Below are positions 1-64,000 of a stretch of DNA of 64,000 nucleotides, piece by piece. The stretch is taken from positions 124,001-188,000 of IMG/VR virus record IMGVR_UViG_3300034101_004588. One strand, given 5' to 3'. The notes under the pieces are model-generated. The model did not search any database and had not been told where the DNA came from. It worked only from the letters and a program-made list of their open reading frames with translations. Positions within the stretch are counted from its first letter, which is position 1; each line of letters starts with the position of its first letter. The position numbers and the translations under genes are program-made. This DNA is from a virus.

Positions 1-38
1 TTGATTAGTTGAGCGTATTTTTCTGCTAATGGGTCCAT
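1..38 (-). CDS. N-terminal fragment of a gene cut by the window edge
   Basis: An ATG at 36-38 on the minus strand opens a frame (MDPLAEKYAQLI) that runs off the left edge without a stop. Orientation matches the neighbouring genes. Only 12 residues are visible, so no function can be given. Confidence 0.4.
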   Translation of the reverse strand, partial: MDPLAEKYAQLI

Positions 39-81
39 AATGTTTTGTATCTTGATATATTTATCCAATTAATGCCCACTT

Positions 82-885
82 TCAATAATTTTTATTTAAA
101 AGCTCTTCAGCTTCTCTTTTAACATTAAGGGTTTCTAACATCTGAAAATCGTTTTTATCTCCTATCCATACAATATGAGTATTATCAACGTCAAAACCTG
201 TATTTTTTTCTATTATCAAACGGTATATCCAAAGTTGTAGGCTATATTTAATATGATCACAATAAGGCAAATGAGATATAGGTTCTAAGAAATGCTCGTC
301 TCTGGGATTATTTTTTAAAATGGATTTATTAGTCTTATAATCAAAAATTTCTAACTTTTTGGTTTTTCTGTTCAATGACAAATTATCTATCGTGCCGCAT
401 ATTAAATTTTTTGGATCTCCAACAACAAATTCGGATTTAATTAAAAAATAATTTTTCTTATACCATTTATAAAAATTTAAAAAGTTTTTAATAAGATGAG
501 CTACTTCAGTATAATATTGACTGGTCAAATCTAAACTATTATTATTTTTTAAAAAGGTTTGTAAAGCTTCTTTATCTAAAACGTTTTGTTTTCTTTCTAT
601 ATAATTTTCTGCAAAAAGGTGAAACTCTGAACCTTTATGAGAAGAATAATCTCGCTTAAAATCCCATAAAGCTAATACTTCATCAACTCTTAATCCATCC
701 CTTTCAGAAATTATTCCAGCCATTTTTTCTCGAGGAAATTCTGGTGAATGATTTTTTAATAAACCGGTAACTGAACATTTAGCGTCTTTATTACCTATTT
801 TGTAGGTATGATTTTTACTATAAAAAATTACGTCTTTAAAAGACTCTTCCAAAGTTATTAAATCTTCTACATTAAAACTTGACAT
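82..885 (-). CDS. PD-(D/E)XK superfamily nuclease (RecB/Cas4-like fold)
   Basis: A 267-residue protein with the core of a RecB-type nuclease: a helical region with GSEFH near residue 86, E152 in SEFVV, D167 in GTIDNL, and D182-Y-K184 in the FDYKT strand, followed by a Q-L-W-I-Y-R helix like the conserved QxxxY motif. Such enzymes cleave DNA ends with Mg2+ and in phages serve in recombination or DNA processing. The N-terminal cysteines do not form an obvious iron-sulfur cluster set, so it is not a clear Cas4. The gene abuts the upstream gene (start codon next to its stop), suggesting one message with 885-1484. Confidence 0.75.
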   Translation of the reverse strand: MSSFNVEDLITLEESFKDVIFYSKNHTYKIGNKDAKCSVTGLLKNHSPEFPREKMAGIISERDGLRVDEVLALWDFKRDYSSHKGSEFHLFAENYIERKQNVLDKEALQTFLKNNNSLDLTSQYYTEVAHLIKNFLNFYKWYKKNYFLIKSEFVVGDPKNLICGTIDNLSLNRKTKKLEIFDYKTNKSILKNNPRDEHFLEPISHLPYCDHIKYSLQLWIYRLIIEKNTGFDVDNTHIVWIGDKNDFQMLETLNVKREAEELLNKNY

Positions 886-1484
886 TAAAGATATCTTACT
901 ACAAAATTTTGTAGTTTTCCAGTAAATTGATGAATTTTATATACGAATTTGTAAATTATATTGCGCCTAATATAACGAACAATTTTAGTGTTTAAAAAAT
1001 ATTTGTTATACCAAAGCTTTGACTGCTCTTCGTATTTTTTAAAAATTTCTTGAGTTCTATGGTAATGTTCTGTAGTATCTTCTATACTTTGGTCGATCAA
1101 TTCCATAGAAGACAATTTACCATCTATAAATTTAGCTTCGTAATCTAAATTAATTGTAGTTTCTTTAACATTATTTTTTTCATCTTTTGAATGTATTACT
1201 TCATAGAAATAAAAAACTATTTTACCATGAAAGTTTTCGTTAATATTTTCTGAGCTGGTTTCTTTTAAATACCCTTTAAGAAACATTTCATCATTATCTT
1301 CCCATTCATACGTACATTTTTTTCTTAATAGATCTCCATCTTCTGTAATGGTATAAACTTTCATCAAATTTTCTAAAGATTTGGTTTGGAGTTCCAATTC
1401 ATAGACATCAAAGACTCCTAAGTCTAAAATGTCTTTGGTCACTGGCAACGGGTGGTTGCAAATTATATTATCAAACATTCCCAT
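885..1484 (-). CDS. Conserved phage protein with MGMFDN N-terminus
   Basis: A 199-residue protein opening MGMFDNIICNHPLP, a signature I recall from many phage and prophage proteins of unknown role. The middle is strand-rich and acidic; the last 35 residues are basic and aromatic. The ATG at 1482-1484 lies inside the end of the upstream gene (14 nt overlap), indicating coupled translation. No catalytic motif is visible. Confidence 0.6.
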   Translation of the reverse strand: MGMFDNIICNHPLPVTKDILDLGVFDVYELELQTKSLENLMKVYTITEDGDLLRKKCTYEWEDNDEMFLKGYLKETSSENINENFHGKIVFYFYEVIHSKDEKNNVKETTINLDYEAKFIDGKLSSMELIDQSIEDTTEHYHRTQEIFKKYEEQSKLWYNKYFLNTKIVRYIRRNIIYKFVYKIHQFTGKLQNFVVRYL

Positions 1485-1755
1485 ATTTTAAAGCTTCCTC
1501 TATAAGATTTACAATGATATCATTCACAGTTTTATTTTTTTCTAAAGACTCTTCAACTAAAAATTCAAAAATTTGTTTAGGCCATGAAGACGTATCTAGA
1601 TCAATGGTTACCCAAGGTTTAATAACAATATTTTTATTTTCATCAACATCTATTGATAATTTTTGTTGAGGTTTCCAACCCAGTTCTTGTATTTCTTCTT
1701 CTGAAAATTCTATATACAATTCTTTTTTTTCTTTAACTGTTTTGTATTTTTGCAT
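1471..1755 (-). CDS. Small protein with AbrB/SpoVT-like N-terminal strand pattern
   Basis: A 94-residue protein. Residues 11-50 (KELYIEFSEEEIQELGWKP, then a second strand ending IVIKP) resemble the swapped-hairpin AbrB/MazE DNA-binding fold; the C-terminal half is helical, possibly for dimerisation. It could be a small transcription factor or an antitoxin-like protein, but no toxin partner is evident. It heads the 82-1755 gene string and has its own promoter 6 nt upstream of the ATG. Confidence 0.5.
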   Translation of the reverse strand: MQKYKTVKEKKELYIEFSEEEIQELGWKPQQKLSIDVDENKNIVIKPWVTIDLDTSSWPKQIFEFLVEESLEKNKTVNDIIVNLIEEALKYGNV

Positions 1756-1761
1756 TTTTTA

Positions 1762-1789
1762 AAGATAAATTGTTTTTTTAACTTATCAA
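1762..1789 (-). promoter_or_regulatory. Promoter of the 1755 gene, probably leaderless
   Basis: Read on the minus strand: TTGATA (1784-1789), 16 bp, TATCTT (1762-1767), then 6 nt to the ATG at 1755. The spacing places the transcript start at or next to the A of the ATG. No Shine-Dalgarno sequence is present. Confidence 0.55.
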
Positions 1790-1806
1790 CAGTTTTTTAA
1801 ATGTTT

Positions 1807-2397
1807 TTAGGTTTTACTGTTGTTTTCATTATATAATTTTAAATATTTTGAATCTTTGTTGTAATATTCTTTTAAAGATAAAAATTTATCTGGAAGTTGT
1901 TTGTAAATTTCTGGTTTGTTGTAAGGAAACGGATACCATTTTTTATCTCTATAAGTTGCCCAATAAGATAATAAATAAGCGTTTGCTTTTTGAATATATT
2001 CTTTAGAATCTATATTAAGTTTATATTTTTTTATTTTTTGGAGTGATCTTTTTTCACAGTCTAACTCTAATATAATGGTATCTTTAAATGATTTTTCTAC
2101 TTTTTTAGATGAAAAATCTTTTCCTTTTAACCAATCATCAATTAATGTTATACCATCTTCACCTTCTTTCCAGAAAAGACTTTTTTTTGTAAATTGATCT
2201 AAATGACAAGATTCATGTATTAAAATTATTTGCCAATCTTTCTTTTTAATAGCTACTTTGAGATAAACTTCATCAAAATATCCGCTACATTTTATGCCGT
2301 CTGCCAAAACATGATCTTCAGGTACCAAATCAAAACCTATTTTATGTTTAATACAGGTTAAAATTGTATCTGATAAAAATTTTGAAAAATTATTCAT
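1807..2397 (-). CDS. Putative zinc metallopeptidase (HExxH)
   Basis: A 196-residue protein with HESCH in the helix IILIHESCHLDQF (about residues 60-72), which fits a gluzincin-type HExxH zinc site. A later E-L-D-C-E segment could supply the third ligand. The C-terminal 60 residues are Lys/Tyr-rich. It resembles phage proteins with a minimal SprT/ImmA-type fold, but the family is not certain. It overlaps the start region of the next gene (2390-3259) by 8 nt. It is one of four unrelated-looking HExxH proteins in the window. Confidence 0.5.
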   Translation of the reverse strand: MNNFSKFLSDTILTCIKHKIGFDLVPEDHVLADGIKCSGYFDEVYLKVAIKKKDWQIILIHESCHLDQFTKKSLFWKEGEDGITLIDDWLKGKDFSSKKVEKSFKDTIILELDCEKRSLQKIKKYKLNIDSKEYIQKANAYLLSYWATYRDKKWYPFPYNKPEIYKQLPDKFLSLKEYYNKDSKYLKLYNENNSKT

Positions 2398-3259
2398 TGT
2401 TTTTAAATGTTTTAATATCTCTTTCTAAAGAATCTAAAGTATTTGGCATACTTAATCCTAAGGATTCTATTTTGTCTGTTGATAAAACACAATTGCTTCT
2501 CTTAGCTTTTGTTTTTAAATTTTCAGTTTTTATAAAATTCCATTCCTGATTTTGTAATTGATATTTTTTTAAAATGTCAATTACTTGTTCTGCTTTAATT
2601 GGTTGTGGATTGACTACATTGTATATACCATAGGGAATTTGATTGATCGGAAACTGCTCAATAAATTTACAAAAATCTTGCACAGATGTAACACTATTAG
2701 TTTCATTTATTAAATCTTTATATCTTAATAATTTAGTAAAATAGTTTTTAATAGATCTATCTGAATTAAAAGGAATTCTAATGCGTAAAGTATAAGCGTT
2801 ATAATCTTTTACCAATGTTTCAAAAAGATGTTTACATTTACTATAATAAGAAGAATCTTCCGAATAAAAACCAAAATTTGGAACATCTTCTTCTGTATAA
2901 TTTTTATTATACCCATTATATATACAACCTGAAGCAACCTGAATTACAGGAATACTAAGATGATGACAGGTTTTAACTACGTTTAAAGGGTATAATACAT
3001 TATATTCATAACATTTTTCTTTATTATCTTCACAGGCATCAACATTGGGTGATCCAGTATATCCAAAACAATTTATAACAGTTTTGATATTAGAAGTTTC
3101 ATTTGCTAAAAAATCTCTAAAAATTTCAGGATTTGCATAATCTAATTGATATCTAGAAAAAGCTTTATATTCTATTTTATTTTTCTCAAAATGATGAATT
3201 AATTGAGACCCAATATAACCTTTACCTAGTATAACTGTATACATTTTATTAATATACAT
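2390..3259 (-). CDS. NAD(P)-dependent sugar epimerase/reductase (extended SDR, RmlD-like)
   Basis: A 289-residue Rossmann protein. The cofactor loop GKGYIGSQL lies near residues 12-20, a VASG strand near 105-109 and the catalytic Y-S-K-C-K (YxxxK) near 138-142. Length and order fit dTDP-4-dehydrorhamnose reductase-like enzymes. The likely role is modification of a nucleotide sugar, for host surface or phage glycan chemistry. The ATG at 3257-3259 overlaps the stop of the GuaC-like gene (TAATG); an in-frame ATG at 3244 begins right before the Rossmann strand and is an alternative start. Confidence 0.75.
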   Translation of the reverse strand: MYINKMYTVILGKGYIGSQLIHHFEKNKIEYKAFSRYQLDYANPEIFRDFLANETSNIKTVINCFGYTGSPNVDACEDNKEKCYEYNVLYPLNVVKTCHHLSIPVIQVASGCIYNGYNKNYTEEDVPNFGFYSEDSSYYSKCKHLFETLVKDYNAYTLRIRIPFNSDRSIKNYFTKLLRYKDLINETNSVTSVQDFCKFIEQFPINQIPYGIYNVVNPQPIKAEQVIDILKKYQLQNQEWNFIKTENLKTKAKRSNCVLSTDKIESLGLSMPNTLDSLERDIKTFKNNE

Positions 3260-4281
3260 TAAATCAGCCTATAATCAACGGTTTGAAAAGATGTTAAATC
3301 TGTTCCACCCGCATAAGAAATTGCTGAAGTAAGATCTTGGTAAATCTCCTTAAGTTTTTGTTCGTAAGTCATACCATTCATTGGCATTGACAAAGTTATT
3401 CCTTCAATATTTTTCTTATTACCGTTCATAGATGAAGCAGAACCAAAGTAAAGTTTCTTAGTGGGATCTGTAGGATCAACCATAGCGGGGGAATCAATAC
3501 ACCGAGCAAACACAGAACCCGCCATAACCATATCAGCGCCGGCTACTAGAGCCTTAGCAATATCTCCGTTACAAGAAATACCTCCATCGGCAATAATAAA
3601 AGGTGCTGGCTTATCTTTAAGTTTAGAAACTGATTTCGGGCTATTGAGAGCTGAAGTAGGAGATTGTCGACATCTATTAATATCTAAAACTGTTGAAAAC
3701 ATAGGGGACGCAAATCCTGTCTTATTGTAAGTAATACAGGAAGCTCCACAAGCAATACCTACTTTAACAGCCTGTACATAAGGAGCCAAGCGAACATAAG
3801 CTTGGGTTGTAGCTATATTACCTCCAATAATAAACAAATTTGGGTTAAGAGTATTCTTATAAAAATTTAAATATCGAAGCATATTAATAGCTTCAGAATG
3901 GTCTCCATGAGCAACATCAACTGTAATAAAATCAACTCTAAGCTTTTCATCTACAATTCTAGCCATTAGTTCAATATCTCTTTTTTTAATACCAATTGAA
4001 ATAGAAATAAAGGGAAGAAGATCTTCACACTTATTCATTCTCCGCATCCAATTTAAAATCTCATCATACTCATAAAACCGATGCATAATGTAGAAGTATC
4101 CATTTTGTGCTAACCAAGTAGCTTTTGTCATGTCGATGCATGAAGCCATATTAGCTGGTACAACGGGAAGTCTAAAGGCAAACTCGCCAAGCTCGACAAA
4201 TGTATCTGCTTCTGTGCGTGATTTAAGTTCTGAATAATTCGGAATAAGATGAATGTCTTTATAATTTAGAGATTTAATCAT
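3259..4281 (-). CDS. guaC: GMP reductase / IMP dehydrogenase family enzyme
   Basis: A 340-residue TIM-barrel enzyme without CBS domains. It has the PANMASC entry strand (near residue 42), the phosphate and catalytic loop KVGIACGASC with Cys182, the IADGGIS phosphate-binding strand (near 232) and a GSAS turn after a Tyr-Phe pair. The lack of CBS domains and the size favour GMP reductase (GMP to IMP, NADPH) over IMP dehydrogenase. The catalytic loop differs from the usual GPGS, having ACGAS, so the activity should be viewed with caution. Purine interconversion fits the nearby phosphoribosyltransferase and QueD genes. Confidence 0.75.
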   Translation of the reverse strand: MIKSLNYKDIHLIPNYSELKSRTEADTFVELGEFAFRLPVVPANMASCIDMTKATWLAQNGYFYIMHRFYEYDEILNWMRRMNKCEDLLPFISISIGIKKRDIELMARIVDEKLRVDFITVDVAHGDHSEAINMLRYLNFYKNTLNPNLFIIGGNIATTQAYVRLAPYVQAVKVGIACGASCITYNKTGFASPMFSTVLDINRCRQSPTSALNSPKSVSKLKDKPAPFIIADGGISCNGDIAKALVAGADMVMAGSVFARCIDSPAMVDPTDPTKKLYFGSASSMNGNKKNIEGITLSMPMNGMTYEQKLKEIYQDLTSAISYAGGTDLTSFQTVDYRLI

Positions 4282-4453
4282 GTTTGTTTTTTTCTGTATA
4301 TGAATTTTGTATTTCTGTGAAAAGTTCTTCTAATATTATTTTTCCGTTCTCTATTCCGTATTTAAAACTCTGAATACAAAATCCAGTAATTTCTCCAATT
4401 TTTAAAAAAGGGAATGCTATTAACAATTTTATTAGGTATCCTATTTGAGACAT
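4274..4453 (-). CDS. Small protein with a hydrophobic N-terminal helix
   Basis: A 59-residue frame from the ATG at 4453 to TAA at 4274-4276, overlapping the start of the GuaC-like gene by 8 nt. Residues 5-25 are hydrophobic (YLIKLLIAFPFLKIG), perhaps a membrane anchor; the rest is charged. It fills the otherwise empty gap between two genes with tight phage-like spacing. Function unknown. Confidence 0.5.
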   Translation of the reverse strand: MSQIGYLIKLLIAFPFLKIGEITGFCIQSFKYGIENGKIILEELFTEIQNSYTEKNKHD

Positions 4454-4454
4454 A

Positions 4455-4988
4455 CTAAAAATTTTCTAATTCTTCTTCATCCGGATCAAAACCGAAACGC
4501 TTAATTGCTTCTTCTTTACAAAGTGTTACACACCAACCTTTAGAATAAAGCTTACCGGGCTTTCCGGTTACTTCACAGGTCTTAGATGAAAGGTATTCAC
4601 AGAAGTCAATAGCACTTTCAACTACATCAGAATATCTGCTTATGTATTTGTCTAGATCTTCCGTATTTTTAAGTTGAGGAACAAATTCTTCATAATTTAA
4701 TTCATCAAAATGCCAGTAAACTCGAAGAGTTCCGTACTTTTCTTTAATTTGATCAAAGACAACATCAGGACAATGAAAGTCTATGCATTTATCGTCTTTT
4801 TTCATAAGAAAGTAAGAGCGATTTTTTTGAAGGTTTATAATAAATCCACAGAGATTATCAAGAATATCAAACCATCCGTCTCCGCATTCACAACCAAAAC
4901 AAATTAAAGTTTCTTTTGGCGACTTATTTACATTTTTAAAAAGTTTAGGATACTTTTCAATTAATTTATGTTCTAATTCCGGTGACAT
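4455..4988 (-). CDS. Conserved phage protein with C-terminal Cys-rich motif
   Basis: A 177-residue protein. An early CFGCECGDGW segment (about residues 31-40), IKEKYGTLRVYW in the centre and a C-terminal TCEVTGKPG...GWC...LC pattern suggest a zinc-binding fold. I recognise this arrangement from phage hypothetical proteins but know no function. It sits in a tight string with 4274-4453 and 4990-5199. Confidence 0.6.
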   Translation of the reverse strand: MSPELEHKLIEKYPKLFKNVNKSPKETLICFGCECGDGWFDILDNLCGFIINLQKNRSYFLMKKDDKCIDFHCPDVVFDQIKEKYGTLRVYWHFDELNYEEFVPQLKNTEDLDKYISRYSDVVESAIDFCEYLSSKTCEVTGKPGKLYSKGWCVTLCKEEAIKRFGFDPDEEELENF

Positions 4989-4989
4989 A

Positions 4990-5199
4990 TTAGTTGCGAG
5001 ATATTAAAAGTGCTAAATGACTCTGTTCTCCAGTCCCTTCTTCATATTTGCCATAATACCAAGCAGGATCTGAGCAAGGTTTGATAAATTTTTGATGAAT
5101 ATGACCAATAGAATCATAACCATCTTCATAACCATCCACAACAACTTCTATGTCTGGATTAATATGTGAAAGATATTCTGTAAGCTCTTTAACTGTCAT
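4990..5199 (-). CDS. Hypothetical acidic small protein
   Basis: A 69-residue protein (MTVKELTEYLSHINPDIEVV) with a short helix-strand start and acidic Gly/Tyr-rich middle. It lies 3 nt from the next gene (metallophosphoesterase), in one gene string. The opening resembles small phage proteins of unknown role. Confidence 0.55.
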   Translation of the reverse strand: MTVKELTEYLSHINPDIEVVVDGYEDGYDSIGHIHQKFIKPCSDPAWYYGKYEEGTGEQSHLALLISRN

Positions 5200-5202
5200 G
5201 TC

Positions 5203-6045
5203 TTAAAGTCCTTCATAATTTGATAAATTTGAGACCTGAGAAGAAAGTTTATAATTTAGTTGTTCTTCTGGAATATGTTTTGTAGTCATCATACCATCTA
5301 TGATTATACCATAATCTTTCTCAGTGTCAAGGTTCCAACATTCTAAAGGAGTGTTCATATGAATACAATCTGGTTCTTTAATAGTAGTATGACCAACTAT
5401 TTGTTTTCCGGTTTCAATTATCGAATTAAATTCGGCTCGCCAATCACACCATATAACACCCCCAATTGGATGATTTCCTCCACGATGATAACCAGCTGCA
5501 GATATGATTTCATTGTGATTATATTCTAAATTTCTAAAATTTTTCCAAACATCCGGCAAAAGCTCATTTACAAAACGTTCCATAGTGTAACCATAAGGAA
5601 ACATACGAATTGAAATACCAGCATGAGATAAAGTCCATCCTTGAGTCTGATGAGCAAATTTGAAATGTTTAAAAAAGAAATCGTCTTTTAATCCTTTATC
5701 AAAAAAGGCATGGCGAAACTTTTTTGCTTTAGAGACTGTAAATCCGGAACAAAAATATTTTAAAGTTTTAGAAATGGGTTTATCACTAAAATTTTTGTTT
5801 TCATAAATATAGCTTAAATCATGATTGCCTATTAAAAAAACAAACTTGTCTTTATTAGGGTGTTCTAAAACAAGACTTTTTAAATATTCACAAGTGTTTT
5901 CAAATCCGGTGACCTTCGGAGGATCATAAAAGGAATCAAACCAGTCACCTAAAAAAACTACTTCATCATAAGAAGTTTCATTTTTTAATATTTTTTCTAC
6001 AGAATTCGTTCTTTGATGAACATCAGGAATTACTAAAGTTTTCAT
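5203..6045 (-). CDS. Calcineurin-like metallophosphoesterase
   Basis: A 280-residue protein with the metallophosphoesterase motif order: D-V-H at residues 8-10 (PDVH), GDWFDS near 33, GNHD near 73, a LSHAG loop near 146 and a late GHT motif. These residues bind two metal ions. The family covers protein phosphatases, nucleotide and RNA phosphatases and DNA nucleases; the substrate here is unknown. The start ATG lies 22 nt inside the upstream gene. Confidence 0.8.
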   Translation of the reverse strand: MKTLVIPDVHQRTNSVEKILKNETSYDEVVFLGDWFDSFYDPPKVTGFENTCEYLKSLVLEHPNKDKFVFLIGNHDLSYIYENKNFSDKPISKTLKYFCSGFTVSKAKKFRHAFFDKGLKDDFFFKHFKFAHQTQGWTLSHAGISIRMFPYGYTMERFVNELLPDVWKNFRNLEYNHNEIISAAGYHRGGNHPIGGVIWCDWRAEFNSIIETGKQIVGHTTIKEPDCIHMNTPLECWNLDTEKDYGIIIDGMMTTKHIPEEQLNYKLSSQVSNLSNYEGL

Positions 6046-6265
6046 TAGATTGCTCTTCTTTATCTTGAGATATGAGTTGATTTCTTTCTTGGCTTTCTTG
6101 AATAACTGAAGTCATGTTTAATATAGCAGAATTAATGATAGCAGCAACTGCATTTACTACATTTTCTGCAGAATCATTTTCTGGTAAATTAAATTGGGTT
6201 TTCAAACATTCAATTGCTTTTTGACGGCAAATTTCTGCTGCTTCTTTTAGAGCTTGTGATGTCAT
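6023..6265 (-). CDS. Hypothetical helical protein
   Basis: An 80-residue, mostly alpha-helical and acidic protein, with an alanine-rich central helix (ENVVNAVAAIINSAI) and a polar Gln/Glu-rich tail. It overlaps the following phosphoesterase gene by 22 nt, indicating co-translation. No function can be assigned. Confidence 0.5.
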   Translation of the reverse strand: MTSQALKEAAEICRQKAIECLKTQFNLPENDSAENVVNAVAAIINSAILNMTSVIQESQERNQLISQDKEEQSNENFSNS

Positions 6266-6295
6266 TTTTTAATTATATTTTATTTTATCTAAATA

Positions 6296-6700
6296 TCAAT
6301 AATTTTCTTTTATCCACCCTAAAACTGTTTTTTTATCTTTTTTAGCATAATAAAATTTATATTGCCCAAAATATTTTCGCATACCCATTTCATCCCATTT
6401 TCTTCTAGCCCAGTTATCTATCCAGTTTTCTATTCGAAATATTACAGAAGGGTGTATATCATTCGAAAGATGGAATTGTTTCCATATTTTATTTCTCATG
6501 CAATAAACATGCCCTAGTTCGTGAAAAACTGTACAAGCTGTGTCTTGAATTAATAAATTTTTATTAATGTAAATAATTTTTCCAGGCCTAACACATATTC
6601 CACTAGCATCTGTGTTGAATTTTTTAAAAATTACTTTAACTTTTTCTTTTTTACATATATTTCTTAAAATTTTTATAGTATCTTTTTTAGTTCTAATCAT
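6296..6700 (-). CDS. Putative zinc metallopeptidase with HELGH motif
   Basis: A 134-residue protein. The helix around TVFHELGHVYCM carries HExxH, as in ImmA/SprT-type minimal peptidases. A GTG two codons upstream is possible, but the ATG at 6700 overlaps the stop of the preceding gene (ATGA), the common arrangement here. The C-terminal part is basic and aromatic. A role in cleaving a repressor or other host protein would be a guess. Confidence 0.55.
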   Translation of the reverse strand: MIRTKKDTIKILRNICKKEKVKVIFKKFNTDASGICVRPGKIIYINKNLLIQDTACTVFHELGHVYCMRNKIWKQFHLSNDIHPSVIFRIENWIDNWARRKWDEMGMRKYFGQYKFYYAKKDKKTVLGWIKENY

Positions 6701-7233
6701 GTCCACAAAAATTCTCGATTTTTAACTAATTCATTGATAATTTTCGTATCTTTATCGAACATCAATTTTTCTAGTTCATCAACTTTACCGTATAATTCTT
6801 TGTATGAGGTTTTACTAGATGGATAGGTAGATACATCTGGATAAGCATTCTCTATGTCTTTTTCTATAAGAGGTCTTTCTGTTGTTATATAATGATAAGC
6901 AGATTCCAACCATTTTGCAAACTTTTTATGTTTTGCATCAGAATTCCAATCTATTAAACCGTCTTTATATTCGTCTTCATAAAAAGATTTAATAATTTCA
7001 AAATTAATTTGAATTAAAACATAATCTAAATCCATCCAATGTTTTGGGATAATTTTTCTTAATCTGCTATGTTGTGGTTTAAATAAGGTTTTAATTTTAA
7101 TTCGATAGAATTCTTTTAATTTATAGGGAATTAATCTTTTGATTTTTAATTTAAAATTAAAACATAGCAATGATAATTTGTTTTGTGGATTTACTTTATT
7201 AAATATATAATAAATCTCGTCTAATTTATTCAT
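6697..7233 (-). CDS. Hypothetical basic protein
   Basis: A 178-residue protein, Lys/Tyr/Ile-rich with a very basic first half and a more acidic C-terminal helix region. No motif recognised. It begins the 1807-7233 gene string and is preceded by a promoter whose -10 lies 6 nt from its ATG. Confidence 0.5.
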   Translation of the reverse strand: MNKLDEIYYIFNKVNPQNKLSLLCFNFKLKIKRLIPYKLKEFYRIKIKTLFKPQHSRLRKIIPKHWMDLDYVLIQINFEIIKSFYEDEYKDGLIDWNSDAKHKKFAKWLESAYHYITTERPLIEKDIENAYPDVSTYPSSKTSYKELYGKVDELEKLMFDKDTKIINELVKNREFLWT

Positions 7234-7239
7234 AAAAGT

Positions 7240-7267
7240 ATATTAGAACAAACAATTTTTAAATCAA
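7240..7267 (-). promoter_or_regulatory. Promoter of the 7233 gene, probably leaderless
   Basis: Minus strand TTGATT (7262-7267), 16 bp, TAATAT (7240-7245), 6 nt to the ATG at 7233. It overlaps the region upstream of the divergent NUDIX gene, so the two genes share a short intergenic control region. Confidence 0.5.
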
Positions 7268-7279
7268 TAAATATTTTGT

Positions 7280-7699
7280 ATGAATTTTTTAGATTATATG
7301 GATTCAGATTACGAAGGAGCTGGTTACGTTTTTATAACCCCTAATAATAAAATATTAATGTTACAAAAAACCAATAAAAAATGGTCTTTTCCAGGAGGTC
7401 ATAGAGAACCTGGAGAAATACCAATAAAAACCGCAATGAGAGAAACCCAAGAAGAAATAGGATTTATGCCTAAAGGAGAAACGGTAAATTTTACCAAATA
7501 TATTAAAAAGGAAACTAATGGTAATTGCTATTCTTTTATAATGAAAGTTAAAGAACCTTTTGGAGTTTCACTATCTAACGAACATATAAATTTTAAGTGG
7601 GTTGCTTTTAAAGATATAGATTCTTTAAAATTATCTAAAGCAGTTTTAGATTTATGGCCTAACTTAAAACAAATTATTTCCGCTGAAATCCAATCCTAG
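7280..7699 (+). CDS. NUDIX hydrolase
   Basis: A 139-residue protein with a full Nudix box (G-x5-E-x7-RE-x2-EE-x-G) at about residues 39-61, preceded by the WSFPGG strand. These enzymes hydrolyse nucleoside diphosphates linked to another group, such as oxidised dNTPs, ADP-ribose, NAD or RNA caps. It stands alone on the plus strand between minus-strand genes; its end overlaps the 3' end of the AAA gene by about 26 nt. Confidence 0.85.
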   Translation: MNFLDYMDSDYEGAGYVFITPNNKILMLQKTNKKWSFPGGHREPGEIPIKTAMRETQEEIGFMPKGETVNFTKYIKKETNGNCYSFIMKVKEPFGVSLSNEHINFKWVAFKDIDSLKLSKAVLDLWPNLKQIISAEIQS

Positions 7700-8831
7700 G
7701 TTTTTCTGTTAATTTGTTTTTATTGCAGATTAATTGTTCGTCTTTTTTATAATTGTATATATCTGCCAATGTCATTTCTTTTTCTACTTCAATTTCTATG
7801 TTTAATTTAGCGGCCAATTTTTTAGCCAAAGTCTCATCTAAAGGTTTAAAGTAATATTCAGCTTTCAAGCGACCTTTTCGCAACAATGCTTCATCTATCT
7901 CTTGTTTATCGCAGTTATAGGTTACTATAACATTAAGCTTCATTACATCCCCTAAAATACCGTCTGTCATATTAAGAAGAGTTGAAACTAAAGAAGCTTC
8001 ATTGTTGGATTCTCTTTTCATTATAGCTTTTTCTGCATCTTCTAAGATTAAAACACAATTTTGTTTTTGTCTTAATAAATTCATAACCGTAGGGTTTGTT
8101 ATTTCATGGACTAATGATGTAGGAAAAAATATTACATCTTTTTTTAAAGCTGCTGCCAAATATTTTAAATAGGTAGTTTTTCCTGTACCAGGAGGTCCGT
8201 GAAACATATATAGCCCCGAGTAATTTGTATGTAAAGAATCTACTATTTTTTCATTTAATTCTATAAAATCGTCACCATAATTCAACCCCAAATCAAAGGT
8301 TTCTGGAAGAGTTATACCAAATTTAGAAAAGGTAAAATCTCCATATTCCTGATCTAACATATAAACGTTAGGTTCTGTATCTTCACATAAAAATTCTAAA
8401 AATTCTTCATCAATACTTTTATATCCACTTGGTGTATAAAAAGTCAAACTACATTTTTCTTTTAATTGAGTTTTAGTATTCTTTTCATTTTTGATATCTA
8501 CTATTATAAAATTGTCTTTATAAAAATAAGTGGCGTTTCTTTCAACATCATCAAATATATCATCAAAAAATGCTGTGTTTATATTTTCAGATTTAATAAT
8601 ATTTTTAGTTTCTTGGCGATGAAAAAGTTGACCATTTTTATTAAGTTTATTTAAAACTTTCTCAACTTTAAAAAAGTCTGTATACCTTTTAACTTGGGTT
8701 CCTAATCCTTCATATACATACCCTATCAGTATAGATAAACAAACTCTGCTACCGCTTTGATAAAATTGATCTAAAATTTTAGCATCAACTATATTTTTAG
8801 GTATTTTATAATAATTTTTTACATTTCCCAT
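7674..8831 (-). CDS. AAA+ ATPase, BCS1-like
   Basis: A protein of about 385 residues. After a roughly 200-residue N-terminal region it has Walker A GPPGTGKT (near 212-219), Walker B VLILEDAEKA (near 260-269) and a later RKGR arginine segment. The compact AAA module with little after it resembles BCS1/proteasome-type AAA proteins found in phages. It may remodel protein complexes. The ATG at 8831 is preferred over a TTG 15 nt upstream. It overlaps the end of the phosphoribosyltransferase gene. Confidence 0.75.
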   Translation of the reverse strand: MGNVKNYYKIPKNIVDAKILDQFYQSGSRVCLSILIGYVYEGLGTQVKRYTDFFKVEKVLNKLNKNGQLFHRQETKNIIKSENINTAFFDDIFDDVERNATYFYKDNFIIVDIKNEKNTKTQLKEKCSLTFYTPSGYKSIDEEFLEFLCEDTEPNVYMLDQEYGDFTFSKFGITLPETFDLGLNYGDDFIELNEKIVDSLHTNYSGLYMFHGPPGTGKTTYLKYLAAALKKDVIFFPTSLVHEITNPTVMNLLRQKQNCVLILEDAEKAIMKRESNNEASLVSTLLNMTDGILGDVMKLNVIVTYNCDKQEIDEALLRKGRLKAEYYFKPLDETLAKKLAAKLNIEIEVEKEMTLADIYNYKKDEQLICNKNKLTEKPRIGFQRK

Positions 8832-9283
8832 GGTTGTACAATCCAAAAATTGCTATTGATTTCTTCTGCATAATAATCTGGTATAAAAGAAGAATGTGTT
8901 TTTTTAAAAACCGAGGCGGTTTGTACTCTTTCACACATAGATGTTTTTAATTTTTTAATAGTGTATTTAAAAGTTTCTCCTGTATCTGCAATGTCGTCAA
9001 CTATCAAAATATTGGCATCTTGTAAAATTTTATAATGTTCATCTAAAGATTGATATTCCTGAATCTTTGTTTGGTTATATTTATCATAAGATCTCAAACC
9101 CAAATTAAGACAAGTTACATCATAATGTTCTGCTAATATTACTCCGGGAATTAATCCACCTTTGCCAATAGCTATTATTATATTAGGTGTAACTTCAATT
9201 TTATTTTTTAAATTTTTAACTAAATTATCATAAGTTTCCCAATAATAATATTTTTTTTCTATTGTGCTATTTTCTGTCGTCAT
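8819..9283 (-). CDS. Purine/pyrimidine phosphoribosyltransferase
   Basis: A 154-residue type I PRTase: hydrophobic strand and PPi loop IAIGKGGLIPG (near 38-47) and the PRPP-binding signature ILIVDDIADTGET (near 92-104). It transfers or recovers a base on PRPP; size and the first loop fit xanthine-guanine-type enzymes. The ATG at 9283 is chosen over a TTG at 9289. It lies between QueD and an AAA protein, and with the GuaC-like reductase suggests purine salvage. Confidence 0.8.
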   Translation of the reverse strand: MTTENSTIEKKYYYWETYDNLVKNLKNKIEVTPNIIIAIGKGGLIPGVILAEHYDVTCLNLGLRSYDKYNQTKIQEYQSLDEHYKILQDANILIVDDIADTGETFKYTIKKLKTSMCERVQTASVFKKTHSSFIPDYYAEEINSNFWIVQPWEM

Positions 9284-9815
9284 ATTCAATCTCTCCCATT
9301 TTTTGTTTATATGTTTCCAATTCTGATTTTCGGTGATTTAAAAAATTGTTTTGTTCTGATAAACTATAAGAATCTACATAACAGTCTGTATAACAATTAG
9401 GTGTTTCATATAATCTTATTTTTTGTAATTTAAGATGTTTGTTATTTAATAAATAGCTTATTGCTAAAAACATTTCTTTAGCAATATTTTCCACTGAAGG
9501 ATTGCAATAACCGTCAATTCCATTTAAAGACATAAACCATATTTTAGATTTAGTAGATTCGCAAGCCGAAATAACATGATGATCTTTCGGGTTCACTATG
9601 GTTCCGTGATCTAACATATCATCAATCCATTGACATCCTACTCTCTTGATTTCTTTAAAATCTATAGCATAACCAATACTTTCCATTTGGTCAAACTTAA
9701 ATTCCAATTCATAAAGATAGGTATGCCCGTGTAAATTAAAACATTTCATTCTCTCATTCATAACGCGATGAGCTGAATCGAAAGTTCCTTTACGTGTGAT
9801 AGTTTGATATGCCAT
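9267..9815 (-). CDS. queD: 6-carboxytetrahydropterin synthase-like (QueD / PTPS family)
   Basis: A 182-residue protein with FDSAH (His16), catalytic-position Cys25, and HGH (His29, His31), which form the zinc site of the PTPS/QueD fold. D-H-G, an ENIAK helix and a late L-Y-E-T-P strand complete the family pattern. QueD makes the 7-deazaguanine precursor from dihydroneopterin triphosphate. In phages this pathway can feed DNA modification with 7-deazaguanines or tRNA queuosine. No QueC, QueE, FolE or DpdA is visible in this window. Confidence 0.85.
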   Translation of the reverse strand: MAYQTITRKGTFDSAHRVMNERMKCFNLHGHTYLYELEFKFDQMESIGYAIDFKEIKRVGCQWIDDMLDHGTIVNPKDHHVISACESTKSKIWFMSLNGIDGYCNPSVENIAKEMFLAISYLLNNKHLKLQKIRLYETPNCYTDCYVDSYSLSEQNNFLNHRKSELETYKQKMGEIEYDDRK

Positions 9816-9818
9816 AAT

Positions 9819-10145
9819 TTAATCTAAAGCCCAATTTTTAATCATTTTAAAACATTCTGGAGCTTTTTTCTCTGTTAATTTTCTTTCGTTTTTTTCTATT
9901 TCATAATACTCTATTATTTCACCGGTATGTTTATTTTCATTTTGATATTTTTCTATAAAAAAACTATCATAAATTTTATCTTCTATATCTTTCCACTTAT
10001 TTTCTAAAGCATCTTGAGCCGACCAAAGATTTGTGTAATATCCGAAAACCCGATGTTTATCTTTTAAACTTGAATAAGCAATAACATAATAAATATCATT
10101 TTTTAAATGTGGAATTTCGCCGGGTGCTACAGATGTTGGTCCCAT
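9819..10145 (-). CDS. Hypothetical protein
   Basis: A 108-residue protein with strand-forming start (IYYVIAYSSL), a charged middle and a Lys/Glu-rich end. It lies 3 nt before QueD in the same string. No function recognised. Confidence 0.5.
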   Translation of the reverse strand: MGPTSVAPGEIPHLKNDIYYVIAYSSLKDKHRVFGYYTNLWSAQDALENKWKDIEDKIYDSFFIEKYQNENKHTGEIIEYYEIEKNERKLTEKKAPECFKMIKNWALD

Positions 10146-10184
10146 ACTTTAATACATATTACAATAGTATTAAAAAGCAAAAAA

Positions 10185-10382
10185 TCAAATGTATTTGTTT
10201 TGATTTTTAATTTTATTAAGTTTTTGTTGAAACCTTCTTTTTCTTTCTCTTTTTTGTTTAGGAGTTTCAAAAGCTCTTTTAGAATAAAGTTGATCCATTA
10301 AACCATCATTAATAACTAATGTTTTTAATTTTTTTAAAGCAATATCTAAAAATTCTTTATTTTTTATTTTAATCGTGTACAT
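10185..10382 (-). CDS. rpsU: Phage-encoded small-subunit ribosomal protein bS21 homologue
   Basis: A 65-residue, strongly basic protein. The order matches bS21: a short strand (IKNKEF), the helix DIALKKLKTLVINDGL, an R-x-F-E-x-P-K-Q-K-R segment (RAFETPKQKR) and a basic C-terminal helix. bS21 sits near the anti-Shine-Dalgarno region of the 30S subunit. Phage-encoded bS21 is known from several large phages and is thought to replace the host protein to favour phage messages. That fits a phage whose own genes mostly lack Shine-Dalgarno sequences. Confidence 0.75.
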   Translation of the reverse strand: MYTIKIKNKEFLDIALKKLKTLVINDGLMDQLYSKRAFETPKQKRERKRRFQQKLNKIKNQNKYI

Positions 10383-10401
10383 AGTTAAAAATAATTATTA
10401 T

Positions 10402-11856
10402 TTAGTTATTTAAGGCATCTGCCAATAGCTGACCAACCTGGCTTACGGTTACAAAATTAGATAGTTTTTGATTTATCAATTGATTTGTTGCACTAAGATC
10501 TGTGGTAGTCGCTACGGCTGATAATCTTGCACCTATACTATCAGGTACTGTTATACTCGATAATGCAAAACTCCAAATATCTGCAGGATTTAATAAAGCA
10601 GTACCTACAGTATTATCTACAGGGACACCCCATGAAACAGCAGACGGAGAAGGCACTGCCATTGTTCCAATTAACCCCCCAGAAGCATAAACAGTACCTG
10701 TTCTTACACTTGAAACGGGTGGTAAACTAAAAGTTTCATAATCCGGTGTATAAAAATAAACAAATGTATTATTTCCACTTAATGCTTCTCTTATAACTGA
10801 TTTTACTGGTGTTGTTCCGGTTACTAAAGTCGGTGAATAAATAGCCACAGTACCATCTGAATTATCGTATGCATTACCATTAAAAGTAAGTGTGCCTGTA
10901 TTTTCAATAGCAGAAGCTCCTGTAACGCCCGCATAAGCTTCTCCAGTAATAAACATCGTCGCTATATTTCTGACACCTGTGAAATTAAGGTTCGTACCTC
11001 GAATTGTACCAGTACAATAAGCTATTCCTGCTGCACCATTATTATTGACGCCATATGTAGCACCATTTGCCCCATTACCACCTTCCATAATACCAACAAC
11101 GGTTACGGTTCCACCTGCATTATTAAAAACGCCACTAGAGCCAGTGTTTCTGCCGTACGCTGCTCCAGTTACAAACATTTGTCCAGCTGCTAAATTTCTA
11201 ATTCCATGATTTCCATTTTGGCCAGCTAATACTGTTCCGGTAATGTAAACTATTCCTGTTGATTCATTTGTAAGAGCATTGCATTGCATATTGTTGCCTA
11301 TTGCCTCTAAATTACCTATTATATTAAGTGTGCCTGTTGAAATATTTCTTATGCAATGAGCATTAGATGTACTTCCAGAAACAGAATTTCCTATTATATT
11401 TCCCGTATCAACATGATTACAATTTAATAAAGTAACAGTACTACTACGAAAATCTGCCCAAATAGTATAACCCGTATTCATGGTTAAACCGCCACCAGCC
11501 GTTGCTAAAACTGCTGCATTTGTATTTGCTAGATTAGTTATAGTAGCTACCGTTCTAGCAGTTCCTGTTCCAGTTCCAACTCCAGTAGCTAAAAATACCG
11601 CACCCACAGTATTGCTACCAGCACCAATAGAAGTAAAATTAGTAGAACCAATCGTAACAATTTCGTAATATTGCCCAATAACAAACGAACCCGCATTAAC
11701 TACTACATTATTAGTTGAACCTATTTGTATATTTTGATTAACCGTAACATCATAGCTGTTTAAATAGACAGTATCTCCAGCACTAGGTACAAGACCGGTG
11801 CTCCATACGGTATTATCATTCCAATTTCCGGTTTTTATTGCTTTTACTACGGCCAT
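10402..11856 (-). CDS. Tail-fibre-type structural protein, paralogue A
   Basis: A 484-residue, Gly/Thr/Asn/Val-rich protein predicted to be beta-helical. It opens with a module (VVKAIKTGNWNDNTVWSTG) typical of phage appendage proteins, followed by a roughly 45-residue insert ending in GTGTGTA, then repeated I-T-G-x(n)-N turns. The C-terminal region with DNTVGTALLNPADIW is shared with the next gene. It is probably a receptor-binding or decoration component. Composition is less AT-biased at third positions than neighbours. Confidence 0.65.
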   Translation of the reverse strand: MAVVKAIKTGNWNDNTVWSTGLVPSAGDTVYLNSYDVTVNQNIQIGSTNNVVVNAGSFVIGQYYEIVTIGSTNFTSIGAGSNTVGAVFLATGVGTGTGTARTVATITNLANTNAAVLATAGGGLTMNTGYTIWADFRSSTVTLLNCNHVDTGNIIGNSVSGSTSNAHCIRNISTGTLNIIGNLEAIGNNMQCNALTNESTGIVYITGTVLAGQNGNHGIRNLAAGQMFVTGAAYGRNTGSSGVFNNAGGTVTVVGIMEGGNGANGATYGVNNNGAAGIAYCTGTIRGTNLNFTGVRNIATMFITGEAYAGVTGASAIENTGTLTFNGNAYDNSDGTVAIYSPTLVTGTTPVKSVIREALSGNNTFVYFYTPDYETFSLPPVSSVRTGTVYASGGLIGTMAVPSPSAVSWGVPVDNTVGTALLNPADIWSFALSSITVPDSIGARLSAVATTTDLSATNQLINQKLSNFVTVSQVGQLLADALNN

Positions 11857-11857
11857 A

Positions 11858-13285
11858 TTATGTTAAAGTATCTATTAAAATTTTACCCATATCATTAGCA
11901 GTTACTGCATTTTTAAGTCTTTCTCCAATACTGCCTTCTGTATCTATATTGTTTTTTAAATAATCCCAAACATTTTCTGGTTTTAAAACCGCTGTTCCCA
12001 GCGTATTATCAACAGGTACATTATACACAACATTATTTAAAGACGGTATTTTACAATTTCCTATTAAATTATTATTAGCATAAAAGACACCATTTCTAAC
12101 ATCTTGTATTGCTGGATAATCCCATACACTATTATCAACTGTATAATATGTTACTGTTGTTGATAACCCATTTACAGCTCTTACCCTAACAGCTTGGGGC
12201 GGAATTGATAAATTCCTTATTTTTCTCACAAAAAAAGCAACATTACCGTTAATATCATCATATGAAGATCCTAAAAAATTAATATTTGTGGTTGTCGCAA
12301 AACTACTTGATGATACTCCATTAGCTGATGGTCCAGTTCCTGCATATACATTTCCGATTAAATTAAGTGTTCCTGCATCTATAGTAACCCCCCGACACGT
12401 TTGTCTTGGTCCACCATAAACATTTCCTGTAATATTAATAGTACCAGAACTACCTGTATTTACTACGCCCGCGTGGGCCGTGCCGTTAGATGAGCCACCG
12501 CCATAAACATCTCCAATGATATTTATTGTACCGGTACCGGTATTTACAGCACCATGTGAAGTTATAGATCCATTTCCTCCGCGAACAATACCGGTTATAT
12601 TAACTATCCCATTAGAAGTGTTTATAATTCCATAAGATGTGTTACCTCCAACACCACCATTTACTTCACCTGTTACATTAAATGTGCCACTTGAATTATT
12701 TCGAAAACTGGTATTATTTGCAAAACCGGCAAGCCCGCCCATCAAATTTCCAATAAAGTTTATAGTACTGTTACCTTCATGTGTATTACCAAATATATTG
12801 TTAGTTGCGCTGCCGTATGCCACACCTATTATTTCTATAATACCACCAGATGCTGTAATAGTTAATAATATAGATGTAGATGGACGTAACCAGCTATGTA
12901 TTCGTCTATTAGTGGATAAAGAAAATCCACCACCAACGGAAGCGCCAGCACCAGTATTCGCAGCATTTGTGAGAGTAGCAACGGTTCTAGCTATTCCCGT
13001 ACCGCTACCGGCAGCATTCGCAAGAAATATAGCGCCAACAGTATTAGAACCATTAACAGTAGTAAAGTTAGTAGTACCAATTTCTACTACTTCATACCAT
13101 TGTCCGCTTATAAATGAGCCAGCGTTAACATTATAATTATTTGTATCTCCAATTAAAACATCTTGGTCTATAGTAACTGTAAAAGTATTTGAATATACAG
13201 TATCTCCAGATGTTGGTACTGTCCCCGTACTCCATACTGTAGGATCAGACCAATTTCCAGATTTTACTGCTCGTACCGCTGCCAT
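11858..13285 (-). CDS. Tail-fibre-type structural protein, paralogue B
   Basis: A 475-residue paralogue of 10402-11856, one nucleotide away. N-terminus (AVRAVKSGNWSDPTVWSTG), the GSGTGIA insert and the DNTLGTAVLKPENVWDY C-terminal segment match closely, while the central repeats (NITGxVxGG units) have diverged. A duplication with conserved ends and variable middle suggests alternative adhesins on a common base. Confidence 0.65.
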   Translation of the reverse strand: MAAVRAVKSGNWSDPTVWSTGTVPTSGDTVYSNTFTVTIDQDVLIGDTNNYNVNAGSFISGQWYEVVEIGTTNFTTVNGSNTVGAIFLANAAGSGTGIARTVATLTNAANTGAGASVGGGFSLSTNRRIHSWLRPSTSILLTITASGGIIEIIGVAYGSATNNIFGNTHEGNSTINFIGNLMGGLAGFANNTSFRNNSSGTFNVTGEVNGGVGGNTSYGIINTSNGIVNITGIVRGGNGSITSHGAVNTGTGTINIIGDVYGGGSSNGTAHAGVVNTGSSGTINITGNVYGGPRQTCRGVTIDAGTLNLIGNVYAGTGPSANGVSSSSFATTTNINFLGSSYDDINGNVAFFVRKIRNLSIPPQAVRVRAVNGLSTTVTYYTVDNSVWDYPAIQDVRNGVFYANNNLIGNCKIPSLNNVVYNVPVDNTLGTAVLKPENVWDYLKNNIDTEGSIGERLKNAVTANDMGKILIDTLT

Positions 13286-13288
13286 TTA

Positions 13289-13570
13289 TTATAACCCCTT
13301 TAATTGAATAAACTCTTGTAATGCTTGTTGTACTTTAGCTACTGCTAATTGAGTTGCTTCGTCCGCACCAACAATGGTGCCTAGATATACAGGAATTGAT
13401 TGTTCGTCTACTTTTTCTACAACCCCGTTTTCTACTCTTGTAGGTATGAGCCGCATTGCTATATTAGCATCCGGTGTCCCGTCTTCTTTATACATTCCAT
13501 TAATTGCTAAATTAAGAGAATATTTGTCATATACTTTACCGTTAATAGTTTTAGGATTTGATGAATTCAT
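13289..13570 (-). CDS. Small tail-associated protein, hypothetical
   Basis: A 93-residue protein starting NSSNPKTINGKVYDKYSLNL, with an alanine/Gln-rich C-terminal helix. It sits 3 nt from the fibre paralogue and 11 nt from the next structural gene, so a tail assembly role is likely from position only. Confidence 0.5.
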   Translation of the reverse strand: MNSSNPKTINGKVYDKYSLNLAINGMYKEDGTPDANIAMRLIPTRVENGVVEKVDEQSIPVYLGTIVGADEATQLAVAKVQQALQEFIQLKGL

Positions 13571-13581
13571 AGTGTTAATAT

Positions 13582-15021
13582 TTAGATGTATACTGCAGAA
13601 AGTCTATCTGTCCAAGCGACGTTCGTAGCTTTTCCAGTAGCAGAAACTGTTCCTGTTGTTGTAAATACGGTTCTGTTAATAATCCAAACACTATTAGTAT
13701 CTAAAGAACCGGTTACTGCTTTACCAGAATAAGACGTATTTGGGATATAATCAAAACGATAAGTGTAAGTTATAATAGGCTGAGCTGATAAAGAAGATAA
13801 AGAAATGGTATTGCCATTAGATATAGATAAATTATAAGACGTCGAGTTCCAAGATAATGTTTGTGAATCGGTCTCAGCAGTTAAAAAGATATCTACTAAA
13901 TCTGTTCCACCGGAAAGAATTTTATTTGTAGTATTTAAATCTCCTTCTATATCTAAAATATTATTTGGTCCAGATAATTTACCGTCTGGTTTAAAAGTCC
14001 AATTATAATCATCTAATGTAGTTAAAACTATTTCATTATCTGTATTATCAAAAGTTATGCTGTTGTTATTTGAATCATAAGCATAAAAAGCCGATGGAGA
14101 TAAAGCAACTTTAACAAAAGATGATAAAGAAGTATTTTCCGATTCTAATGATAAAGTTTTTTCGTCTCCTATACGTATAGTGTCATCTGGTATAGATAAA
14201 GTACCATCTGCACTAAGAATAAAAGATTCTGTTCCAGCTATTAATCTATCGGGAAGACTCCCACTAGAAAATACTGATGCTAAATCAACGCCACCAGAAA
14301 GATATTGTCCAGTGACATTTAAAGTTCCGTCCATGGTACCGCCATTACGAAAGTCTCTAGCAAAATTACCATCTCCACCTCCACCCTCCGCAACTACTCC
14401 TCCGCGGAACTTAGAAAAAAATTCTTTGACCTGTTTTTCTACTATTTTATTAATAGATTTTTCTAAATTTTTATTTTCGTTCTTTTCTTCTTCTTTTTCT
14501 GTTTTATTATCTGCTTTTTCTAATTCTTGAACATAAACATTTTCTTTTATTTCTTCTTTTTTCTTTTTTGTGGGAAGCTTTTTAACAGATCTTTTTGAAA
14601 TGTTGATAGGTTCTTTTGAAGATTTAAGATTTTCTATTAATTCTAAAGCAGCTTTTTTAATGTTAGAGTTTTTAGTTTCTTCTAAATTTTGTTTAGGTTT
14701 TATAATTACCTTTTTTGTTTCTAAAGGTTCTAGATTATTTTCCTTTATATCTTCTACAATTTTAACAAGTTTTGGTGGAGAAGTTTTTAAAATGTTAACC
14801 AGTTTATGTAAAAAACCTTCTAAAGGTTCTTTAGAAGAATTGTCTGAAGCCTCTACTATTTCTTTGATTAATAAATTTTTATCTTCAACTACGTTTAAGG
14901 ATTCTTCTATTTTAACATTTTCTGTTGAAGGATTTTTTTCAGACAACAAAACATCTTTGATAGGTTTTTTTTGTTCTGTAGCTTTTTTATATAAATTTAA
15001 AACTTCTTCCGTAGAATCCAT
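13582..15021 (-). CDS. Tail-fibre-type protein with long charged N-terminal helix
   Basis: A 479-residue protein. Residues 1-200 are Lys/Glu-rich and helical (likely coiled coil), followed by a Gly-rich hinge (VVAEGGGGDG), then a beta-rich fibre body beginning NGGTMDGTLNVTGQYLSGG, a motif common in phage short-fibre proteins. The C-terminal domain has strands and an SVWIINRTVF segment. It is probably an elongated tail appendage; it lies at the upstream end of the 10402-15021 structural cluster. Confidence 0.6.
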   Translation of the reverse strand: MDSTEEVLNLYKKATEQKKPIKDVLLSEKNPSTENVKIEESLNVVEDKNLLIKEIVEASDNSSKEPLEGFLHKLVNILKTSPPKLVKIVEDIKENNLEPLETKKVIIKPKQNLEETKNSNIKKAALELIENLKSSKEPINISKRSVKKLPTKKKKEEIKENVYVQELEKADNKTEKEEEKNENKNLEKSINKIVEKQVKEFFSKFRGGVVAEGGGGDGNFARDFRNGGTMDGTLNVTGQYLSGGVDLASVFSSGSLPDRLIAGTESFILSADGTLSIPDDTIRIGDEKTLSLESENTSLSSFVKVALSPSAFYAYDSNNNSITFDNTDNEIVLTTLDDYNWTFKPDGKLSGPNNILDIEGDLNTTNKILSGGTDLVDIFLTAETDSQTLSWNSTSYNLSISNGNTISLSSLSAQPIITYTYRFDYIPNTSYSGKAVTGSLDTNSVWIINRTVFTTTGTVSATGKATNVAWTDRLSAVYI

Positions 15022-15063
15022 GATTATCTACTTATAAACATTTTACAAAATTCTCTGTATAAG

Positions 15064-15135
15064 CATCCTCGACGAGATTTGAACTCGTGATAACTCCGTG
15101 AAAGGGAGCTGTGATAACCACTTCACTACGAGGAC
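15064..15135 (-). tRNA. tRNA-Glu(UUC)
   Basis: Minus-strand cloverleaf: acceptor GTCCTCG / CGAGGAT, anticodon loop CTTTCAC (anticodon TTC), T-loop TTCAAAT. CCA is not encoded. G1-U72 is a wobble pair. Confidence 0.85.
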
Positions 15136-15184
15136 TAGCTAAATAATTATTCGTTTAATTTTAAAAAAATCAAGAAATATTTAA

Positions 15185-15388
15185 TTATTCTTCTGGATAA
15201 AGATCATCAACAAATCCTTCGTCTTCTGCATAATGCCTGACTTTACTGAAGATATTAATGTTTTTTACAGGTTTACTACTAGTTATTTCCCAATCATCAT
15301 CTTCTAATACACTAATTGAAAAATCTATGCCGTAAAGTTTGATATTGAACCTTTTAACTACTTTAGGCTTTCTTTTTTTACGACTCAT
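15185..15388 (-). CDS. Hypothetical small protein
   Basis: A 67-residue protein starting MSRKKRKPKVVKRF at the ATG 15388; an in-frame start 24 nt upstream is possible. Basic N-terminus, a strand (FNIKLYGIDFSISVL), then an acidic end. The pattern 'IKLYGIDFSI...EDDDWEI' resembles the 35783-35977 product (LEFKKRKFEVFIKPYG...EIRTKK...DEGYVD). Both end with an 'EGFVDD/EGYVDT' motif, so they may be distant paralogues. Confidence 0.5.
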   Translation of the reverse strand: MSRKKRKPKVVKRFNIKLYGIDFSISVLEDDDWEITSSKPVKNINIFSKVRHYAEDEGFVDDLYPEE

Positions 15389-15422
15389 GATATACTTATA
15401 GTACGGCTTCATAAGTCGTAAA

Positions 15423-15497
15423 TGGCGTGCCCAGCAGGACTCGAACCTGCAACCTACAGCTTAGAAGGCTGTTGCTCTTCCATTGAGCTATGAGCAC
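15423..15497 (-). tRNA. tRNA-Arg(UCU)
   Basis: Minus strand: acceptor GTGCTCA / TGGGCAC, anticodon loop CTTCTAA (TCT), canonical T-loop TTCGAGT. CCA is encoded (15423-15425). Confidence 0.9.
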
Positions 15498-15632
15498 TTA
15501 AAAATGGGGTATATCCCAACCATCTTCATGAGCTTCTTTTACTGCTTTATAATAATGGTATATAATAAAACTTACCACAGTTATAACACCTAAGCAAAAA
15601 CCTATACCCAAAGTTAATAATGTAGTTATCAT
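15498..15632 (-). CDS. Small single-span membrane protein
   Basis: A 44-residue frame from ATG 15632 to TAA 15498. Residues 1-24 (MITTLLTLGIGFCLGVITVV) form a transmembrane helix, followed by IIYHYYKAVKEAHEDGW. Its stop abuts the 5' end of tRNA-Arg. Small one-span proteins of this kind recur in the window (23245, 23905, 25025). Function unknown. Confidence 0.5.
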   Translation of the reverse strand: MITTLLTLGIGFCLGVITVVSFIIYHYYKAVKEAHEDGWDIPHF

Positions 15633-15671
15633 ATAATATATCTTATAAAAATTAATATGGAAACGCAACCT

Positions 15672-15848
15672 TTATTTTTTTAATTTTTGATATTCTTCGT
15701 AATACCAGTCTCTTTGATCTGCTATATCCCAAAGATCATTCATATTAAGCTCTAAAAGCTTATCAAGTATTACAATTTCTTTTTTAAGTCTTTCATTCTC
15801 TTTAAGAACATCCTTTAAAGTTTGATCTTTGTATTGTTTGTCAATCAT
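15672..15848 (-). CDS. Hypothetical coiled-coil protein
   Basis: A 58-residue frame from ATG 15848 to TAA 15672, overlapping the end of the lipoprotein gene by 8 nt. The heptad-like helix KDVLKENERLKKEIVILDKLL suggests a coiled coil; the end is WYYEEYQKLKK. Pairing with the upstream lipoprotein is compatible with an envelope role, but no spanin signature is certain. Confidence 0.5.
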   Translation of the reverse strand: MIDKQYKDQTLKDVLKENERLKKEIVILDKLLELNMNDLWDIADQRDWYYEEYQKLKK

Positions 15849-16017
15849 TTTCTTTTTTAAACCAAGGTTTCTTTAATGTTGTACCATCCCATATGCAGGG
15901 TATCTTCCAGTAATTAGTCTCATCGACTTTAGGTTTCAAAGGCTTTTCTAACTCATCCCAGATAGTACTACATCCAGTTAGTATAATTGTTAACGTAGAT
16001 ATAATTACCTTTTTCAT
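15841..16017 (-). CDS. Small lipoprotein
   Basis: A 58-residue frame from ATG 16017 to TGA 15841. The N-terminus MKKVIISTLTIILTGC has a basic start, hydrophobic core and lipobox L-T-G-C, predicting lipidation at Cys16. The mature part is short and Trp/Lys-rich. It is one of four small lipoproteins here, and could be an outer spanin or a superinfection factor. Confidence 0.6.
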   Translation of the reverse strand: MKKVIISTLTIILTGCSTIWDELEKPLKPKVDETNYWKIPCIWDGTTLKKPWFKKEND

Positions 16018-16025
16018 AACTTAAC

Positions 16026-16766
16026 TCAGGATTTATTATCTTTTTTATCATTCCGCCATTCGTAACCAATATTCTCTAAACATATCCGGGCTTTGTTGGC
16101 AAGGGATTGTAAACCAACCCAATCATTATGATAAATTTCGGATCTAATTTCAAAGCATTCCCAGATGTTAATAAGAGTATCCTTTATAATTTTGTTAGCT
16201 CTGTCAAGTTCATCATTAGCTGTTTCAAGGATATGACTATGCATCTTATAATAGTCTCTATCTCTATAAATCTCTTCAATCTGTTTACAGATCTCTTCAG
16301 TTTTTTTAGAAGGCTTTAACTTCTCTTCTGCCTCCATAGCCCTCTTTTTGAACTTCTCTGTCAGATCCCTCTGTTTATAAAATCTATCCTGAAAGTGTTC
16401 GAATGAATTTTTAACACTTTTTACTGAATTTTCTAACAGTTTAATTTCATCTTTTAGCTTTTCGTTTTCTAAGACATAACTAATGACAAGCTTTTGCTGC
16501 ATGTCATGAGCATCTTTCCAATTGATAGGAGGCACTTCGTTGAGTGCTTTATCTAGAGGAACTGTTCTACCCTCTTTGATATCATCCATAGCATTTTTAA
16601 ATTCATCAGGAATTTCTTCAATGTAAAAGATCTTACCTACTTCATACTCATGCCATATATGGGAAGGTACTTGCATATCCGTTCCATCTTCAAAGATAAA
16701 GAAGTACTTGTCAACCAAAGTACCACCATAAGTTGTCTTATCAATAATTGTCTTTTTGCTTTTCAT
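16026..16766 (-). CDS. Coiled-coil protein of unknown function
   Basis: A 246-residue protein. The first 80 residues include a strand-rich part (TYGGTLVDKYFFIFEDGTDM); residues 90-220 form long charged helices. No enzyme motif seen. The start lies 26 nt inside 16741-17145, in a gene string running from 23151 down to 16026. Confidence 0.5.
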   Translation of the reverse strand: MKSKKTIIDKTTYGGTLVDKYFFIFEDGTDMQVPSHIWHEYEVGKIFYIEEIPDEFKNAMDDIKEGRTVPLDKALNEVPPINWKDAHDMQQKLVISYVLENEKLKDEIKLLENSVKSVKNSFEHFQDRFYKQRDLTEKFKKRAMEAEEKLKPSKKTEEICKQIEEIYRDRDYYKMHSHILETANDELDRANKIIKDTLINIWECFEIRSEIYHNDWVGLQSLANKARICLENIGYEWRNDKKDNKS

Positions 16767-17145
16767 CTCTTTCTACTTTCTCTATAATCATTCTATCTGC
16801 AATTTTATAAACTTCAAAGAAGTCTTTCTTCTCACCCTCTTCAATGTAAAGCAATCTATCACTTACTGATTCAAGCTTTGTTACACACTCATGATTATCA
16901 TATCTGAGGAATGCTATAACATAGTTTGTTTCTTTATTCTTAAAGCAATTTTTATTGATTGAAAGACTTTCAGACTCAATATAGTCTCCTTCATCTTTCC
17001 AGCCATTTTTGAGATAGTTCTCAAGCTCACCCCAATACCTATTAGGATGATATTTTATAATAGCACATTCATATTCATGACCTTCAGGTTTTTTGCCTAG
17101 ATAGGCTATAGGTTCAGCTCCTATGTTATTAATTCTAACTTTCAT
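16741..17145 (-). CDS. Hypothetical protein
   Basis: A 134-residue mixed alpha/beta protein (start MKVRINNIGAEPIAYLGKKP) with a Lys/Glu-rich C-terminus. The overlap with the next gene indicates co-expression. No family recognised. Confidence 0.5.
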   Translation of the reverse strand: MKVRINNIGAEPIAYLGKKPEGHEYECAIIKYHPNRYWGELENYLKNGWKDEGDYIESESLSINKNCFKNKETNYVIAFLRYDNHECVTKLESVSDRLLYIEEGEKKDFFEVYKIADRMIIEKVERDEKQKDNY

Positions 17146-17146
17146 A

Positions 17147-17374
17147 TTAACTATGGCATCCTATTCTAACTTTGTACCCTTTGATGGTTGGGTGATTATA
17201 TTCATTCACACAACAGCATCCAAATGTTGAGCCTGTTTCCATCCAAGGCAGCCACTTATCTTTAAGATAATCAGGAATAACTGCAAGCCAATCCTCATCT
17301 CCACCATTAGTGCTGAGTTCTTGCAGTTCTTGAGGGGCAAGATGAAATGGCCAAATTTTAATAGGAGGGTTCAT
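17147..17374 (-). CDS. Hypothetical protein with a CCC motif
   Basis: A 75-residue protein with LAPQELQELSTNGGDEDWLA and a Cys-Cys-Cys stretch (FGCCCVNEY), ending RIGCHS. The cysteines could bind metal. It overlaps the preceding gene by ATGA coupling (17371-17374). Confidence 0.5.
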   Translation of the reverse strand: MNPPIKIWPFHLAPQELQELSTNGGDEDWLAVIPDYLKDKWLPWMETGSTFGCCCVNEYNHPTIKGYKVRIGCHS

Positions 17375-17655
17375 TCTGTTATTGTATTATACAGAGATTC
17401 AATGTTATGGCAAATCTCATTTCCTTCTTTGTCCCAAGCTTTTAAATCTTCCCTACCATCTTTTTCGTAAATGTACCAATTAATCCAATCTTTTCCTTCT
17501 TTACCAAATACTTCAAGCATTAAAGGATGTACTACCTCTCTGTAATAATCTTCATTAAATGACAACAAGTCAACTCCATGCTTATAGAGCTCATGAGTCT
17601 TATTGCTCTGAGCCTGAATGCCTTCAATGAGTGTTGTGAATGTTTTTAGATCCAT
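17371..17655 (-). CDS. Hypothetical protein
   Basis: A 94-residue acidic, helical protein (MDLKTFTTLIEGIQAQSNKT) with a WINWYIYEKDG segment. It overlaps neighbours on both sides (4 nt and 32 nt). The IEGIQAQS..THELYKHGVDL pattern is familiar from small phage proteins of unknown role. Confidence 0.5.
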   Translation of the reverse strand: MDLKTFTTLIEGIQAQSNKTHELYKHGVDLLSFNEDYYREVVHPLMLEVFGKEGKDWINWYIYEKDGREDLKAWDKEGNEICHNIESLYNTITE

Positions 17656-17875
17656 TTTCTTTTTCCCAGAGCTCTTTTACTCTCTGTGCTATTTCTTTTT
17701 TAGATTGTCTCAATTGTTCTATCTCTTCAGGGGTTAAGTCACCGAGAGGGTAAGGGGGTCTTTTAGTTTCTTTTCTAAGTTTAAGAATAAAGACAAATGT
17801 AGTCCAAGCTTTTAGGCATATCAGGAATGCTGCTATAAGCCCGAATATAATTAGAATGTTATTGGGGTCTTCCAT
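17624..17875 (-). CDS. Single-span membrane protein
   Basis: An 83-residue protein: residues 6-30 (NILIIFGLIAAFLICLKAW) are a transmembrane helix, followed by a basic Pro-containing linker and a charged helix. Overlaps both neighbours. Unknown role. Confidence 0.5.
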   Translation of the reverse strand: MEDPNNILIIFGLIAAFLICLKAWTTFVFILKLRKETKRPPYPLGDLTPEEIEQLRQSKKEIAQRVKELWEKENGSKNIHNTH

Positions 17876-18233
17876 TTGATTTGTTCACAAATATGTTTCC
17901 AGTAACCTCAATAGAGTCTACTTCAACTTTATCTAAGATCTGGTGTCCATCTTTACCAAAATAGAATCCTGCGAGCTCTTCATCATAATAGACCTCACAA
18001 TCTTTGTAGTCAATGATATCTGGGTCACCAAGCTCAACTGTATAGTTAACAGAGAAGCTAATAATGTCTCCTTCATAGATTTCTTTGCCATTTTTATCTT
18101 TTAGGCTAATGTATTGCTGAATCTCACTATCAATAAAGTCTAAAGGCAACTTAGTAAGACCTTCCTTAAGTCCAAAGTAATTAAAGTTACCTGTTTGATA
18201 GTTCCAAGCTCTAAATTTTAGTTCTCTTCTCAT
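17859..18233 (-). CDS. YopX-family protein
   Basis: A 124-residue protein starting RRELKFRAWNYQTGNF with the Q-Y-I-S-L-K-D-K-N-G-K-E-I-Y-E-G-D-I-I core that marks the YopX family, common in phages and prophages. The function of the family is unknown. Overlaps the metallopeptidase-like gene upstream by 23 nt. Confidence 0.8.
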   Translation of the reverse strand: MRRELKFRAWNYQTGNFNYFGLKEGLTKLPLDFIDSEIQQYISLKDKNGKEIYEGDIISFSVNYTVELGDPDIIDYKDCEVYYDEELAGFYFGKDGHQILDKVEVDSIEVTGNIFVNKSNGRPQ

Positions 18234-18858
18234 TTATATACAGCTTATTGTACTTTCTTCTTACTTTTAAGGCAACACCTTTTCCAAAGTCATAATGGTC
18301 AAAGTCATATTGAAGATAGGCTTGGATCTCATCATCAATTACTTTTGCTGTATAGCCCATCTCTAAGAGATTCTTTTTGAAGATGTTATAGTGTTCTTTA
18401 GGAAGGGATTTTGTTAAAGCATCCATTCTCTTTTTGTAATCTTTATCGGTATAGTAAAGGGCATGGCATACTTCATGCTTAAAGGTATCTCCATTTATAT
18501 CTCCACAGGCAATCAAATAGCCATCCTCTGCAGAGCATTTTTTAAGCACTTCTACTACAATACTATACATGACTTTATCATAAGGTGATTCAAACTTGCC
18601 CAGATATTTGTAGCATTGGGTGATAACTTTCAAAGGAATATTGAACCCAGACCAATCAGCACCATAACTAAAGCCCTTACCATACTTTTCGTTATACCAC
18701 TTCATGTAGTCCCAGATTGAGAAGGTTTTATTTCTAAATTTAGGATTAGGAGATTCATAATACTCCTGAGCTCTGCAGAACAGCATAGCCCTATCATATT
18801 TGTCTTTTACTATAACAGCAAAGACATTAGGCTTAACTTCTTTAATTCTATATTTCAT
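18211..18858 (-). CDS. Putative zinc metallopeptidase (HEVCH)
   Basis: A 215-residue protein with FKHEVCHALYY (HExxH, near residues 126-136) and a downstream D-D-E-I-Q-A-Y that could give the glutamate ligand. The N-terminal half is mixed and aromatic-rich. The fold is similar in logic to, but not clearly homologous with, the other HExxH proteins at 1807, 6296 and 25225. Confidence 0.5.
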   Translation of the reverse strand: MKYRIKEVKPNVFAVIVKDKYDRAMLFCRAQEYYESPNPKFRNKTFSIWDYMKWYNEKYGKGFSYGADWSGFNIPLKVITQCYKYLGKFESPYDKVMYSIVVEVLKKCSAEDGYLIACGDINGDTFKHEVCHALYYTDKDYKKRMDALTKSLPKEHYNIFKKNLLEMGYTAKVIDDEIQAYLQYDFDHYDFGKGVALKVRRKYNKLYINEKRTKI

Positions 18859-19036
18859 TTGCTCCTAATTGTGCTAATTCTGAAATTTCGTCATATTTAC
18901 CTTCTTTTATTAGATAACCAACAAAGTCATCTGTATTCATCCATTTATTATTGACTAAGATTTCTCTGCTGCTGTTTATAACTTGAACTTTATAAACACT
19001 ATTTCCTAGTTTTATAAATGTATTGTCAGATTTCAT
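18848..19036 (-). CDS. Hypothetical small protein
   Basis: A 62-residue protein (MKSDNTFIKLGNSVYKVQVI) whose middle 'VNNKWMNTDDFVGYLIKEGKYDEI' parallels the next gene's 'MSDKWLDDEEMLVYLNDFENGRNEKI'. The two adjacent genes look like diverged duplicates. They overlap by 4 nt. Confidence 0.5.
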   Translation of the reverse strand: MKSDNTFIKLGNSVYKVQVINSSREILVNNKWMNTDDFVGYLIKEGKYDEISELAQLGANEI

Positions 19037-19239
19037 TTATCCATTAACTCCAATTCTTTGATGACTTTCTTTAGCTTCTTGATAGCTCTTTTCCTTGCTG
19101 TTGTACCACTATCTGCAACAGCTAAGATGATCTTTTCATTCCTGCCATTCTCAAAGTCATTCAAGTAGACAAGCATTTCTTCATCATCAAGCCATTTGTC
19201 GCTCATGAATACTTTTAACTTTGTGTCTGCTTGTTTCAT
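19033..19239 (-). CDS. Hypothetical small protein, probable paralogue of 18848-19036
   Basis: A 68-residue protein with a DKWLDDEEMLVYL segment shared with its neighbour and a basic helical end (KRAIKKLKKVIKELELMDK). Preceded by a promoter whose -10 lies 7 nt from the ATG. Confidence 0.5.
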   Translation of the reverse strand: MKQADTKLKVFMSDKWLDDEEMLVYLNDFENGRNEKIILAVADSGTTARKRAIKKLKKVIKELELMDK

Positions 19240-19246
19240 TGTTCTA

Positions 19247-19275
19247 AGTATATCGGAACTTTAAGCCTCAATTAA
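19247..19275 (-). promoter_or_regulatory. Promoter of the 19239 gene
   Basis: Minus strand TTAATT (19270-19275), 17 bp ending TTCCGA, TATACT (19247-19252), 7 nt to the ATG. The 14-mer TTCCGATATACTTA recurs exactly at the next promoter upstream, supporting function. Confidence 0.5.
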
Positions 19276-19473
19276 CTCATCCCAATTGTCATCGAGATAA
19301 TTGATAATTGCGTGTTCTGTGTTAGGACTTATCTCTTTGTCATCGAGGGCAACAATAATCCAATCATCAAATATACCTTTTTGGTTTGTATAAAGGGTAA
19401 CATGAAAATCTCTTTTGCCTTTTTTGACCTCAAAGTAAAAGGTATAGACTTGTTTAAGTAGGTTGGCTTTCAT
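19261..19473 (-). CDS. Hypothetical small protein
   Basis: A 70-residue protein (MKANLLKQVYTFYFEVKKGK), strand-rich first half and acidic end. It has its own promoter and stands slightly apart from its neighbours. Unknown function. Confidence 0.5.
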   Translation of the reverse strand: MKANLLKQVYTFYFEVKKGKRDFHVTLYTNQKGIFDDWIIVALDDKEISPNTEHAIINYLDDNWDELIEA

Positions 19474-19480
19474 TATTGTA

Positions 19481-19509
19481 AGTATATCGGAACCTTAAGG
19501 ACAAAGCAA
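19481..19509 (-). promoter_or_regulatory. Promoter of the 19473 gene, probably leaderless
   Basis: Minus strand TTGCTT (19504-19509), 17 bp, TATACT (19481-19486), 7 nt to the ATG. Shares TTCCGATATACTTA with 19247-19275. Confidence 0.55.
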
Positions 19510-19529
19510 GATTATTTTTTTATCCTGCA

Positions 19530-19769
19530 TCACTCACTCTCTCCCTCCACAATCATCGGTACATCAGTCCAATGCGGCTTTCCGCATTCAAGGCATCGCA
19601 CCCCTTGCTGAAGTGTGTCTTTATAGTAATAGTTTTCTAATCCTTGACTGTTGAGTTTGCCTCCGACTTTTTTGCGAACCCAACGCAAGCCAGCGAATAC
19701 GCCACCTGTAACGCAATAATGTTTACCCATGGTAACTGTATCCCCAGTAACAGTGTAGTTTTGGCTCAT
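19530..19769 (-). CDS. Hypothetical protein with CxxC motif
   Basis: A 79-residue protein with C-L-E-C-G-K-P-H near residues 59-66, a possible zinc knuckle, and a VTGGVFAGLRWVRKKVGGK stretch. It begins 1 nt from the neighbour at 19771. Unknown role. Confidence 0.5.
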   Translation of the reverse strand: MSQNYTVTGDTVTMGKHYCVTGGVFAGLRWVRKKVGGKLNSQGLENYYYKDTLQQGVRCLECGKPHWTDVPMIVEGESE

Positions 19770-19770
19770 A

Positions 19771-20040
19771 TTATTTTACCCTCTTCCATCTAAATCCAAA
19801 GAACAGGGTCATCATCCATCTATAGAAGATGTTAGGTGCTTTAGGTAATGTTATAGTAACATATTTGTCATTACAGAAAGGATAAAGTTCCCAAGAGTGT
19901 TTAGGATATTCTGTTATCTTTATACAAGATTCTCCTTCCCAGCGATAAGGCTCTTTTATATCTTGACAAATATCACATACTTGATTGCGACCTATAACAT
20001 CAGCACAATCACATTTTGGTTTTTTAGATTTCTTTTTCAT
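19771..20040 (-). CDS. Hypothetical cysteine-rich protein
   Basis: An 89-residue protein. The N-terminal CDCADVIGRNQVCDIC pattern gives paired cysteines suited to zinc binding; the C-terminus is aromatic and basic (FYRWMMTLFFGFRWKRVK), perhaps membrane-associating. Confidence 0.5.
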   Translation of the reverse strand: MKKKSKKPKCDCADVIGRNQVCDICQDIKEPYRWEGESCIKITEYPKHSWELYPFCNDKYVTITLPKAPNIFYRWMMTLFFGFRWKRVK

Positions 20041-20286
20041 TTAGTAAACCTCAATATCTTCTAATGCAATATTTTCACCTTGTGTGTGTCTGTAAACCTT
20101 ATCAAAGAATTCACTAATCAGTTTGTAATCTTCATTAATAAAGCTACAATAATCAAAGGCTGGAATTTCTCCATATCCTTTGATGTTTCTTAATTTGACA
20201 CCTTCATTAGGGATATATTCAAATACAACATTACCTCTGAACACATAGCTCATTGTTTTCTCTTCAATCTTTTTCTGTGTAGTCAT
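20041..20286 (-). CDS. Hypothetical protein
   Basis: An 81-residue protein (MTTQKKIEEKTMSYVFRGNV) with several short strands. Its start is inside the end of the next gene (23 nt overlap). An internal ATG at residue 12 is an alternative start. Unknown function. Confidence 0.45.
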   Translation of the reverse strand: MTTQKKIEEKTMSYVFRGNVVFEYIPNEGVKLRNIKGYGEIPAFDYCSFINEDYKLISEFFDKVYRHTQGENIALEDIEVY

Positions 20287-20470
20287 ATTCAGTCAAAGGC
20301 TCATCTTCCATTATATCCATTTGAATAGCATCTATCCAGCTTCTTTCAAATTTAATTGTTTTGACATTTTCATTAAGCCAAAGGATATATTCTGGATCAA
20401 TATCAGAAATTTCATCAAAAGTTTTTCCTGAGTATTTACCAAAGGTTATTTTGCTCTTTAAATCTATCAT
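20264..20470 (-). CDS. FGKYxGK motif protein (DUF3820-like / ExoX C-terminal-like)
   Basis: A 68-residue protein with T-F-G-K-Y-S-G-K-T-F-D-E-I and D-P-E-Y-I-L-W-L. This combination marks a small domain found alone in phages and at the C-terminus of exonuclease X-type proteins, thought to bind DNA ends or a partner nuclease. Overlaps both neighbours. Confidence 0.65.
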   Translation of the reverse strand: MIDLKSKITFGKYSGKTFDEISDIDPEYILWLNENVKTIKFERSWIDAIQMDIMEDEPLTEYDYTEKD

Positions 20471-20681
20471 ATCTTTCTTTAGCTAATTTGTCAATCCAAG
20501 ATTCCTTGTGTCTATATCTGTTCCAAAGATAATTCAACCACCAAACAAATCTTACAGCATAATGGAAAGGAAACATAACCATCACTCTTTGACCTCTAGG
20601 GTAGTCATAATATGCCATAGCCATCCAAGGTCTATCCATAAACCAATCATCAACTCTTTCAAAGAATATATTATTTTTCAT
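20436..20681 (-). CDS. Hypothetical Trp/Tyr-rich protein
   Basis: An 81-residue protein with PWMAMAYYDYPRGQRVMVMF and a hydrophobic WWLNYLW segment, possibly membrane-associated. Overlaps the downstream gene by 35 nt. Unknown function. Confidence 0.45.
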   Translation of the reverse strand: MKNNIFFERVDDWFMDRPWMAMAYYDYPRGQRVMVMFPFHYAVRFVWWLNYLWNRYRHKESWIDKLAKERYDRFKEQNNLW

Positions 20682-20832
20682 GCCATTGATCTTCTAATGT
20701 CCATTTTAGATCTTGTCTAAGGTTTAGTTCTTCATCAGAATAGCCATAATTGATACCTTCAGGAAGATCAGCAGCCCTTTGAACTCTTAGGTCAATGTAC
20801 TTGAGTAATAGTTCTAATTGTTCTTTTGTCAT
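20671..20832 (-). CDS. Hypothetical small helical protein
   Basis: A 53-residue frame from ATG 20832 to TAA 20671 (MTKEQLELLLKYIDLRVQRA). Acidic, helical. It overlaps its neighbours by 4 and 11 nt, the tight spacing expected of a real gene. Confidence 0.5.
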   Translation of the reverse strand: MTKEQLELLLKYIDLRVQRAADLPEGINYGYSDEELNLRQDLKWTLEDQWHEK

Positions 20833-21113
20833 AATTTAGGTACTCCTTGAGATAGAAGGAAATCATCTCCAAACTTTTCCCAATACTTTTTTGCTCTAGT
20901 CATAATACTATCAAGCACTTCTTTTCTATTTTGCTCTTTCATGGCTTCAATATCATTTTTAAGCTTTCGGTAAACCTCACCAATAGCAAATTTATTATCC
21001 TGAAGCATAAAGAGATCATCTTCAGACATTCTATGACAAGCCCAAAGGTCTGTTTGCTTTGATGGGCAATAGTCTCTAACTCTTATTTCAACCATTGGAC
21101 TCATTGTATTCAT
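20829..21113 (-). CDS. Hypothetical protein
   Basis: A 94-residue protein from the ATG at 21113 (MNTMSPMVEIRVRDYCPSKQ); an earlier ATG at 21149 would overlap the upstream gene more deeply. Contains a W-A-C-H-R-M segment and a charged helix (KNDIEAMKEQNRKEVLDSIM). Unknown. Confidence 0.5.
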   Translation of the reverse strand: MNTMSPMVEIRVRDYCPSKQTDLWACHRMSEDDLFMLQDNKFAIGEVYRKLKNDIEAMKEQNRKEVLDSIMTRAKKYWEKFGDDFLLSQGVPKL

Positions 21114-21285
21114 CCTTTTCAAATAGTTCTCTCCATCTCCATGGACCATAAGCTGACATTGACAGAAAGAGACCTAATACCACCCACCACCCTGACCATC
21201 CCTGCCAACCATAAAGGTAAATAGAGCCTCCCAGAACTAAAGATTCCCAGAAGATAATATAGATCAAGTATGTTAAAGCTCTCAT
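21088..21285 (-). CDS. Two-span membrane protein
   Basis: A 65-residue protein with two hydrophobic helices (about 3-24 and 31-46) joined by a Gly/Trp-rich turn. The frame on this strand at 21119-21340 is an out-of-frame shadow. ATGA overlap with 21282-21443. Confidence 0.5.
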   Translation of the reverse strand: MRALTYLIYIIFWESLVLGGSIYLYGWQGWSGWWVVLGLFLSMSAYGPWRWRELFEKDEYNESNG

Positions 21286-21443
21286 TTTGTCTTAGAATGT
21301 TTTGTGCAAAGAGTTTCATACCCTTCTTGAGTACATTCACTCTCAGGGGTGGTTAGCTTTCTAATTGCTTTATTTGTTTCAAAATCGTTTAATGCTATGA
21401 ATTTACCACAAACATCACATCTGTTCCATATCTCTTGTTTCAT
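21282..21443 (-). CDS. Small zinc-finger-like protein
   Basis: A 53-residue frame from ATG 21443 to TGA 21282. C-D-V-C-G-K near residues 9-14 with a later C...C-T-K-H suggests a zinc ribbon. ATGA overlaps on both sides place it in a translationally coupled string. Confidence 0.55.
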   Translation of the reverse strand: MKQEIWNRCDVCGKFIALNDFETNKAIRKLTTPESECTQEGYETLCTKHSKTK

Positions 21444-21616
21444 TTTGTCTTAAACTGAAATTTAGCATCACCATTTGCATCAGCAACCCATTCAGCTGCT
21501 CCAGCCTTTACAGCTTCTTTTTGCCATTGATGTCCACTAACAGCACCACCAAAGATGAATATTGCTATTAGGACAAAGATTAGCATCAGTATATATACAG
21601 GACCATTTTCGTTCAT
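21440..21616 (-). CDS. Small single-span membrane protein
   Basis: A 58-residue frame from ATG 21616 to TGA 21440. Residues 7-26 are a transmembrane helix (VYILMLIFVLIAIFIFGGAV), followed by a soluble SGHQWQKEAVKAGAAEW tail. The tail resembles small phage proteins with a 'H..A...G.AEY' pattern. Unknown function. Confidence 0.55.
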   Translation of the reverse strand: MNENGPVYILMLIFVLIAIFIFGGAVSGHQWQKEAVKAGAAEWVADANGDAKFQFKTK

Positions 21617-21617
21617 A

Positions 21618-21914
21618 TTAAATTTCTATATCTTCTAGTATTTCGTTAACAACTTCAGAAACATATCCAACTGAGTTCCTCATATTTTGTATTTGTTTAC
21701 CTAAAGATGACTGGCAAATTTCTCTAGGGGTAGCTGTTTCATTTACAGTTTTATCAACTTGTTTTAGAACAGGTTTAAGTCTTTTTGCAAGCAGATCTGT
21801 AACAAGATGATTAAGCACTTTAATTTCTTCTTCAAGCTTAGTAAGCTCCCTAATAATTTCTGGTTCTCTTACAGGTGTTTCAGTATCATATATAGTATTG
21901 TATTTTGTATTCAT
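21618..21914 (-). CDS. Hypothetical helical protein
   Basis: A 98-residue helical protein from the ATG at 21914, which overlaps the preceding stop (ATGA). Long charged helices (LTKLEEEIKVLNHLVTDLLA) suggest a coiled-coil dimer. Unknown function. Confidence 0.5.
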   Translation of the reverse strand: MNTKYNTIYDTETPVREPEIIRELTKLEEEIKVLNHLVTDLLAKRLKPVLKQVDKTVNETATPREICQSSLGKQIQNMRNSVGYVSEVVNEILEDIEI

Positions 21915-22165
21915 AGAGTTCTTGGATCTACCCATTTTAGTATAGGTAGAGGGGTGTTCAACAGCATTTCTATAAATGCTTCTCCTTTATGGGTTAAGGC
22001 ATAGGTATGATTTATCTTCTCAACCTTTTCTACCAGGCCATTTGTGATAAAGTATTGCAATTCACTTTTATGAATTTCAGCAGGAATATCATTTGGTTTG
22101 AGTGTCTGGGTTGTATGAATTTTTAACAGAAGCTTAATCTGCAGAGGTGACCAATTAGTGTTCAT
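21911..22165 (-). CDS. Winged-helix-like small protein
   Basis: An 84-residue protein. Helices SPLQIKLLLKIHTTQTL and KSELQYFITNGLVEKV followed by the wing HTYALTHKGEAFIEML fit a minimal winged helix-turn-helix (as in MarR/PadR-like proteins). It may bind DNA, or a host transcription complex. Confidence 0.6.
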   Translation of the reverse strand: MNTNWSPLQIKLLLKIHTTQTLKPNDIPAEIHKSELQYFITNGLVEKVEKINHTYALTHKGEAFIEMLLNTPLPILKWVDPRTL

Positions 22166-22166
22166 A

Positions 22167-22394
22167 TTATTCTAATTCAGGTAAGTTTCTATGTAGTTTT
22201 AATTCTACTATAAAGTCTCTAACCTTCTCAATAGTAGCATCATCACAATCTTTAAAACTTCCACTATCATATTTGAGCTTTGACCTGCACTCAGATAAGA
22301 TATCACTAATAGTAAGGAGTGCATCCAATCCTGCTACAGCATAAGCATGGTCAGATTTCTCTTCAGGTAGATTGAATTTGAGAATAGCCTTCAC
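22167..22394 (-). CDS. Hypothetical protein, GTG start
   Basis: A 75-residue protein starting at GTG 22394 (KAILKFNLPEEKSDH), adjacent to the previous stop. The opening is a strand with the 'F-x-L-P-E-E' signature common among phage small proteins followed by helices; function unknown. Confidence 0.55.
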   Translation of the reverse strand: MKAILKFNLPEEKSDHAYAVAGLDALLTISDILSECRSKLKYDSGSFKDCDDATIEKVRDFIVELKLHRNLPELE

Positions 22395-22736
22395 TTACTC
22401 TTTATGATACCATTTATTCGAAGTAACACAATCCTCATATTTGACATTATACTTTTCCAAGTATTCTTCAAACTCAATATCTTTGCTATCTTCATTAAAG
22501 ACATAATCAAAGAGCCAGTCTTGACCTTTTTGATTGAGCCTTAAGTCATTGGCTAAGAGATCATAAACTGAATCAATGTGCCTTTGAAGCCTTTGAATGT
22601 ACTCTCGGTCTTTAAAGATCCGATCTTCTGGATGCTCATTAAACTTTGTATAATGTTCTTTAGTAATAGTAGAGGCATCTGGCCCGTAGTGTTTAGTAAT
22701 AGTTAAGTGTGTAGGTTTTTTTGATTTAGTTTTCAT
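22395..22736 (-). CDS. Hypothetical protein
   Basis: A 113-residue acidic protein, helical, starting KTKSKKPTHLTITKHYGPDA. No domain recognised. One nucleotide separates it from its neighbours. Confidence 0.5.
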   Translation of the reverse strand: MKTKSKKPTHLTITKHYGPDASTITKEHYTKFNEHPEDRIFKDREYIQRLQRHIDSVYDLLANDLRLNQKGQDWLFDYVFNEDSKDIEFEEYLEKYNVKYEDCVTSNKWYHKE

Positions 22737-22737
22737 A

Positions 22738-23151
22738 TTAGCTGTTCCAACAATTGTCTGTAGGATCTAAGTTTTTATCATGTTTACCCCAACCAGGTAG
22801 ACTAGAAGCTTTAACATGATCTGAAGAAGGAGGGTTACACATACCATGCACCCATTTGTTCTTTTGAACCTCTTGAAATGGGGTATATTCTTTACCATAA
22901 CAATCAGTTATATTATCACTATCTCCCATGCAGCACCCGTGAGCGTCTTCGTCAATTACATCATCAGTCTCATCATTAACTATCTCTAAATGTCCGTCAA
23001 AGACAAAACCACAAGCTTTCAAATAACACTGAAAATTCCAGAGTATTTGAGTAATAGTGACTTCTCCGGGTATATCAAAAGTTACATCAAGAGGTGAGAA
23101 GTCTTCACATTCTTCGTTATAGATATATTTGAATTGATGTTTTGCATTCAT
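22738..23151 (-). CDS. Hypothetical protein with Cys/His-rich centre
   Basis: A 137-residue protein. The segment IPGEVTITQILWNFQCYLKA followed by G-F-V and acidic patches, D-A-H-G-C-C and later C-N-P-P-S, might bind metal. First gene of the string that ends near 16026. Unknown function. Confidence 0.5.
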   Translation of the reverse strand: MNAKHQFKYIYNEECEDFSPLDVTFDIPGEVTITQILWNFQCYLKACGFVFDGHLEIVNDETDDVIDEDAHGCCMGDSDNITDCYGKEYTPFQEVQKNKWVHGMCNPPSSDHVKASSLPGWGKHDKNLDPTDNCWNS

Positions 23152-23165
23152 ATTTTTTTAAAAGG

Positions 23166-23238
23166 TGGGCCCGGTAGGATTCGAACCTACAACCAATCGA
23201 TTATGAGCCGACTGCTCTAACCATTGAGCTACAAGCCC
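23166..23238 (-). tRNA. tRNA-Met(CAU), elongator-type (or Ile2)
   Basis: Minus strand: acceptor GGGCTTG / CGGGCCC, D-stem GCTC/GAGC with C11-G24 (elongator-like), anticodon loop CTCATAA (CAT), T-loop TTCGAAT. A lysidine-modified Ile tRNA cannot be excluded. Confidence 0.85.
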
Positions 23239-23244
23239 GAAAAT

Positions 23245-23412
23245 TTATTGAGAATTTTTTATCATGTATTGTCTTTGTTCAATATAGATTTGTTTTTTAA
23301 AATTTTCAACATCTTTTTTAATATATCCTTGAATTAAACTAACTATAAAGAAACAAGTAATAAAAGCACCTGCAAAAATTCCAAAAGCAATTATTAAATT
23401 ATCTTTATTCAT
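23245..23412 (-). CDS. Small single-span membrane protein
   Basis: A 55-residue frame from ATG 23412 to TAA 23245: N-terminal transmembrane helix (NLIIAFGIFAGAFITCFFIV) then a charged helix. It fills the gap between a tRNA and 23455-23787. Unknown. Confidence 0.5.
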   Translation of the reverse strand: MNKDNLIIAFGIFAGAFITCFFIVSLIQGYIKKDVENFKKQIYIEQRQYMIKNSQ

Positions 23413-23454
23413 TTAATTTAGGATAATATATTTTTTAAAAACATCAACAATTAT

Positions 23455-23787
23455 TCACTGAAACAATTGTAAAATTTGAGGGTTGTCTGATAAAAATTGA
23501 GCTATTTTATTAATTAAATCTTTTGCCATTTCTTCATTATGTAAAAATATTTCAGGATTTTTTGAAAAAAAGTTATGGGAATAAATTGCCATAGTAAATG
23601 TTGAGATAGCTGGAATAAATCCTACATACTCTCTCCTTATTTCATCCTGATTAAGCCATTTTAATATATCTTTTCCTTTGTTAATCCAATCTTTGGCAGT
23701 GAAGATAAAGTTTTTAAAATCTTTTAAAGAAAATCCTTCTACCAAACATGCTTCATAAACTAAAGCCATTTTTTGTTGTTCTGTCAT
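23455..23787 (-). CDS. Hypothetical protein
   Basis: A 110-residue helical protein from ATG 23787 (MTEQQKMALVYEACLVEGF). A longer GTG-start version would run into tRNA-Ile, so the shorter form is preferred. No family recognised. Confidence 0.5.
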   Translation of the reverse strand: MTEQQKMALVYEACLVEGFSLKDFKNFIFTAKDWINKGKDILKWLNQDEIRREYVGFIPAISTFTMAIYSHNFFSKNPEIFLHNEEMAKDLINKIAQFLSDNPQILQLFQ

Positions 23788-23808
23788 TTGAATACTTATT
23801 CTAAAATA

Positions 23809-23898
23809 TGGGTCCACCCGGATTCGAACCGGGATCTCGCCGCCGTCGCGCAGCTTCTGGTGTATAAGACCAGTGTTTTACCGTTAAACTATAGACCC
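23809..23898 (-). tRNA. tRNA-Ile(UAU) with a long variable arm
   Basis: Minus strand: acceptor GGGTCTA / TGGACCC, anticodon stem CTGGT/ACCAG with loop CTTATAC (TAT), T-arm CCCGG-TTCGAAT-CCGGG. Between anticodon stem and T-stem there are about 23 nt, GC-rich, able to fold as GCTGC-6 nt-GCGGC. Normal Ile tRNAs have a 4-5 nt variable loop, so identity (Ile, or a class II tRNA with altered anticodon) is uncertain. Confidence 0.75.
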
Positions 23899-23904
23899 TA
23901 AAAT

Positions 23905-24084
23905 TTATCTCACGTTTAAACTTTCTTTATCTAAAATCATAGCTGGTAAAAATTTTTGATCAACTATAATCTTCAACTCATCTATTTGTGTCTGTAATTC
24001 TTTTGTTTGTTTAAAATAGATTACAAATAAAATAATAATCATTCCAATAAGGAAACCAAAGAAAATATCTAAATCAAATTTCAT
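23905..24084 (-). CDS. Small single-span membrane protein with coiled coil
   Basis: A 59-residue frame from ATG 24084 to TAA 23905. Residues 5-24 are hydrophobic (LDIFFGFLIGMIIILFVIYF), then a helical KELQTQIDELKIIVDQ segment. Similar in layout to 23245-23412. Confidence 0.5.
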   Translation of the reverse strand: MKFDLDIFFGFLIGMIIILFVIYFKQTKELQTQIDELKIIVDQKFLPAMILDKESLNVR

Positions 24085-24101
24085 ATATTTGTAAAGTTGT
24101 A

Positions 24102-24443
24102 TTAATCATAAAGTTTAATGTTTTTAAGACCTTGCCAATCTGGGTCATCTACAACTGACGTCCATCCTTTTCGCCATTCTAAAACGCTATTAGAGTAATG
24201 TTTTTTTCCGTCTTCGTCAACATGAACTGTACGAACATATTTTACTTCAATGTCTTTAAACATTTTTTCAAGACGAGCTTCTAACATTTTAATAGGCTTC
24301 ATCCAAGAAGGTTGCTTGCTTGACCAAAAATCATAATAAGGTTTATACCAATAGACCAGGTCATAAACCCTTTCCGTCTTTTCTCCAATGACAATGTCCT
24401 TGAAGTGTTTTTTTCCTTTTAGTCTGTAAACGTATGCTCCCAT
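24102..24443 (-). CDS. Hypothetical Trp-rich protein
   Basis: A 113-residue protein (MGAYVYRLKGKKHFKDIVIG) rich in Trp, Tyr and Lys; strands alternate with turns. Driven by its own promoter at 24467-24495. Unknown function. Confidence 0.5.
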   Translation of the reverse strand: MGAYVYRLKGKKHFKDIVIGEKTERVYDLVYWYKPYYDFWSSKQPSWMKPIKMLEARLEKMFKDIEVKYVRTVHVDEDGKKHYSNSVLEWRKGWTSVVDDPDWQGLKNIKLYD

Positions 24444-24466
24444 AGATTTATTTTTGTTATGTAAAC

Positions 24467-24495
24467 ATTATGGAGAATATTATCGGGAAAGACAA
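24467..24495 (-). promoter_or_regulatory. TTCCC-type promoter of the 24443 gene
   Basis: Minus strand TTGTCT (24490-24495) followed by TTCCC, 17 bp spacer, CATAAT (24467-24472), 23 nt to the ATG. Same -35/TTCCC block as the 55-63 kb promoters, here with a short leader. Confidence 0.6.
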
Positions 24496-24511
24496 GCAAA
24501 AAATAAAAAAA

Positions 24512-24582
24512 CTGCCTTGCTACGACTCGAACGTAGAAAAGGAGATCCAAATTCTCCTGTGATACCATTTCACCACAAGGCA
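24512..24582 (-). tRNA. tRNA-Gln(UUG)
   Basis: Minus strand: acceptor TGCCTTG / CAAGGCA, anticodon stem GGAGA/TCTCC with loop ATTTGGA (TTG), T-loop TTCGAGT. CCA not encoded. Confidence 0.8.
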
Positions 24583-24593
24583 TTTTTAATATT

Positions 24594-24676
24594 TAGGAGT
24601 GAAAGGATTCGAACCTTCTAAGCCAATGGCATCAGATTTACAGTCTGAAGTAACTCTCCAACGTTACCGCACTCCT
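24594..24676 (-). tRNA. tRNA-Tyr(GUA)
   Basis: Minus strand: acceptor AGGAGTG / CACTCCT, anticodon loop CTGTAAA (GTA), long variable arm as usual for bacterial Tyr, T-loop TTCGAAT. Confidence 0.85.
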
Positions 24677-24712
24677 GTATATTATATATACATCATATCC
24701 TCCAAAAATAAC

Positions 24713-24740
24713 TTGATTTTTTCAATAAATTTGAGATAAT
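24713..24740 (+). promoter_or_regulatory. Sigma70-like promoter of the plus-strand RNR block
   Basis: TTGATT (24713-24718), 16 bp, GATAAT (24735-24740), 7 nt to the ATG at 24748. First plus-strand gene of the 24748-27857 block; again the -10 lies close to the start codon. Confidence 0.5.
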
Positions 24741-24747
24741 AAAACTC

Positions 24748-25032
24748 ATGAAAGAGCTACCCAAAGAGATATCAAAAAAAGGGTTTATTTACACCCAAAT
24801 AAAAAGAAAAAAGAATATAGCTATTTACGAGCAAAAATCTAATACTTTATTAAAACAAAAGCCTTCTTATGAGGTTATTAAAATTAAAGCTCATAAAGGA
24901 CTAACTATAGCAGACACCTATTTACCTCCTTCTGAAATGTACCCTCCATCTACTCAATGGGGAGTTGCTGGATTTACTTATTCAGATTTAGAAGCAGCAG
25001 AAGAAAGATTTAATCAATTGTTACATGTTTAA
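24748..25032 (+). CDS. Conserved phage hypothetical protein
   Basis: A 94-residue protein with Y-E-V-I-K-I-K-A-H-K-G, P-P-S-E-M-Y-P and Q-W-G-V-A-G-F-T-Y signatures that I recall from small phage proteins of unknown function. Its end overlaps the next gene by 8 nt. Confidence 0.6.
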   Translation: MKELPKEISKKGFIYTQIKRKKNIAIYEQKSNTLLKQKPSYEVIKIKAHKGLTIADTYLPPSEMYPPSTQWGVAGFTYSDLEAAEERFNQLLHV

Positions 25033-25216
25033 GATTCTTTTTTATTTGGCAATTTTATTTTTAATACTTTCTTATATAGTATTTGCTCCTTTCATGTTTA
25101 TTTGGAGTTTAAATACTTTATTCAAATTAAACGTAGAATATAATTTTTATACATGGATTGCAGTCTATACCTTGTTGATTTTATTAGATTTATCTAAAGG
25201 GTTGATTAAAAAATAA
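25025..25216 (+). CDS. Two-span membrane protein
   Basis: A 63-residue, very hydrophobic protein with two predicted helices (about 3-25 and 40-57). Starts inside the previous gene. Unknown function. Confidence 0.5.
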   Translation: MFKILFYLAILFLILSYIVFAPFMFIWSLNTLFKLNVEYNFYTWIAVYTLLILLDLSKGLIKK

Positions 25217-25224
25217 GTATTATT

Positions 25225-25617
25225 ATGAAACTCAATAAGACCCAAATTAAAACAATTCACAAAAGATGTTTAAGTCTTATTAAACGCAAGGAACCTTCTT
25301 TTTTTATTTTCAGAAAATTGAGAGGAGCAATGGGGTATATGTTGTGGGAAGATGAAAAAAATGAAGAAAAAATAGAAATAGATTATCGAAAATCTTTATT
25401 ACCTACAGTCATTCATGAATGTATACACTATCTATATCCAGAATGGAATGAAACAGAAGTACTATATGCAGAATCAAGAGTAGTTAATCATTTAGATTCT
25501 TTTGAGATGGCAAAAATATTAAAATTGTTTAGTGAAAAACTCTATAAAAATGAAAAATCTATAAGAGTTAAAAAGAAAATTGCAAAAAAAAGACACAAAA
25601 AAAACTGCAATTTGTAA
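25225..25617 (+). CDS. Putative zinc metallopeptidase-like protein (HECIH)
   Basis: A 130-residue basic protein with VIHECIHYLYPEWNETEV, giving HExxH at about residues 71-75 and possible ligands E and D downstream. The helix and following 'YPEW' resemble SprT/WLM-type minimal peptidases. The C-terminus is very Lys-rich. Upstream of the reductase gene. Confidence 0.5.
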   Translation: MKLNKTQIKTIHKRCLSLIKRKEPSFFIFRKLRGAMGYMLWEDEKNEEKIEIDYRKSLLPTVIHECIHYLYPEWNETEVLYAESRVVNHLDSFEMAKILKLFSEKLYKNEKSIRVKKKIAKKRHKKNCNL

Positions 25618-25696
25618 TTTAGTTTAAATTCATAATGTTACATATATAACAGTTCAATTGAATTTTTCGACAAAAAAGATAATTAAAAATAATCAC

Positions 25697-27712
25697 ATGA
25701 ATAATACAAATGAAGCTAAAGTTACTACCTCATATGTTTCTGATATACTACCAGAAGAATTTCTTAATAAATACATAAACAAACAAGTTCCTTGGGGTTT
25801 TAATGGTCTCGGTTATATTGTGTATAAAAGAACATATGCAAGAAAGCTAGAAAATTCTAATCAAACAGAAGAATGGTGGCAAACAGTAGCTAGGTGTATT
25901 AACGGTTCTCAAAAACTTGGGGCAGATTATACAACAGAAGAAGCTCAAAGATTATTTGATTTAGTGTTCAATCTTAAATGTAATTTTGCAGGAAGAATGT
26001 TGTGGCAGCTTGGTACTAGTACAGTTGATCGGTTTGGAGCTAATAGTCTTTTAAATTGTTGGTTTGTTGCTATTAATGATCCTAAAGCATTTCTTTTCAT
26101 TTTTGAAAATTTAATGCTTGGTGGTGGAGTTGGATTCTCTATACGCAGAGAAGATATTCATGAACTTCCTAAAGTAAAGAAAAATGTGTCTGTAAACCAT
26201 TTAAATACAAAAGACGCAGATTTTATAGTTCCAGATTCTCGCCAAGGTTGGGTTGAATTACTTCGAAAAATTTTAGAAGCTTTTTATGTAAATGGTAAAT
26301 CTTTTTCTTATTCTACTATTTTAGTTAGAGGAGCCGGAGAAAGAATTTCAGGTTTTGGTGGTTTAGCTTCTGGTCCAGGTCCTCTTATTGACGGAGTTCA
26401 AAGAATAATAAAAATTTTCTCTTCCAGAGAGGGGAAAAAATTAAGATCAATAGATGTATTAGATATCTGTAATATTATTGGTTCAGTGGTTGTAGCAGGT
26501 AATGTTCGTAGATCTGCTCAGATTGCTCTTGGAGATCCGGATGATTATCTTTACCTTAGAGCTAAAAACTGGTCTTTAGGAACTATACCTAACTGGAGAG
26601 CAATGTCTAATAATACAATTTATGCTGATGAGTTTGATCATATTTCTAACGAGATATGGGAAAATGGATATGTTACAGACTCTAAAACAGGATTTGCTAA
26701 AGGAGAACCTTACGGATTTTTTAATTTACCTCTTTCACAAAAATGCGGACGTACAAAAGATGGTCCCATGAAATCTAGCAAACTATACCCTACAGATGAA
26801 GATAATGTTCAAGGAACTAATCCTTGTGGAGAGATCAGTTTGTCTTCTTATGAATGTTGTAATTTAGCAGAATTGTATTTAAATAATATTGAATCAAAAG
26901 AAGAATTATTTGATTGTGCAAAACTTTTATATAAAAGTCAAAAAGCTATTGCTTCATTACCTTTTATCCATGAAGAAACCAATAAAATTGTACATAAAAA
27001 TATGCGACTAGGTCTTGGTGTTACAGGTATCTGTCAATCTATTGATAAATTACCTTGGTTAGACGAATGTTATGTTCAGTTAAGAAAATTTGACAAAGAA
27101 TGGAGCAAACAAAAAGGTTATCCACAAAGTATTAAATTAACAACAACAAAACCTAGTGGTACATTATCTTTACTAGCTGGTTCAACTCCTGGAGTACATC
27201 CAGCTTATTCTCAATATTACATACGCAGAGTAAGAATGGCTTCATCTGATGCTCTAGTTTCTGTGTGTAGAGAGTTAGGATACCAAGTAGAGTATGCATT
27301 AAATTTTGACGGTACAGAAAACCATGATACAGTAGTAGTAAGCTTTCCTTGTTCTGCTGGAACACAATCAATATTAGCAAAAGATATGTCAGCAATACAA
27401 CAATTAGAATTAGTTAAACAAATTCAAAGTGTGTGGAGTGATAATGCGGTTTCCGTGACAGTATATTATCGTAAAGAGGAATTAACAGAAATTAAAGAGT
27501 GGTTAAAAAATAATTTTGAAGAAAATATCAAATCTGTAAGCTTTTTATTACATAACGAACACGGATTTGTACAAGCTCCTTACGAAGAAATAAGTGAAGA
27601 AAATTATAATAAAATGTCTTCTAAAGTAAAGCTCATTACAACTTTATATAATACAGGTTATGGTGATTTAGAAACTTTAGAATGCGCCGGCGGAGTATGT
27701 CCTGTTAAATAA
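25697..27712 (+). CDS. nrdJ: Class II (adenosylcobalamin-dependent) ribonucleoside-triphosphate reductase
   Basis: A 671-residue protein reducing ribonucleotides to deoxyribonucleotides using a B12-derived thiyl radical, so it needs no oxygen and no beta subunit. Visible landmarks: redox Cys121 in LLNCWF, the GGGVGFS loop near 143, N-P-C377-G-E379 active-site motif, LGVTGIC cysteine strand, TTKPSGTLS loop and a C-terminal C663-x4-C668 shuttle pair. The monomeric layout matches the Lactobacillus-type RTPR. The ATG at 25697 is preferred over a TTG at 25658. The host must provide or import B12. Confidence 0.9.
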   Translation: MNNTNEAKVTTSYVSDILPEEFLNKYINKQVPWGFNGLGYIVYKRTYARKLENSNQTEEWWQTVARCINGSQKLGADYTTEEAQRLFDLVFNLKCNFAGRMLWQLGTSTVDRFGANSLLNCWFVAINDPKAFLFIFENLMLGGGVGFSIRREDIHELPKVKKNVSVNHLNTKDADFIVPDSRQGWVELLRKILEAFYVNGKSFSYSTILVRGAGERISGFGGLASGPGPLIDGVQRIIKIFSSREGKKLRSIDVLDICNIIGSVVVAGNVRRSAQIALGDPDDYLYLRAKNWSLGTIPNWRAMSNNTIYADEFDHISNEIWENGYVTDSKTGFAKGEPYGFFNLPLSQKCGRTKDGPMKSSKLYPTDEDNVQGTNPCGEISLSSYECCNLAELYLNNIESKEELFDCAKLLYKSQKAIASLPFIHEETNKIVHKNMRLGLGVTGICQSIDKLPWLDECYVQLRKFDKEWSKQKGYPQSIKLTTTKPSGTLSLLAGSTPGVHPAYSQYYIRRVRMASSDALVSVCRELGYQVEYALNFDGTENHDTVVVSFPCSAGTQSILAKDMSAIQQLELVKQIQSVWSDNAVSVTVYYRKEELTEIKEWLKNNFEENIKSVSFLLHNEHGFVQAPYEEISEENYNKMSSKVKLITTLYNTGYGDLETLECAGGVCPVK

Positions 27713-27716
27713 ACCT

Positions 27717-27857
27717 ATGAACGGCAAAGGCGATAAATGGCGTAAAACAGATTACAAAAAATATTTTACCAATTGGGAAAATATTAAATTATTTCCAAAT
27801 AAAAATACAAAAACAAAGATTAAAAAGAATAAAAATAAAACAACTTATGTTTATTAA
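27717..27857 (+). CDS. Small basic conserved protein
   Basis: A 46-residue frame (MNGKGDKWRKTDYKKYFTNW) ending at TAA 27855-27857, 5 nt after the reductase. The GKGDKxRxxDYxxYxxNWExI pattern is common in phage reading frames near structural or nucleotide genes. It converges with 27854-28060, sharing 4 nt. Confidence 0.55.
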   Translation: MNGKGDKWRKTDYKKYFTNWENIKLFPNKNTKTKIKKNKNKTTYVY

Positions 27858-28060
27858 TCTTCTTTGTCTTCTTCGTCTTCTTTGGAATCTATATTCTTTT
27901 TTTCTACTTTAGCTATAGCTTCTTCTTTACTCATACCTGAAGCTACCATACGAGCAATCAAAACATCTTTATAATTGTTTTTGCCGTCTTTGTTTTGATC
28001 TTCTTTTTCTAAAGTTAATGTTTTGAGATATTCTTCTAAGATATTATTGAATTTTGACAT
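27854..28060 (-). CDS. Small acidic protein with N-terminal ILEE motif
   Basis: A 68-residue protein, SKFNNILEEYLKTLTLE then a Lys/Asp-rich middle with a K-D-V-L-I-A-R-M-V-A-S-G-M-S helix and acidic tail. The early I-L-E motif fits the putative head-targeting group (see findings). Co-directional with 28062-28271. Confidence 0.5.
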   Translation of the reverse strand: MSKFNNILEEYLKTLTLEKEDQNKDGKNNYKDVLIARMVASGMSKEEAIAKVEKKNIDSKEDEEDKED

Positions 28061-28061
28061 A

Positions 28062-28271
28062 TTATTTATTTCTTAATTTTGCTAAAACTGCCCCTGCAAC
28101 TTTTTTTCCAGCTTCTTTTGATCCGTATTTTTTACCAGCCGATTTTGCAATTTTTTTAAACATTTTACCAGGTTTACCAATATCTTTACCTTTGCGAGCT
28201 TGTTTAGGTGAATAAGATTTTTTAGCTTCTTCTATTACCTGATTATAAAACCTATCGAATTTAGTGTCCAT
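28062..28271 (-). CDS. Small basic protein with N-terminal VIEEA motif
   Basis: A 69-residue protein: DTKFDRFYNQVIEEAKKSY then a Lys/Gly-rich segment with KQARKGKDIGKPGKMF and KKYGSKEAGKKVAGAVLAKL. The basic body could bind nucleic acid and the N-terminus resembles a processed propeptide of a virion-internal protein. Family function is unknown. Confidence 0.5.
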   Translation of the reverse strand: MDTKFDRFYNQVIEEAKKSYSPKQARKGKDIGKPGKMFKKIAKSAGKKYGSKEAGKKVAGAVLAKLRNK

Positions 28272-28272
28272 A

Positions 28273-28896
28273 TTATATATTTATACAAATATCATTCAGT
28301 TTTGACATAAGTGTTTCATCTTTTATATAATGAAAAGATACATAGTCTGCTATTTTATCTTCTGGTATGTTGTAATAAGAAGGAGGATGACATTTAAAAA
28401 TATCATTATGAGTAAATTTTATACCTTTTTCTCGGGTATTTAATCCAAAAGTAACATCACTATGAGTAGTTTTAAAATTTTTAAAATCTTTATATAAAGG
28501 TATTAAATTCTGATGCACTAAAAATCCTGCTCCTCCTTGTGGGTAATGTAAATCACCATAACATCCAAAACAATCCATACCATGAACAGATTGTGGATCA
28601 AAATTTTGTAGAATTTTTAATAAGAATTTTGTGTTAACAAAACAATCATCATCACAAAAATAAAACCACTCATATTCATTAATTAAATTCTTGTTAATAT
28701 ATTCAAAAATTCCTTTAATTTTTTCTTCCACGTCATCTACATCACATACTTTAATAATTTTGTTATTTTTATCTTCATATTCAGCATAAAAATGTATATC
28801 ACAATTTTTGCCCCAAGTATTTAAAATTGCTTGTTGTCTTTCCTTGCTATTAAGATATTTTTCAGAAGTTAATATTAAAATCAATAAAGGTTTCAT
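28273..28896 (-). CDS. Fringe/GT31-like glycosyltransferase
   Basis: A 207-residue protein. ERQQAILNTWG near residue 20, D-D-D in FYFCDDDCFVN (metal- and nucleotide-sugar-binding DxD-type motif) and GGAGFLVH match the beta-1,3-galactosyltransferase/Fringe family (GT31). Family members transfer a hexose from a UDP-sugar. In a phage it may glycosylate DNA bases, virion proteins or host surface glycans. The sugar is unknown. Confidence 0.65.
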   Translation of the reverse strand: MKPLLILILTSEKYLNSKERQQAILNTWGKNCDIHFYAEYEDKNNKIIKVCDVDDVEEKIKGIFEYINKNLINEYEWFYFCDDDCFVNTKFLLKILQNFDPQSVHGMDCFGCYGDLHYPQGGAGFLVHQNLIPLYKDFKNFKTTHSDVTFGLNTREKGIKFTHNDIFKCHPPSYYNIPEDKIADYVSFHYIKDETLMSKLNDICINI

Positions 28897-29345
28897 ATAT
28901 TTTTATTTAGAAACTTTTCATTTATTTCAATACATTCTATACTATAAAATTTAAAAATATCTAAAGCAGATTTGTCTCTGTCATACATTTCTTTATATAC
29001 AACCTTTTTAATCCCGTGACCAGCTATAAGTGTTGCACAGGATTTGCAGGGTAATAAAGTTGTTGCTAGTGTTTTACATTTTCCTCTTTCAAACAAAGAT
29101 AATAGATTAGCCTCTGCGTGAATCATGTACGGCAATCTCTGATCTCGGTCTTTCCAAAAATTTTTAGGAGCCTTTTTGCCAGGAGCTAAACCATTATAAG
29201 CAACACCTATAACTCTGTTATTATAATCAAGAGCGCAGGCTCCTACTTTTCTCCAAGGGTCTTCGGATCTTAAAGCAGCTACTTCTGCTATCTTTAAAGC
29301 ATAAACATCCCAATTTAAGCGCTTTGTTTTAAAAATAAATTCCAT
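28893..29345 (-). CDS. dCMP/cytidine deaminase family protein
   Basis: A 150-residue protein with the zinc deaminase signature H-A-E-A (near residue 78) and P-C-K-S-C (near 100). ALDYNNRVIGVAYNG at the front and the DxxVxYKE end fit phage dCMP deaminases, which convert dCMP to dUMP for dTMP synthesis. It complements the ribonucleotide reductase at 25697. Confidence 0.8.
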   Translation of the reverse strand: MEFIFKTKRLNWDVYALKIAEVAALRSEDPWRKVGACALDYNNRVIGVAYNGLAPGKKAPKNFWKDRDQRLPYMIHAEANLLSLFERGKCKTLATTLLPCKSCATLIAGHGIKKVVYKEMYDRDKSALDIFKFYSIECIEINEKFLNKNI

Positions 29346-29905
29346 TCTTTTATATTGTGTTTGTTTCTTATATAATGAAAAGCTGGTAGTTCTTTAGGAG
29401 GTTCTGGAGTTTTTAATAATTTAAGACCTGCCTCTTTAGGCAATAAGTCTGCTTTTTTAGCGTTTATTGTTTTGTGAGCCAATACACAGTTAGACCAATC
29501 AGTTTTACCTCCTCTTGATTTTGGTATTACATGATCAATATTCCCTTCACCTGGTTTTAATTTTTTCCCTGTATATTGACAAGTACCATTATCTCTAAAC
29601 CAAATAGCTTTGGACGAAAACCTAGGTCTTCTTTTAGGAACTCTATCAAATTTACACAACACAATAACTTTAGGAACTCTTATTTTTCCTTTTACTGTGT
29701 TAATAAAATCATCTTCCTCTCTTACTGAAAGATTCATCCATTCTTTCCATTTGAGGGGAACCATGTTGTCCAAGCCTTCTATGTTTAAAGCAGTAGCTGT
29801 ATCTGTCATAAGCATAGCAAAAGTTTCGGCAGGACTTTTGACATGAATAGCTTGCCAATTTCTATTTAAAACTAAAACTATATCTTTGTATAATATACTA
29901 TTCAT
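29315..29905 (-). CDS. HNH endonuclease domain protein
   Basis: A 196-residue protein with an HNH core: C-Q-Y-T-G-K-K-L near 113, I-D-H-V-I-P-K-S-R-G-G near 128 and the N-C-V-L-A-H-K-x-x-N helix. The usual CxxC zinc ligands are mostly replaced, so it may be a zinc-poor variant. The N-terminal 90 residues (VLNRNWQAIHVKSPAETFAM) are typical of the phage/bacterial HNH family without a homing module. It overlaps the deaminase gene by 31 nt. Confidence 0.75.
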   Translation of the reverse strand: MNSILYKDIVLVLNRNWQAIHVKSPAETFAMLMTDTATALNIEGLDNMVPLKWKEWMNLSVREEDDFINTVKGKIRVPKVIVLCKFDRVPKRRPRFSSKAIWFRDNGTCQYTGKKLKPGEGNIDHVIPKSRGGKTDWSNCVLAHKTINAKKADLLPKEAGLKLLKTPEPPKELPAFHYIRNKHNIKEWNLFLKQSA

Positions 29906-30432
29906 TTTAAAGATTTTTTTTGTTCTTCTGTTCTAAAATCGAACCAAACCGGACATTTATATCTTTTACCTGCTGCTAAATGTTCTTGTAATTCTTTTTC
30001 TATACGAGAAGCCATTTCATAATCTCCTCTTTCTTTTAAAATCTTAATAGTTCTCCTAGCTCTCATTCTACCAGACAATTTATATTTTTTGATTCTTTGA
30101 TGTTTATTGTCTACTCTGTAACCATATTTTTTAAAAATATCTTCCGGAGAATACGGCTTATCTGCCAAGGACCAAACCGCATAATATTTTTTATCAGAAC
30201 CACCCATCATATAATTATTGCAATAAAATTTACGACTTAAAGAATCAATCATATTGATTCTATATTTTCCGATACCTAGCCGCATATTACCAGTAGTATA
30301 AAATTTGGTTTTCTCTTTCAATAAAACAGGTTCATGAGTTTCTGCATCAAAAACATAACCTCCTTCTGGTCCATAAAGATTCATATCTTTAAAAACCTGA
30401 CCTTGATAATTGTCCAATTTACAAAAAGCCAT
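29902..30432 (-). CDS. Hypothetical protein
   Basis: A 176-residue protein starting AFCKLDNYQGQVFKDMNLYG, with a basic helical region (KLSGRMRARRTIKILKERGD) and an E-K-E-L-Q helix. It is co-transcribed with the HNH gene (4 nt overlap). Possibly nucleic-acid binding; no family recognised. Confidence 0.5.
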   Translation of the reverse strand: MAFCKLDNYQGQVFKDMNLYGPEGGYVFDAETHEPVLLKEKTKFYTTGNMRLGIGKYRINMIDSLSRKFYCNNYMMGGSDKKYYAVWSLADKPYSPEDIFKKYGYRVDNKHQRIKKYKLSGRMRARRTIKILKERGDYEMASRIEKELQEHLAAGKRYKCPVWFDFRTEEQKKSLK

Positions 30433-30435
30433 ATA

Positions 30436-30828
30436 TTAAAAACAAGAGTTATTGATTACTTTCCATGCATCGGTAATTCTGCAATAAGGAGATTGTTCGA
30501 ACATGTCCAATACTATTCCATCTTTAACTACAAAAACATGGGCTCTGATTCTTACATAATAAATTCCTGATGAATATTTCATTATAAATTTTCGTAAAGT
30601 TATCGGTTTTCTAAAATTTAATTTAAGAAAAGAATGACCCATATAGCTGCAACTTTTTTTCAAAAACCTTTTAATATGAAATCCTTTATTTGGTTTACGA
30701 CCAGCTCTCCATAACAAATCATAACATTTATGATAAGATGAATTTGTAGCTATTGCTAATGCTCTGACTGTGCAGTCATTCTTTTCCTGAGAAGGAGATT
30801 TAGCATTGTTATACTCAAATTTAATCAT
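30436..30828 (-). CDS. Putative papain-like cysteine peptidase-fold protein
   Basis: A 130-residue protein. K-N-D-C-T-V-R-A-L-A-I-A near residue 17 looks like a catalytic Cys at the start of a helix, and R-A-H-V-F-V-V-K-D-G near 97 like the catalytic His strand of small papain-fold peptidases. I have seen this pair in phage hypothetical proteins. The activity is an inference. Confidence 0.45.
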   Translation of the reverse strand: MIKFEYNNAKSPSQEKNDCTVRALAIATNSSYHKCYDLLWRAGRKPNKGFHIKRFLKKSCSYMGHSFLKLNFRKPITLRKFIMKYSSGIYYVRIRAHVFVVKDGIVLDMFEQSPYCRITDAWKVINNSCF

Positions 30829-30878
30829 ACTAAAAAATATTAAATTTTTTTATTAGGATAGGCAAGCTTAAAATACGT

Positions 30879-30906
30879 CCCCAGAAGATGTTTTCATCTT
30901 CTGGGG
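30879..30906 (-). terminator. Strong hairpin, probable terminator
   Basis: A perfect 12-bp stem (CCCCAGAAGATG and its complement) with a TTTT loop lies about 30 nt past the stop of the DUF932 gene. On the minus strand it is followed by ACGTATTTT, a weak U tract. Confidence 0.6.
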
Positions 30907-30935
30907 GTTAGTATAACCGGTTCTAACCTAATTAC

Positions 30936-31958
30936 TTAGTTTAAGATTACCTGATTCTCTTCTACGAACCCTGTTTTAGCAAAGTTAATGCCAAGACGAA
31001 GAGCTGCATCTTTAACCATTTTACCAGAACCAAAACCAATGTATTGGATTCTTCCGTCTTCGCCTGCTTTGGGTCTTTTATGGTGATCAACATATTCTGT
31101 TATGGCATTATAAGTACCCCACAAAGTACCTCTAACTCCTTTGATATCAGCTCCTTTACCAATTTCAACTAATTCCATAACATTATTAACTTCTGTAACC
31201 AAACGAGCTGGAGCTTTATCTTCTTCTGAAACATTACGATTTTCACTATTACCGTAAGGTCTTAAAGATTCTGCAATATATTGCTTCATTTGCTTTTCCT
31301 TAATATTAACTCTGGCAAACTTGCGATAAACTTCAGAAAGCTCATCATAAAATGCTCCGATTTGTCCGAGAAGAGTGCCGGCCACTTCTAATCGATCTGC
31401 TACATTGCCACGGTGTACAAGACGAACTTCTTCTTTTACATTGCGATTCAAAGATGCGGTTAAAGTATTCCAACATACAACTCGAACTGGAGTAACTCTA
31501 CCAGTAACAGAACCTTTACCATCATGACGGTTAGTAAGAAGAAAATATTTATCTACATAATCTTCTGCCAAAATCTTGATTTGTCCTTTAATTTTAGCTA
31601 AAAGCCAAATCAAACTACCGTTTTTCAAAGCCCCTGCAGTTTCATAAAGAGCTTCTCCTTCATCTACTGCTGCATCAAAAAAGCGAAATGCTTCTTTATT
31701 TTGTAAGGGTTTATAACCGTTTCCGACAATTCCTAAAACGGTTCCAGTGTCATTGCGTACAACAGCTTTGTGGGAATCCACATTTTGATCTGCTGTAAAC
31801 AATTCTTGCAATTCTACTTCATAATCTAAACCTGCTTGTTGCATGGCTTCTTCTGAAGTAAATGGTTTATCAAAACGATGACCGTATTGATGCCATGGTG
31901 TTTCTCCGGTGTAAGCTATTGCTGCCCGGCCTTTGCTCATATCTAGTTCGTGTGACAT
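30936..31958 (-). CDS. DUF932 phage/plasmid-like protein
   Basis: A 340-residue protein from the ATG at 31958 (MSHELDMSKGRAAIAYTGET). The start pattern, VVRNDTGTVLGIVGNGYKPL, LLTNRHDGKGSVTGRVTPVR and VCWNTL segments identify the DUF932 family (phage/plasmid-related TIGR03299), large conserved proteins of unknown molecular role, proposed to act in replication or as DNA-associated proteins. It has its own promoter and terminator. Confidence 0.8.
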   Translation of the reverse strand: MSHELDMSKGRAAIAYTGETPWHQYGHRFDKPFTSEEAMQQAGLDYEVELQELFTADQNVDSHKAVVRNDTGTVLGIVGNGYKPLQNKEAFRFFDAAVDEGEALYETAGALKNGSLIWLLAKIKGQIKILAEDYVDKYFLLTNRHDGKGSVTGRVTPVRVVCWNTLTASLNRNVKEEVRLVHRGNVADRLEVAGTLLGQIGAFYDELSEVYRKFARVNIKEKQMKQYIAESLRPYGNSENRNVSEEDKAPARLVTEVNNVMELVEIGKGADIKGVRGTLWGTYNAITEYVDHHKRPKAGEDGRIQYIGFGSGKMVKDAALRLGINFAKTGFVEENQVILN

Positions 31959-31984
31959 ATATTTGTTTATTGTTAACAAAAAAC

Positions 31985-32013
31985 ATCTTAACATTGTTTA
32001 TGAGGACAATCAA
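31985..32013 (-). promoter_or_regulatory. Promoter of the DUF932 gene
   Basis: Minus strand TTGATT (32008-32013), 17 bp beginning GTCCTC, TAAGAT (31985-31990). The leader to ATG 31958 is about 20 nt. Confidence 0.5.
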
Positions 32014-32054
32014 CAAAAATAAAAAAAGAATCTTTAATTGTATAAATATTAAAT

Positions 32055-32246
32055 ATGAATAAATTTTTAAAATTAGTTCTAGAAATTTTAAATGAGACAG
32101 AAACTATTGAAGCACCTACAAAACCCAAAACAACTCCTAAAAGACATCCATTTGCTCCAAAGCCTGGACAAACTCCAAAGCCTAGACCAAAAGCTTTAGA
32201 AGATAATGCTAGTGTAAAATTATTTAAAAAATTAAGATCAAAGTAA
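32055..32246 (+). CDS. Small Pro-rich protein with N-terminal LVLE motif
   Basis: A 63-residue protein: NKFLKLVLEILNETETIEA, a Pro/Lys-rich middle (PTKPKTTPKRHPFAPKPGQT) and basic end. The LVLE start fits the putative head-targeting group. Precedes 32246-33385 with an overlapping stop/start. Confidence 0.45.
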   Translation: MNKFLKLVLEILNETETIEAPTKPKTTPKRHPFAPKPGQTPKPRPKALEDNASVKLFKKLRSK

Positions 32247-33385
32247 TGAATTTAAAAGAAACAATATTAGAAGCTATTGATACTGGAGACTATCCAGATT
32301 TTATAAATCCGTCAAGAAAAGAGGCCATAGCTTCTGGGCAAGAAGAAATTACCGGAGTATTGCCGGACATAGGAGGTTCTGCTGCATCTTATTTAGAAAT
32401 TATTACTTCTAAAAATTATAATAAACTAATGCAAAGATTAGAATATTACTCAGGTGTATCAGCAAAAAATCAATCTTTACCTTCTTTGATATCTCAACTA
32501 TTTACTGGTGTCCAAAAAATACAAAGATTAGAAAACAAAAACAAAAAATTTTTAGAATCTTTATCTTTAGATTTAATATTATCTTTACCAGAATTTAAAC
32601 AAATAAAAGAATTGCATGATTCTGGAGATTTATTATTCGATGTGCAATTAGGACCTGCTGAGTTGCAAAATGTTATAACCCAAGCAGAAAAAGAAGCAGA
32701 AGAAAAAAATGCGGAAGCTCCAGAAGAAAATGAATTAAACGAAGGAGAATCTGAAGAAATGGCTTTGATTAAAGAATTGCAATCAGAAGAAAAAGCAGAA
32801 ACAATTTTACGTAGAAGATTAGCCAATACTATTATGCAAGGTATAGCTACTCATGGTTTATTTTTGTTTAATTTAGTAGAAGATAAACTTAATGAGTTAG
32901 ATAAAAATTTAATACCTTTATATGGTATGGTATCAGTATTAACTCAATTAGGATATTTTGCGGTTCCTGCTAATTTAAATTTAGGGGGCATGAGCCAAGA
33001 TGCTCAAGCTGGTAGTGAAGAAGTTATAGAAAATGAAGGAACCTATACTATAAAAGCTAGGGGATTGACATTTCCATTTTTAGTTCATGAAATTGTAAAA
33101 GGGATTTATGAATATATGGCTTTAGAAGGAGCAACTCCTAATGATACTTTAGAAGCTGAGATACCAGATATTATATATGGTCCGGAATTTTATAATTTAT
33201 TAACCCAATTTATACCAGATGACAAAAGAGAATTAATACCGTTAGTGTATAAAAAGTTTTTAGAAATTGATTTAGACGAAATCAAAGAAGTCTTAGCTGG
33301 TGGAGGTAAAGCCAAAGCTATTATAGATAGATTAGTAAATCTTGCAGATGAAGAAATGCAAGATTATGAAAAATACGAAGACTAA
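32246..33385 (+). CDS. Probable virion protein with N-terminal TILEA motif
   Basis: A 379-residue protein. NLKETILEAIDTGDYPDFIN opens it; residues 150-190 are highly acidic; the second half is helical. The last part repeats hydrophobic helices (HEIVKGIYEYMALEG, DIIYGPEFYNLL). I recognise similar large-phage proteins only as conserved and probably structural. The ILEA motif could be a propeptide cleavage site. Confidence 0.5.
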   Translation: MNLKETILEAIDTGDYPDFINPSRKEAIASGQEEITGVLPDIGGSAASYLEIITSKNYNKLMQRLEYYSGVSAKNQSLPSLISQLFTGVQKIQRLENKNKKFLESLSLDLILSLPEFKQIKELHDSGDLLFDVQLGPAELQNVITQAEKEAEEKNAEAPEENELNEGESEEMALIKELQSEEKAETILRRRLANTIMQGIATHGLFLFNLVEDKLNELDKNLIPLYGMVSVLTQLGYFAVPANLNLGGMSQDAQAGSEEVIENEGTYTIKARGLTFPFLVHEIVKGIYEYMALEGATPNDTLEAEIPDIIYGPEFYNLLTQFIPDDKRELIPLVYKKFLEIDLDEIKEVLAGGGKAKAIIDRLVNLADEEMQDYEKYED

Positions 33386-33780
33386 ATTTTAGGTATAAAT
33401 TTAGCTGTTGTATTAAAATTTTCTTGTCCTTGATCTACTAAAAGAACGTCAATACCTGCCATTATACAAAGAGTACAAACTTCAACGCTGTCATCAAGAT
33501 GAAGTTTGCTGTTAAGTTTTTTAATAAAAGGAATTTTATTTTTACCTTCTGTGCAAACAATAGATTTTATTGGAACTTCATACAATCTACAAAAACCTTC
33601 TACCTCTTTTTTATTATTCCAATTTCTAAACGTAACTATATGAATCTCATATCCTTTTTTGTGTTGGTCTTTTACAAAATCTATAATCCGTTGAATTGGT
33701 TTAAGAGTTGAGCCTCCCCAAGCAGTTGGTAATGTTTCCGCTAAACATTCATCAAAATCAACTGTTATTATTTTATTCAT
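33382..33780 (-). CDS. HAD-like phosphatase/nucleotidase
   Basis: A 132-residue protein from the ATG at 33780 (longer versions would enter tRNA-Val). The start IITVDFDECLAE gives the D-x-D-x nucleophile motif, IVTFRN the second motif, a Lys-containing K-N-K-I third motif and LHLDDS the last acidic motif. Small phage HAD proteins include 5'-nucleotidases and 3'-phosphatases. Substrate unknown. Confidence 0.65.
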   Translation of the reverse strand: MNKIITVDFDECLAETLPTAWGGSTLKPIQRIIDFVKDQHKKGYEIHIVTFRNWNNKKEVEGFCRLYEVPIKSIVCTEGKNKIPFIKKLNSKLHLDDSVEVCTLCIMAGIDVLLVDQGQENFNTTAKFIPKI

Positions 33781-33786
33781 AATAAA

Positions 33787-33860
33787 ATGGTAGGGAATGA
33801 CGGTTACGCTCCGCCGACCCATGAGTGTAAATCACGTGTTTTACTATTAAACTAATTCCC
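33787..33860 (-). tRNA. tRNA-Val(UAC) with unusual T-loop
   Basis: Minus strand: acceptor GGGGAAT / ATTCCCT, anticodon loop TTTACAC (TAC), T-stem GGCGG/CCGTC enclosing AGCGTAA instead of TTCRANY. CCA is encoded (33787-33789). Confidence 0.8.
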
Positions 33861-33863
33861 CAA

Positions 33864-34127
33864 TTATCTTTTATACTTAAACCAAGCATACACTAAAATT
33901 GTGCACATAATAAGCCCAACACAATAATTTAAAAACCACCAAAGCCCAAAAGTTCCTAAAAACATATAAACCATCCCAGAAATATAACCTCCAATAGACA
34001 TAAGAATAAGAGTTAAAGAAACGTCTCGGGAAGATTTGTTTTGAAATATTTTAACAATTTGCGGAATGTAACAAAACATAAAACACAGAGTCATTACAAT
34101 TCCTGCAATTTCTTTTACTATTTCCAT
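33864..34127 (-). CDS. SemiSWEET/PQ-loop-type membrane transporter
   Basis: An 87-residue protein with three predicted membrane helices (about 5-25, 38-58, 64-83). The first helix ends Y-I-P-Q-I-V-K-I-F-Q-N-K-S-S, the PQ motif and following polar turn of SemiSWEETs, and S-L-T-L-I-L-M-S-I-G-G follows. Bacterial SemiSWEETs have this length and dimerise to move sugars. A phage-encoded member may alter host sugar uptake or efflux. Transport is inferred. Confidence 0.7.
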   Translation of the reverse strand: MEIVKEIAGIVMTLCFMFCYIPQIVKIFQNKSSRDVSLTLILMSIGGYISGMVYMFLGTFGLWWFLNYCVGLIMCTILVYAWFKYKR

Positions 34128-34197
34128 TCAAGCATTATAGGTCTAACAGGCAAAGAATGCAACAACAAAATAGCTTTTATAAACTAAATATATAAGA

Positions 34198-34962
34198 ATG
34201 TTAAGTCATCATTTAGTAAGAATTTATTCTAATTTATTGCAAGAAGGATATTACGAAAATCAATTAAATCCAAAGTTTTGGAGTCCACAAGGAATTTTTG
34301 ATAGAAGTATAAGAGAAAAGCTGTTATCAATAGCTCATGAATTTTACGACAATTTAAAATTAGAAACTCCGATAATAGATATACAATTGACCGGATCTCT
34401 AGCAAATTATACCTACACAGATTATTCTGATTTAGATGTTCATATAATAATAGATTTTTCTAAAATCAATAAAGACGTAGAATTGGTTAAAAAAGCTCTA
34501 GACGGTATGAGATTTGTTTGGAATTTAAGGCACAATATAACTATTAAAGAACATGAAGTAGAAATGTATTTACAAGACATAAATGAAGTTCATTTGGCTT
34601 CTGGATTGTATAGTCTTATGGAAGATAAATGGCTTAAGAAACCAGTATATAATCCGCCAGAAATAGATGAAAAGGATGTAGATTTAAAATTTGAAGAATT
34701 TGCAAAAGAGATTACGCGTTTAGAAAATGTTTTAAATTTAACAAATTTAACTCGAGAAGAAGCTAAACATTTAAGAGAAAGAGCAATACACATTAAAGAT
34801 AAAATACAAAATGGAAGAAAACAATGCTTAGGTGTAGGTGTATATAATGAGTTTTGTGTCGAAAATTTAGTTTTTAAAAAATTACGCAATGCTGGTTTAA
34901 TTGCTAAATTAATAGAATTATCCAGTGAAGCTTACGATAAAATATATTCTGAAAGCGTTTAA
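34198..34962 (+). CDS. Nucleotidyltransferase-fold protein
   Basis: A 254-residue protein. L-T-G-S-L-A-N near residue 64 followed by Y-S-D78-L-D80-V gives the G-S-x(n)-D-x-D signature of the polymerase-beta NTase superfamily. The C-terminal half is helical with a REEAKHLRERAIHIKDKI stretch. NLLQEG near residue 12 weakly resembles the shared N-terminal motif. It may adenylate or otherwise modify a protein or RNA; it lies just upstream of the tRNA array. Confidence 0.65.
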   Translation: MLSHHLVRIYSNLLQEGYYENQLNPKFWSPQGIFDRSIREKLLSIAHEFYDNLKLETPIIDIQLTGSLANYTYTDYSDLDVHIIIDFSKINKDVELVKKALDGMRFVWNLRHNITIKEHEVEMYLQDINEVHLASGLYSLMEDKWLKKPVYNPPEIDEKDVDLKFEEFAKEITRLENVLNLTNLTREEAKHLRERAIHIKDKIQNGRKQCLGVGVYNEFCVENLVFKKLRNAGLIAKLIELSSEAYDKIYSESV

Positions 34963-34963
34963 T

Positions 34964-35036
34964 TGGATCCTCCAGGATTCGAACCTAGAATGTAACGTCC
35001 GTAGCGTTAAGTGATAGTCCATTTCACTAAGGATCC
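34964..35036 (-). tRNA. tRNA-Arg(ACG)
   Basis: Minus strand: acceptor GGATCCT / AGGATCC, anticodon stem TAACG/CGTTA with loop CTACGGA (ACG), T-loop TTCGAAT. CCA not encoded. Confidence 0.85.
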
Positions 35037-35040
35037 TAAA

Positions 35041-35117
35041 TGGCGGAACCAAGGGGACTTGAACCCCTGGCCCCCTGCGTGACAGGCAGGTGCTCTAACC
35101 AACTGAGCTATGATTCC
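35041..35117 (-). tRNA. tRNA-Asp(GUC)
   Basis: Minus strand: acceptor GGAATCA / TGGTTCC, anticodon stem CCTGC/GCAGG with loop CTGTCAC (GTC), T-loop TTCAAGT, encoded CCA. Confidence 0.9.
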
Positions 35118-35121
35118 AAAA

Positions 35122-35195
35122 TGGTGCGGTGACACGGTTACGCTCCGAGGCCCGAAGTTTGGAAGACTCCTGTACTACTATTATACTACCACCGC
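35122..35195 (-). tRNA. tRNA-Gly(UCC) with unusual T-loop
   Basis: Minus strand: acceptor GCGGTG(G) / (T)CACCGC, anticodon loop CTTCCAA (TCC), T-arm CTCGG-AGCGTAA-CCGTG, encoded CCA. The T-loop is the same as in tRNA-Val. Confidence 0.8.
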
Positions 35196-35202
35196 AAAAG
35201 AT

Positions 35203-35294
35203 TTGTGCTGTTATGGGTTCTGCCCTTTACTTACGTATGGTGACCCTACCACGTAGACCAATGCCAAGGGTTATTAGGTTCTTAACCACAGCAC
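35203..35294. ncRNA. Unexplained structured RNA element X1 in the tRNA array
   Basis: A closed fold bounded by an 8-bp helix (TGTGCTGT 35204-35211 with ACAGCACA near 35287-35294). Inside are a GGG/CCC hairpin, an extended hairpin TACGT...ACGTA, and GGTTA...TAACC. It does not give a standard tRNA on either strand. It shares ACTTAC-hairpin-CCAATGCCAAGGGTT with element X2 (ACTTAC-hairpin-CCTAATACCAGAGGGTT). Strand of transcription is unknown, although tRNAs around it are on the minus strand. Confidence 0.4.
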
Positions 35295-35298
35295 AAAA

Positions 35299-35373
35299 TG
35301 GCATGTCGGGTGGGTAATGCTCCCACATAAGGCAGTTTTGGAGACTGCTGCATTGCTTGTCTGCCACCGACAT
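35299..35373 (-). tRNA. tRNA-Trp(CCA) with unusual T-loop
   Basis: Minus strand: acceptor ATGTCGG / CCGACAT, anticodon stem GCAGT/ACTGC with loop CTCCAAA (CCA), T-arm GTGGG-AGCATTA-CCCAC, encoded 3' CCA. Confidence 0.8.
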
Positions 35374-35380
35374 ATAAAAA

Positions 35381-35453
35381 TAGCGGAGGTGGGAGTTGAA
35401 CCCACCTATAGATGCTTATGAGACACCCCAATTCACCGGAATTGTACTCCGCA
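35381..35453 (-). tRNA. tRNA-Met(CAU), initiator-like
   Basis: Minus strand: acceptor TGCGGAG / CTCCGCT leaves a U1-U72 mismatch; D-stem CAAT/ATTG gives A11-U24; anticodon loop CTCATAA. The mismatch at 1-72 and the purine11-pyrimidine24 pair are bacterial initiator determinants. The three G-C pairs of the anticodon stem are absent (TGT/GCA), so it is a partial match. Confidence 0.75.
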
Positions 35454-35454
35454 A

Positions 35455-35661
35455 TCAAATTACAAAAACTTTACATTTACCGTCTTTAGAATAATAAGAC
35501 ATAGCTTCTTCATAAGAATCAAACAAAACACAACTGCCATCAGAATAAATGGCTTTAAATTTAGTTGGATTCATTTTCAAAAAATCCATTGTCATGTCAA
35601 TTGCTTTTTTAATTGCTTGGTCTGATGTTTGATCTTCAAGACTATTACCACTGGTTATCAT
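35455..35661 (-). CDS. Hypothetical small protein within tRNA array
   Basis: A 68-residue protein (MITSGNSLEDQTSDQAIKKA) with strands FKAIYSDGSCVLFDSYEEAM and KCKVFVI. It lies between tRNA-Met and tRNA-Ser without overlap. Unknown function. Confidence 0.45.
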   Translation of the reverse strand: MITSGNSLEDQTSDQAIKKAIDMTMDFLKMNPTKFKAIYSDGSCVLFDSYEEAMSYYSKDGKCKVFVI

Positions 35662-35694
35662 TAAAATACTTAATGGGTCTTAGACCATTAAATG

Positions 35695-35779
35695 CGGGTG
35701 CAGAGGGAATCGAACCCCCGAGGGAATGGTTACCCCAGCTGATTTCAAGTCAGTGTCCTCGACCAACCGGACTACACCC
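35695..35779 (-). tRNA. tRNA-Ser(UGA)
   Basis: Minus strand: acceptor GGGTGTA / TGCACCC, anticodon loop CTTGAAA (TGA), long variable arm, T-loop TTCGATT. Confidence 0.85.
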
Positions 35780-35782
35780 TTT

Positions 35783-35977
35783 TTAAAATTTGTTATATTC
35801 TTTAGCAGTATCTACATAACCTTCATCTATTAAATATTTTTTTAAAGATTGAAAATCATCTCTAGATAAAGGTTTTTTAGTACGGATTTCTAAATCAAAT
35901 CCTTGTCCGTAAGGTTTAATAAAAACTTCAAATTTTCTTTTTTTAAATTCTAATTTTGTGTAATATGCATTTTTCAT
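35783..35977 (-). CDS. Hypothetical small basic protein
   Basis: A 64-residue protein (MKNAYYTKLEFKKRKFEVFI) alternating strands and turns, ending DEGYVDTAKEYNKF. Similar in layout to 15185-15388. Its start overlaps the stop of 35974-36165 (ATGA). Confidence 0.45.
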   Translation of the reverse strand: MKNAYYTKLEFKKRKFEVFIKPYGQGFDLEIRTKKPLSRDDFQSLKKYLIDEGYVDTAKEYNKF

Positions 35978-36165
35978 AAATTGTTTTTAACCCATGATAT
36001 TTCTAAAGTGTATCCTAACCAGGACACACCATACTTTGCACACGATGTAAAATTGTAATAAGAAAAATTAGGTATTTTAAAAAATATTGGCCATTTCCAT
36101 AAACCAAAATTATATCTGCCTAATATAAGCCAATTGAATGTTGGTAGTATTGTTTGAGTTTTCAT
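35974..36165 (-). CDS. Hypothetical aromatic-rich small protein
   Basis: A 63-residue frame from ATG 36165 (MKTQTILPTFNWLILGRYNF); the longer open frame would extend into tRNA-Ser and is rejected. Rich in Trp, Phe and Tyr; could be membrane-associated. Confidence 0.4.
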   Translation of the reverse strand: MKTQTILPTFNWLILGRYNFGLWKWPIFFKIPNFSYYNFTSCAKYGVSWLGYTLEISWVKNNL

Positions 36166-36177
36166 AAAAATATTTAA

Positions 36178-36265
36178 CGGAGCGAGCAGGATTTGAACCT
36201 GCGGAGGATTATTAGCCCTCGAAGCTTTAGCAAAGCTTTGTTTTAAACCACTCAACCACCGCTCC
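36178..36265 (-). tRNA. tRNA-Ser(GCU)
   Basis: Minus strand: acceptor GGAGCGG / TCGCTCC, anticodon stem AAGCT/AGCTT with loop TTGCTAA (GCT), long variable arm, T-loop TTCAAAT. Confidence 0.85.
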
Positions 36266-36271
36266 TTAAAA

Positions 36272-36353
36272 TGCTCAATGAGGGAGTCGAACCCACACGC
36301 CTTGCGGCTACAGATCCTAAGTCTGTCGTGTCTGCCAATTTCACCAATTGAGC
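36272..36353 (-). tRNA. tRNA-Leu(UAG)
   Basis: Minus strand: acceptor GCTCAAT / ATTGAGC, anticodon stem ACAGA/TCTGT with loop CTTAGGA (TAG), long variable arm (TAGCCGCAAGGCGT), T-loop TTCGACT. Confidence 0.85.
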
Positions 36354-36355
36354 TT

Positions 36356-36426
36356 TGGAGAATACCAGAGTCGAACTGGTGACACCTGAATGCAAATCAG
36401 GAGTTATACCACTTAACTAATTCCCC
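36356..36426 (-). tRNA. tRNA-Ala(UGC)
   Basis: Minus strand: acceptor GGGGAAT / ATTCTCC, anticodon stem CCTGA/TCAGG with loop TTTGCAT (TGC), T-loop TTCGACT. It starts 2 nt from tRNA-Leu. Confidence 0.85.
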
Positions 36427-36432
36427 GAAAGA

Positions 36433-36535
36433 GTGAGACGTTTACCCGCGACGTCTCAGGATCAATCTTAACTCTTCCTAGAGAGAACCCTGGAAAAAGA
36501 ATGTCGGCTCCATTTACAAGATTAACCCAATTGTT
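36433..36535. other. Structured noncoding stretch
   Basis: About 100 nt without a gene. It holds a GAGACGT...ACGTCTC hairpin (7 bp), a long imperfect pairing GGATCAATCTT with AAGATTAACCC, and an inner GGAA/TTCC stem. No tRNA can be folded. Possibly the 3' region of the lipoprotein message or another array RNA. Confidence 0.35.
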
Positions 36536-36643
36536 TTACTTTACGGTGCAAACAGTCGTCTTACCACTTGGTTTACATTCTTTTTTTGATGCACATGCGG
36601 TAAGGGTCATAATTGCCACGATTGTTAGAATAATGTATTTCAT
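36536..36643 (-). CDS. Very small lipoprotein
   Basis: A 35-residue frame from ATG 36643 to TAA 36536. MKYIILTIVAIMTLTAC is a lipoprotein signal with lipobox L-T-A-C (Cys17); the mature part is only 19 residues (ASKKECKPSGKTTVCTVK) with two cysteines. It sits inside the tRNA array. Confidence 0.55.
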   Translation of the reverse strand: MKYIILTIVAIMTLTACASKKECKPSGKTTVCTVK

Positions 36644-36686
36644 AGAATCTTTATTATAATACTTTTATTTATAATATCAACTGTTG

Positions 36687-36759
36687 GTTGCTCGACGGGG
36701 TTCGAACCCGCTCCGACAGAATCACAATCTGTAATGCTTACCGTTACACTACAAGCAAC
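36687..36759 (-). tRNA. tRNA-His(GUG)
   Basis: Minus strand: G-1 paired with C73, acceptor TTGCTTG / CGAGCAA, anticodon loop TTGTGAT (GTG), T-loop TTCGAAC. The extra G-1 is the His identity element. Confidence 0.85.
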
Positions 36760-36765
36760 ATTAAA

Positions 36766-36849
36766 AGTTTTGGAGCAGGACTTACTTTTGTGCACTTTCC
36801 AATTACACAAAACGCCTAATACCAGAGGGTTGGTGGTTACTCCAAAAAA
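36766..36849. ncRNA. Unexplained structured RNA element X2
   Basis: Bounded by an 8-bp helix TTTTGGAG / CTCCAAAA, with an internal 7-bp hairpin TTTTGTG/CACAAAA. Shares the ACTTAC-hairpin-CC(T)AAT-CCA-AGGGTT arrangement with X1. No standard tRNA fits either strand. Confidence 0.4.
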
Positions 36850-36851
36850 TA

Positions 36852-36924
36852 TCGGGATAGAGGGGCTCGAACTCTCAATCTCCTGCTCCCAAAGCAGGCG
36901 CCTTAACCGTTGGGCTATATCCCG
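36852..36924 (-). tRNA. tRNA-Pro(UGG)
   Basis: Minus strand: acceptor CGGGATA / TATCCCG, anticodon stem CCTGC/GCAGG with loop TTTGGGA (TGG), T-loop TTCGAGC. Confidence 0.9.
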
Positions 36925-36930
36925 TAAAAA

Positions 36931-37044
36931 TTATTTTTTAATTAAATTTCTTTTTTTAATTTCTGTTAAAAACTCCTCAGCTAATGTATTAAAATTTATA
37001 TTTAAAGCCCATTCATAATAATATAAAAGCTCTTTGTTAGTCAT
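36931..37044 (-). CDS. Hypothetical very small protein
   Basis: A 37-residue frame from the ATG at 37044 (MTNKELLYYYEWALNINFNT), helical and charged. A longer TTG-start version reaches 37149. Evidence is only the open frame and the fit between tRNA genes. Confidence 0.35.
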   Translation of the reverse strand: MTNKELLYYYEWALNINFNTLAEEFLTEIKKRNLIKK

Positions 37045-37157
37045 TTTAGATTCGTGTTTTAAAGATCTTATTATTTTTAAACCAAAAAAATTTAAAAAAA
37101 TTTCCAAAAAATTCACAATTAATAATACCTTAGAAAAACTTAAAATCAAGAAAATAA

Positions 37158-37228
37158 TCCCTCCTCAAGGTACTGCCCCTTGTTCTATCGGTTATCAACC
37201 GATTGTAATGCTACTATACTAAAGAGGG
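37158..37228 (-). tRNA. tRNA-Ile(GAU) with unusual T-loop
   Basis: Minus strand: acceptor CCCTCTT / AGGAGGG, anticodon stem ATCGG/CCGAT with loop TTGATAA (GAT), T-arm CAAGG-GGCAGTA-CCTTG. CCA not encoded. Confidence 0.75.
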
Positions 37229-37620
37229 GAAGGGCGTGTTTTTGTCCCGGAAACCGAAGGCGTCCCAACTTAATGTGTACCGGTTTTGTTATCACGCTAA
37301 TCACCCGATTGGTGCGCATCAACATCATTGAGAGGCGTTCCGGGTCTACTATAATATTTAGTTAGTATTTGAAGAGTTTTGCTCCGGAAATTGTCTCTTC
37401 TTCAACGAGACCGGGCATGGAGCCCGGAATCATCCGTCTAGCCTGTATTGAATCTAATGCATGGAGTCATAGTTTTACGCAGCCTGACTCGTCCAGCAAC
37501 AGTAAGAAAGTCCCAACACACTAACAGGCAAAGACTATCTTACCTGGATCTGGTTTATTTGCTGCTGCCAGATCCGTTATCTTTATACTATAGCAATATT
37601 TTATATTTGCAAATAGAAAA
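37229..37620. ncRNA. 392-nt structured noncoding region (includes element X3)
   Basis: No credible gene. At 37246-37345 CCCGGAA pairs with TTCCGGG around AACTTA and CTAATCACC segments, resembling X1/X2 loosely. Further on are CCGGGC/GCCCGG (near 37421-37437), GTAAGAAAGTC pairing with GACTATCTTAC (37502-37543, one mismatch) and GGATCTGG/CCAGATCC (37547-37576). The density of perfect stems in an AT-rich genome suggests functional RNA. Class unknown. Confidence 0.4.
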
Positions 37621-37697
37621 TGGAGTATCGGGTCAGACTTGCACTGACTAATGAAAGTTTTGCAGACTATCGCTTCGACTACTTTAGCTTCCGATAC
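37621..37697 (-). tRNA. tRNA-Cys(GCA)
   Basis: Minus strand: acceptor GTATCGG / CCGATAC, anticodon loop CTGCAAA (GCA), T-arm GTCAG-TGCAAGT-CTGAC, U73 discriminator (Cys identity) and encoded CCA. T-loop differs from TTCRANY. Confidence 0.8.
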
Positions 37698-37706
37698 TTT
37701 AAAATG

Positions 37707-37777
37707 AGCCTAGTGACAGAATCGAACTGACGTCAGATGATTACAAATCAACCGTTTTACCATTAAACTAACCAGGC
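37707..37777 (-). tRNA. tRNA-Thr(UGU)
   Basis: Minus strand: acceptor GCCTGGT / ACTAGGC, anticodon loop TTTGTAA (TGT), T-loop TTCGATT with one mismatch in the T-stem and one in the anticodon stem. Confidence 0.75.
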
Positions 37778-37783
37778 ATAAAA

Positions 37784-37854
37784 TGCGAGTACTCGGTAAT
37801 GCTCCGAGGCCTAAAACTTGGCAAGCTTCCGTTCTACTATTAAACTATACCCGC
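37784..37854 (-). tRNA. tRNA-Gly(GCC) with unusual T-loop
   Basis: Minus strand: acceptor GCGGGTA / TACTCGC, anticodon loop TTGCCAA (GCC) on a stem with G-U pairs, T-arm CTCGG-AGCATTA-CCGAG. Confidence 0.75.
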
Positions 37855-38117
37855 TTAAATTATATACACCTCTGAGTTACCTCACCCACGGAATTCACGG
37901 TGGTTGTTTTGGTGATTCAGGTTCACCTCCCATAAAACCTTTAAAATTAAAAACCCGCTTTCCATTTTATTGGAATAAGCGGGTTTAGTTGACAATAAAA
38001 ATGTACAAACCCGCTAGACACTCCAACAAAGTCTTCGTGGACTTGTTGAAATTGCATTGCTGGTTGTTGTATGAATTTTCATTGAATGTAATATTATTTA
38101 TCTTTTATATGAGAATT
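37855..38117. other. Noncoding stretch with several hairpins
   Basis: About 260 nt without a gene. Apart from the terminator at 37951-37986 it contains GGTGA-7 nt-TCACC, a CCAC...GTGG pairing around GAATTC, and CAACA(A)AGTC-TTCGTG-GACTTGTTG near 38021-38046. No tRNA is evident. Confidence 0.4.
37951..37986 (-). terminator. Strong hairpin terminator
   Basis: AAACCCGCTT-TCCA pairs with TGGA-AT-AAGCGGGTTT around a TTTTAT loop; A/T tracts flank both sides, so it could act in either direction. It lies at the downstream end of the 38288/38466 gene pair. Confidence 0.6.
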
Positions 38118-38288
38118 TCAAGCAAATTTTATATATTTTTTTAAGATATAAGATTCTTTTGATAGGTGATGTAATTTAATAATGTAATAATCTATTGTTT
38201 CTCCTATCACAATCACTATATTTCCTTTTACAAAAGGTTTTACATCTTCTATAATCAAAGCTTGTTTATATGGAAGATTTTTATTCAT
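38118..38288 (-). CDS. Hypothetical small protein
   Basis: A 56-residue frame from ATG 38288 to TGA 38118 (MNKNLPYKQALIIEDVKPFV), with a strand-rich VKGNIVIVIGETIDYYII core and basic end, like a small SH3/OB barrel. Overlaps 38281-38466 by 8 nt. Confidence 0.5.
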   Translation of the reverse strand: MNKNLPYKQALIIEDVKPFVKGNIVIVIGETIDYYIIKLHHLSKESYILKKYIKFA

Positions 38289-38466
38289 TAAAAATTTGAG
38301 ATATTAAATCTATTAATCTTTTTTCATTTTTAGTAGCTATTTGTATAGCTGCTAATTGTTTTACTGCTTTTTCTTTAGTCGGAAAGGGTTTTTTACTAAA
38401 ACATTTAGAACTATTTTTTTTACAAACCTTATAACCAGAATTTATTTTACGTATAGTATATGGCAT
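38281..38466 (-). CDS. Conserved small basic protein (MPYxIRK domain)
   Basis: A 61-residue protein: PYTIRKINSGYKVCKKNSSK, then S-K-K-P-F-P-T-K-E-K-A-V-K-Q-L-A-A-I. This short domain (Y-x-V-x-N ... S-K-x-T-T-K-E-K-A-x-x-Q) is widespread in phages and large viruses; its function is unknown. Downstream of the tmRNA gene. Confidence 0.6.
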   Translation of the reverse strand: MPYTIRKINSGYKVCKKNSSKCFSKKPFPTKEKAVKQLAAIQIATKNEKRLIDLISQIFNE

Positions 38467-38496
38467 ATTATTATTTATAGTAAAATAGAAAGGAAG

Positions 38497-38952
38497 AGGA
38501 GATGAGGGGACTCGAACCCCTGTCCAAATACTTTACACTAAAAGGTCTACATGTTTAAGTGTCTTTAGCATTTCAGCCACCATACGGTGACGAAGACTTT
38601 AGGCTGCTTGGCGACACTAACCGAGTTTTTAGTCTGCCTATAGACATTACCGCACATCTACAAACGGAGGATTCTTTTTGTTACGTTGATACAGTCCACA
38701 ATTCAACTACCTCTGCATATCAATATAACCTTAGAGGATCTGGTTATAAGGACCTTAGGCTGCTAAGAGATACTCTTCTTCAACACCACCGAGGAACTCG
38801 GAAGCATTGTTGAAGATATACTCGGCTTCAGCCAAGATAGCATCAGTATTATCTTCTGCTTTTAGTTTTTTGATCTGCTTTTTACGAGGCCAGCTGATCA
38901 ACCTCGACATGCACTCTTAGTTTCAACTATTTGTCGAAACCAGTACATCCCC
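38497..38952 (-). ncRNA. ssrA: tmRNA (ssrA)
   Basis: Minus strand. The 5' end GGGGATGTACTGGTTTCGAC and the 3' T-arm AGGGGTTCGAGTCCCCT are hallmarks of tmRNA; ends pair as GGGGATG / CATCTCC. GTGCATGTCGAGG and AACATGTAGACC match conserved helix 2 and pseudoknot regions of bacterial tmRNA. The tag frame starts at GCA 38857-38859 and ends at TAA 38755-38757: 34 residues beginning AEDNTDAILAEA and ending EEEYLLAA. A strong hairpin (CTTCAACA...TGTTGAAG with CCGAG/CTCGG inside) lies within the tag frame. CCA is not encoded. It would rescue stalled ribosomes, tagging products for LAA-recognising proteases. Confidence 0.9.
38755..38859 (-). other. tmRNA tag-peptide reading frame
   Basis: 35 codons including the stop. 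The frame starts at the alanine resume codon GCA, preceded by A-rich sequence (ACTAAAA), and ends Leu-Leu-Ala-Ala-stop, the ClpXP-type degron end. At 34 residues it is about three times the usual length. Confidence 0.75.
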
Positions 38953-38965
38953 GAATTTTCAAAGA

Positions 38966-39730
38966 TCAAACTTCCATTGAAGGTATTGAATGTCCACCCA
39001 TAGGATTGCTTGTCGCTTCCTGTGGTTTTGGAGCACCTGCTACTTCGTATATAGATTTTCTAACACTATCTAAATCTGTAATAAAATAATCTGTTCCGTT
39101 TATATTAATAGCTGCAATACTGTCTATGCTAATAATTCTTGGTTCTATTCCTTTTTCCACTCCTTGATAAGATGCTGAACCTTTAGAAGGAGATTTATAT
39201 TGAGATACTTCATCTTTATTGGTTACTTCAAAGTCTGAAGATGAATTGGGATTTTCTTTATTAGCTTTAACCAACACTGGTGAAAAACTAGCAGATATAG
39301 CAACCGGAAGATACCGTAAATAAATCTGTCCTTCTTTTTGGCGCAAAGAGGTACTACCTTCTACATCATCATAAACACTTTTTTGAGCAACAAAATCTGT
39401 TGTTTTTCCTTCTCTTTCTCTTTGACGATTAACAGCTGCTGTATAATCAAAACCAATTTGTCCATTGACTTGAGATACTTTAGCAAAATATGCTTTACCA
39501 TGTTTTAAACCCGGCAAAACAAATGAAGGAGAAGGTGCTTTGTTGCTAGACTCTCTAGTAACTTGAGTAACACTAAAGAAGTTAGTTCCTTTGTGTTTTT
39601 GTTCTACCTCTTTAATAATATTAATCAATTCTGATTTAGTGATATTACCTTGCTTTTCTGGTGTTGATGATATGCCGTAAGCCATTTCGTTGTATACCCT
39701 TTCTAGTAGTATGTGATCTTTATTTTTCAT
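38966..39730 (-). CDS. Protein with N-terminal ILLE module
   Basis: A 254-residue protein starting MKNKDHILLERVYNEMAYG. The N-terminal KDxILLExxY block is shared with proteins at 48691, 50429, 51256, 53650 and 54023. The rest is Ser/Lys-rich with strands, including RYLPVAISASFSPVLVK. It could be an internal virion protein processed after ILLE. The stop lies 13 nt from the tmRNA 5' end. Confidence 0.55.
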   Translation of the reverse strand: MKNKDHILLERVYNEMAYGISSTPEKQGNITKSELINIIKEVEQKHKGTNFFSVTQVTRESSNKAPSPSFVLPGLKHGKAYFAKVSQVNGQIGFDYTAAVNRQREREGKTTDFVAQKSVYDDVEGSTSLRQKEGQIYLRYLPVAISASFSPVLVKANKENPNSSSDFEVTNKDEVSQYKSPSKGSASYQGVEKGIEPRIISIDSIAAININGTDYFITDLDSVRKSIYEVAGAPKPQEATSNPMGGHSIPSMEV

Positions 39731-39751
39731 GATTATACTACTTATACCGGG

Positions 39752-40849
39752 TCAACTCACGCTTAAAGTTTTACCTAATGTCGTAATTGTAGCTTTTTTA
39801 TTAGATACAATAACTGTCTCTACTCCTACATTATCATCATTATAGTTAATAATAGAAAACCCGTTTTGCCAATTGGCAGCAGATGCGTAAATGGGTTTTA
39901 AATCACAAGCACATCCATTTTCATAAACCCTAACAACTTTTTCTTTTTGAGTTCCTATGCTCGGAATTCTTTGAGCTGTCATGCCTGTACGATGAGTGTG
40001 ATTTGCCATAATAGAAGTAAACCATTTTTCAAATAATCCACGAGCAGAATAACCACCATGGCGTCTGACTACATCTCCATGCATAACTATAAAACCTGGA
40101 GCTACTTCTACATAGTCAACTAATTTAACTCTACTCCATTCTTGGGTAGGTAAGAATACAGAAGCATAAGAAAGTTTTTCTTTAATTTCTGCTATATCTG
40201 CTATTTCACCAATACGGTCACTTAGATACCTCCACCATCTTCCTTCGTTTCCGTCACCAGAGTGATTAGCATTTGTCTCATAAATTTTGCTTTGATAAGG
40301 AGCTGTAACATCATGAATCAATTTTAAAAATTTATGATATTGCTCCCTTTCTGCTGATAATGAATAAAAATGTCTTACATCTTTTGGATATCTACTAATA
40401 GCAAACATATCTAAGGTGTCTCCGTTAAGAATAATAGTTTCCGGTTTAACCTCCTGAATTGTTTGAATAAAAATGTCTAAAACATTCCAGTCTTCACTTC
40501 CAAAATGGATATCTCCAATAACCATAGCTGTTTTAGTAGCTTGAGCATTAACTGTTGGTTTTGGAGGAGCTGGATAATGAATAGGAGCCAATTGAGATAT
40601 AAAATCTTTTAAATCTTCAAATCTCTCTTCTTCTTTAATAATAGGAATGTGCAAATATGGCACAGGTGTATCATGTGAAGGAACAATCACAGCTGAAGGG
40701 TTATGTCTCTTGCGATCTGTAACCCAATCCCAAACGGTTGATCTCTTAGCTCCTAAAAGATCGGCTATTTCTTTAAAGGTGTAACCTTCTTGTTTTAGCT
40801 CTTTAGCTTTTGTTTTTAGATAGCTATGCTGTTCTTTATTTTTTTGCAT
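39752..40849 (-). CDS. HTH domain fused to a metallophosphoesterase
   Basis: A protein of 365 residues from the ATG at 40849 (upstream ATG 40855 overlaps the -10). Residues 1-50 form a helix-turn-helix (LKQEGYTFKEIADLLGAKRS, STVWDWV), then a linker, then a calcineurin-like domain: GDIHFG, NGDTLD, N-A-N-H-S-G-D replacing GNHD, HGD and A-N-H-T-H. Similar fusions occur in large phages. The HTH may direct the phosphatase to DNA, or the whole may act on DNA ends. Altered third motif noted. Confidence 0.7.
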   Translation of the reverse strand: MQKNKEQHSYLKTKAKELKQEGYTFKEIADLLGAKRSTVWDWVTDRKRHNPSAVIVPSHDTPVPYLHIPIIKEEERFEDLKDFISQLAPIHYPAPPKPTVNAQATKTAMVIGDIHFGSEDWNVLDIFIQTIQEVKPETIILNGDTLDMFAISRYPKDVRHFYSLSAEREQYHKFLKLIHDVTAPYQSKIYETNANHSGDGNEGRWWRYLSDRIGEIADIAEIKEKLSYASVFLPTQEWSRVKLVDYVEVAPGFIVMHGDVVRRHGGYSARGLFEKWFTSIMANHTHRTGMTAQRIPSIGTQKEKVVRVYENGCACDLKPIYASAANWQNGFSIINYNDDNVGVETVIVSNKKATITTLGKTLSVS

Positions 40850-40855
40850 TTTCAT

Positions 40856-40883
40856 ATGATATATTTTTTATAGGAAAAATCAA
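40856..40883 (-). promoter_or_regulatory. Promoter of the HTH-phosphoesterase gene, probably leaderless
   Basis: Minus strand TTGATT (40878-40883), spacer of 16 bp beginning TTTCC, TATCAT (40856-40861), 6 nt to ATG 40849. The spacing selects the ATG at 40849 over that at 40855. Confidence 0.5.
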
Positions 40884-40891
40884 CTTTTTTA

Positions 40892-41134
40892 TCACCAAAA
40901 CCAAATTTCAACATTTGAAGTATAATGTGGTGGTTTATCTAAACTGGCCATGTCACTGAGTATTCCAGTTGTAAAATATATAGGTGTGTTTTTATATTCT
41001 GTATTATATTTCATTCGAGGGTAATGTTTTACCTTTTTAATACCATTAATATGGGTTGCTTCTATTTCTCCTTCTATTTGTAGATTTTTACATCCAACCA
41101 AAGCCATCATCAACAGGCTTAGAAAAAATTTCAT
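40892..41134 (-). CDS. Small lipoprotein
   Basis: An 80-residue protein with signal MKFFLSLLMMALVGC (lipobox L-V-G-C, Cys15) and a mature domain with KVKHYPRMKYNTEYKNTPIY. ATGA overlap with 41131-41400. Probably anchored in the host envelope; function unknown. Confidence 0.6.
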   Translation of the reverse strand: MKFFLSLLMMALVGCKNLQIEGEIEATHINGIKKVKHYPRMKYNTEYKNTPIYFTTGILSDMASLDKPPHYTSNVEIWFW

Positions 41135-41400
41135 AATTTATATATTTTAACTTTACAATCTTTTGTGCCTTTAATCAACCGGTGATATTCACCTTTTGGT
41201 ATAAAAATCTGCCCTTCAAATTTTTGTGGTAATTTATTATCAAATTGAATTAACCAATCCGTAGATTCTACAGATTCAACTAATCTGTCTTCATCATCAA
41301 AATGCCATTGTAAATCTTCTTCGTCAACTTTTTCGGAAAAATCTCTAACTACACATTTATCTGATAAAAGTTTTTCTTTGAATGGATATTTTTTTACCAT
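41131..41400 (-). CDS. Hypothetical protein
   Basis: An 89-residue strand-rich protein (VKKYPFKEKLLSDKCVVRDF, FIPKGEYHRLIKGTKDCKVK). The end resembles a small cupin- or OB-like barrel, but the assignment is weak. Overlaps both neighbours. Confidence 0.45.
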   Translation of the reverse strand: MVKKYPFKEKLLSDKCVVRDFSEKVDEEDLQWHFDDEDRLVESVESTDWLIQFDNKLPQKFEGQIFIPKGEYHRLIKGTKDCKVKIYKL

Positions 41401-41966
41401 GTACGAGATGATTTAAGACCTAACGCTTTACGATATCGATGAATATTACAAGACCAGTAACCAGCTTTTGTTCTGTCTTTTTTCTGAGAACATTTATGTC
41501 TTGCTGTAAACGATTTTGCTCTGGCTTTGCTGGTATTACGTACTCTCATGTTTGGATCACCAAACGTGACTTTTTTAATAGAACCTTTTGGTGTTTTAAC
41601 ATAAACCGCAAATTTTTTAGGACCACCCGGAGTTCGAAATGGTTTATTTAATTTAACCTTTTTTCCATGGTGAACTGCTTCTATCATTAAATCTTCTTCT
41701 TCAAATAAAGGAGCGTCTAAATAAACTTCTCTGCCTTCGTATATAGCCTTTTCCCCGATATCTGTTTCTAAAATTTCTGCATCTTCGTCAGATAATTTTA
41801 ATTCTCCTTTGTAATACAAATTTTTAGCTTCTTTAATAATCTCAAAAAATTTATCTGAATATATTCTAAATACGTTATCGCAGAGAGTTTGATTATTTTC
41901 TATAACATATTGTAACTCTTTTGAAATTTTATTGTCTTGTAATTTAAAATATTCTGAAAATTTCAT
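41394..41966 (-). CDS. Conserved phage protein with FGDPNM / RHKC...YWSC domain
   Basis: A 190-residue protein. The C-terminal 80 residues (KFAVYVKTPKG, VTFGDPNMRVRNT, ARAKSFTARHKC, AGYWSC) form a domain very common in large T4-like and marine phages, with conserved Cys that may bind zinc. The N-terminal half is acidic and helical (SEYFKLQDNKISKELQYVIE). Function unknown. Confidence 0.6.
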   Translation of the reverse strand: MKFSEYFKLQDNKISKELQYVIENNQTLCDNVFRIYSDKFFEIIKEAKNLYYKGELKLSDEDAEILETDIGEKAIYEGREVYLDAPLFEEEDLMIEAVHHGKKVKLNKPFRTPGGPKKFAVYVKTPKGSIKKVTFGDPNMRVRNTSKARAKSFTARHKCSQKKDRTKAGYWSCNIHRYRKALGLKSSRTW

Positions 41967-42001
41967 TTTGTTTATTTTAAAATAAATCTATTAATAAGCA
42001 C

Positions 42002-42169
42002 TTATTTCTTTTTACCCCAGTTTTTAGCTCCTTTTTTGCGACATTTTGCTAAAGCTCCTGCTGCATAATAAGAAGGCCATGCTCCAGATTTTTGGTATTT
42101 TCTTTTTACTTTTTTATAACAAGCATCTTTTTCTTCTAAAACTAATTTTATTAGGTTATTTAAATTCAT
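42002..42169 (-). CDS. Small conserved protein with LVLEE start and CYKKVKxxY domain
   Basis: A 55-residue protein from ATG 42169, whose start overlaps the stop of 42169-42771. NLNNLIKLVLEEKDACYKKV then KYQKSGAWPSYYAAGALAKC and GAKNWG. The CYxKVKxxYxxWPSxYAxGALxxCRKxGAxNWG block is widespread in phages; LVLEE at residues 8-12 fits the putative processing motif. Confidence 0.55.
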   Translation of the reverse strand: MNLNNLIKLVLEEKDACYKKVKRKYQKSGAWPSYYAAGALAKCRKKGAKNWGKKK

Positions 42170-42771
42170 TATGATTTTATTAAATTTGCTTGTGCTGTCC
42201 AAAAATAGGTTTCTCCAGTGGCTCCATTAACTTTTATCCTAAAGAAATTTGGAGAATCAACAACTACATTAGCATCTACTGACGTGTTGTCTCTGGCATG
42301 TATTATCTTAGTAGGAGTGCCTACTAGTTCTGTAATAGATCCAGATGTTGATCTTCTTTTAACGGATCCGGAGAATTCAAAAAAAGCAGTATCTCTGCTA
42401 CTAGCACTACTACGACCTATAAGGTGTATTTTATAATTCCAGGAATCTCCTAAATTTAAAGTCATGTCTGCTCCGTCTTTAGTTAATAAAGTAGTTAAAG
42501 TTGTTCCTGTAGCTGAACCTCTTAAAATTAAAATTTCTGATACATAAGTAGCATCACCAAAAATAACCGGGGTTTCTGCGTATAAAGTTCCATCTACAGT
42601 TAAATCGTTTTTAATTTCTGCATAAGGAAGATTTAAAAATACTGTAGATAAAGCAATTTTAAAGGTGTCTGGATTATCAAAAGTTCCAAAATTTGCTGGG
42701 ATAACCCCTGTATTAAAAGCATTACCTATATAAGGAGGTAATTGACTAATTTTTTTAGATGCTGTAGCCAT
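42169..42771 (-). CDS. Tail/fibre-type structural protein
   Basis: A 200-residue beta-rich protein. KKISQLPPYIGNAFNTG at the start and repeated short strands resemble base or neck segments of phage fibres; NDLTVDGTLYAETPVIFGDA is a fibre-like turn region. Followed by 42002-42169 without a gap. Confidence 0.55.
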   Translation of the reverse strand: MATASKKISQLPPYIGNAFNTGVIPANFGTFDNPDTFKIALSTVFLNLPYAEIKNDLTVDGTLYAETPVIFGDATYVSEILILRGSATGTTLTTLLTKDGADMTLNLGDSWNYKIHLIGRSSASSRDTAFFEFSGSVKRRSTSGSITELVGTPTKIIHARDNTSVDANVVVDSPNFFRIKVNGATGETYFWTAQANLIKS

Positions 42772-42780
42772 TATTAATAT

Positions 42781-43164
42781 TTATGGACGTTGAGGTGGAT
42801 AATCTTTATGATATCGTTCTAAATATGTAGTTCTTTCTGATATTTGATCTAATTGTTTTTGTAAGCCAGATACTACTGTATTGTAACCCTTCAACTGTTC
42901 TGCATATACTAACTGGGTTTGCATTATATTTTCCAATTTGCTTTGAGTTAATTCAAATTGAGTTTGTAAAAAATTTTCTTGTTTGTCTAAATAGGTTTGA
43001 AATTTATCTTGTCTCAAATAAGTGGATTCCATCCACAGTGTATAATACCCAACAGCTAAAAAGGTTATAATAACAAAAATAGGTTTGATTACAACACTAA
43101 TAAAAGCTCGATGACGAGTTTCGAATTTATTAAATTTGGATATAAAATCTGATGATTCACTCAT
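42781..43164 (-). CDS. Membrane-anchored coiled-coil protein
   Basis: A 127-residue protein: cytoplasmic start, one transmembrane helix (about 25-47, PIFVIITFLAVGYYTLWMES) and a long Gln-rich coiled coil (KLENIMQTQLVYAEQLKGYN). Layout suits an inner-membrane spanin-like or holin-associated role; no direct evidence. Confidence 0.5.
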   Translation of the reverse strand: MSESSDFISKFNKFETRHRAFISVVIKPIFVIITFLAVGYYTLWMESTYLRQDKFQTYLDKQENFLQTQFELTQSKLENIMQTQLVYAEQLKGYNTVVSGLQKQLDQISERTTYLERYHKDYPPQRP

Positions 43165-43209
43165 ATACTTCTAACAAAATATACTTATAAATCGTTTATC
43201 CAGATTTAT

Positions 43210-43350
43210 TTAAAAATTTAAAAATTTAAAAAAATTCTTAATTTTTTCTTTAAAAGAAGTTTTTTTATTTTTCTTAACAGTCTTTTTAATAATGATTTCT
43301 TCTGTTACTGTTTTTCCATCTCTATAGGTTCTTTTTTTGCTATATTTCAT
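43210..43350 (-). CDS. Hypothetical small basic protein
   Basis: A 46-residue frame from ATG 43350 to TAA 43210 (MKYSKKRTYRDGKTVTEEII), then Lys-rich to the end. Placed directly after 43352-44173. Unknown function. Confidence 0.45.
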   Translation of the reverse strand: MKYSKKRTYRDGKTVTEEIIIKKTVKKNKKTSFKEKIKNFFKFLNF

Positions 43351-43351
43351 A

Positions 43352-44173
43352 TTAATTTCTGTATTTAGCTCCAGTTTTAAAAATTTTATTTATTTTATTA
43401 ATGATAGTTTCGTCTTTTTCATCCGAGATTTCTTTTTTATTGTTTCTATTAATTGCTATATTATAAGCCAAAACCAAAGCGATTGCTAAAGGATCAAACA
43501 CAACAATAATTGCCAAGGTAAACCATTTAACAATTGTGTTGATGTCTGTTCCGAAAAGTTCTGCTGCATATTTGAGAGTTCCAATATCTTTTTGTTTTCC
43601 GCTTTGTTTTTGTGCTTCCAATGTTTGCAAATCGAGAGCTTTAATTTCATCAAATATCTGATTCATTCTTCCTCTAGCTTGTGATATTTCTTCTCCTGCC
43701 GCTTTAATGTCTTCATAGACAGGTGCTGCTGCTCTACGAGACATTGATGGAAGTCTTTGTTCTTGTGAAAGGCGAGATTGATTTAATGTTTCAACCCGCG
43801 TGTTTAATGATTCTAATTCCTTTTCTAGTATCGCTTTTTGCGATACCAAAAATTCTTGTTGTGTTTCTGCTTGAGAATATTCAATAAGACTTGTTTGATA
43901 TGCGGATGTCAAAAATCCAAAAATACCCATTGATGTAATTCCCATCAAAGTTAAAATGGCAACAAGAATATAAGTTTTTAACAACAGATTAGTCTTGTGC
44001 CAATATCGATAAAGAAAACTTGTTGCTACAAGCTTACCGACTTCCAAAGCTCCTGCCATGACAAGAACAGAAATAAATGCTCCTGCATAGAGTGTAGCAA
44101 TACCATAAACGGAAAAATATGCTGCAACACCAGCAATAACAAATGCGGTTAACGCTAAAATACCTACGAACAT
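43352..44173 (-). CDS. Multi-span membrane protein with central coiled coil
   Basis: A 273-residue protein: three N-terminal membrane helices (about 4-25, 30-55, 66-90), a Gln/Glu-rich coiled coil (about 100-190) and a further helix pair near 215-240 with VFDPLAIALVLAYN. The P-L-A-x-x-L-x-x-A-x-N end is one I associate with large marine phages. Could be a membrane scaffold or lysis-timing protein; unknown. Confidence 0.55.
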   Translation of the reverse strand: MFVGILALTAFVIAGVAAYFSVYGIATLYAGAFISVLVMAGALEVGKLVATSFLYRYWHKTNLLLKTYILVAILTLMGITSMGIFGFLTSAYQTSLIEYSQAETQQEFLVSQKAILEKELESLNTRVETLNQSRLSQEQRLPSMSRRAAAPVYEDIKAAGEEISQARGRMNQIFDEIKALDLQTLEAQKQSGKQKDIGTLKYAAELFGTDINTIVKWFTLAIIVVFDPLAIALVLAYNIAINRNNKKEISDEKDETIINKINKIFKTGAKYRN

Positions 44174-44186
44174 AACTATCTAATAT

Positions 44187-45770
44187 TTATCTGCTAATCT
44201 CTTCCCAGTCCAAGGAACCATATACATCATCTCCATCACCATTAGATGCCATAACAAGTGATAATTCAAAAGGAGTACCCGTTAATCCGTTTCGTTCTAG
44301 TTGAAACTTAAAAATAGCTTCTTTAAGAATGTCTATTTGTCCTTTAGCAAAGTTATTAGTAATAAAATAACCACTTGCTAAAATTCTTCCTTCTGAAATC
44401 CCTGTGCCTGTTAAATTATATTCAACAGCACTATCTACTCCTGCACTCAACCATGTTCCTCCCGTTGTAGTAGTATTTGATCTTATCTGCCAATTGTATA
44501 CACCATCACTTGAACCTATAACAGAAATTGCTGTAGGTACTACAATAGCATCTAGACTGTCTGTTCTCAATTTTAAAGAGACAACAGGGTAGTAAGTTCC
44601 TGCTGTGGTTAATTCTTTTCCTCCTCCTGTGATTGCAGTTCCCACGGCTTGTTGCAACCCTCTAAGTTCATACCCTCCTTCTGAAATTACACTGGAACAT
44701 ATTTGTTTCAATGTATTAGAGCCATTTGTGGCTGCTTTGTTGACGATCTCATATCTCAGAGGCAATGAAGCTGTGGTGATGTAAGTTGAATCGATAAGAT
44801 TAGCATGATGGAATGAATGACAAACAATAAACTGACCATTAATTACAAATCCTGTTCTTGCTGTTCCTACACCAAGCCATTCAATATCCATCCAAAAAAT
44901 TTGAGCCTTGGTTATATCTAAAACTATACCAGAGGCTCCAGTTCCATCCAATTTGTCTCCGTTCCAATTAGATCGAAGAACTACGGTATCCACAACGGAA
45001 CCTGATATAAAAGATCTTTTAACCAGACCAATATTATCATCATCTAACTGGAAATAAAATCCATTTTGACTTCCGAAATACCCCACTCTTTGTCTTAAAT
45101 TTGTGGTAGAAGAAGCCATGACAAAAGTATTCATGACTAGCAAAGACTTGCCTGGTTGATAAGCAAATACTTTTGTTGTTTCTCTAATTGCACTAGCTCC
45201 TGACGCATTGGTGACATTTAACTGCATCAATCCCTGTGATGCGTTGAATGAAACTGAACCTCCATTTGCTGATAATGTAGCCCAAAGATTATTATCTTTG
45301 TAACGATGTGAAGAATCAAACAAAGTCATAGGGGTAGACATTCTCAATCTTCCAAAAGCATCAAGCTGTGTTGGTTCTGGTCTTGTTATACTTGTTACGG
45401 TATTTGTAACTTTAACATTTAAAGAAGATGTTGGTGCAAAAACTGTAGCAAAATTTCCATCTTTATCACCAATGGTAATATCATCAACAGATGATTCTAA
45501 ATCTTGGGATAAAACTCTTAATGCATTTAATCCATCAGATGTTGTTACATCGGCTCTTAAATTTGAATTCCAATCTTTGATTTCGACTGCACCTATATCA
45601 ACATTTCCAGCAGATAGTGAAATAGTTAAATCATCAAAATTTGTTATATAAGACGCCTGTGCAAACAAATCACGATTTGCATTGTTTCCTACTTCTACCC
45701 AAGAATTGTTGTATCCGACATTACAATTTATAGGAGCAGATGAAACTGTATTTACTAAACTATATGACAT
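44187..45770 (-). CDS. Large virion structural protein
   Basis: A 527-residue beta-rich protein from the ATG at 45770 (a TTG one codon earlier is not needed). Contains D-A-F-G-R-L-R-M-S-T-P near residue 145 and strand repeats (FYFQLDDDNIGLVKRSFISG). I recognise this D-x-F-G-R-L-R-x-S motif from large-phage structural or adhesion proteins. C-terminus: GDDVYGSLDWEEIS. Likely a fibre or capsid decoration. Confidence 0.6.
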   Translation of the reverse strand: MSYSLVNTVSSAPINCNVGYNNSWVEVGNNANRDLFAQASYITNFDDLTISLSAGNVDIGAVEIKDWNSNLRADVTTSDGLNALRVLSQDLESSVDDITIGDKDGNFATVFAPTSSLNVKVTNTVTSITRPEPTQLDAFGRLRMSTPMTLFDSSHRYKDNNLWATLSANGGSVSFNASQGLMQLNVTNASGASAIRETTKVFAYQPGKSLLVMNTFVMASSTTNLRQRVGYFGSQNGFYFQLDDDNIGLVKRSFISGSVVDTVVLRSNWNGDKLDGTGASGIVLDITKAQIFWMDIEWLGVGTARTGFVINGQFIVCHSFHHANLIDSTYITTASLPLRYEIVNKAATNGSNTLKQICSSVISEGGYELRGLQQAVGTAITGGGKELTTAGTYYPVVSLKLRTDSLDAIVVPTAISVIGSSDGVYNWQIRSNTTTTGGTWLSAGVDSAVEYNLTGTGISEGRILASGYFITNNFAKGQIDILKEAIFKFQLERNGLTGTPFELSLVMASNGDGDDVYGSLDWEEISR

Positions 45771-46012
45771 CAATCATACTTAGTTTTAAAGGGTTCCATT
45801 ATTTTTAAAAATTCAGTATTAAAACTTTCTCCTATGGCTTTGTCATATTTATTAATGCGTTTACGCAACATTTTTACCCAACCCGTATTATTAGTTTTTT
45901 CTGCTCTTTTTAAATGTTTAAAAGCTATTTTTTTCTTTGCTCTCCAGAAATTTTTCTTTTCTGATTTGTTTAATTTTTTAGGAGCTGTGCTTCTTTGAGT
46001 AAGTTTTGACAT
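45770..46012 (-). CDS. Hypothetical basic protein
   Basis: An 80-residue Lys/Arg-rich helical protein (TAPKKLNKSEKKNFWRAKKK) that may bind nucleic acid. Overlaps the start of the structural gene (TGATG). Confidence 0.5.
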   Translation of the reverse strand: MSKLTQRSTAPKKLNKSEKKNFWRAKKKIAFKHLKRAEKTNNTGWVKMLRKRINKYDKAIGESFNTEFLKIMEPFKTKYD

Positions 46013-46024
46013 TTAATCTACTTA

Positions 46025-46381
46025 TCAAAGTTTTCCTCCATGGCGATGGGTTGCTTTTTCACCTAACATTTTTGCCCATACTTCTCTGACTTCTTCTCTT
46101 AATTTATCTGCTGAAGGTTCTTTAATAGCTCCTGTTCTAAATCCAGAACAGGTTAAGTAATTTAACAATCGCCTAATACGATAAGGATCTGTTTTATCCT
46201 TTTCAAAATATTCTCTCATACGCTGCACGCATTCAGGTCCATGTTGAGCCCATTTGCCTTTTAACCATAATCTCAATTTTTGCCATTCAGGGTCATCAAC
46301 AACAACTTGAATGTTCATTCCTTTAACCTTTTGAGCCAATTCTTGTACACGAGAATTTAAATTCGCAATTTCTTGTTTCAT
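46025..46381 (-). CDS. Hypothetical protein
   Basis: A 118-residue protein, N-terminal coiled coil (KQEIANLNSRVQELAQKVKG), then Trp/Arg-rich region with RIRRLLNYLTCSGFRTGA and a THRHGGK end. Overlaps the upstream gene by one base. Confidence 0.5.
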   Translation of the reverse strand: MKQEIANLNSRVQELAQKVKGMNIQVVVDDPEWQKLRLWLKGKWAQHGPECVQRMREYFEKDKTDPYRIRRLLNYLTCSGFRTGAIKEPSADKLREEVREVWAKMLGEKATHRHGGKL

Positions 46382-46584
46382 TAATTTATTTTCTTTTCTA
46401 GATTTAAACGACTTTGCATAATCAAAAAATTCTTTTCAATAATGTTCAATTGTTCATCTGCGTTTTCTTCTTCTAAGTCTTCGCAAGTCTTAATAAATTG
46501 TTTAAGCTGTTTAGACAAATCTTTTAATTGATCGTTTAACCATAAAAAGTTTTTAATTTTTAAGTTAGGTGTTTTATATTTCAC
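46381..46584 (-). CDS. Hypothetical coiled-coil protein, GTG start
   Basis: A 67-residue acidic helical protein, likely coiled coil (QLKDLSKQLKQFIKTCEDLE). The GTG at 46584 lies 6 nt from a consensus -10, supporting both a leaderless message and this start. Confidence 0.5.
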   Translation of the reverse strand: MKYKTPNLKIKNFLWLNDQLKDLSKQLKQFIKTCEDLEEENADEQLNIIEKNFLIMQSRLNLEKKIN

Positions 46585-46590
46585 CCTATT

Positions 46591-46619
46591 AATATAAAAA
46601 AAATAATGAAGAAGTTCAA
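46591..46619 (-). promoter_or_regulatory. Promoter of the 46584 gene, leaderless GTG start
   Basis: Minus strand TTGAAC (46614-46619), spacer of 17 bp beginning TTC, TATATT (46591-46596), 6 nt, GTG. The spacing equals that seen before ATG starts. Confidence 0.6.
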
Positions 46620-46622
46620 CTA

Positions 46623-46829
46623 TTATTTTTTCTTAAATACTGGAACAGAAGGTGGGCAACAAGTTAAAAATATCATACCCCAAAAAATTCCCAACCCAAA
46701 AGCCATAAATCCAAAAACTGACAACAATACAGTCCATATACAAGCAATATTACCTATTATACCGTAATGTATACTTCCTCCTGCTACAACACCTAATAAT
46801 AAAACCAATGTCGAATAGATTGTCTTCAC
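46623..46829 (-). CDS. Two-span membrane protein, GTG start
   Basis: A 68-residue protein from GTG 46829 with two hydrophobic helices (about 4-24 and 32-56). It ends CCPPSVPVFKKK. Small holin-like layout, but no family recognised. Confidence 0.5.
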   Translation of the reverse strand: MKTIYSTLVLLLGVVAGGSIHYGIIGNIACIWTVLLSVFGFMAFGLGIFWGMIFLTCCPPSVPVFKKK

Positions 46830-46834
46830 ATCTT

Positions 46835-46864
46835 ATTAAATTATTTAGGGGTTTAAACCATCAA
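46835..46864 (-). promoter_or_regulatory. Possible promoter of the 46829 gene
   Basis: Minus strand TTGATG (46859-46864), 18 bp, TTTAAT (46835-46840), 5 nt to GTG 46829. Weaker spacing than the others. Confidence 0.35.
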
Positions 46865-46878
46865 TTTGATTTTTTTTA

Positions 46879-47178
46879 TTAGCGAGACAATTCTTGATCT
46901 AAATCAATTTTTTGAAATTCTAACTGGTTGGCTGCTTTTGATAAGATTATTTGAATCTCATTTAAAATTTGAGGCAATTCTTCAAAAGGTGTTTGTGTTT
47001 GTTGATGGACAAATTCAGCTGCAGTTTCTGTTTCTTTGGCTATTGATTTTAATCCAAGCAATAAAGAATCTAAATCTTTTTGCAAATTTTTTAAATTTTC
47101 AAATGAATATGTTTGTTCGTTAATCTGATTTAGATCTTTATATATGTTTTTTAAAATGTTTAAATCTTTGATGAGCAT
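46879..47178 (-). CDS. Hypothetical coiled-coil protein
   Basis: A 99-residue helical protein (LIKDLNILKNIYKDLNQINE) with Gln/Glu heptads throughout; the plus-strand frame over the same DNA is a shadow. Divergent from 47211. Confidence 0.5.
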   Translation of the reverse strand: MLIKDLNILKNIYKDLNQINEQTYSFENLKNLQKDLDSLLLGLKSIAKETETAAEFVHQQTQTPFEELPQILNEIQIILSKAANQLEFQKIDLDQELSR

Positions 47179-47210
47179 GATAAATATATTTAGTTTAAAA
47201 ATACATTTTT

Positions 47211-47621
47211 ATGAATTTACAATACAACTTACAACCAACTAGCTTTGTTTCAAACATTTCCTGTTTAAATGGTTTAACCGTGAATGGTACATTATCAACT
47301 ACTGGAAATTTATATACGAATCTTCCAATAATATTATCCCAATCTCCTTTAACCTACACATTTTCTTTATCAGATAAAGGAAAATTATATGGATCGATTG
47401 GGTCTGTGGTTTATATACCTAATGACAACACGACCAATTTTGAAATAGGTACACAGATAGCAATAGCTCAATTTAGTACAACAATTTTAACAATTTCTGC
47501 AGAACAAAACGTAATCGTAAGAAGTACTGAAAATAGACGAAATTTAAGAACACAAAATTCTATGGCGGTTATAATAAAAATAAACCCTAATGATTGGTTT
47601 TTATTTGGTGATCTGTTATGA
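47211..47621 (+). CDS. Fibre-type structural protein
   Basis: A 136-residue beta-rich protein with LNGLTVNGTLSTTGNLY (fibre shaft-like) and a strand-rich end NSMAVIIKINPNDWFLFGDL, a known phage fibre tail pattern ending in 'W-x-L-x-G-D'. Its stop overlaps the start of the LamG-like gene. Confidence 0.6.
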   Translation: MNLQYNLQPTSFVSNISCLNGLTVNGTLSTTGNLYTNLPIILSQSPLTYTFSLSDKGKLYGSIGSVVYIPNDNTTNFEIGTQIAIAQFSTTILTISAEQNVIVRSTENRRNLRTQNSMAVIIKINPNDWFLFGDLL

Positions 47622-48418
47622 ATCTATGTTTTTTTTCAGCTGCAGCAGGTGGCTTTGATATTAAAAAAATTTCAAATATTGTAATGTGGATTGATGCTTC
47701 GGATCCTAATGCATTATATACAGAAAGTATAAACGGAACCTTAGTAGAACCAAACAGTGCAATAGGTTTGGTTTTAGATAAATCTGGTAATCAATTTAAT
47801 TTAACTCAAAGCCTTTCAGTTAACAGACCTATAAGAAGAGAAAATGTTCAAAATTCTTTAGGAGTAATAGAATTTAATACACAAGATTACATCAAATTTC
47901 TTACAAGCCCTTCTCTTTTATTTGACGATTCTCAATGGTCTGTGTTTACAGTTTATAAATTTTTATCTGCTTCAGAGTTTAATTGTATATTAGAATTAGG
48001 AAGACCGAGACATTCAGGATCTTTTTTCGGATTTTCATTTACTCCAAGTAATAGTGTTCGTTCATCAGTTGCAGCAAGATCTAATACTAGTAGAGGAGGT
48101 CTTTTGAATATAACTTTAGGTACTAGTTTAAATACGTCTTCTTTTGAAGTACAAAGTTTTGTATGGAACAGAACTAATGCTACTTTAGCAACTAACCGAT
48201 ATTTAGAAGGTTCATCAACTATAGTTAGCGGGAATGTACAAACCCCAACAACACAACAAATAATTTTAGGTAGTGGTTATAGTTCAGGGGTTATACCGTT
48301 TCCAGATCTTGGAACAAATATACAAATTGCAGAAATAATTATTATTAAAAGAAATGTTTCTCCGGGTGAAAGAACCGCTATAGAAGAATATTTAAATAGA
48401 AAATGGAATTTATATTAA
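47618..48418 (+). CDS. LamG/concanavalin-like adhesin
   Basis: A 266-residue protein. SNIVMWIDASDPNALYTES, L-D-K-S-G-N, SQWSVFTVYKFLSASEFNCI and the C-terminal IAEIIIIKRNVSPGERTAIE...L-N-R-K-W identify the LamG/ConA-like jelly-roll proteins common on phage fibres, which bind carbohydrate. It would follow the shaft protein upstream as a tip or decoration. Confidence 0.7.
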   Translation: MNLCFFSAAAGGFDIKKISNIVMWIDASDPNALYTESINGTLVEPNSAIGLVLDKSGNQFNLTQSLSVNRPIRRENVQNSLGVIEFNTQDYIKFLTSPSLLFDDSQWSVFTVYKFLSASEFNCILELGRPRHSGSFFGFSFTPSNSVRSSVAARSNTSRGGLLNITLGTSLNTSSFEVQSFVWNRTNATLATNRYLEGSSTIVSGNVQTPTTQQIILGSGYSSGVIPFPDLGTNIQIAEIIIIKRNVSPGERTAIEEYLNRKWNLY

Positions 48419-48690
48419 ATGGATTTTGCTTTCTTTTGTAAATGTTGTTCATAGGCAGAAGCTAATTTTGGATTAGTTTCTACCATCCATTCTCTGAAAG
48501 ATTTATTAGAATTTGTTTCTTTTTGTTTTGTTTTGGATTCTTGAGATTGATTCTCAAGCTCTTGTAATTTATTTAAATAAGATTTTAATTCTTGTAAATC
48601 TCTTTCATCATACGTTCCGGTAAATCTTTTATTGTTTACAAAACCGACATATCCTTGACCTGGAATCAATTTGTAAGAATATTTTAACAT
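48415..48690 (-). CDS. Hypothetical protein
   Basis: A 91-residue protein: strands YSYKLIPGQGYVGFVNNKRF, then Gln/Lys-rich helix and basic end. One nucleotide from 48691-49968, with which it is probably co-translated. Confidence 0.45.
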   Translation of the reverse strand: MLKYSYKLIPGQGYVGFVNNKRFTGTYDERDLQELKSYLNKLQELENQSQESKTKQKETNSNKSFREWMVETNPKLASAYEQHLQKKAKSI

Positions 48691-49968
48691 TTATTGTGCT
48701 CGTTGATCTGCTCTAGCTGCGGATCCCATATCATTTAAAGTGTCGTCTATTAATTTTGCCCAATACTTGTAAGTTTGACTCTTTTTACTATTTTTCATAA
48801 TAGAATCTTCCCATAAAACAGCTTCCCAATTTTCTTTATTTTGTTCTGCTAATTCCATGGCTTGAGCCATTCTTTTGTTAATACTTTCGTAATCTGTGTC
48901 TGCAAATAGATATAACAATTTACGCAATCTTGAATTCATGTCTTCATCTGCTGCATCTGGAGCTCTAACATTAATATATGTATGTTGTAATTCTGCTGGT
49001 AATTCTGTGTAATCTTTTGAATATATCTTTTTTCTAGTATCTATATAAGCTCTTTTTACTCTATAAGATGTAAAGTTTGTAAAATCTGAAGGACCTGCAT
49101 TACGAGTAACTTGATAAATTTGCTCGTCTTCTGTAAGAGGACGATAAACAAATAATTTTTCCAATCCTTTTAACTTTGGTTGCCATTCTTGAGAAATAAC
49201 CATATTCCAATCACCAACTCTTTCACGATTGTTCAACGCATTAGTTAATCTAAATTTACCATCTCTTTGAGCGTGAATAACTATAACGTGGTTGTCATCA
49301 GATACTGGTAAGGTTTCATCATACACAAAATAAACACTGGCACTAGTATCACCGGATCCAAATCTATAACTGTAAAATAAACTTCTTTCTATAGGATAAG
49401 AAATACACCATCCGTAGTATTTGCTGATATCTTTGCTTTCGTTTTTGGCTTCTTCTTCTTTTTCTTTTGATAGAAAACGTTTAAATAAAATACAAGAATT
49501 GGGATCTTTACCAAAATAAACATGAATTCCATTTTTCGGATCTTTGTATATTTCTTCAGCTCCGGTTTCTCCTTCTGCCATTTCAACTTTAGATGCTGCT
49601 TTTTCTGCCGGGTCTCTAAATTGATGGACTATTTTTTCTAGATCAGACCAATTATAAAATTCTACTTGAAGAGGTTGTTTTTTTAAATTTTCAAAACGGC
49701 GAACATCTTTTTGATTTCTTTCATCCGGTTTAATATCTCCACTATCTATATATTGTTGAACTAGTTCTTTAATACGATTAGATGTATTGTTGGCTGTTTT
49801 AAGTTGATCAAATCTTTGTAAGGTTGCTCGAATAGCTGTTTCTTCTACAAATGCTCCTGCTTGTGGTTTTAATCTTTTAATTTGTTGATTGAGAAACCCT
49901 TCACTGTATTCGTTCAAAATAATACCTCCATACACTTGTTCCAATAAAATTTGATCTTTGGTTCTCAT
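48691..49968 (-). CDS. Large protein with N-terminal ILLE module
   Basis: A 425-residue protein starting MRTKDQILLEQVYGGIILNE. The module is shared with neighbours; the body is mixed, with a central GWCISYPIERSLFYSYRFG strand block and HVIVIHAQRDGKFRLTN that suggest a folded enzyme-like or structural domain. Best guess: an internal virion protein whose propeptide is removed after ILLE. No catalytic motif is certain. Confidence 0.5.
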   Translation of the reverse strand: MRTKDQILLEQVYGGIILNEYSEGFLNQQIKRLKPQAGAFVEETAIRATLQRFDQLKTANNTSNRIKELVQQYIDSGDIKPDERNQKDVRRFENLKKQPLQVEFYNWSDLEKIVHQFRDPAEKAASKVEMAEGETGAEEIYKDPKNGIHVYFGKDPNSCILFKRFLSKEKEEEAKNESKDISKYYGWCISYPIERSLFYSYRFGSGDTSASVYFVYDETLPVSDDNHVIVIHAQRDGKFRLTNALNNRERVGDWNMVISQEWQPKLKGLEKLFVYRPLTEDEQIYQVTRNAGPSDFTNFTSYRVKRAYIDTRKKIYSKDYTELPAELQHTYINVRAPDAADEDMNSRLRKLLYLFADTDYESINKRMAQAMELAEQNKENWEAVLWEDSIMKNSKKSQTYKYWAKLIDDTLNDMGSAARADQRAQ

Positions 49969-49980
49969 CTATTTTAATAT

Positions 49981-50427
49981 TTACCAGTTTTGTTCATAAT
50001 ATTCTGCTCTGGTTAAAGATGGAGAACCTAATATATTTTCTATTCTTGAAACTACTTCTTCATCATCAATATTACAAGGACCTCCTACATGCCAATTATA
50101 TTCTTCTCTTGGTATGCGTTTTTCTCTATAGACATATATTGTAACTATTAATCCGTCTTCAAACTGTATTACCCATCTAGCTAAAACCTTATCGTCTTCT
50201 GTATAAATTGGTTTACCAAATTTATCTATCAATTGTTTGTGTGTTGTTTTTACGTATCCTTTTAAACAAGTACCAGATATTTCTATATCATTGCTATTAA
50301 TTTTTTTTATCTTATAGCGATTTGAAAAGGATCTCAAAGCTTGAACTTTATTTAAATCTGCTTCTAAAAGAGATGCATAAACATTTTTTAAGGTTTTAAA
50401 TTTTTTGGGTATATTACTTTTATTCAT
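49981..50427 (-). CDS. Protein with N-terminal SLLEA-KVQALRSF module
   Basis: A 148-residue protein. The module lies at residues 21-38 (SLLEADLNKVQALRSF), further in than in its relatives. The rest is strand-rich: WVIQFEDGLIVTIYVYREKR and WHVGGP. Lies in a run of six genes with the same module. Confidence 0.5.
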   Translation of the reverse strand: MNKSNIPKKFKTLKNVYASLLEADLNKVQALRSFSNRYKIKKINSNDIEISGTCLKGYVKTTHKQLIDKFGKPIYTEDDKVLARWVIQFEDGLIVTIYVYREKRIPREEYNWHVGGPCNIDDEEVVSRIENILGSPSLTRAEYYEQNW

Positions 50428-50428
50428 A

Positions 50429-50827
50429 TTAATACGAATTCCACATTTTTAACCATTTATCATAATTTGGTTCTATTTTTCCGTCTATTACCAATTCTCT
50501 TAATACCACTTCTGCAACTTTGAAAAGGTGAGAAGTTGGAGGTATTTCTGCATCCAAACTAGTATATTCACTGTCTGAAAATCTTTTTAAACTTATTAAT
50601 TCCATTTCTGGTTCTTCTAGAGCCCACTCAAACGTATACCTTGCTTCGTAATGGTCGTCTTTAGCAATAAAACTTAATATATAAATTTTATTGTCTTTAT
50701 CATAATCTTCGTTTTCTATTATAAAATCCCTGCCAGGTCCTAAGTCTTTATCAAAATCCATAAATTTTTTTAAACCTTGAATCTTATCATATTGAGATTC
50801 TAAAAGTATTTGATCCTTGGTTTTCAT
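50429..50827 (-). CDS. Protein with N-terminal ILLE-KIQGLKKF module
   Basis: A 132-residue protein starting MKTKDQILLESQYDKIQGLK. The body (IYILSFIAKDDHYEARYTFE, LISLKRFSDSEYTSLDAEIP) matches that of 50843-51259, so the two are paralogues. Probable packaged internal protein. Confidence 0.55.
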   Translation of the reverse strand: MKTKDQILLESQYDKIQGLKKFMDFDKDLGPGRDFIIENEDYDKDNKIYILSFIAKDDHYEARYTFEWALEEPEMELISLKRFSDSEYTSLDAEIPPTSHLFKVAEVVLRELVIDGKIEPNYDKWLKMWNSY

Positions 50828-50842
50828 TTTTATTATTTAGGT

Positions 50843-51259
50843 TCAATAATCTGGTTTCCAAAAATGAGGCGGTATTTCTGGTTCCAGTTTACCTGCATCT
50901 ACCAAGGCTTCTATCTTTTCTTCTGCGTCTATAAAAAGTTTTGAACCAGGTGTTATTTCTGCTTCTAGATAATCATAATTTTCATCTGCATATCTTTTTA
51001 AACTCAAAAGTTTTATAATATGATCTGGATTCCAACCTTCGTATTTCCACCAAAAATTATATCTTGCTTCATAATAATCATCTTTAGCTTTAAAGGATAC
51101 CACATAAATTTTTGCTTGATAATTCGGAAATTCTGTGTCTTTATATAATATTTGAAAATGAGAAGGGTCTCCTAAATCCGATTCTCTTTCGGCAAACTTT
51201 TTAAGAGCTAAAATTTTATCTGTAGCTTCTCTTAATAATTGTAAATCCTTTTTATTCAT
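50843..51259 (-). CDS. Paralogue of 50429, N-terminal LLREA-KILALKKF module
   Basis: A 138-residue protein from the ATG at 51259, overlapping the preceding stop (ATGA). NKKDLQLLREATDKILALKK opens it; IYVVSFKAKDDYYEARYNFW and LLSLKRYADENYDYLEAEIT align with 50429-50827. Tandem duplication. Confidence 0.55.
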   Translation of the reverse strand: MNKKDLQLLREATDKILALKKFAERESDLGDPSHFQILYKDTEFPNYQAKIYVVSFKAKDDYYEARYNFWWKYEGWNPDHIIKLLSLKRYADENYDYLEAEITPGSKLFIDAEEKIEALVDAGKLEPEIPPHFWKPDY

Positions 51260-51744
51260 GGACCATACCACCTAGTTGATGCTGTGAAATAATCTAAAAA
51301 GTCATTGTAATCAGGTTCATTATAAAATGTTGTCAAATAATCATAAGCTTTACTTCCTAATTCTTCTGTTAAATCTTCAGACCAATTTTTTTTAAATTTT
51401 TCATAACCGCCATAATTTTCTAAAGTATCTTTGGTTGCTTTATCGTACAAAGCTTGGTGTAAGAATCCTTCATACTCTTGTTGTATTTCTCGAGAAGACA
51501 AATGGTCATAATAAAAATCTACATTTATTGGATTTAATTCTATATTTCTTTTTACATGGTCTAGATATTCTGGTAAAATAGACATATACAATTCTCTGGG
51601 AACACCCATGGAAGAGTTTTCATATTCGTCTATGGTTAGTTTTTTAACATGATCTAAAACATTAAGCTCTTTATTGGCAAATTGTTTAAACGCTTGTATC
51701 TTGTCGTATTGAGCTTCTAAAAGTATTTGGTCTTTATATTTCAT
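51256..51744 (-). CDS. Protein with N-terminal ILLEA-KIQAFKQF module
   Basis: A 162-residue acidic protein starting MKYKDQILLEAQYDKIQAFK. After the module the body is helical and unlike the neighbours (YLDHVKRNIELNPINVDFYY). ATGA overlaps on both sides. Confidence 0.5.
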   Translation of the reverse strand: MKYKDQILLEAQYDKIQAFKQFANKELNVLDHVKKLTIDEYENSSMGVPRELYMSILPEYLDHVKRNIELNPINVDFYYDHLSSREIQQEYEGFLHQALYDKATKDTLENYGGYEKFKKNWSEDLTEELGSKAYDYLTTFYNEPDYNDFLDYFTASTRWYGP

Positions 51745-52085
51745 TAAACAAATAATTCTACAACATCTTTAATATCTGGAATTATCATTTCTATATCATC
51801 TTGGTCTATCTCTTTTCCTTCTTTATCATAAAGAGGAGTTTCTAAATATTTTTGCGAAGATACCCAGTTTCTATAAAAATTATCAAATTCTGGTGTAGAT
51901 AAAAATCCAGCAAATGTTTGTATAGCAGAATTTAATTTATCTATATGTTCATTGTACTTGCTAATCATAAGACCGGCTTCTCGGCGATCTTTTTCATCTT
52001 TAGAAAAAGATTTTAGTCCTTGAATTTTTAGATTAGTTATTTCTTCTGCAGCTTCTTGTAATAATTGTAAATCTTTTTTTGTCAT
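51744..52085 (-). CDS. Protein with N-terminal LLQEA-IQGLKSF module
   Basis: A 113-residue protein (MTKKDLQLLQEAAEEITNLK) with helical body. Starts with one base overlap after the next gene. Same family module. Confidence 0.5.
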   Translation of the reverse strand: MTKKDLQLLQEAAEEITNLKIQGLKSFSKDEKDRREAGLMISKYNEHIDKLNSAIQTFAGFLSTPEFDNFYRNWVSSQKYLETPLYDKEGKEIDQDDIEMIIPDIKDVVELFV

Positions 52086-52402
52086 AATTGTTCACTTGCA
52101 TAAATGCCTAATTTTTTGTGAGCTTCATCTCTGTTTAAGAAATGCCATTTGTTGTTAGTTGGGTGTATAAAAGCGAATCCTTCTTCAGGTTTTCCTTTAT
52201 CATACCATTTATCGGCTTCTTCATCACTAGGAATACGACCTAATTTTTTAGGAAGATATTCGTCAAATATTTCTCGAAAAACAAAACCATGACCCATGCG
52301 AGTTTTATCATGGAATATTTTTCCGTATACTTTAATAGCGGGGTAAAGCTTAATGCCTCCACGAGCTTCAAAAATCAGACAAATATAATATGTATTAAAC
52401 AT
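52082..52402 (-). CDS. Hypothetical protein
   Basis: A 106-residue mixed protein (MFNTYYICLIFEARGGIKLY) with G-R-I-P-S-D-E-E-A-D-K-W-Y-D-K-G and WHFLNRDEAHKKLG; no module. Overlaps the module-bearing gene by 4 nt. Confidence 0.5.
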   Translation of the reverse strand: MFNTYYICLIFEARGGIKLYPAIKVYGKIFHDKTRMGHGFVFREIFDEYLPKKLGRIPSDEEADKWYDKGKPEEGFAFIHPTNNKWHFLNRDEAHKKLGIYASEQL

Positions 52403-52432
52403 ATCATATATTTATAGAAACCAGGTGGTATT

Positions 52433-52951
52433 CTAAAATACTTGCTGCAAAAACTCTGCTACTTCTTTATCTTTAATAGATTGTCCTTCATGCAGAATCT
52501 CACAAACAACCTTATACATATCAAAAGCCTTGCGTTCAAAAAACTTTGTTGCCTCTTCATATCCTAGAGTCTCAATCCAACAATTCATTTGTGGGTATTG
52601 AGGAGCAGCATGGAAGATACATCCATTATGAAAATTACCAATCCAACACAAAAGAAAGATTGCTCCTTTGACACCTTTTTCTTTAACCATGTATTCAAAG
52701 AATACAGCTCGTTCTTCTGGGTCTTTACCTACATACCGATTGAGCTTGGTAATATAAGAACCGTCTAAAAAGATAATCGAACGGCCTTTAGAAAGAACAT
52801 GATCCTTTAAAACGGAAACATTATTATCATTCATATAGACCTTACGAATAGTAGGCCATTTAACATTAACCCCTCTAGAGGAAAAAATAGACGAACCTAT
52901 CAAAGGTTGTCGATTCATTGACACTTTTTTATTTTGACGAAGATCTATCAT
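52433..52951 (-). CDS. Hypothetical protein
   Basis: A 172-residue protein, basic start (IDLRQNKKVSMNRQPLIGSS), hydrophobic core VKGAIFLLCWIGNFHNGCIF and acidic C-terminus. No family recognised. Promoter 7 nt upstream. Confidence 0.5.
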   Translation of the reverse strand: MIDLRQNKKVSMNRQPLIGSSIFSSRGVNVKWPTIRKVYMNDNNVSVLKDHVLSKGRSIIFLDGSYITKLNRYVGKDPEERAVFFEYMVKEKGVKGAIFLLCWIGNFHNGCIFHAAPQYPQMNCWIETLGYEEATKFFERKAFDMYKVVCEILHEGQSIKDKEVAEFLQQVF

Positions 52952-52958
52952 GTTTAAA

Positions 52959-52987
52959 ATGATAGATTAAATTGGTGGGAAATACAA
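52959..52987 (-). promoter_or_regulatory. TTCCC-type promoter of the 52951 gene, leaderless
   Basis: Minus strand TTGTAT (52982-52987) followed by TTCCC, 17-bp spacer, TATCAT (52959-52964), 7 nt to the ATG. Matches the 55-63 kb class. Confidence 0.65.
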
Positions 52988-52992
52988 GAATA

Positions 52993-53172
52993 TTATTCGG
53001 TTTTATATCTTTCTTTAATCCATTTAGATTTGAATTTTAAAGTCCAGTCGATCAAGGCTCGAGGAAATCCAATATCGTAACCCACTTTTTCTGACTCATA
53101 CCATTTGTGTTTATTGATCTCTTCTTTCATAGCCAAGAATTCTCGGTAAAGGCTAGTTTTTTCTATATTCAC
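52993..53172 (-). CDS. Conserved small protein, GTG start
   Basis: A 59-residue frame from GTG 53172 to TAA 52993. HKWYESEKVGYDIGFPRALI followed by D-W...K-x-K-W is a small block common in bacteria and phages (K-W-x-E-S-E-K-x-G-x-D-I-G-x-x-x-A-x-x-D-W), function unknown. Confidence 0.6.
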   Translation of the reverse strand: MNIEKTSLYREFLAMKEEINKHKWYESEKVGYDIGFPRALIDWTLKFKSKWIKERYKTE

Positions 53173-53195
53173 TCTATCTATTAATATTTATCATT

Positions 53196-53666
53196 TTAAG
53201 AGGTTATACGAAACGCAAATTCAACACCATCATTAGATTTAACTATTTTAAAACCATTTTGTTTATAAAAAGACATTAAATTTTTATGAGATGATTTGTT
53301 TTGCCCTGAAGAAATTTCTCCCGGAGATAATGCCATAAGGGTTCCTGAGGGATATTGCATGGCTAAAGTATTAATGATCTCTGAACCCCTACCTAATCCT
53401 CTTTGTGTAGAAAGTATTCTTAATAATTGAATCCATATATAGGTAAATTTTTTTGGTAGTTTTAAAGACCTTAGATATTTTGCTACCGGATCATTTTTGG
53501 GATCATCAAAATAAAAAAGATCAATAACCTCAGATATTGTCAGGTTTTCAGCAACGTCCCAATCGAAGTCTGCTATTTTTTTACCATCTTCTCGAACTTC
53601 TTCTCGAGACATATCAAATTCTAAAGACTCTAGAATTTGTTTTATTTTATTATTGAACCGATTCAT
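53196..53666 (-). CDS. GNAT-family acetyltransferase with N-terminal QILE motif
   Basis: A 156-residue protein from ATG 53666. The acetyl-CoA loop is STQRGLGRGSEIIN (Q/R-x-x-G-x-G) and SFYKQNGFKIV is the usual GNAT C-terminal strand. Its N-terminus NRFNNKIKQILESLEFDMSR has an ILE motif like packaged proteins, suggesting it may be delivered with the DNA. Substrate unknown. Confidence 0.65.
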   Translation of the reverse strand: MNRFNNKIKQILESLEFDMSREEVREDGKKIADFDWDVAENLTISEVIDLFYFDDPKNDPVAKYLRSLKLPKKFTYIWIQLLRILSTQRGLGRGSEIINTLAMQYPSGTLMALSPGEISSGQNKSSHKNLMSFYKQNGFKIVKSNDGVEFAFRITS

Positions 53667-54018
53667 TTTCAAACCAATAAATCATTCCATTAGGACCTTC
53701 TTCCATTTTTAGGTCATCATGTTTGATTCCTACTTTAGAAAGAAGATTGCCTAATCTTTCTCCAGTCGCTTGAAAATCAAATAAAGAATAATCCGTATTA
53801 AAAATTTGTTTATACATTTCATCTAAATCAGAAAACTTTTCTTGGTTATCATAAATTTTCTTCTTAGAAAAAAGACTATTGCCGAACATTTCTTTCAAAC
53901 GAGAAGCAAAGGTTTCAGACAATTCATCATAAGCTTTCATCTGAACTTTTTTCTGTTCTTTGGCTTGGTTAATTTTACCGTAAGTCTCTTCTAAGAGTAT
54001 TTGATCTTTATTTTTCAT
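53650..54018 (-). CDS. Protein with N-terminal ILLEE module
   Basis: A 122-residue protein starting MKNKDQILLEETYGKINQAK. Helical, charged; DYSLFDFQATGERLGNLLSK near the centre. Overlaps the acetyltransferase gene by 17 nt, so the pair is co-expressed. Confidence 0.5.
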   Translation of the reverse strand: MKNKDQILLEETYGKINQAKEQKKVQMKAYDELSETFASRLKEMFGNSLFSKKKIYDNQEKFSDLDEMYKQIFNTDYSLFDFQATGERLGNLLSKVGIKHDDLKMEEGPNGMIYWFENESVQ

Positions 54019-54022
54019 AAAA

Positions 54023-54274
54023 TTATTCTTTAGATTCTGTATATTTTAGATGTCTTAATATATCTTCAAAGACCTCGACTACATTATTAAAATTACCCCA
54101 ATAACCTAATCCATCTTGATTCTCGGCCTCATCAATATATTCATTAAAAGCTTCCATGACCTTATTTTTAAAACGCCAGAGTTCTTCTTCTTGAAAATCT
54201 TGTAAGGCCTGTAGTTTTGGATTTACAATTTTATCCATTTCCGCTTCCAAGAGTATTTGATCTTTAGATCGCAT
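54023..54274 (-). CDS. Small protein with N-terminal ILLEA-LQALQDF module
   Basis: An 83-residue protein, MRSKDQILLEAEMDKIVNPK then LQALQDFQEEELWRFKNKVM. The module makes up nearly half of it. First gene of the 48415-54274 string; divergent from 54335. Confidence 0.5.
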   Translation of the reverse strand: MRSKDQILLEAEMDKIVNPKLQALQDFQEEELWRFKNKVMEAFNEYIDEAENQDGLGYWGNFNNVVEVFEDILRHLKYTESKE

Positions 54275-54334
54275 ATTATTCTATTTACCCAACTTTTAAA
54301 GAGAATTCTCTTTATTACTCTTTATAATAAGAGT

Positions 54335-54988
54335 ATGGCTTATATCAATACCGATATTCCTTTATTCTCTTGTCTGCTAGATACTAGCTTTCTTTATGAT
54401 AAAGACCCAAGAACCACCCAAGAATATCTTAAAGTAGAGGTCTTTGGATTTACTTCTCTTAATCGAAGATGCGGTCTCTTCTCGGTTATGTCAGAAATGG
54501 GTAGTGTTCATACTCGAGTACCTCTTCATTACCTTATAGCCGAGGACACGGATAATCCCTCTCATTACCCGCTCGACTGGTTGCAACTTTGGGATTCCTA
54601 TTCTCCTTATGTGCAATGTATAAGATATGAGTACCTCAAAAACCTCACTTGTAAGATCTGCCTGAAAGATAGGAACTATGAGTCGGCTCGCTATCTCATG
54701 ACCTTTGATTGGTGCTATGGACCGGAATTCACCACCGGACAAAGTGAAAATCCGGGAGGTCATAAACAAGGACATCTACTAAAGGGCGATCACGGACAAT
54801 ACTATATACAACCGGGTAATAGAATAATCTGGAGAGACGGAGGAGCCTGGATTGGTAAAGAATTACAAGGGCATGAAAAATGGAAAGTCTTTTCTAAAGA
54901 GTTCTCTTGTGAACAAACAGGTTCTCGATGGTTTGCCGGAGAAGAAGAATTACACTTCTACCAATTTGAAAAGAATAAAGACAGGTGA
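54335..54988 (+). CDS. Conserved phage hypothetical protein
   Basis: A 217-residue protein from ATG 54335 (MAYINTDIPLFSCLLDTSFL); longer starts are not needed, and a TATAAT (54323-54328) lies 6 nt before this ATG. Trp/Tyr/Gly-rich with C-x-x-C pairs (LTCKICLKDR). The TDIPLFxCLxxxxFLYD start is familiar from phage early proteins, function unknown. Confidence 0.55.
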   Translation: MAYINTDIPLFSCLLDTSFLYDKDPRTTQEYLKVEVFGFTSLNRRCGLFSVMSEMGSVHTRVPLHYLIAEDTDNPSHYPLDWLQLWDSYSPYVQCIRYEYLKNLTCKICLKDRNYESARYLMTFDWCYGPEFTTGQSENPGGHKQGHLLKGDHGQYYIQPGNRIIWRDGGAWIGKELQGHEKWKVFSKEFSCEQTGSRWFAGEEELHFYQFEKNKDR

Positions 54989-55198
54989 TATAAAGATAAA
55001 GGGGTACCTATATAAAGGGGTAGGTACCGGGATTGCCCCGAGACCCGGGTATCGATTATTCTCGTCTATTATTGTTTTTGAACTGCCGGGGTCCTAGGAT
55101 ACCGCCCGTTGTCGTATTAACTTGCTTTTCCCTAGAATCCGATTTATAATTCCGCGCCTAGGGTTTCTTGGTCAAGGGGTTCGAACCCAGGTGACCTT
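54989..55198. other. Noncoding boundary region with inverted repeats
   Basis: About 210 nt. GGTACCTA (55003-55010) pairs with TAGGTACC (55021-55028) just after the plus-strand gene, likely its terminator. GGGTTCGAACCC (55177-55188), flanked by GGTCA/TGACC, forms a hairpin after the minus-strand 55199 gene. Base composition becomes more GC-rich from here on. Confidence 0.45.
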
Positions 55199-55498
55199 CT
55201 ACAGCTCGTACCCTTCAGACTCTTTCTTAGACTGGTGTTGATCCACGTGCCTGGCTAGCCGGCGAAGCTCTTGGCGGCACATCTCCTTAGCTTCTTCATT
55301 AGCCGAGGACTCCAGAACCGTCATACAGATATTCACCGCCTCTTCCCAAGAAGGGGTTAGGTCAATGACTCGACGATTGGTGTTGGCAGGAAGAGCTTGG
55401 AAGGCTTCGGCCATCTCTTCATTAGCTTCGGACTCGGTGACATAGACTTCTTCACATTGCACTTGAGTGTTGAAGTCATCGGTGTAGTTCTTATTCAT
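55199..55498 (-). CDS. Hypothetical acidic protein
   Basis: A 99-residue acidic, helical protein (MNKNYTDDFNTQVQCEEVYV). No family recognised. Start chosen by its own promoter: the ATG at 55498 is 10 nt from the -10. No Shine-Dalgarno. Typical of the small single genes in this region. Confidence 0.55.
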   Translation of the reverse strand: MNKNYTDDFNTQVQCEEVYVTESEANEEMAEAFQALPANTNRRVIDLTPSWEEAVNICMTVLESSANEEAKEMCRQELRRLARHVDQHQSKKESEGYEL

Positions 55499-55508
55499 AA
55501 CAGTTATT

Positions 55509-55537
55509 AGTGTAGAGACTATTTGGGGGAAACACCA
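55509..55537 (-). promoter_or_regulatory. TTCCC-type leaderless promoter (55498 gene)
   Basis: Minus strand TGGTGT (55532-55537)-TTCCCCC, 17-bp spacer, TACACT (55509-55514), 10 nt to the ATG. Confidence 0.65.
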
Positions 55538-55646
55538 GACTTTCTTTTTATTCTCTCAAAGTAATTTTAACGATGAAAGTAATCCTGCCTTTGTATTATT
55601 TTATACCGTTGTATTAAATTGCGGACTGCTATGAGAGATAAAAGAA

Positions 55647-55678
55647 CCCTCCAGCTTCCTATTACGGAAGCTGGAGGG
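55647..55678 (-). terminator. Strong hairpin terminator after the 56088 gene
   Basis: A 13-bp perfect stem (CCCTCCAGCTTCC with its complement) and 6-nt loop, followed on the minus strand by GGGTTCTTTT. It lies 45 nt past the stop of 55723-56088. Confidence 0.75.
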
Positions 55679-55722
55679 GGTTTCGTTGACACGGGTTCCT
55701 CTACTCAGAGGACCGAGAGTGT

Positions 55723-56088
55723 TTACTTCTTCCGCTTCTTCTTAGCGGCTTTCTTGACCGGAGCCTCTTCAACCGCAACTGTCACCATCTCCTCTTCAAT
55801 CTTAGCCTCGACCGCTTCTTTGACCTTAGGGTCAGCGGCGATGACTTCGAACTTGGGCTTGGAGACTTTGGCCGAGGAGACTTTCTCTTCGGTGTACTCT
55901 ACGCCGATCCCGAGGAAGGATCCTTTGCCGTTGGAGGCGGTGATCCGACGAAGCGCTCCGAAGACGGGACGATACTCGGCGGTGATGTTGTATTCGCTAG
56001 CGAGAGTGTCGATAACGAACTTCGGGGTGACCGTTTCATTCTTCATCAGAATGTCGCGGATGGCTTTGCTCATTGGGTTCTTTTCCAT
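55723..56088 (-). CDS. Small winged-helix-like protein with basic tail
   Basis: A 121-residue protein: an N-terminal 70-residue domain (KAIRDILMKNETVTPKFVID, PVFGALRRITASNGKGSFLG) looks like a winged helix and parallels the 61400-61582 protein (LREILSSGDSFEVHDLLKRV, GKGSF). The tail is Ala/Glu-rich and ends KKAAKKKRKK. Probably DNA-binding. Confidence 0.55.
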   Translation of the reverse strand: MEKNPMSKAIRDILMKNETVTPKFVIDTLASEYNITAEYRPVFGALRRITASNGKGSFLGIGVEYTEEKVSSAKVSKPKFEVIAADPKVKEAVEAKIEEEMVTVAVEEAPVKKAAKKKRKK

Positions 56089-56180
56089 ATTTTTATTTTA
56101 TTGGTTGTTTCTCTTGAGAGGTGGTCTCTCTTGATTGTTTATATCTTAAAGGTTTTTCTCGGGACTGGCAACCGGGTTTT

Positions 56181-56372
56181 TTAAATTTCGAAAGCCTTGG
56201 CATACCCCGACACTCGCGGCGAGAAGCAACGATCTTCGTTGATGATGCCATTGAGGTCATGTCCGATAGTGGAGACTATCGCCGCGTACTTCTCCTTAGA
56301 GCTGTACGTGGGGTGGTTGTGAACAAACCTGACATAAGCCAGGAGGTCTTTGAGGAAGGTTTTATCTTTCAT
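56181..56372 (-). CDS. Hypothetical small protein
   Basis: A 63-residue protein from ATG 56372 (MKDKTFLKDLLAYVRFVHNH), selected because the promoter -10 ends 7 nt upstream; the longer frame has no support. Contains H-N-H-P-T-Y-S-S. Unknown function. Confidence 0.55.
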   Translation of the reverse strand: MKDKTFLKDLLAYVRFVHNHPTYSSKEKYAAIVSTIGHDLNGIINEDRCFSPRVSGYAKAFEI

Positions 56373-56379
56373 AGTCTTT

Positions 56380-56408
56380 ATTATGGAGGAAATAAGGGGG
56401 AAGAGCCA
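56380..56408 (-). promoter_or_regulatory. TTCCC-type leaderless promoter (56372 gene)
   Basis: Minus strand TGGCTC (56403-56408)-TTCCCCC, 17 bp, CATAAT (56380-56385), 7 nt to ATG. Confidence 0.6.
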
Positions 56409-56410
56409 CC

Positions 56411-56614
56411 TCAAATCTCCTTCAGATGTTTGGGTTTCTTGAGAGAGAAGTTCTTGGGTTTCTTCTTGAGGACATTGAGGTAGTCCAAAGTATCGTCAAT
56501 CAATTGATAGATAGCTTTTATCTCCTCGGCTTTGGCTTTGGGGTCTTCTAGCATGTTGGCTAGACACTGCAAAGCCTCTTGGACTCGTTGGATCTCTTTC
56601 TCGATGCGATTCAT
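56411..56614 (-). CDS. Hypothetical helical protein
   Basis: A 67-residue helical protein (MNRIEKEIQRVQEALQCLAN) with Lys-rich end. Its ATG directly follows the stop of the lipoprotein gene (TAAATG), so it is translated from that message. Confidence 0.5.
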   Translation of the reverse strand: MNRIEKEIQRVQEALQCLANMLEDPKAKAEEIKAIYQLIDDTLDYLNVLKKKPKNFSLKKPKHLKEI

Positions 56615-56758
56615 TTAAAAGGAATAAGGGTTACCTGTCGAAGGGGGATGACTGGGTAGTACGTAATAGGTGGATACTCTTTCGTAGTAGCCATTGACTA
56701 TCTTGACAAAGCAGCCTAAGACAAAGAGACTGAAGAGGAGTGCAAGAGAGTATTTCAT
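56615..56758 (-). CDS. Very small lipoprotein
   Basis: A 47-residue frame from ATG 56758 to TAA 56615. MKYSLALLFSLFVLGC is a lipoprotein signal (lipobox V-L-G-C, Cys16); mature part Tyr/Pro-rich. ATGA overlap with the upstream gene and direct contact with the downstream one place it in a three-gene operon (57030 to 56411). May sit in the host envelope early in infection. Confidence 0.6.
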   Translation of the reverse strand: MKYSLALLFSLFVLGCFVKIVNGYYERVSTYYVLPSHPPSTGNPYSF

Positions 56759-57030
56759 TGATGGAGAAAATCCCAGGCAGAATTAGGAATCTCTTCGCGC
56801 ACCGCGGTGTCCAGGCTATCCGCCAGGTCCCGAGCTTCTTTAACCCGATTCTGCTCCAGCAGATGCCCAATGCAAAAGAGGTCAGCGGCATCGGTATAGG
56901 AGATGAGGAGATTGGCTCGATACTCTTTAACATTTTCTTTCTCCCAGGCCGTCTGCCAGTACTCGAGATACTTTGTAGAAGCCTCTTTGACGATGTTAGC
57001 CGCGGAGATGTGGGTGAGTTTTATTTTCAT
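56755..57030 (-). CDS. Hypothetical protein
   Basis: A 91-residue helical protein from ATG 57030 (MKIKLTHISAANIVKEASTK). First gene of a three-gene string with the lipoprotein. Unknown function; promoter 8 nt upstream. Confidence 0.55.
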   Translation of the reverse strand: MKIKLTHISAANIVKEASTKYLEYWQTAWEKENVKEYRANLLISYTDAADLFCIGHLLEQNRVKEARDLADSLDTAVREEIPNSAWDFLHQ

Positions 57031-57038
57031 CAAACACT

Positions 57039-57067
57039 AGTGTAGGGGTTATTCGGGGGAATCTCAA
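57039..57067 (-). promoter_or_regulatory. TTCCC-type leaderless promoter (57030 gene)
   Basis: Minus strand TTGAGA (57062-57067)-TTCCCCCGAATAACCCC spacer (17 bp)-TACACT (57039-57044), 8 nt to ATG. Spacer identical to two other promoters. Confidence 0.75.
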
Positions 57068-57381
57068 GCCAATTCTCTAACCACTTTTAGGTAACTAGCT
57101 AGGATCCAGGTACCTCCTTGGATGGCAGGTCTCTTGTACTCTTGATAGTTAGTAACTTCTACCTCACACCAGACTCTCTTCTCTCCACTGCGAAGCTCTG
57201 TCTTAAGATGATCCGCCTTAGGTTCCACCGCACAATGCCAACCTGGACGATAGGCAAAGCCTTTGGTGGCATGACACTCGGCCGGCATCCATTGTCCGAA
57301 AGGTACTACTTGAGTGCGATTGATAAAGAGAGGACCAAGAGTTCCGTCTTTACGTTTGCGAAAGAGTTTGTAGGCTTTCAT
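57064..57381 (-). CDS. Hypothetical basic protein
   Basis: A 105-residue protein (MKAYKLFRKRKDGTLGPLFI) with the pattern P-L-F-I-N-R-T-Q-V-V-P-F-G-x-W and R-P-G-W-H-C, and W-x-E-V-E-V-T-N-Y-x-E-Y. I recall this in phage proteins ('AYKLFR..KDG...PLFI') without a known role. Follows 57385-57645 after 3 nt, same message. Confidence 0.55.
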   Translation of the reverse strand: MKAYKLFRKRKDGTLGPLFINRTQVVPFGQWMPAECHATKGFAYRPGWHCAVEPKADHLKTELRSGEKRVWCEVEVTNYQEYKRPAIQGGTWILASYLKVVRELA

Positions 57382-57384
57382 GGT

Positions 57385-57645
57385 TTAGGCGTCAAGTTTA
57401 AATGCGGTCATGATACGGTTGTACCAAATAGGGTTCTTGTCTTTGAGGATATCCAGGGGGGCTTTGCCATCGTGGTACTCCTCAAAGTATTCCTCTGGGG
57501 TGTGGTTGGCGATAAGCTCTTTGCGGAACTTAGCCATCGTGAACGGGCTGCCCGAGTACTTGAAACGAGCAACGAACTGGCGGTTGGGTCCGAAGAGCAG
57601 GTACTGCCCTTCCTTCTTGAGATTGTCTTTGGTGAACTTATTCAT
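57385..57645 (-). CDS. Hypothetical protein
   Basis: An 86-residue protein from ATG 57645 (MNKFTKDNLKKEGQYLLFGP); longer frames include the promoter. Contains RFKYSGSPFTMAKFRKELIA and a helical end. Unknown function. Confidence 0.6.
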   Translation of the reverse strand: MNKFTKDNLKKEGQYLLFGPNRQFVARFKYSGSPFTMAKFRKELIANHTPEEYFEEYHDGKAPLDILKDKNPIWYNRIMTAFKLDA

Positions 57646-57655
57646 AACAAATACT

Positions 57656-57684
57656 AGTGTAGGGGTTATTCGGGGGAAACTCAA
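57656..57684 (-). promoter_or_regulatory. TTCCC-type leaderless promoter (57645 gene)
   Basis: Minus strand TTGAGT (57679-57684), 17-bp spacer TTCCCCCGAATAACCCC, TACACT (57656-57661), 10 nt to ATG. Confidence 0.75.
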
Positions 57685-57687
57685 CCC

Positions 57688-57903
57688 TTATTTGATCCTC
57701 TTGACTTTGAGAGCTGTCGGCTCGATATCACGGTCTCCGAACTCGGATCCGAAAGCATAGAAGCTGCCATGATAACCGTTCCACTCTTGAATGAAATTGA
57801 AAAGCTGGGTTTGGAAGGCTTTCATGGAGGTGCTGTCCAGCTGTTCTCCTTTAAGAGTATTGAGGTTGAAGCTGATTTCGAATTTGAAGGTGTTCTTATT
57901 CAT
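57688..57903 (-). CDS. Hypothetical protein
   Basis: A 71-residue strand-rich protein from ATG 57903 (MNKNTFKFEISFNLNTLKGE) with a Gly/Tyr-rich turn. Its promoter and start region are nearly identical to those of 57385-57645, suggesting duplication of the control region. Confidence 0.6.
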   Translation of the reverse strand: MNKNTFKFEISFNLNTLKGEQLDSTSMKAFQTQLFNFIQEWNGYHGSFYAFGSEFGDRDIEPTALKVKRIK

Positions 57904-57913
57904 AACAAATACT

Positions 57914-57942
57914 AGTGTAGGGGTTATTCGGGGGAAACACAA
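57914..57942 (-). promoter_or_regulatory. TTCCC-type leaderless promoter (57903 gene)
   Basis: Minus strand TTGTGT (57937-57942), 17-bp spacer TTCCCCCGAATAACCCC, TACACT (57914-57919), 10 nt to ATG. Confidence 0.75.
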
Positions 57943-58184
57943 GTCAAAACATCGTCTTCGGAAAGGGCATTGTAATCCAACCAGCCAAAGAGTTCCTGCT
58001 TACGAGCTACGGAGATATAAGAATAGTCTTTTACTTTCTCTCCATAGAAGCCACAGATGAAGCCGGCATGATCTAAAGCATCTTGCAAAGAAGAATGGGT
58101 TCTTACTTTAAGATGGGTAATGAGGTTGTGAACCTCAAAGCCGCGATCGCTTTTGTAGATCTTGACTACTTGGGACTCTTTCAT
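57924..58184 (-). CDS. Hypothetical protein
   Basis: An 86-residue protein (MKESQVVKIYKSDRGFEVHN) with alternating strands and a helix SSLQDALDHAGFICGF. Unknown function. Its 3' end overlaps the next gene's promoter. Confidence 0.55.
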   Translation of the reverse strand: MKESQVVKIYKSDRGFEVHNLITHLKVRTHSSLQDALDHAGFICGFYGEKVKDYSYISVARKQELFGWLDYNALSEDDVLTCVSPE

Positions 58185-58191
58185 GATCCCT

Positions 58192-58220
58192 AGTGTATAT
58201 CAGATTAGGGGGTCAGGCCA
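58192..58220 (-). promoter_or_regulatory. Promoter of the 58184 gene, leaderless
   Basis: Minus strand TGGCCT (58215-58220), 17 bp with CCCCC, TACACT (58192-58197), 7 nt to ATG. Overlaps the end of 58213-58434. Confidence 0.55.
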
Positions 58221-58434
58221 GACTGAAAAAGTCACTAGAAACCTTTTTAACATTGTCTGTCTCTGGGTAAAACCAAACTGTGAAGGACATCGGTTGAGAT
58301 TCCTCTTCTTCGGTTTTCAGATAGACAGCACAAGACCAAACATCTCCATCAATGTTCCAGGCTTCTACTTCCAAGACCTCAGCTCCAAAGTTGTACGCTT
58401 CTAGAGCCACATTAACTTTCTCTTCTCTATTCAT
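58213..58434 (-). CDS. Hypothetical acidic protein
   Basis: A 73-residue protein (MNREEKVNVALEAYNFGAEV), with strands W-N-I-D-G-D-V-W-S-C-A and F-T-V-W-F-Y. 'E-x-W-N-I-D-G' is shared with the neighbour 58431 (S-R-W-N-I-D-G-V-I-F). ATGA-type overlap with it. Confidence 0.5.
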   Translation of the reverse strand: MNREEKVNVALEAYNFGAEVLEVEAWNIDGDVWSCAVYLKTEEEESQPMSFTVWFYPETDNVKKVSSDFFSLA

Positions 58435-58679
58435 ATCAGAACTCCATTCTCCTGGAGGTATTGCTGTCTTTCAACGGATGACAGATGCTTTTGTAATTTG
58501 ACATTGTCCTTAGAGCTTACATCTTTGAAGATGACCCCGTCTATATTCCATCGACTCTCATAGACCTCAAAGAGATGCAGCAGGAACTTCTGATGATGCC
58601 TGGCCAGGAAGTCATGGTCCTGTCGATTGATAAAGAAACTATCTACAGAAGAGACTACAGCACTCTGATAGGTCTTCAT
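58431..58679 (-). CDS. Hypothetical protein
   Basis: An 82-residue protein (MKTYQSAVVSSVDSFFINRQ), helical middle and a R-W-N-I-D-G-V strand. Coupled to both neighbours by 4-nt overlaps. Confidence 0.5.
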   Translation of the reverse strand: MKTYQSAVVSSVDSFFINRQDHDFLARHHQKFLLHLFEVYESRWNIDGVIFKDVSSKDNVKLQKHLSSVERQQYLQENGVLI

Positions 58680-58903
58680 AGAACAGAATCCTCTAGAATG
58701 TTTTCTTCATAGCATTCTTGGAACGACCCGTATTCTGAAAACATATGATAGAGTTCGTGGTTGATATCCGAGGTACCTACTTCTTCTGCTCCGGCATTAA
58801 CCAGACGACGAGCGGCTAGACGACGAAGAAAAGGTTTAATGAGGTCCTCCGTATTACGATAGGCCTGCATGGCCTCTTCAAAGGTGGGTTTAGTAGCTTC
58901 CAT
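58676..58903 (-). CDS. Hypothetical helical protein
   Basis: A 75-residue acidic helical protein from ATG 58903 (MEATKPTFEEAMQAYRNTED). The longer frame to 58936 lies wholly within the upstream gene and is not preferred. Unknown. Confidence 0.5.
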   Translation of the reverse strand: MEATKPTFEEAMQAYRNTEDLIKPFLRRLAARRLVNAGAEEVGTSDINHELYHMFSEYGSFQECYEENILEDSVL

Positions 58904-59057
58904 GATAGTGGTAACGATGAAGACGGTCTTGGGCAATCAAACGATCGATCCATCCACTTTGATTGAACCAGGTGATGTTATGAGTCAGGAGACTAGGTTT
59001 CGGCTTACGGTAACGCCGGCTGATAACTTCAAAGAGCCTATGGAGTTTGTTTTTCAT
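58890..59057 (-). CDS. Hypothetical small basic protein
   Basis: A 55-residue frame from ATG 59057 to TAA 58890: MKNKLHRLFEVISRRYRKPK, then THNITWFNQSGWIDRLIAQD. Basic and aromatic; DNA or RNA binding is possible. It is first in a four-gene string (59057 to 58213) and sits 8 nt from a promoter -10, which supports it. Confidence 0.6.
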   Translation of the reverse strand: MKNKLHRLFEVISRRYRKPKPSLLTHNITWFNQSGWIDRLIAQDRLHRYHYHGSY

Positions 59058-59065
59058 CGTCTGTA

Positions 59066-59094
59066 AGTGTAGATGGTATTAGGGGGAAGTTCAA
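59066..59094 (-). promoter_or_regulatory. TTCCC-type leaderless promoter (59057 gene)
   Basis: Minus strand TTGAAC (59089-59094)-TTCCCCC, 17-bp spacer, TACACT (59066-59071), 8 nt to ATG. Confidence 0.7.
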
Positions 59095-59420
59095 GCCTCG
59101 ATTTTCACATCAACGAAGATGTCCTCTTTGAATGACCAGAGAATATCTTTGAGGCGAAAGCCAGGAGAACATCCACAGCTGCAGCCACACTTCTGAGACC
59201 AGGAAGGTTTAACGGTCTTGATCTGATCTTCTGTGAACCCTAGTCGCCGAAGGATAGTCGGGATCTGTTTCTTGAATTCCAGATGAGGACGGCTACGGCG
59301 ATTGACTAGATTCTCCATCACAGACTCTCCGGTGAGGAAGAAGTACATATGAGGAGATGTCCGACGACGATCGTAACCGTTCATCGGTTGTTTGGTGATT
59401 CCTTCAATGGTTATTTTCAT
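59091..59420 (-). CDS. Hypothetical protein with Cys-rich GCSCGCS segment
   Basis: A 109-residue protein (MKITIEGITKQPMNGYDRRR). C-G-C-S-C-G-C-S-P-G-F near residues 79-89 could bind a metal; the G-R-L-G-F and W-S-x-K-C-G-C-S-C-G-C-S-P-G pattern appears in other phage proteins of unknown function. Confidence 0.55.
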   Translation of the reverse strand: MKITIEGITKQPMNGYDRRRTSPHMYFFLTGESVMENLVNRRSRPHLEFKKQIPTILRRLGFTEDQIKTVKPSWSQKCGCSCGCSPGFRLKDILWSFKEDIFVDVKIEA

Positions 59421-59428
59421 CGTTTATA

Positions 59429-59457
59429 AGTGTAGAGGAAATTCGGGGGAAACACAA
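59429..59457 (-). promoter_or_regulatory. TTCCC-type leaderless promoter (59420 gene)
   Basis: Minus strand TTGTGT (59452-59457)-TTCCCCC, 17 bp, TACACT (59429-59434), 8 nt to ATG. Confidence 0.75.
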
Positions 59458-59460
59458 GGA

Positions 59461-59497
59461 AAAAAAGAGGGGGTCCCAGCCGCACTAGGACCCCCTC
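59461..59497 (-). terminator. Rho-independent terminator after the 59880 gene
   Basis: GAGGGGGTCC pairs with GGACCCCCTC (10 bp, 11-nt loop) and on the minus strand is followed by seven T. It lies 15 nt past the stop of 59512-59880. Confidence 0.85.
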
Positions 59498-59511
59498 AAC
59501 CACACCCACAA

Positions 59512-59880
59512 TTACCAGGTAATGTCAACACCTAAGCGCCGCATCATCTTTTGCATACGCTTCAAGAAGGCTTCCTTGTCGTCTTCGGTGACCGAGACCG
59601 GCCGAGACCAGGTGGGGGCCATATCTTTGTAGATATAGGTCCTAGGATGAACGTTACGAATACACGTAACGTAGTTACGATTACCAGAGCCTTTACGATA
59701 CGACAGACAGACTCCTTTACGTTTAATGGTACGGTTCAAAGAACCAACCATGCGACGAACCTCAGCAGACTCGTTACCGAGGATTCGAATAGTATCACCT
59801 GGCTCCATGCTATGAAGAAGTTCGGCGAGTTGTGGATTGGCCGGCCTGCGACCACTGTTTTTGAGGTATGATTTATTCAT
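59512..59880 (-). CDS. Hypothetical basic protein
   Basis: A 122-residue protein (MNKSYLKNSGRRPANPQLAE). The middle (RRMVGSLNRTIKRKGVCLSY) is basic and helical, and the C-terminus (FLKRMQKMMRRLGVDITW) amphipathic. Possibly a small nucleic-acid-binding protein. Has its own promoter and terminator, so it forms a single transcription unit. Confidence 0.6.
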   Translation of the reverse strand: MNKSYLKNSGRRPANPQLAELLHSMEPGDTIRILGNESAEVRRMVGSLNRTIKRKGVCLSYRKGSGNRNYVTCIRNVHPRTYIYKDMAPTWSRPVSVTEDDKEAFLKRMQKMMRRLGVDITW

Positions 59881-59887
59881 CAGGATA

Positions 59888-59916
59888 AGGTTAAAGGATT
59901 TTATCGGGAATTGCCC
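59888..59916 (-). promoter_or_regulatory. TTCCC-type leaderless promoter (59880 gene)
   Basis: Minus strand GGGCAA (59911-59916)-TTCCC, 17 bp, TAACCT (59888-59893), 7 nt to ATG. Weak -35. Confidence 0.5.
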
Positions 59917-59919
59917 GCT

Positions 59920-60168
59920 TTATTTTAGAGGAAGTTCTGGGTGGTCAATAACAATCTTGTCAATCTTTTTATTGAGGTCTTGTAGTTTAGTAATCAAACT
60001 ACGCAGACCCTTTTTATTGACCGACACTATCTGAGAGGTGTTCTCATAAAAGAACTCCAGAGTAACGACTGCCTCTGAGGATATCGGGGTTGAGAAACCT
60101 TTGTATTTAACTTTCTTTTCCAAAGTAGCTTTGACTTTGGCACTGACGGCATTGAAACATTCTTTCAT
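59920..60168 (-). CDS. Hypothetical basic protein
   Basis: An 82-residue protein (MKECFNAVSAKVKATLEKKV), strand VTLEFFYENTSQIVSV and helix KGLRSLITKLQDLNKKIDKI. Unknown function. Confidence 0.55.
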   Translation of the reverse strand: MKECFNAVSAKVKATLEKKVKYKGFSTPISSEAVVTLEFFYENTSQIVSVNKKGLRSLITKLQDLNKKIDKIVIDHPELPLK

Positions 60169-60175
60169 AGTCTAT

Positions 60176-60204
60176 AGAATAAAAGGGTTTAGGGGGAAAG
60201 GCAA
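60176..60204 (-). promoter_or_regulatory. TTCCC-type leaderless promoter (60168 gene)
   Basis: Minus strand TTGCCT (60199-60204)-TTCCCCC, 17 bp, TATTCT (60176-60181), 7 nt to ATG. Confidence 0.7.
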
Positions 60205-60215
60205 CAACATTAAGA

Positions 60216-60290
60216 TGGCACCTAGGGTAGGATTCGAACCTACAACCGAGCGGTTAACAGCCGCTAGCTCTACCATTGAGCTACCTAGGT
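60216..60290 (-). tRNA. tRNA-Asn(GUU)
   Basis: Minus strand: acceptor ACCTAGG / CCTAGGT, anticodon stem AGCGG/CCGCT with loop CTGTTAA (GTT), T-loop TTCGAAT, encoded CCA. Confidence 0.9.
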
Positions 60291-60296
60291 GTGACT

Positions 60297-60368
60297 TGGA
60301 ACGATTGGGACTCGAACCCAAAACCAATACCTTAAAAGGGTACTGCTCTACCATTGAGCTACCGTTCC
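60297..60368 (-). tRNA. tRNA-Lys(UUU)
   Basis: Minus strand: acceptor GGAACGG / TCGTTCC, anticodon loop CTTTTAA (TTT), T-loop TTCGAGT. CCA not encoded. Confidence 0.9.
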
Positions 60369-60379
60369 GCAGCATAAAT

Positions 60380-60622
60380 CTATTTATAAGCGCCGACAAC
60401 TCCGTCAAGGAGGCTATCGAAGTCTCCGTAGGTCAACTCGACTCTCTCCTCTAAAGGATCCCCCGAAAGAGCCCCGTCTTGATACATCTGGTGTAGCTCC
60501 TTGAATTCTTCCCGAGAAACAATACCCTTAAGTTCATCAAGGGCATCATAGACAGCGCGCATGCGATCGTCGTACTTGTCGAGGACAATGTCATGCATGG
60601 TAGGTGTGGATTTGTTTTTCAT
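60380..60622 (-). CDS. Hypothetical acidic protein
   Basis: An 80-residue acidic helical protein from ATG 60622 (MKNKSTPTMHDIVLDKYDDR). Ends LTYGDFDSLLDGVVGAYK. Unknown function; first gene before the two tRNAs, which are probably on the same transcript. Confidence 0.6.
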   Translation of the reverse strand: MKNKSTPTMHDIVLDKYDDRMRAVYDALDELKGIVSREEFKELHQMYQDGALSGDPLEERVELTYGDFDSLLDGVVGAYK

Positions 60623-60630
60623 CACCCTTT

Positions 60631-60659
60631 ATCTTAAAGAGCCATTCCGGGAAAGACAA
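60631..60659 (-). promoter_or_regulatory. TTCCC-type leaderless promoter (60622 gene)
   Basis: Minus strand TTGTCT (60654-60659)-TTCCC, 17 bp, TAAGAT (60631-60636), 8 nt to ATG. May also drive the downstream tRNA-Lys and tRNA-Asn. Confidence 0.75.
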
Positions 60660-60721
60660 GAAGAAAATTGGGGTAACTTTAGCCTTGGCTTTCCCCCTTA
60701 AATGCCTTACAATGAATACAG

Positions 60722-60841
60722 AATAAAGGACGGTAGAGCCTCGAACCGATAAAGACAGGGCGAACAGGGGATCAAACCCCGAGGGTAGGGGACTGGAGGC
60801 TGCCCAAATTCCATTTACGCAAAAGCCTCTTCTCTCAGTAT
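60722..60841 (-). ncRNA. Predicted small noncoding RNA with own promoter
   Basis: No reading frame of note, yet a consensus promoter ends at 60847 and a terminator-like hairpin CGGT...ACCG (60731-60748) followed by TCCTTTATT lies about 110 nt downstream. Between them are a GAGGCT/AGCCTC hairpin and a T-arm-like GGGG-TTTGATC-CCC. GC-rich against its surroundings. Could be a regulatory RNA aimed at a host RNA or protein. Confidence 0.5.
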
Positions 60842-60846
60842 AACTT

Positions 60847-60875
60847 ATTATAGGGAAAATTCCCGGGGATGGCCA
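60847..60875 (-). promoter_or_regulatory. TTCCC-like promoter of the predicted small RNA
   Basis: Minus strand TGGCCA (60870-60875), 17 bp starting TCCCC, consensus TATAAT (60847-60852). No start codon at the usual distance, unlike the other members of the class. Confidence 0.65.
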
Positions 60876-60897
60876 GAACTTTTTTTAAAAATTTTTG

Positions 60898-60913
60898 CCG
60901 GGCTTTTCCCCGG
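60898..60913 (-). terminator. Hairpin, possible terminator
   Basis: CCGGG and CCCGG around a 6-nt loop; on the minus strand it is followed by CAAAAATTTTT. Just upstream of the small-RNA promoter and downstream of the 61072 gene. Confidence 0.45.
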
Positions 60914-61003
60914 AAACCCTTATAAAATGGGGTGATAGTTTTTTTATTCCGAGGAAATTAATAATAGGGTATCCCCCCTTGGTTTCCGTGGAATAAGAAA
61001 AAG

Positions 61004-61052
61004 AATACCTAGGTATTAATGGAAGGATTCCCGGGTTTAATACCTAGGTATT
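61004..61052. repeat. Two copies of a perfect 14-bp palindrome
   Basis: AATACCTAGGTATT occurs at 61004-61017 and 61039-61052, 35 bp start to start. Perfect dyads in a noncoding gap look like operator sites for a dimeric regulator; the 35-bp period (about 3.3 helical turns) is not exactly in phase. Confidence 0.6.
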
Positions 61053-61071
61053 GATTGGGAGGAAAGGATTA

Positions 61072-61398
61072 TCAGGTTTCCTCGGGATACTCGATTCCCG
61101 TGTCGATACCCAGGATTTCCTGCCAGTTAGTAGCAATGTAACGAAAGATCTCTTGAATGAAAGAAGAAGGATATTCATCAATCAACAAAGCAGAATCTTT
61201 GTCTTGTTCCAAATAATCGTTCTGGGTACCTTGTTCTAAAATGCTTTCAATGTAAGCACTTAGCTCCAAGGTGGTGACTTCTTTTTCATTATCCATAGAA
61301 TAATCATTAAGGAGAGTAGATGCCAAAGAATATACTCCTCGCCAAAATCCAGGATTGGTACGAAGAAGTTCATCTAGAGAAAGATTGAAATCACTCAT
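61072..61398 (-). CDS. Hypothetical acidic protein
   Basis: A 108-residue acidic helical protein from ATG 61398 (MSDFNLSLDELLRTNPGFWR); longer frame overlaps the upstream gene. Near-contact with 61400-61582 suggests one message. Unknown function. Confidence 0.55.
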   Translation of the reverse strand: MSDFNLSLDELLRTNPGFWRGVYSLASTLLNDYSMDNEKEVTTLELSAYIESILEQGTQNDYLEQDKDSALLIDEYPSSFIQEIFRYIATNWQEILGIDTGIEYPEET

Positions 61399-61399
61399 A

Positions 61400-61582
61400 T
61401 TAATCTTTTTTACGGAAGGATCCTTTACCACAAGAAACACCTACCGAACGACAAGTCCGATAGACCTGACGATAGGTATAAGACTGTTCTTCGGTAGAGA
61501 CTCTCTTGAGGAGGTCATGAACTTCAAAAGAGTCTCCACTAGAGAGAATCTCTCGCAACTTAGCAGATAATGTATTTTTCAT
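61400..61582 (-). CDS. Small winged-helix-like protein
   Basis: A 60-residue protein: LREILSSGDSFEVHDLLKRV, YRQVYRTCRSVGVSCGKGSF. Similar in order to the first 70 residues of 55723-56088, sharing the GKGSF end. Likely a DNA-binding regulator; it might use the palindromes at 61004-61052. Confidence 0.55.
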   Translation of the reverse strand: MKNTLSAKLREILSSGDSFEVHDLLKRVSTEEQSYTYRQVYRTCRSVGVSCGKGSFRKKD

Positions 61583-61594
61583 ATATCGATAAAA

Positions 61595-61623
61595 AGTTTA
61601 CCACGAATAAGGAGGTAAATCAA
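61595..61623 (-). promoter_or_regulatory. Promoter of the 61582 gene
   Basis: Minus strand TTGATT (61618-61623), 17 bp starting TACCTCC, TAAACT (61595-61600), 12 nt to ATG. Near-leaderless. Confidence 0.55.
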
Positions 61624-61698
61624 CAAAAATAAAAACGCGTTAATAGAAACCCCCGCGATAATATAACACACTGTTCTATTAAATTAAAACTCGCTATA

Positions 61699-61732
61699 GA
61701 AAAGGGGTAGCTCTTTCGAACTACCCCTTTTC
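61699..61732. terminator. Bidirectional hairpin terminator
   Basis: GAAAAGGGGTAG pairs with CTACCCCTTTTC (12 bp, 10-nt loop); U tracts arise on either strand. 40 nt past the stop of 61770-61982. Confidence 0.8.
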
Positions 61733-61769
61733 TTGTTTGGTGATCAGCTTCTTGACATTCCGATCCAAA

Positions 61770-61982
61770 TTAGCGGCGTTTACGGTTACGGGTAAAGCGA
61801 CCTTCTTCATCACGCATATTGTGATAACGAGGGCGCAAGCGAACCGTATTACCTTGGAGAGCCACGATCTCGTAACGGCTAGTATTGATCATACGAGCGA
61901 CACGAGACTTACGAGCTTCCAAAGAAGTCCGAGGATCCAATTTGATCCCGAGGTCTTCTTTAATGTTCTTAGTAATGGTCAT
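61770..61982 (-). CDS. Hypothetical very basic protein
   Basis: A 70-residue, Arg-rich protein (MTITKNIKEDLGIKLDPRTS ... ending NRKRR), with the strand YEIVALQGNTVRLRP. Likely binds nucleic acid. One of few genes here with a clear Shine-Dalgarno (AGAAAGGAG) upstream; a GTG at 61994 is an alternative start directly after it. Confidence 0.6.
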   Translation of the reverse strand: MTITKNIKEDLGIKLDPRTSLEARKSRVARMINTSRYEIVALQGNTVRLRPRYHNMRDEEGRFTRNRKRR

Positions 61983-62011
61983 TAGTGCATTCACTCCTTT
62001 CTAATAAAATA

Positions 62012-62039
62012 AGTATAGAACAGTTTAAGACTTAGGCAA
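62012..62039 (-). promoter_or_regulatory. Sigma70-like promoter with a leader and Shine-Dalgarno
   Basis: Minus strand TTGCCT (62034-62039), 16 bp, TATACT (62012-62017), about 29 nt to ATG 61982 with AGAAAGGAG between. Contrasts with the leaderless class: no TTCCC block, strong ribosome binding site. Confidence 0.6.
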
Positions 62040-62059
62040 CGAAGTATTTTTAATAAAGA

Positions 62060-62135
62060 TGGTACCTGAGGTGGGACTCGAACCCACACTTGACAGATTT
62101 TAAGTCTGTTGTCTCTGCCATTGGACTACTCAGGC
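62060..62135 (-). tRNA. tRNA-Leu(UAA) with a short variable loop
   Basis: Minus strand: acceptor GCCTGAG / CTCAGGT, anticodon stem ACAGA/TCTGT with loop CTTAAAA (TAA), variable loop only CAAGT, T-loop TTCGAGT, encoded CCA. Leu tRNAs normally have a long variable arm (as tRNA-Leu(UAG) at 36272), so the charging identity is uncertain. Confidence 0.8.
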
Positions 62136-62145
62136 CTAAAGCTCA

Positions 62146-62676
62146 TTATGCTGCCTTATGAAATCTTTTCAAGTCACAGACGCAATATTTAATCCACGGG
62201 CATCCATCACACCACTTTCCGTTATCGAGATAGATGTCGGGACGTTGACAAGCCACCGAAGTCAATGACTCTACCCCTTCTTTGTCTGTAGGAGTAATAA
62301 AAGGCAGCTTAGTGAATTCCATCTTCGGAAGATCTTTCTTAATCTTCTCGGCTCTCTCTTCTAGCTCTTCCTTGGTCATTACTGACAAAGGATTAACATA
62401 AGTCTTCTTCGGTTTAGGTTCTTTAGGATCTTTATGCAGATTGCGACAGGCTCGACATTCAAAGGTCTGTAGCAGCTCTTCTATGTTATTCTTATGCTTC
62501 TTAAGATAGTTCTTAAGATTAGGACCAAACATAGAAACGGTATTGTGTTTGCAGTGACTACAAGTAATCTTCTGCGCCGGCAGTTTCTTGTGTTCTTTAA
62601 AGAACTTGATCCAACCTGAGATATCTTCAAATTGATTGAATGATGCCTTTTTATTACCCTTAGTTTTCTTAGCCAT
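62146..62676 (-). CDS. Zinc-binding protein of unknown function
   Basis: A 176-residue protein. Two Cys pairs (TCSHCKHNTVSMFG near 39 and FECRACRNLHK near 75) form a likely zinc ribbon; near the C-terminus are C-D-G-C-P and C-V-C-D-L-K-R, another cluster. Lys-rich. Could bind nucleic acid or a host protein. A degenerate TTCCC-type promoter may lie around 62714-62742. Confidence 0.6.
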   Translation of the reverse strand: MAKKTKGNKKASFNQFEDISGWIKFFKEHKKLPAQKITCSHCKHNTVSMFGPNLKNYLKKHKNNIEELLQTFECRACRNLHKDPKEPKPKKTYVNPLSVMTKEELEERAEKIKKDLPKMEFTKLPFITPTDKEGVESLTSVACQRPDIYLDNGKWCDGCPWIKYCVCDLKRFHKAA

Positions 62677-62718
62677 AGATAGCGTTACTTTCTATTTGTT
62701 GGTGCTTTTGTATAGGAT

Positions 62719-62820
62719 CTAGTGCTTTGCCGGGAATGACACTCTTTTTTTATTAAGAGGTTTGACCACAATGCGAAGTCGGTTTTTGTTGATAATGAAG
62801 GTTAAAGAGGCTTTTTCCAT
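62719..62820 (-). CDS. Very small basic protein
   Basis: A 33-residue frame from ATG 62820 to TAG 62719: MEKASLTFIINKNRLRIVVK then PLNKKRVSFPAKH. The promoter -10 ends 9 nt upstream, which supports translation of this short frame. Confidence 0.5.
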   Translation of the reverse strand: MEKASLTFIINKNRLRIVVKPLNKKRVSFPAKH

Positions 62821-62829
62821 AAGACTAAT

Positions 62830-62858
62830 AATATAACATTTATTAGGGGGAAAGACAA
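62830..62858 (-). promoter_or_regulatory. TTCCC-type leaderless promoter (62820 small gene)
   Basis: Minus strand TTGTCT (62853-62858)-TTCCCCC, 17 bp, TATATT (62830-62835), 9 nt to ATG. One of the best matches to the class. Confidence 0.75.
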
Positions 62859-62895
62859 GGATTATTTTCTACCCCTATTTACCCCTTTTTTAGGC

Positions 62896-62923
62896 TTGAC
62901 TAAAATTTTTTTTGGGTTATAAT
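62896..62923 (+). promoter_or_regulatory. Consensus sigma70 promoter on the plus strand without a downstream gene
   Basis: TTGACT (62896-62901), 16 bp, TATAAT (62918-62923). Downstream is a G-rich stretch and a T-run (near 62960-62968), then genes in the opposite direction only. May make a short RNA or an antisense transcript. Confidence 0.55.
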
Positions 62924-63024
62924 GGGGTTGCTGGGGGTGGGGGCCGAAGGTTAATACACTTTTTTTTAAATCCCCTTTGAACTTTCTTTATATATTTTCC
63001 TAACCCATTCCTTAATATACTTCT

Positions 63025-63360
63025 TTAATCTGTATCTTTAATGAACTTCATAAGCTGTCTACCCCAATCAAAGAGGTTTTCCGGAAATTCTTTAATAGTT
63101 TTCATACTATAGTAAAGATTAAATTCTTCAGGGGTCTTTCCAGGTTTATTTTGTAATTGTTCTAAGACGTCTTCAATCCTTTGATTAATTTCTTCTTCTT
63201 GACCTATCAAGACCTTTTCTATATCTAATATAAGCCCAAAAACCTGATTGATCTTACGGGAGAGCTCCATTATATCTTTTTCTTTATTAGCAAATTCTTT
63301 AAAGGCATCAACCTTATTTTGCACCTGATTATAGGCTTCGGATAAACTTTTATTATTCAT
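63025..63360 (-). CDS. Protein with N-terminal LSEA-KVDAFKEF module
   Basis: A 111-residue helical protein: NNKSLSEAYNQVQNKVDAFK, E-F-A-N-K-E shares the second half with 51256 (FKQFANKE). Overlaps 63353-63940 by 8 nt. Probably a member of the packaged-protein group. Confidence 0.5.
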   Translation of the reverse strand: MNNKSLSEAYNQVQNKVDAFKEFANKEKDIMELSRKINQVFGLILDIEKVLIGQEEEINQRIEDVLEQLQNKPGKTPEEFNLYYSMKTIKEFPENLFDWGRQLMKFIKDTD

Positions 63361-63940
63361 TGGTCCATTTATCTATCTTTCTTAACATTTCGGAGAGTTT
63401 ATGAATTCCTTGGAAGTCATCTCCTAAAATACTATATTCATTTTCTGATCCCCAATGAGCCTTACGATAGGCAGGGGGCATATGGTTTAGATTAAATCCT
63501 AGGTCTTTGGCATTAGGAGCCCATAAGAGAAATTCTACTTCATTTTTAAGTAAGCGAGCCAGGATCTCTACTATAACATAAGCCTTATAGGTTCCTTCTA
63601 AACCAAAGATATGAAAGTCTCTTTTTTGATTCATTTCAAATTTATAGTTAGTATCTTGAGGGGTAGGTTTTAAAGGATCGGTATATATCAATAAAGGTTT
63701 AGCAGTTGCTCGATTAGGAATTTCCCAGGCCCATACATCATCGAAACCGGACTCTTGAGTAATTTCATCGTTCTCGGTTATATATTTGTGGGGTCCCAAT
63801 ACTCTTTCTAGATCGGCAATGGAAGCTTTAATGGTCAATTCATTTTTATATTGGTCTTTAATTTCTTGTTTAAAGAAATTTTTAAAGCCTTGAGCCTTAA
63901 CATTAGATAAGGTTTCTTCTACAAGTTGATTAAATTTCAT
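63353..63940 (-). CDS. Protein with N-terminal LVEE-GFKNFF module
   Basis: A 195-residue protein: KFNQLVEETLSNVKAQGFKN, then a mixed body with WAWEIPNRATAKPLLIYTDP and an EFLLWAPNAKDLGFNL strand. Same module type as the 48-54 kb cluster. Function unknown. Confidence 0.5.
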   Translation of the reverse strand: MKFNQLVEETLSNVKAQGFKNFFKQEIKDQYKNELTIKASIADLERVLGPHKYITENDEITQESGFDDVWAWEIPNRATAKPLLIYTDPLKPTPQDTNYKFEMNQKRDFHIFGLEGTYKAYVIVEILARLLKNEVEFLLWAPNAKDLGFNLNHMPPAYRKAHWGSENEYSILGDDFQGIHKLSEMLRKIDKWTNE

Positions 63941-63948
63941 GGATCTAT

Positions 63949-63977
63949 TATTTATTATTCTCCGGGTGGAAAGAGAA
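63949..63977 (-). promoter_or_regulatory. TTCC-type promoter of the 63940 gene
   Basis: Minus strand TTCTCT (63972-63977)-TTCC, 17 bp, TAAATA (63949-63954), 8 nt to ATG. Overlaps the end of the next upstream gene. Confidence 0.5.
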
Positions 63978-64000
63978 CCTCGTCTTGTAAGGGTTGTTCT
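63955..64000 (-). CDS. C-terminal end of a gene cut by the window edge
   Basis: The minus strand enters the window in an open frame (EQPLQDEVLFPPGE) ending at TAA 63955-63957. Only 14 residues visible. Confidence 0.4.
   Translation of the reverse strand, partial: EQPLQDEVLFPPGE

Follow-up and report, generated by a model that had tools for sequence, protein, structure and literature searches.

A large T4-like myovirus carries a genuine gene for the ribosomal protein bS21 that encodes lysine at position 54, where Bacteroidota bS21s have tyrosine. Shine-Dalgarno (SD) sequences are nearly absent from its genome, and the major capsid gene is among the very few exceptions. We propose that the phage bS21 is functional, that it replaces the bS21 of a host which is probably a member of the Bacteroidota, and that in doing so it exposes the anti-Shine-Dalgarno (ASD) sequence and favours the SD-bearing capsid mRNA; we give this reading a probability of a little under 0.4. 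It is the best explanation we can offer for the identity of the protein, the loss of the aromatic residue, the purifying selection seen in relatives, the capsid-biased SD and the spacing of late promoters, and it supposes a host phylum, incorporation into the 30S subunit, exposure of the ASD and a boost to capsid synthesis.

A phage-encoded bS21 and its relatives

The window analysed here comprises 64,000 nucleotides, bases 124,001–188,000 of a 210,956-base (211-kb) virus record. PHROG matches elsewhere in the record identify a T4-type (gp23-type) capsid protein, portal, terminase, contractile sheath and DNA polymerase; a search of the record for a 16S rRNA gene found none. The first-pass annotation had described the genome as translation-heavy, and this is borne out by a tmRNA and about 24 tRNAs, the latter being the distinct places in the window after joining the ARAGORN (19) and Rfam (22) lists; ARAGORN found no tRNA or tmRNA in the rest of the record. 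The relevant features of the window are:

10185..10382 (-), phage bS21 gene P0001, 65 aa (Pfam, TIGR00030, PHROG and PDB searches, AF2)
10383..10422 (-), leader of the bS21 gene, A/T-rich and without a Shine-Dalgarno sequence (duplex energy +2.9 kcal/mol)
15063..15497 (-), tRNA-Glu and tRNA-Arg, the tRNAs closest to bS21 (ARAGORN/tRNA list)
33791..37854 (-), main tRNA cluster (ARAGORN and Rfam lists)
38494..38952 (-), tmRNA of 459 nt with a predicted 34-aa tag, AEDNTDAILAEAEYIFNNASEFLGGVEEEYLLAA (Rfam RF00023, 135.2 bits; tag reading frame)

The 65-aa open reading frame is present exactly at 10185–10382(-), translates as MYTIKIKNKEFLDIALKKLKTLVINDGLMDQLYSKRAFETPKQKRERKRRFQQKLNKIKNQNKYI and is the only S21 copy in the record. 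Its assignment to bS21, made initially by eye with a profile search suggested as the check, is upheld by Pfam Ribosomal_S21 (PF01165; E 9.4e-9, 35.3 bits against a curated cutoff of 27), narrowly by NCBIfam TIGR00030 (29.0 against 28.95 bits) and by a match to PHROG 21469, ‘ribosomal protein S21’. A phmmer search of the PDB with P0001 matched bS21 chains down to E 4.5e-4, and a profile built from eight phage members reached bS21 at E 2.4e-6. The expected helical layout was recovered in an AF2 model from eight sequences (helices at 9–25, 28–34 and 41–64; mean pLDDT 79, pTM 0.46), in which the basic helices, like the length of 65 residues, lie within what is expected of bS21 (two basic helices, about 55–75 aa), but Foldseek added no significant support, its top PDB match being a mitochondrial bS21 chain at E 1.3. 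A tblastn search with P0001 of 50,697 phage records at E 0.01 gave no match, and no cellular bS21 bearing SKRAFETP was found in cellular genome contigs. One apparent relative, L002, was discarded as a chance match of PKQKRERK inside an unrelated reading frame.

Using the capsid protein as the query we collected 80 related IMG/VR loci. Among 49 related records searched, two, both longer than 200 kb, carry S21; the 47 without it are mostly short fragments. In one relative of 125 kb, G009, bS21 and tmRNA were sought and neither was found, and its capsid gene (locus L028) also lacks an SD. Scans with a growing alignment brought the P0001 clade to eight distinct sequences (P0001 and seven from IMG/VR), all of which contain KRAFETPK. 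Within close pairs of relatives the clade is under strong purifying selection, six such pairs having dN of 0.10–0.23 against dS of 0.66–1.16; the seventh pair, P0001 and L101, is distant and its synonymous sites are saturated. A second bS21 clade, made up of 10 distinct sequences from L093 and 22 further loci, has KWKYY or KWKFY at its C-terminal end, in some cases with one additional residue.

The bS21 gene lies among genes for a PTPS-family protein, a phosphoribosyltransferase and an AAA ATPase. The PTPS-family enzyme (9267–9815) and a GMP-reductase-like enzyme (3259–4281) possibly belong to nucleotide or queuosine-type metabolism. Within a nucleotidyltransferase-like gene at 34198–34962(+), a 277-nt piece (34301–34577) has 70% DNA identity with a 735-kb uncultured huge phage. 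The region 54900–62000, some 7 kb at 45% GC within a stretch of about 31% GC, has no open frame longer than 184 codons and contains two tRNAs (Asn, Lys), with Rfam giving tRNA families only; a 190-nt piece of it is 72% identical to a related record (G005), the other matches being short and at or near tRNAs. It is possibly a large non-coding RNA region. The tmRNA tag is conserved in relatives (L233–L238) as an acidic, unusually long peptide ending in LLAA, of 34–35 aa when counted from a GCA at the canonical place; in two relatives ARAGORN instead calls a shorter tag, made up of the final 9 or 25 residues.

Residue 54 and the anti-Shine-Dalgarno sequence

In Flavobacterium johnsoniae, Tyr54 of bS21 is reported to stack on A1534 of the 16S rRNA and to help sequester the ASD, and ribosomes with the Y54A substitution or a C-terminally truncated bS21 are reported to make 3- and 5-fold more protein, respectively, from a strong-SD mRNA in vitro (McNutt et al., 2023, PMC9976891). 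We aligned the phage clade with Bacteroidota bS21s from 80 loci, two of which were dropped for want of a usable start. The residue-54 column is tyrosine in all 78 Bacteroidota sequences; in the phage clade it is lysine in seven of eight and arginine in the other. Thus the aromatic residue that marks Bacteroidia-type, ASD-sequestering bS21s is absent from the P0001 clade, although L106 and L108 have a histidine one residue ahead of this column. Further residues that are invariant in Bacteroidota bS21s are also consistently replaced, and the C-terminal helix of P0001 is plain and basic, resembling generic bS21s. Since an aromatic residue at this position is reported for all bacterial and phage bS21s analysed by Chen et al. 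(2022, PMC9723584), the P0001 clade differs from theirs.

Given Lys54 and this C-terminal helix, an exchange of the host protein for the phage one is expected to expose the ASD. We envisage that in a Bacteroidia host Tyr54 of the resident bS21 would fold the 3' tail of the 16S rRNA away, such that the ASD cannot pair. On infection the phage bS21 would take its place in 30S subunits, and the ASD of ribosomes carrying Lys54 would become exposed. The remodelled ribosomes may then produce more of the major capsid protein, the most-needed structural protein, by way of the SD on its message. The capsid message, which bears an SD, would be the one placed to profit from an ASD set free by a bS21 without Tyr54. 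The Y54A substitution alone caused no drop in SD-less translation in the published assay (PMC9976891), so a boost to capsid synthesis need not imply that host translation is shut off.

A simpler explanation is that the phage bS21 merely restocks ribosomes late in infection, as its tRNAs and tmRNA might, with the choice of messages unchanged. In six records, representing four of the eight distinct sequences, a tRNA-Gly belonging to a tRNA cluster precedes the gene by 34 or 49 nt, and all 10 records with a P0001-clade bS21 have a tmRNA, as do two of three other records tested; in the window phage the closest tRNA is 4.7 kb away. A plain spare copy would nevertheless have no need for the consistent replacement of Tyr54 and of the other Bacteroidota-invariant residues, and we consider this account rather doubtful.

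Shine-Dalgarno sequences and late promoters

The first-pass annotation had the phage messages lacking SD sequences. This holds within the window, where an SD 4-mer precedes 5 of 68 genes against 5.4 in shuffles, but less strictly across the record, where it precedes 20 of 164 genes against 10.5±3.1 in shuffles, some of these being promoter sequence (AGGATAAATA). An SD of 5 nt is found at 8 of 187 genes (4%) in this phage, at 13 of 43 (30%) in T4 and at 7 of 44 (16%) in P-SSM2, and at 1/33, 5/41, 1/50 and 0/46 genes (0–12%) in four Bacteroidota phages, whose hosts were taken from their records. The T4 count, together with SDs at 11 of the 14 genes of contig L087, served as a control of the pipeline and was as expected. 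The Bacteroidota rpsU genes themselves have an SD of at least 5 nt in 31 of 78 cases; the phage bS21 gene has none.

The capsid gene, which lies outside the window (at record base 14,979), has CAGGAGGAAAACGTA ahead of its ATG. Across the family, an SD of 4 nt precedes 55 of 80 capsid genes and one of 5 nt precedes 42, leaving 25 capsid genes without even the 4-nt form; for other genes the counts are 92 and 47 of 699. The bias recurs among contigs whose capsid protein is at least 78% identical (4 nt: 11/14 capsid genes against 7/117 others; 5 nt: 6/14 against 0/117). In 44 SD-poor contigs, 20 of the 44 capsid genes have a 5-nt SD, as do 7 of 505 others, the latter rate being low partly by construction as the contigs were picked by the SD use of their other genes. 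The capsid sequences counted are related, and Fisher values for capsid against other genes therefore overstate independence. Capsid starts were set by homology and other starts by the first ATG of the reading frame, a choice that might mask SDs in the latter; even so, the capsid SDs of G000, G002 and G306, and SDs in T4, are picked up when the first ATG is used throughout. Of 44 genes in G306, the capsid gene alone has a pairing energy under -6 kcal/mol.

Other members fit less well. G307 carries a P0001-clade bS21 but has a weak capsid SD (AGAAAG, -5.5 kcal/mol), and G027, with a capsid protein 70% identical, has a different bS21, ending in KWKYY, and also a capsid SD. Capsid SDs are therefore not tied to the Tyr54-less form. 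In the window phage itself at least one other gene, L005:18624-19262(-), has a stronger SD than the capsid gene (AAGGAGGT, -12.5 kcal/mol); its product of 212 aa starts MKIAVSGTASIGKTT and by eye has a kinase-like P-loop. A hairpin with a stem of at least 7 pairs lies upstream of the SD in 51 of 80 capsid leaders against 208 of 694 other genes; in most close relatives (for example L003:14880-14978, L013, L018 and L019) its sequence varies and its place, upstream of the SD, is similar.

The idea that the phage bS21 serves SD-less messages is not what these data single out, since Tyr54 is gone and the gene with an SD is that of the capsid. Our more specific proposal, that a Tyr54-less bS21 acts as a switch unlocking the ASD and restoring SD pairing, and that a nearly capsid-only SD gives this message late priority, is tentative and more doubtful than not, its weak points being that we infer the host, the weak SD of G307 and the capsid SD that accompanies another bS21 in G027.

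T4 late promoters share the core motif ATAARTA, and T4 transcripts start about 6 nt past it. In the window phage ATAARTA ends 4–9 nt before a start codon at 19 places among 164 genes, against 1.8 in shuffles, and four related records show the same spacing (12/64, 5/39, 4/36 and 8/51 genes). T4 and P-SSM2 have it at 0 of 37 genes each, the T4 sites lying mostly at 24–28 nt. Examples in the window are:

15029..15035 (-), late-promoter-like ATAAGTA, separated by 7 nt from the start of 13582–15021
42778..42784 (-), late-promoter-like ATAAATA, separated by 6 nt from the start of 42169–42771
52409..52415 (-), late-promoter-like ATAAATA, separated by 6 nt from the start of 52082–52402

With a T4-like start offset of about 6 nt, this spacing would place the first base of the messages at or near the AUG, and we predict that the late mRNAs of the genes bearing the motif are leaderless. 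The transcripts of F. johnsoniae itself are reported to be mostly leadered (PMC6847099). The phage bS21 might accordingly tune initiation to leaderless late messages instead of to SD pairing, and several genes of the second bS21 clade have the motif directly before their own start. Only part of the genes has the motif, however, so that the leaderless messages first read from the sequence survive for this subset alone, and we think it unlikely that they are what bS21 acts upon.

The probable host and relation to known systems

Several observations make a Bacteroidota host probable. The ribonucleotide reductase (RNR) is 48.6% identical to that of Maribacter phage Panino against 33–34% for the next phages with a named host, one record without a named host reaching 50.2%. 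Upstream of start codons G is depleted, a pattern shared with Bacteroidota phages but not with T4 and P-SSM2. Phage tRNAs are similar to Bacteroidota ones in 335 of 395 genomes (best 91%, tRNA-Leu), a comparison made with Bacteroidota alone. The best PDB profile match is bS21 of 9i5v, which over the matched stretch of 45 residues shares 98% identity with the bS21 of Porphyromonas loveana. The capsid SD pairs at -7.45 kcal/mol with a 16S tail ending in CCUCCUUUCU, against -5.89 for the E. coli and -6.05 for the cyanobacterial tail; the energies argue mildly against a cyanobacterial host and do not single out Bacteroidota. The tmRNA is neutral or speaks against such a host, giving short 3' matches only, in 2 of 247 Bacteroidota genomes. 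Other markers were set aside: the capsid, terminase and polymerase resemble only distant T4-like phages, the protein at 44187–45773 matches cyanophages but also Puniceispirillum phage HMO-2011, and GMP reductase is not diagnostic.

Alternatively, the host may lie outside the Bacteroidia that hide their ASD. The bS21 would then be of generic bacterial type, and the capsid SD would simply raise the expression of a single gene on ordinary ribosomes. The indirect nature of the host tests, the C-terminal helix and a flat promoter count (16 sites of Bacteroidota type where shuffles give 16.5, with 5 against 1.2 in T4, so the motif is not Bacteroidota-specific) would fit this, but the RNR, the start context and an SD use as low as that of Bacteroidota phages make it improbable.

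Of the ribosomal proteins encoded by phages, bS21 is reportedly the most frequent (PMC9976891, PMC6375957), and replacement of host bS21 by a phage form that favours phage messages has already been proposed (PMC6375957, PMC7162821, PMC9723584). The earlier suggestion that this bS21 retunes 30S subunits toward phage messages is therefore plausible and already in print, and redirection of host ribosomes is not new; what is added here is the loss of Tyr54, the capsid SD and the late-promoter spacing. Among titles and the opening lines of abstracts in the literature searched, we found no report of a capsid-restricted SD or of a Tyr54-less phage bS21.

The freshwater Bacteroidetes phages described by Chen et al. 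(2022, PMC9723584) are, like this one, large AT-rich myoviruses with a phage bS21 and many tRNAs, and takeover of the ribosome was likewise proposed for them. Their bS21s have an aromatic residue at position 54, and the gene lies on the opposite strand beside the terminase and capsid genes; here the residue is Lys54 and bS21, at record base 134,185, is far from the terminase (about 108–110 kb) and the capsid gene (about 15 kb). Pelagiphage HTVC008M also encodes a bS21, reported to be incorporated into E. coli 70S ribosomes (Mizuno et al., 2019, PMC6375957); its host is Pelagibacter, and P0001 had no tblastn match in the phage records searched. A phage bS21 other than P0001 is reported to have left E. 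coli ribosomes about 5% active (PMC6375957), which speaks against our proposal. The second clade (L279–L300), present in the related phage G027, differs from the P0001 clade in its KWKYY or KWKFY end and in keeping KPS.

Were the proposal true, a virus would rewire initiation by swapping a single ribosomal protein. The P0001 clade makes this concrete, as a prediction about one residue (54) and one message (capsid) in a host system in which ASD sequestration has already been reconstituted. The parallel is with autoregulation of bS21 in F. johnsoniae, where a gene with an SD, set in a genome otherwise SD-less, is reported to be better read when ribosomes lack the C-terminal clamp of bS21 (McNutt et al., 2023, PMC9976891). 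In that case the host's own rpsU responds to a lack of bS21; in the phage the candidate gene is that of the capsid, which would respond to a substituted bS21.

Follow-up and report, generated by a model that had tools for sequence, protein, structure and literature searches.

Interchangeable N-terminal leaders on diverse proteins of an uncultured T4-like phage, interpreted as putative head-targeting propeptides

The window analyzed here, a 64,000-nucleotide stretch corresponding to bases 124001-188000 of the 211 kb record of an uncultured T4-like phage, encodes about 12 proteins that share short N-terminal elements with one another and with about 10 more encoded just downstream (Table 1). The open reading frames for which an earlier note had claimed a common LLEA-type start all exist (the start of 50843 was set at the likely ATG, 51259, and not at the GTG, 51271), and the start itself is as described in six of them (38966, 48691, 50429, 51256, 53650, and 54023, all KD[QH]ILLE). 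It is a KDLQLL[RQ]E variant in 50843 and 51744, lies at residue 20 in 49981 as LLEA, and is matched only loosely by 63025 (SLSEA) and 63353 (QLVEE). The set also runs on beyond the window, across record 187955-197584 (L013), where proteins have starts such as MNFKQYLKENNKLDALKSF and similar; the neighbors of the gene truncated at the window edge (record 190536-197584) carry the same leaders and tag.

Table 1. Genes of the window that carry, or adjoin genes that carry, the N-terminal elements (window coordinates).
Position	Strand	Product	Leader or start	Tag	Remark
38966..39730	-	254 aa	leader A MKNKDHILLERVYNE, then MAYGI		late-type motif upstream
41394..41966	-	190 aa			basic C-terminal domain starts right behind LMIE
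42002..42202	-	small basic protein	ends LVLEE, then KDACYKKV		like L228 cargo following QIVE
48691..49968	-	425 aa	leader A MRTKDQILLEQVYGGIILNE	none	body akin to leader-A proteins in L231, L168
49981..50427	-	148 aa	ends YASLLE at residue 22	KVQALRSF
50429..50827	-	132 aa	leader A MKTKDQILLE	KIQGLKKF	paralogue of 50843
50843..51259	-	138 aa	leader A variant MNKKDLQLLRE	KILALKKF
51256..51744	-	162 aa	leader A MKYKDQILLE	KIQAFKQF
51744..52085	-	113 aa	leader A variant MTKKDLQLLQE	KIQGLKSF
52082..52402	-				first gene of leader operon (52402 to 48691); late-gene motif TATAAATA just upstream
53196..53672	-	GNAT-like (weak Pfam match)	MNRFNNKIKQILE, possible leader
53650..54018	-	122 aa	leader A MKNKDQILLE	none
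54023..54274	-	83 aa	leader A MRSKDQILLE	KLQALQDF
63025..63360	-	111 aa	SLSE, then AYNQVQN	KVDAFKEF
63353..63940	-	195 aa	MKFNQLVE	KAQGFKNF (tag-like)	late-type motif upstream
63955..64000	-	C-terminal end of record 187955-188368	MGDKDLQILKEVYQTVLENDKLQALKSF		cut at window edge

A chance origin of this likeness is ruled out by comparison with controls. When the first 40 residues of the genome's proteins of 100 aa or longer, 209 in number, were compared, 49 pairs reached a local alignment score of at least 45, the majority of them within the two clusters (window and downstream), against 7 pairs for residues 50-90, 10 for residues 60-100, and 1.5 for shuffled N-termini. The copies of KDQILLE differ synonymously at 39 of 100 same-residue codon pairs, and the signal in the leader is therefore one at the protein level.

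The single shared module of the earlier note is real but composite, an LLE leader being followed by a second element, and across the set three elements are intermixed: two leaders, A and B, and a tag, specific to this phage, that sits behind them. Leader A is KDQILLE..Y, in fuller form M[KR]xKDQILLExxYxx[IV], usually with another [LIVMFY]xE no more than about ten residues further on; of 144 leaders, 117 have such a motif between residues 8 and 28 of the core, compared with 33% of control windows. The LLE glutamate is retained in 38 of 48 leaders outside the search pattern, and six of the remainder have the shifted form L/I-A-E. Leader B, MNFKQYLKE, is patterned like the T4 capsid-targeting sequence but is one residue shorter. 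T4 IPII and IPIII start with MKTYQEFIAEA, and T4 mutants link the aromatic residues 4 and 7, residue 8, and E10 to targeting and processing (PMC9026906). Type B leaders fit these positions (aromatic 4 and 7, hydrophobic 8, E10; MKTFLKYYTE, and MKSFKQYIKE in relatives), and their pattern is enriched 8-fold at N-termini; leader A does not fit it, and seems to be an undescribed, non-homologous class of a known type of signal.

The tag, K[LIV]x[AG][LF][KQ]xF, comes immediately after the leader and is helical in the explanation that we consider best; an AlphaFold model of 49981 (pLDDT 74) shows an N-terminal helix, predicted with low confidence, from residue 8 to residue 35, over most of the leader and tag. 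Of the phage's 285 proteins, 18 have it in their first 50 residues; it occurs in none of 251 between residues 50 and 100 and in 4 of 2848 proteins of other records, and it is found on leader A, leader B, and leaderless members alike. LLEA as the sole common core was rejected, the tag being equally widespread in this phage. An [LI]xE closes an N-terminal leader of 10-20 residues in most members and is absent from a few tagged ones, with no LxE preceding the tag in 193126 (MNNFKLKALKDF) and 196010 (MDKNKLKSFQQF). These few proteins count against the reading developed below, as does the lack of virion proteomics or of an isolate from the clade.

Outside this genome, leader A begins about 140 proteins in related IMG/VR contigs, with up to 10-13 per contig, and the module sits on many different bodies across related phages. 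The distribution is phage-only: 257 Gb of cellular genomes gave a single leader match, which we put down to chance. These proteins were found with a pure leader-A profile and pattern, whereas a mixed 18-row profile of the module gave no matches in 29 contigs because the three elements were mixed in its rows. IMG/VR searches with the single proteins gp21, 51256, and 192278 gave no matches, nor did tblastn of the leader against isolate phages, for which the 21-aa query had little power.

The bodies had been said to diverge completely behind the module, which is too strong. The proteins 50429 and 50843 share 47% identity over 127 residues, the body of 49981 belongs to a leaderless GTSLxGY...FGEP family of relatives (E 1e-41), and 49981 has remote paralogues among the other tagged proteins, several in all; the 41394 protein is homologous to small leader-bearing proteins of relatives. 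No convincing Pfam or PHROGs family was found for the leader proteins of the window, the compact body in the 49981 model has no significant PDB match, and the model of 48691 is unusable (pLDDT 44). Bodies resembling ADP-ribosyltransferases, of which none was found in this window, are carried by relatives: an ART-PolyVal body behind a type B leader in L040 (7.6e-13, 49.9 bits against a cut-off of 31.2) and, more weakly and below the Pfam cut-off, a PARP-like body behind leader A in L203. The leader-bearing cargo also includes tRNA-nucleotidyltransferase bodies; such an enzyme would not be expected as an injected protein, and this too speaks against the reading given below.

In IMG/VR relatives, the same body can bear leader A in one phage but a T4-type leader in another; in some of these natural swaps homology begins at the residue after the glutamate, as in LYTE/MAYPVSF and YIKE/MAYPVSF (the slash marks the boundary). 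The same body likewise follows different leaders in RLFE/SPE and FLLE/SPE, and three of them in YFLE/KYKRM, YMVE/KYKRM, and QLVE/KYKRM. The junction of 38966, where MAYGI follows the leader, parallels LYTE/MAYPV of L157, and fusion proteins retain the leader and its glutamate internally, at the domain border. Body homology starts exactly past [LIVY]xE in several families; among families that pair leaders A and B, the junction is exact in three, two residues off in one, and inexact in three, which tempers the reading given below. Cleavage had been placed between ILLE and the alanine that follows, which would not always hold, as the longer leaders are likely cut at the second [LIVMFY]xE, near residues 13-22 (LYTE/M, ILLKE/N).

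The genome also encodes a prohead protease, a gene that the earlier note had suggested seeking. It is of the gp21 type, family S77, and lies at record 13115-13786 (PF03420, 3.6e-28; phrog_207, 4.8e-59); its conserved His79 and Ser132 align with His85 and Ser140 of T4 gp21, and scaffold and gp23-like capsid genes come after it. S77 is encoded by each of the five records of 170 kb or more that were checked (four IMG/VR leader-A records and the present one), a co-occurrence that any T4-like phage would be expected to show and that, taken alone, is weak evidence. In five contigs a leader-A gene directly adjoins gp21. A motif, nATAA[AG]TAT, is found upstream of the genes for gp21, gp22, sheath, and tube as well as of leader genes, although there are no transcript data; it was widened from TATAAATA, which was tested against all 8-mers of equal composition.

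We suggest, from sequence and with a probability of roughly 80%, that the module serves as a removable propeptide for targeting to the prohead, equivalent to what is called a capsid-targeting sequence in T4; it would be cut by the gp21-type S77 protease, and the bodies would be packaged and injected. The proposal of a head-targeting propeptide made in the earlier note is supported, all of its predictions that sequence could address having been borne out: by the protease, by the spread of the module over many bodies in related phages, by the exchange of leader A with a T4-type leader, and by the boundary after [LIVY]xE in several families. Late in infection, the leader would dock its protein into the scaffold core as this assembles, the phage's own protease would cut after the [LI]xE that closes the leader, and the freed body would remain in the head among the DNA until injected at infection. 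Leaders A and B would be interchangeable plug-in signals, so that bodies could be gained and lost modularly, and in this phage the tag would stay on the mature protein. Docking, cutting, packaging, injection, and the role of the tag are all inferred, as there are no virion data. Leader A is not similar in sequence to the T4 capsid-targeting sequence, which leaves its docking partner unknown and is a further point against this reading.

The leader could instead be a relic, a common 5' segment spread by duplication or recombination to which new bodies were joined, with no role in targeting or cleavage. Duplication and recombination are evident in the tandem clusters, in the recent duplicates 50429 and 50843, and in the remote paralogues behind the tag; however, the leader is conserved as protein, with synonymous divergence, in many distinct phages while the bodies change, and the non-homologous leaders A and B substitute for one another on a given body, with the boundary staying at one and the same glutamate. 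A passive relic would not be expected to have a functional T4-type signal swapped in for it, and we consider this explanation improbable. That the true packaging signal of this phage is the tag, with the [LI]xE leaders optional, is unlikely but somewhat easier to entertain, since the tag is limited to this phage and is indifferent to the leader before it; yet it is missing from three of the window's six KD[QH]ILLE proteins, and leader A occurs without it in other phages.

The leader may also target or dock its protein elsewhere (tail, membrane, or a host complex), or be cut by another protease. Direct evidence of a head location is lacking, leader A does not resemble T4 capsid-targeting sequences, and some of the cargo looks enzymatic, but the swap with a T4-type leader, the [LI]xE at the boundary, the genes beside gp21, the upstream motif in common with head genes, and the Alt-like cargo make such a reading very improbable. 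Within the reading as a head-targeting propeptide, it is possible, though we would not call it probable, that leader A is a second, independently evolved packaging signal with its own docking site on the scaffold core, that ten or more different proteins are injected per phage, and that the retained tag serves to sort the proteins once more, within the head or as they are ejected. If leader A is such an independent signal, its cargo would be host-modifying ADP-ribosyltransferases, tRNA-end repair, anti-restriction factors, and basic DNA-binding peptides.

Packaged proteins of T-even phages have been spotted via their leader, and three of these, Ip1-3, turned out to inhibit type IV restriction enzymes specifically (PMC12373910). 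The new leader class would provide the same handle on injected proteins in an uncultured aquatic T4-like clade without isolates: it nominates well over a hundred candidates, mostly of unknown function, predicts their mature N-termini to the residue, and makes testable how a T4-type scaffold chooses its cargo and whether one scaffold reads two unrelated signals. In the giant phages SPN3US and phiKZ, many internal proteins, among them ejection proteins, have N-terminal propeptides that the prohead protease cuts after Glu (PMC9026906, PMC7411985), as is predicted here, although in those phages the protease is distantly related and an inner body is present. T4 Alt, an ADP-ribosyltransferase that is packaged and bears a short propeptide at its N-terminus (PMC9026906), is resembled by the ADP-ribosyltransferase-like bodies behind leaders in relatives, which are of a different subfamily (ART-PolyVal or PARP-like). 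IPI, IPII, and IPIII of T4, with their processing by gp21, share with the present set small unrelated proteins whose short N-terminal leader closes with [LI]xE, an S77 protease, hypervariable bodies, and, for leader B, the residues at positions 4, 7, 8, and 10. In contrast to T4, this phage group has far more copies per genome and mixes two classes of leader, one of which, KDQILLExxY, has no similarity to MKTYQEFIAE, and the present phage adds a tag behind the leader.

When the first 40 residues of this phage's 209 proteins with a length of 100 aa or more were compared, 49 pairs aligned with a score of at least 45, against 7 and 10 pairs for internal segments taken at two positions and 1.5 after shuffling, which bears out the earlier note's claim of common N-terminal elements on the named proteins. 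Between KDQILLE copies, synonymous differences are present at 39 of 100 same-residue codon pairs, and it is therefore the protein and not the DNA that is conserved. The shared set has three parts: leader A (M[KR]xKDQILLExxY and variants), leader B (MNFKQYLKE and similar), which occurs in a second cluster at record 187-198 kb, and a tag, K[LIV]x[AG][LF][KQ]xF, found behind either leader or leaderless at the N-terminus. The tag lies within the first 50 residues of 18/285 own proteins compared with 4/2848 others and is thus particular to this phage. That the bodies "diverge completely" was overstated, since 50429 and 50843 are paralogues, and 49981 belongs with several tagged proteins to one domain family whose members in other phages lack a leader. 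This GTSLxGY...FGEP family, which is leaderless in relatives, seems to have undergone an expansion behind this phage's tag, and the 718-aa protein of the set may contain as many as five weak copies.

Searched with an anchored DNA pattern for M..KDQ[IT]LLE..Y, IMG/VR gave 106 matching stretches; 144 distinct leader-A sequences were gathered, near variants included, with up to 10-13 copies per contig. Applied to bacterial and archaeal genomes totalling 257 billion bases, the same pattern gave one match, antisense to a glycosyltransferase-like reading frame, which is due to chance. Since the search pattern itself fixed the invariant positions, counting them is partly circular; among leaders outside the pattern, the LLE glutamate is kept in 38/48, and six more have a shifted form, L/I-A-E. 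Beyond roughly position 17 of the core, conservation is no higher than background. Of the 144 leaders, 117 have a second [LIVMFY]xE between residues 8 and 28, nearly always at 11-17, compared with 33% of control windows. No description of leader A was found in the open-access literature.

Comparison of leader-A bodies with all other proteins revealed several that also occur behind a T4-type leader. In three such families homology begins at the residue after the glutamate in both leader forms; in a fourth the boundary is two residues off, and in three more it is inexact. Other small basic cargo families, including window 42002 and 41394 and the isolate Flavobacterium phage immuto, carry [LI]xE or LxE directly before the body with different leaders, and two fusion proteins in relatives retain leader and E at an internal domain border, as expected for a protease site. 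Such patterns suggest that the leader functionally ends at this E. At three loci, polyprotein-like fusions have a T4-type leader internally, ahead of a basic or DUF5661 cargo. In immuto, a T4-like isolate, N-terminal sequences of its own recur near gp20-gp21-gp23 (MKKSQLRxIIKExL; NFDLKKFLVENKLTxNS); these may represent additional leader classes.

The window corresponds to positions 124001-188000 of a 210,956-base virus record, which carries a T4-type head operon that contains the prohead protease gene for which the earlier note had proposed to search. The record's capsid protein shares 34-38% identity with cyanophage gp23 and 56-80% with those of about 50 uncultured IMG/VR contigs, most of them short; no isolate is close. 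A leader-A gene sits immediately beside gp21 in five contigs, in some between gp21 and gp22. S77 is encoded by this record and by all four other leader-A records of 170 kb or more that were tested; shorter leader-A fragments are mostly without it. Regions upstream of genes in this record are strongly enriched in the motif nATAA[AG]TAT, which precedes leader genes or operons and also gp21, gp22 and genes for neck, tube, sheath and the baseplate region. It resembles the T4 late promoter, TATAAATA, and probably serves as this phage's late promoter.

Features in this record and related phages (a slash marks the boundary after E; L and G handles are loci and records, mostly of relatives)
Feature	Location	Detail
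S77 prohead protease (gp21)	record 13115-13786	head operon
Head-tail adaptor, head-closure, scaffold, gp23-like capsid genes	record 11.7-16.4 kb	head operon
nATAA[AG]TAT examples	record (G000) 13115, 14029, 117156; window 52402, 39730
nATAA[AG]TAT before leader genes/operons	record 162966, 176082, 187353, 192278, 196383
Predicted second-site cut	window 38966	YNE/MAYGI
Predicted second-site cut	window 48691	ILNE/YSEGF
Predicted second-site cut	record 187955	VLE/NDKLQALKSF
GTSLxGY...FGEP family	window 49981-50427; L013 (this record, just past the window):7126-9282, 9585-10013, 10010-10417
Swap family 1		...LYTE/MAYPVSF vs MKSFKQYIKE/MAYPVSF
Swap family 2		...RLFE/SPEIV vs MISFKKYFLLE/SPEYI
Swap family 3		hybrid MRSKDQILLDNISFKQYFLE/KYKRM vs MNFDYMVE/KYKRM and MQFDQLVE/KYKRM
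Fusion, internal leader	L231	SFKDYLLE/KYKRM
Fusion, internal leader	L153	TFKKYFTE/SKKSKSKKRKKKRK
Polyprotein-like fusions	L153:6921-7922, L231:5611-7587, L171:8947-9936
ADP-ribosyltransferase	L040 (relative)	type B leader; ART-PolyVal 7.6e-13
PARP-like body	L203 (relative)	leader A; below cut-off
tRNA nucleotidyltransferase with HD domain	L153 (relative)	PolyA_pol 6e-24
Immuto repeated N-termini	L235, 10043-33217
GroEL, GroES, DnaK, ClpB-like genes	G030 record 20545-24434, 82853-85381 (L123-L127)	by eye
GIY-YIG-like N-termini, examples	G020 record 45965, 80184, 176835, 181391, 189084	GIYKLT..GKIYIGKS; by eye

Cargo in relatives includes enzymes, among them a tRNA nucleotidyltransferase whose homologue in another phage has a type B leader, together with DUF5661, GP88, a weak M91-like body and very basic peptides. 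T4 packages Alt, an ADP-ribosyltransferase (PMC9026906), and its Ip1-3, which have only the leader in common, inhibit distinct type IV restriction enzymes (PMC12373910); by analogy, the likely purpose here too is to deliver host-modifying or anti-defence proteins. Separately, 19 tRNA genes are dispersed over window 15063-62135, and some relatives have a leader-bearing tRNA nucleotidyltransferase. One leader-A relative apparently encodes chaperone-like genes, and several proteins of another record have GIY-YIG endonuclease-like N-termini.

The earlier inference of a head-targeting propeptide is supported and extended. At sequence level it is established that the elements exist and are conserved, that leaders are exchanged, that they have a boundary at E, and that the protease and the common upstream motif are present. 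We infer that the leader would dock to the scaffold core and be cut by gp21, and that the body would stay in the head and then be injected; any role of the tag is likewise inferred. The predicted cut in the short window leaders is most likely at LLE/A or LLE/S, and in longer leaders most likely at the second site. Members without a cleavage site would either be packaged uncut via the tag or not be packaged; both are possible.

In T4, the first ten residues are enough for packaging, residues 4 and 7 serving targeting and 8 and 10 processing, and gp21 cleaves after L/I-x-E (PMC9026906). Internal proteins II and III of T4 begin MKTYQEFIAEA, and leader B, whose frequency at N-termini is eightfold that at internal methionines, matches the T4 residue spacing. 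The evidence supports a leader set that works like T4 capsid-targeting sequences: type B leaders match their testable sequence features, whereas leader A shares the functional pattern without the sequence pattern, and we therefore file it as a new class rather than as a member.
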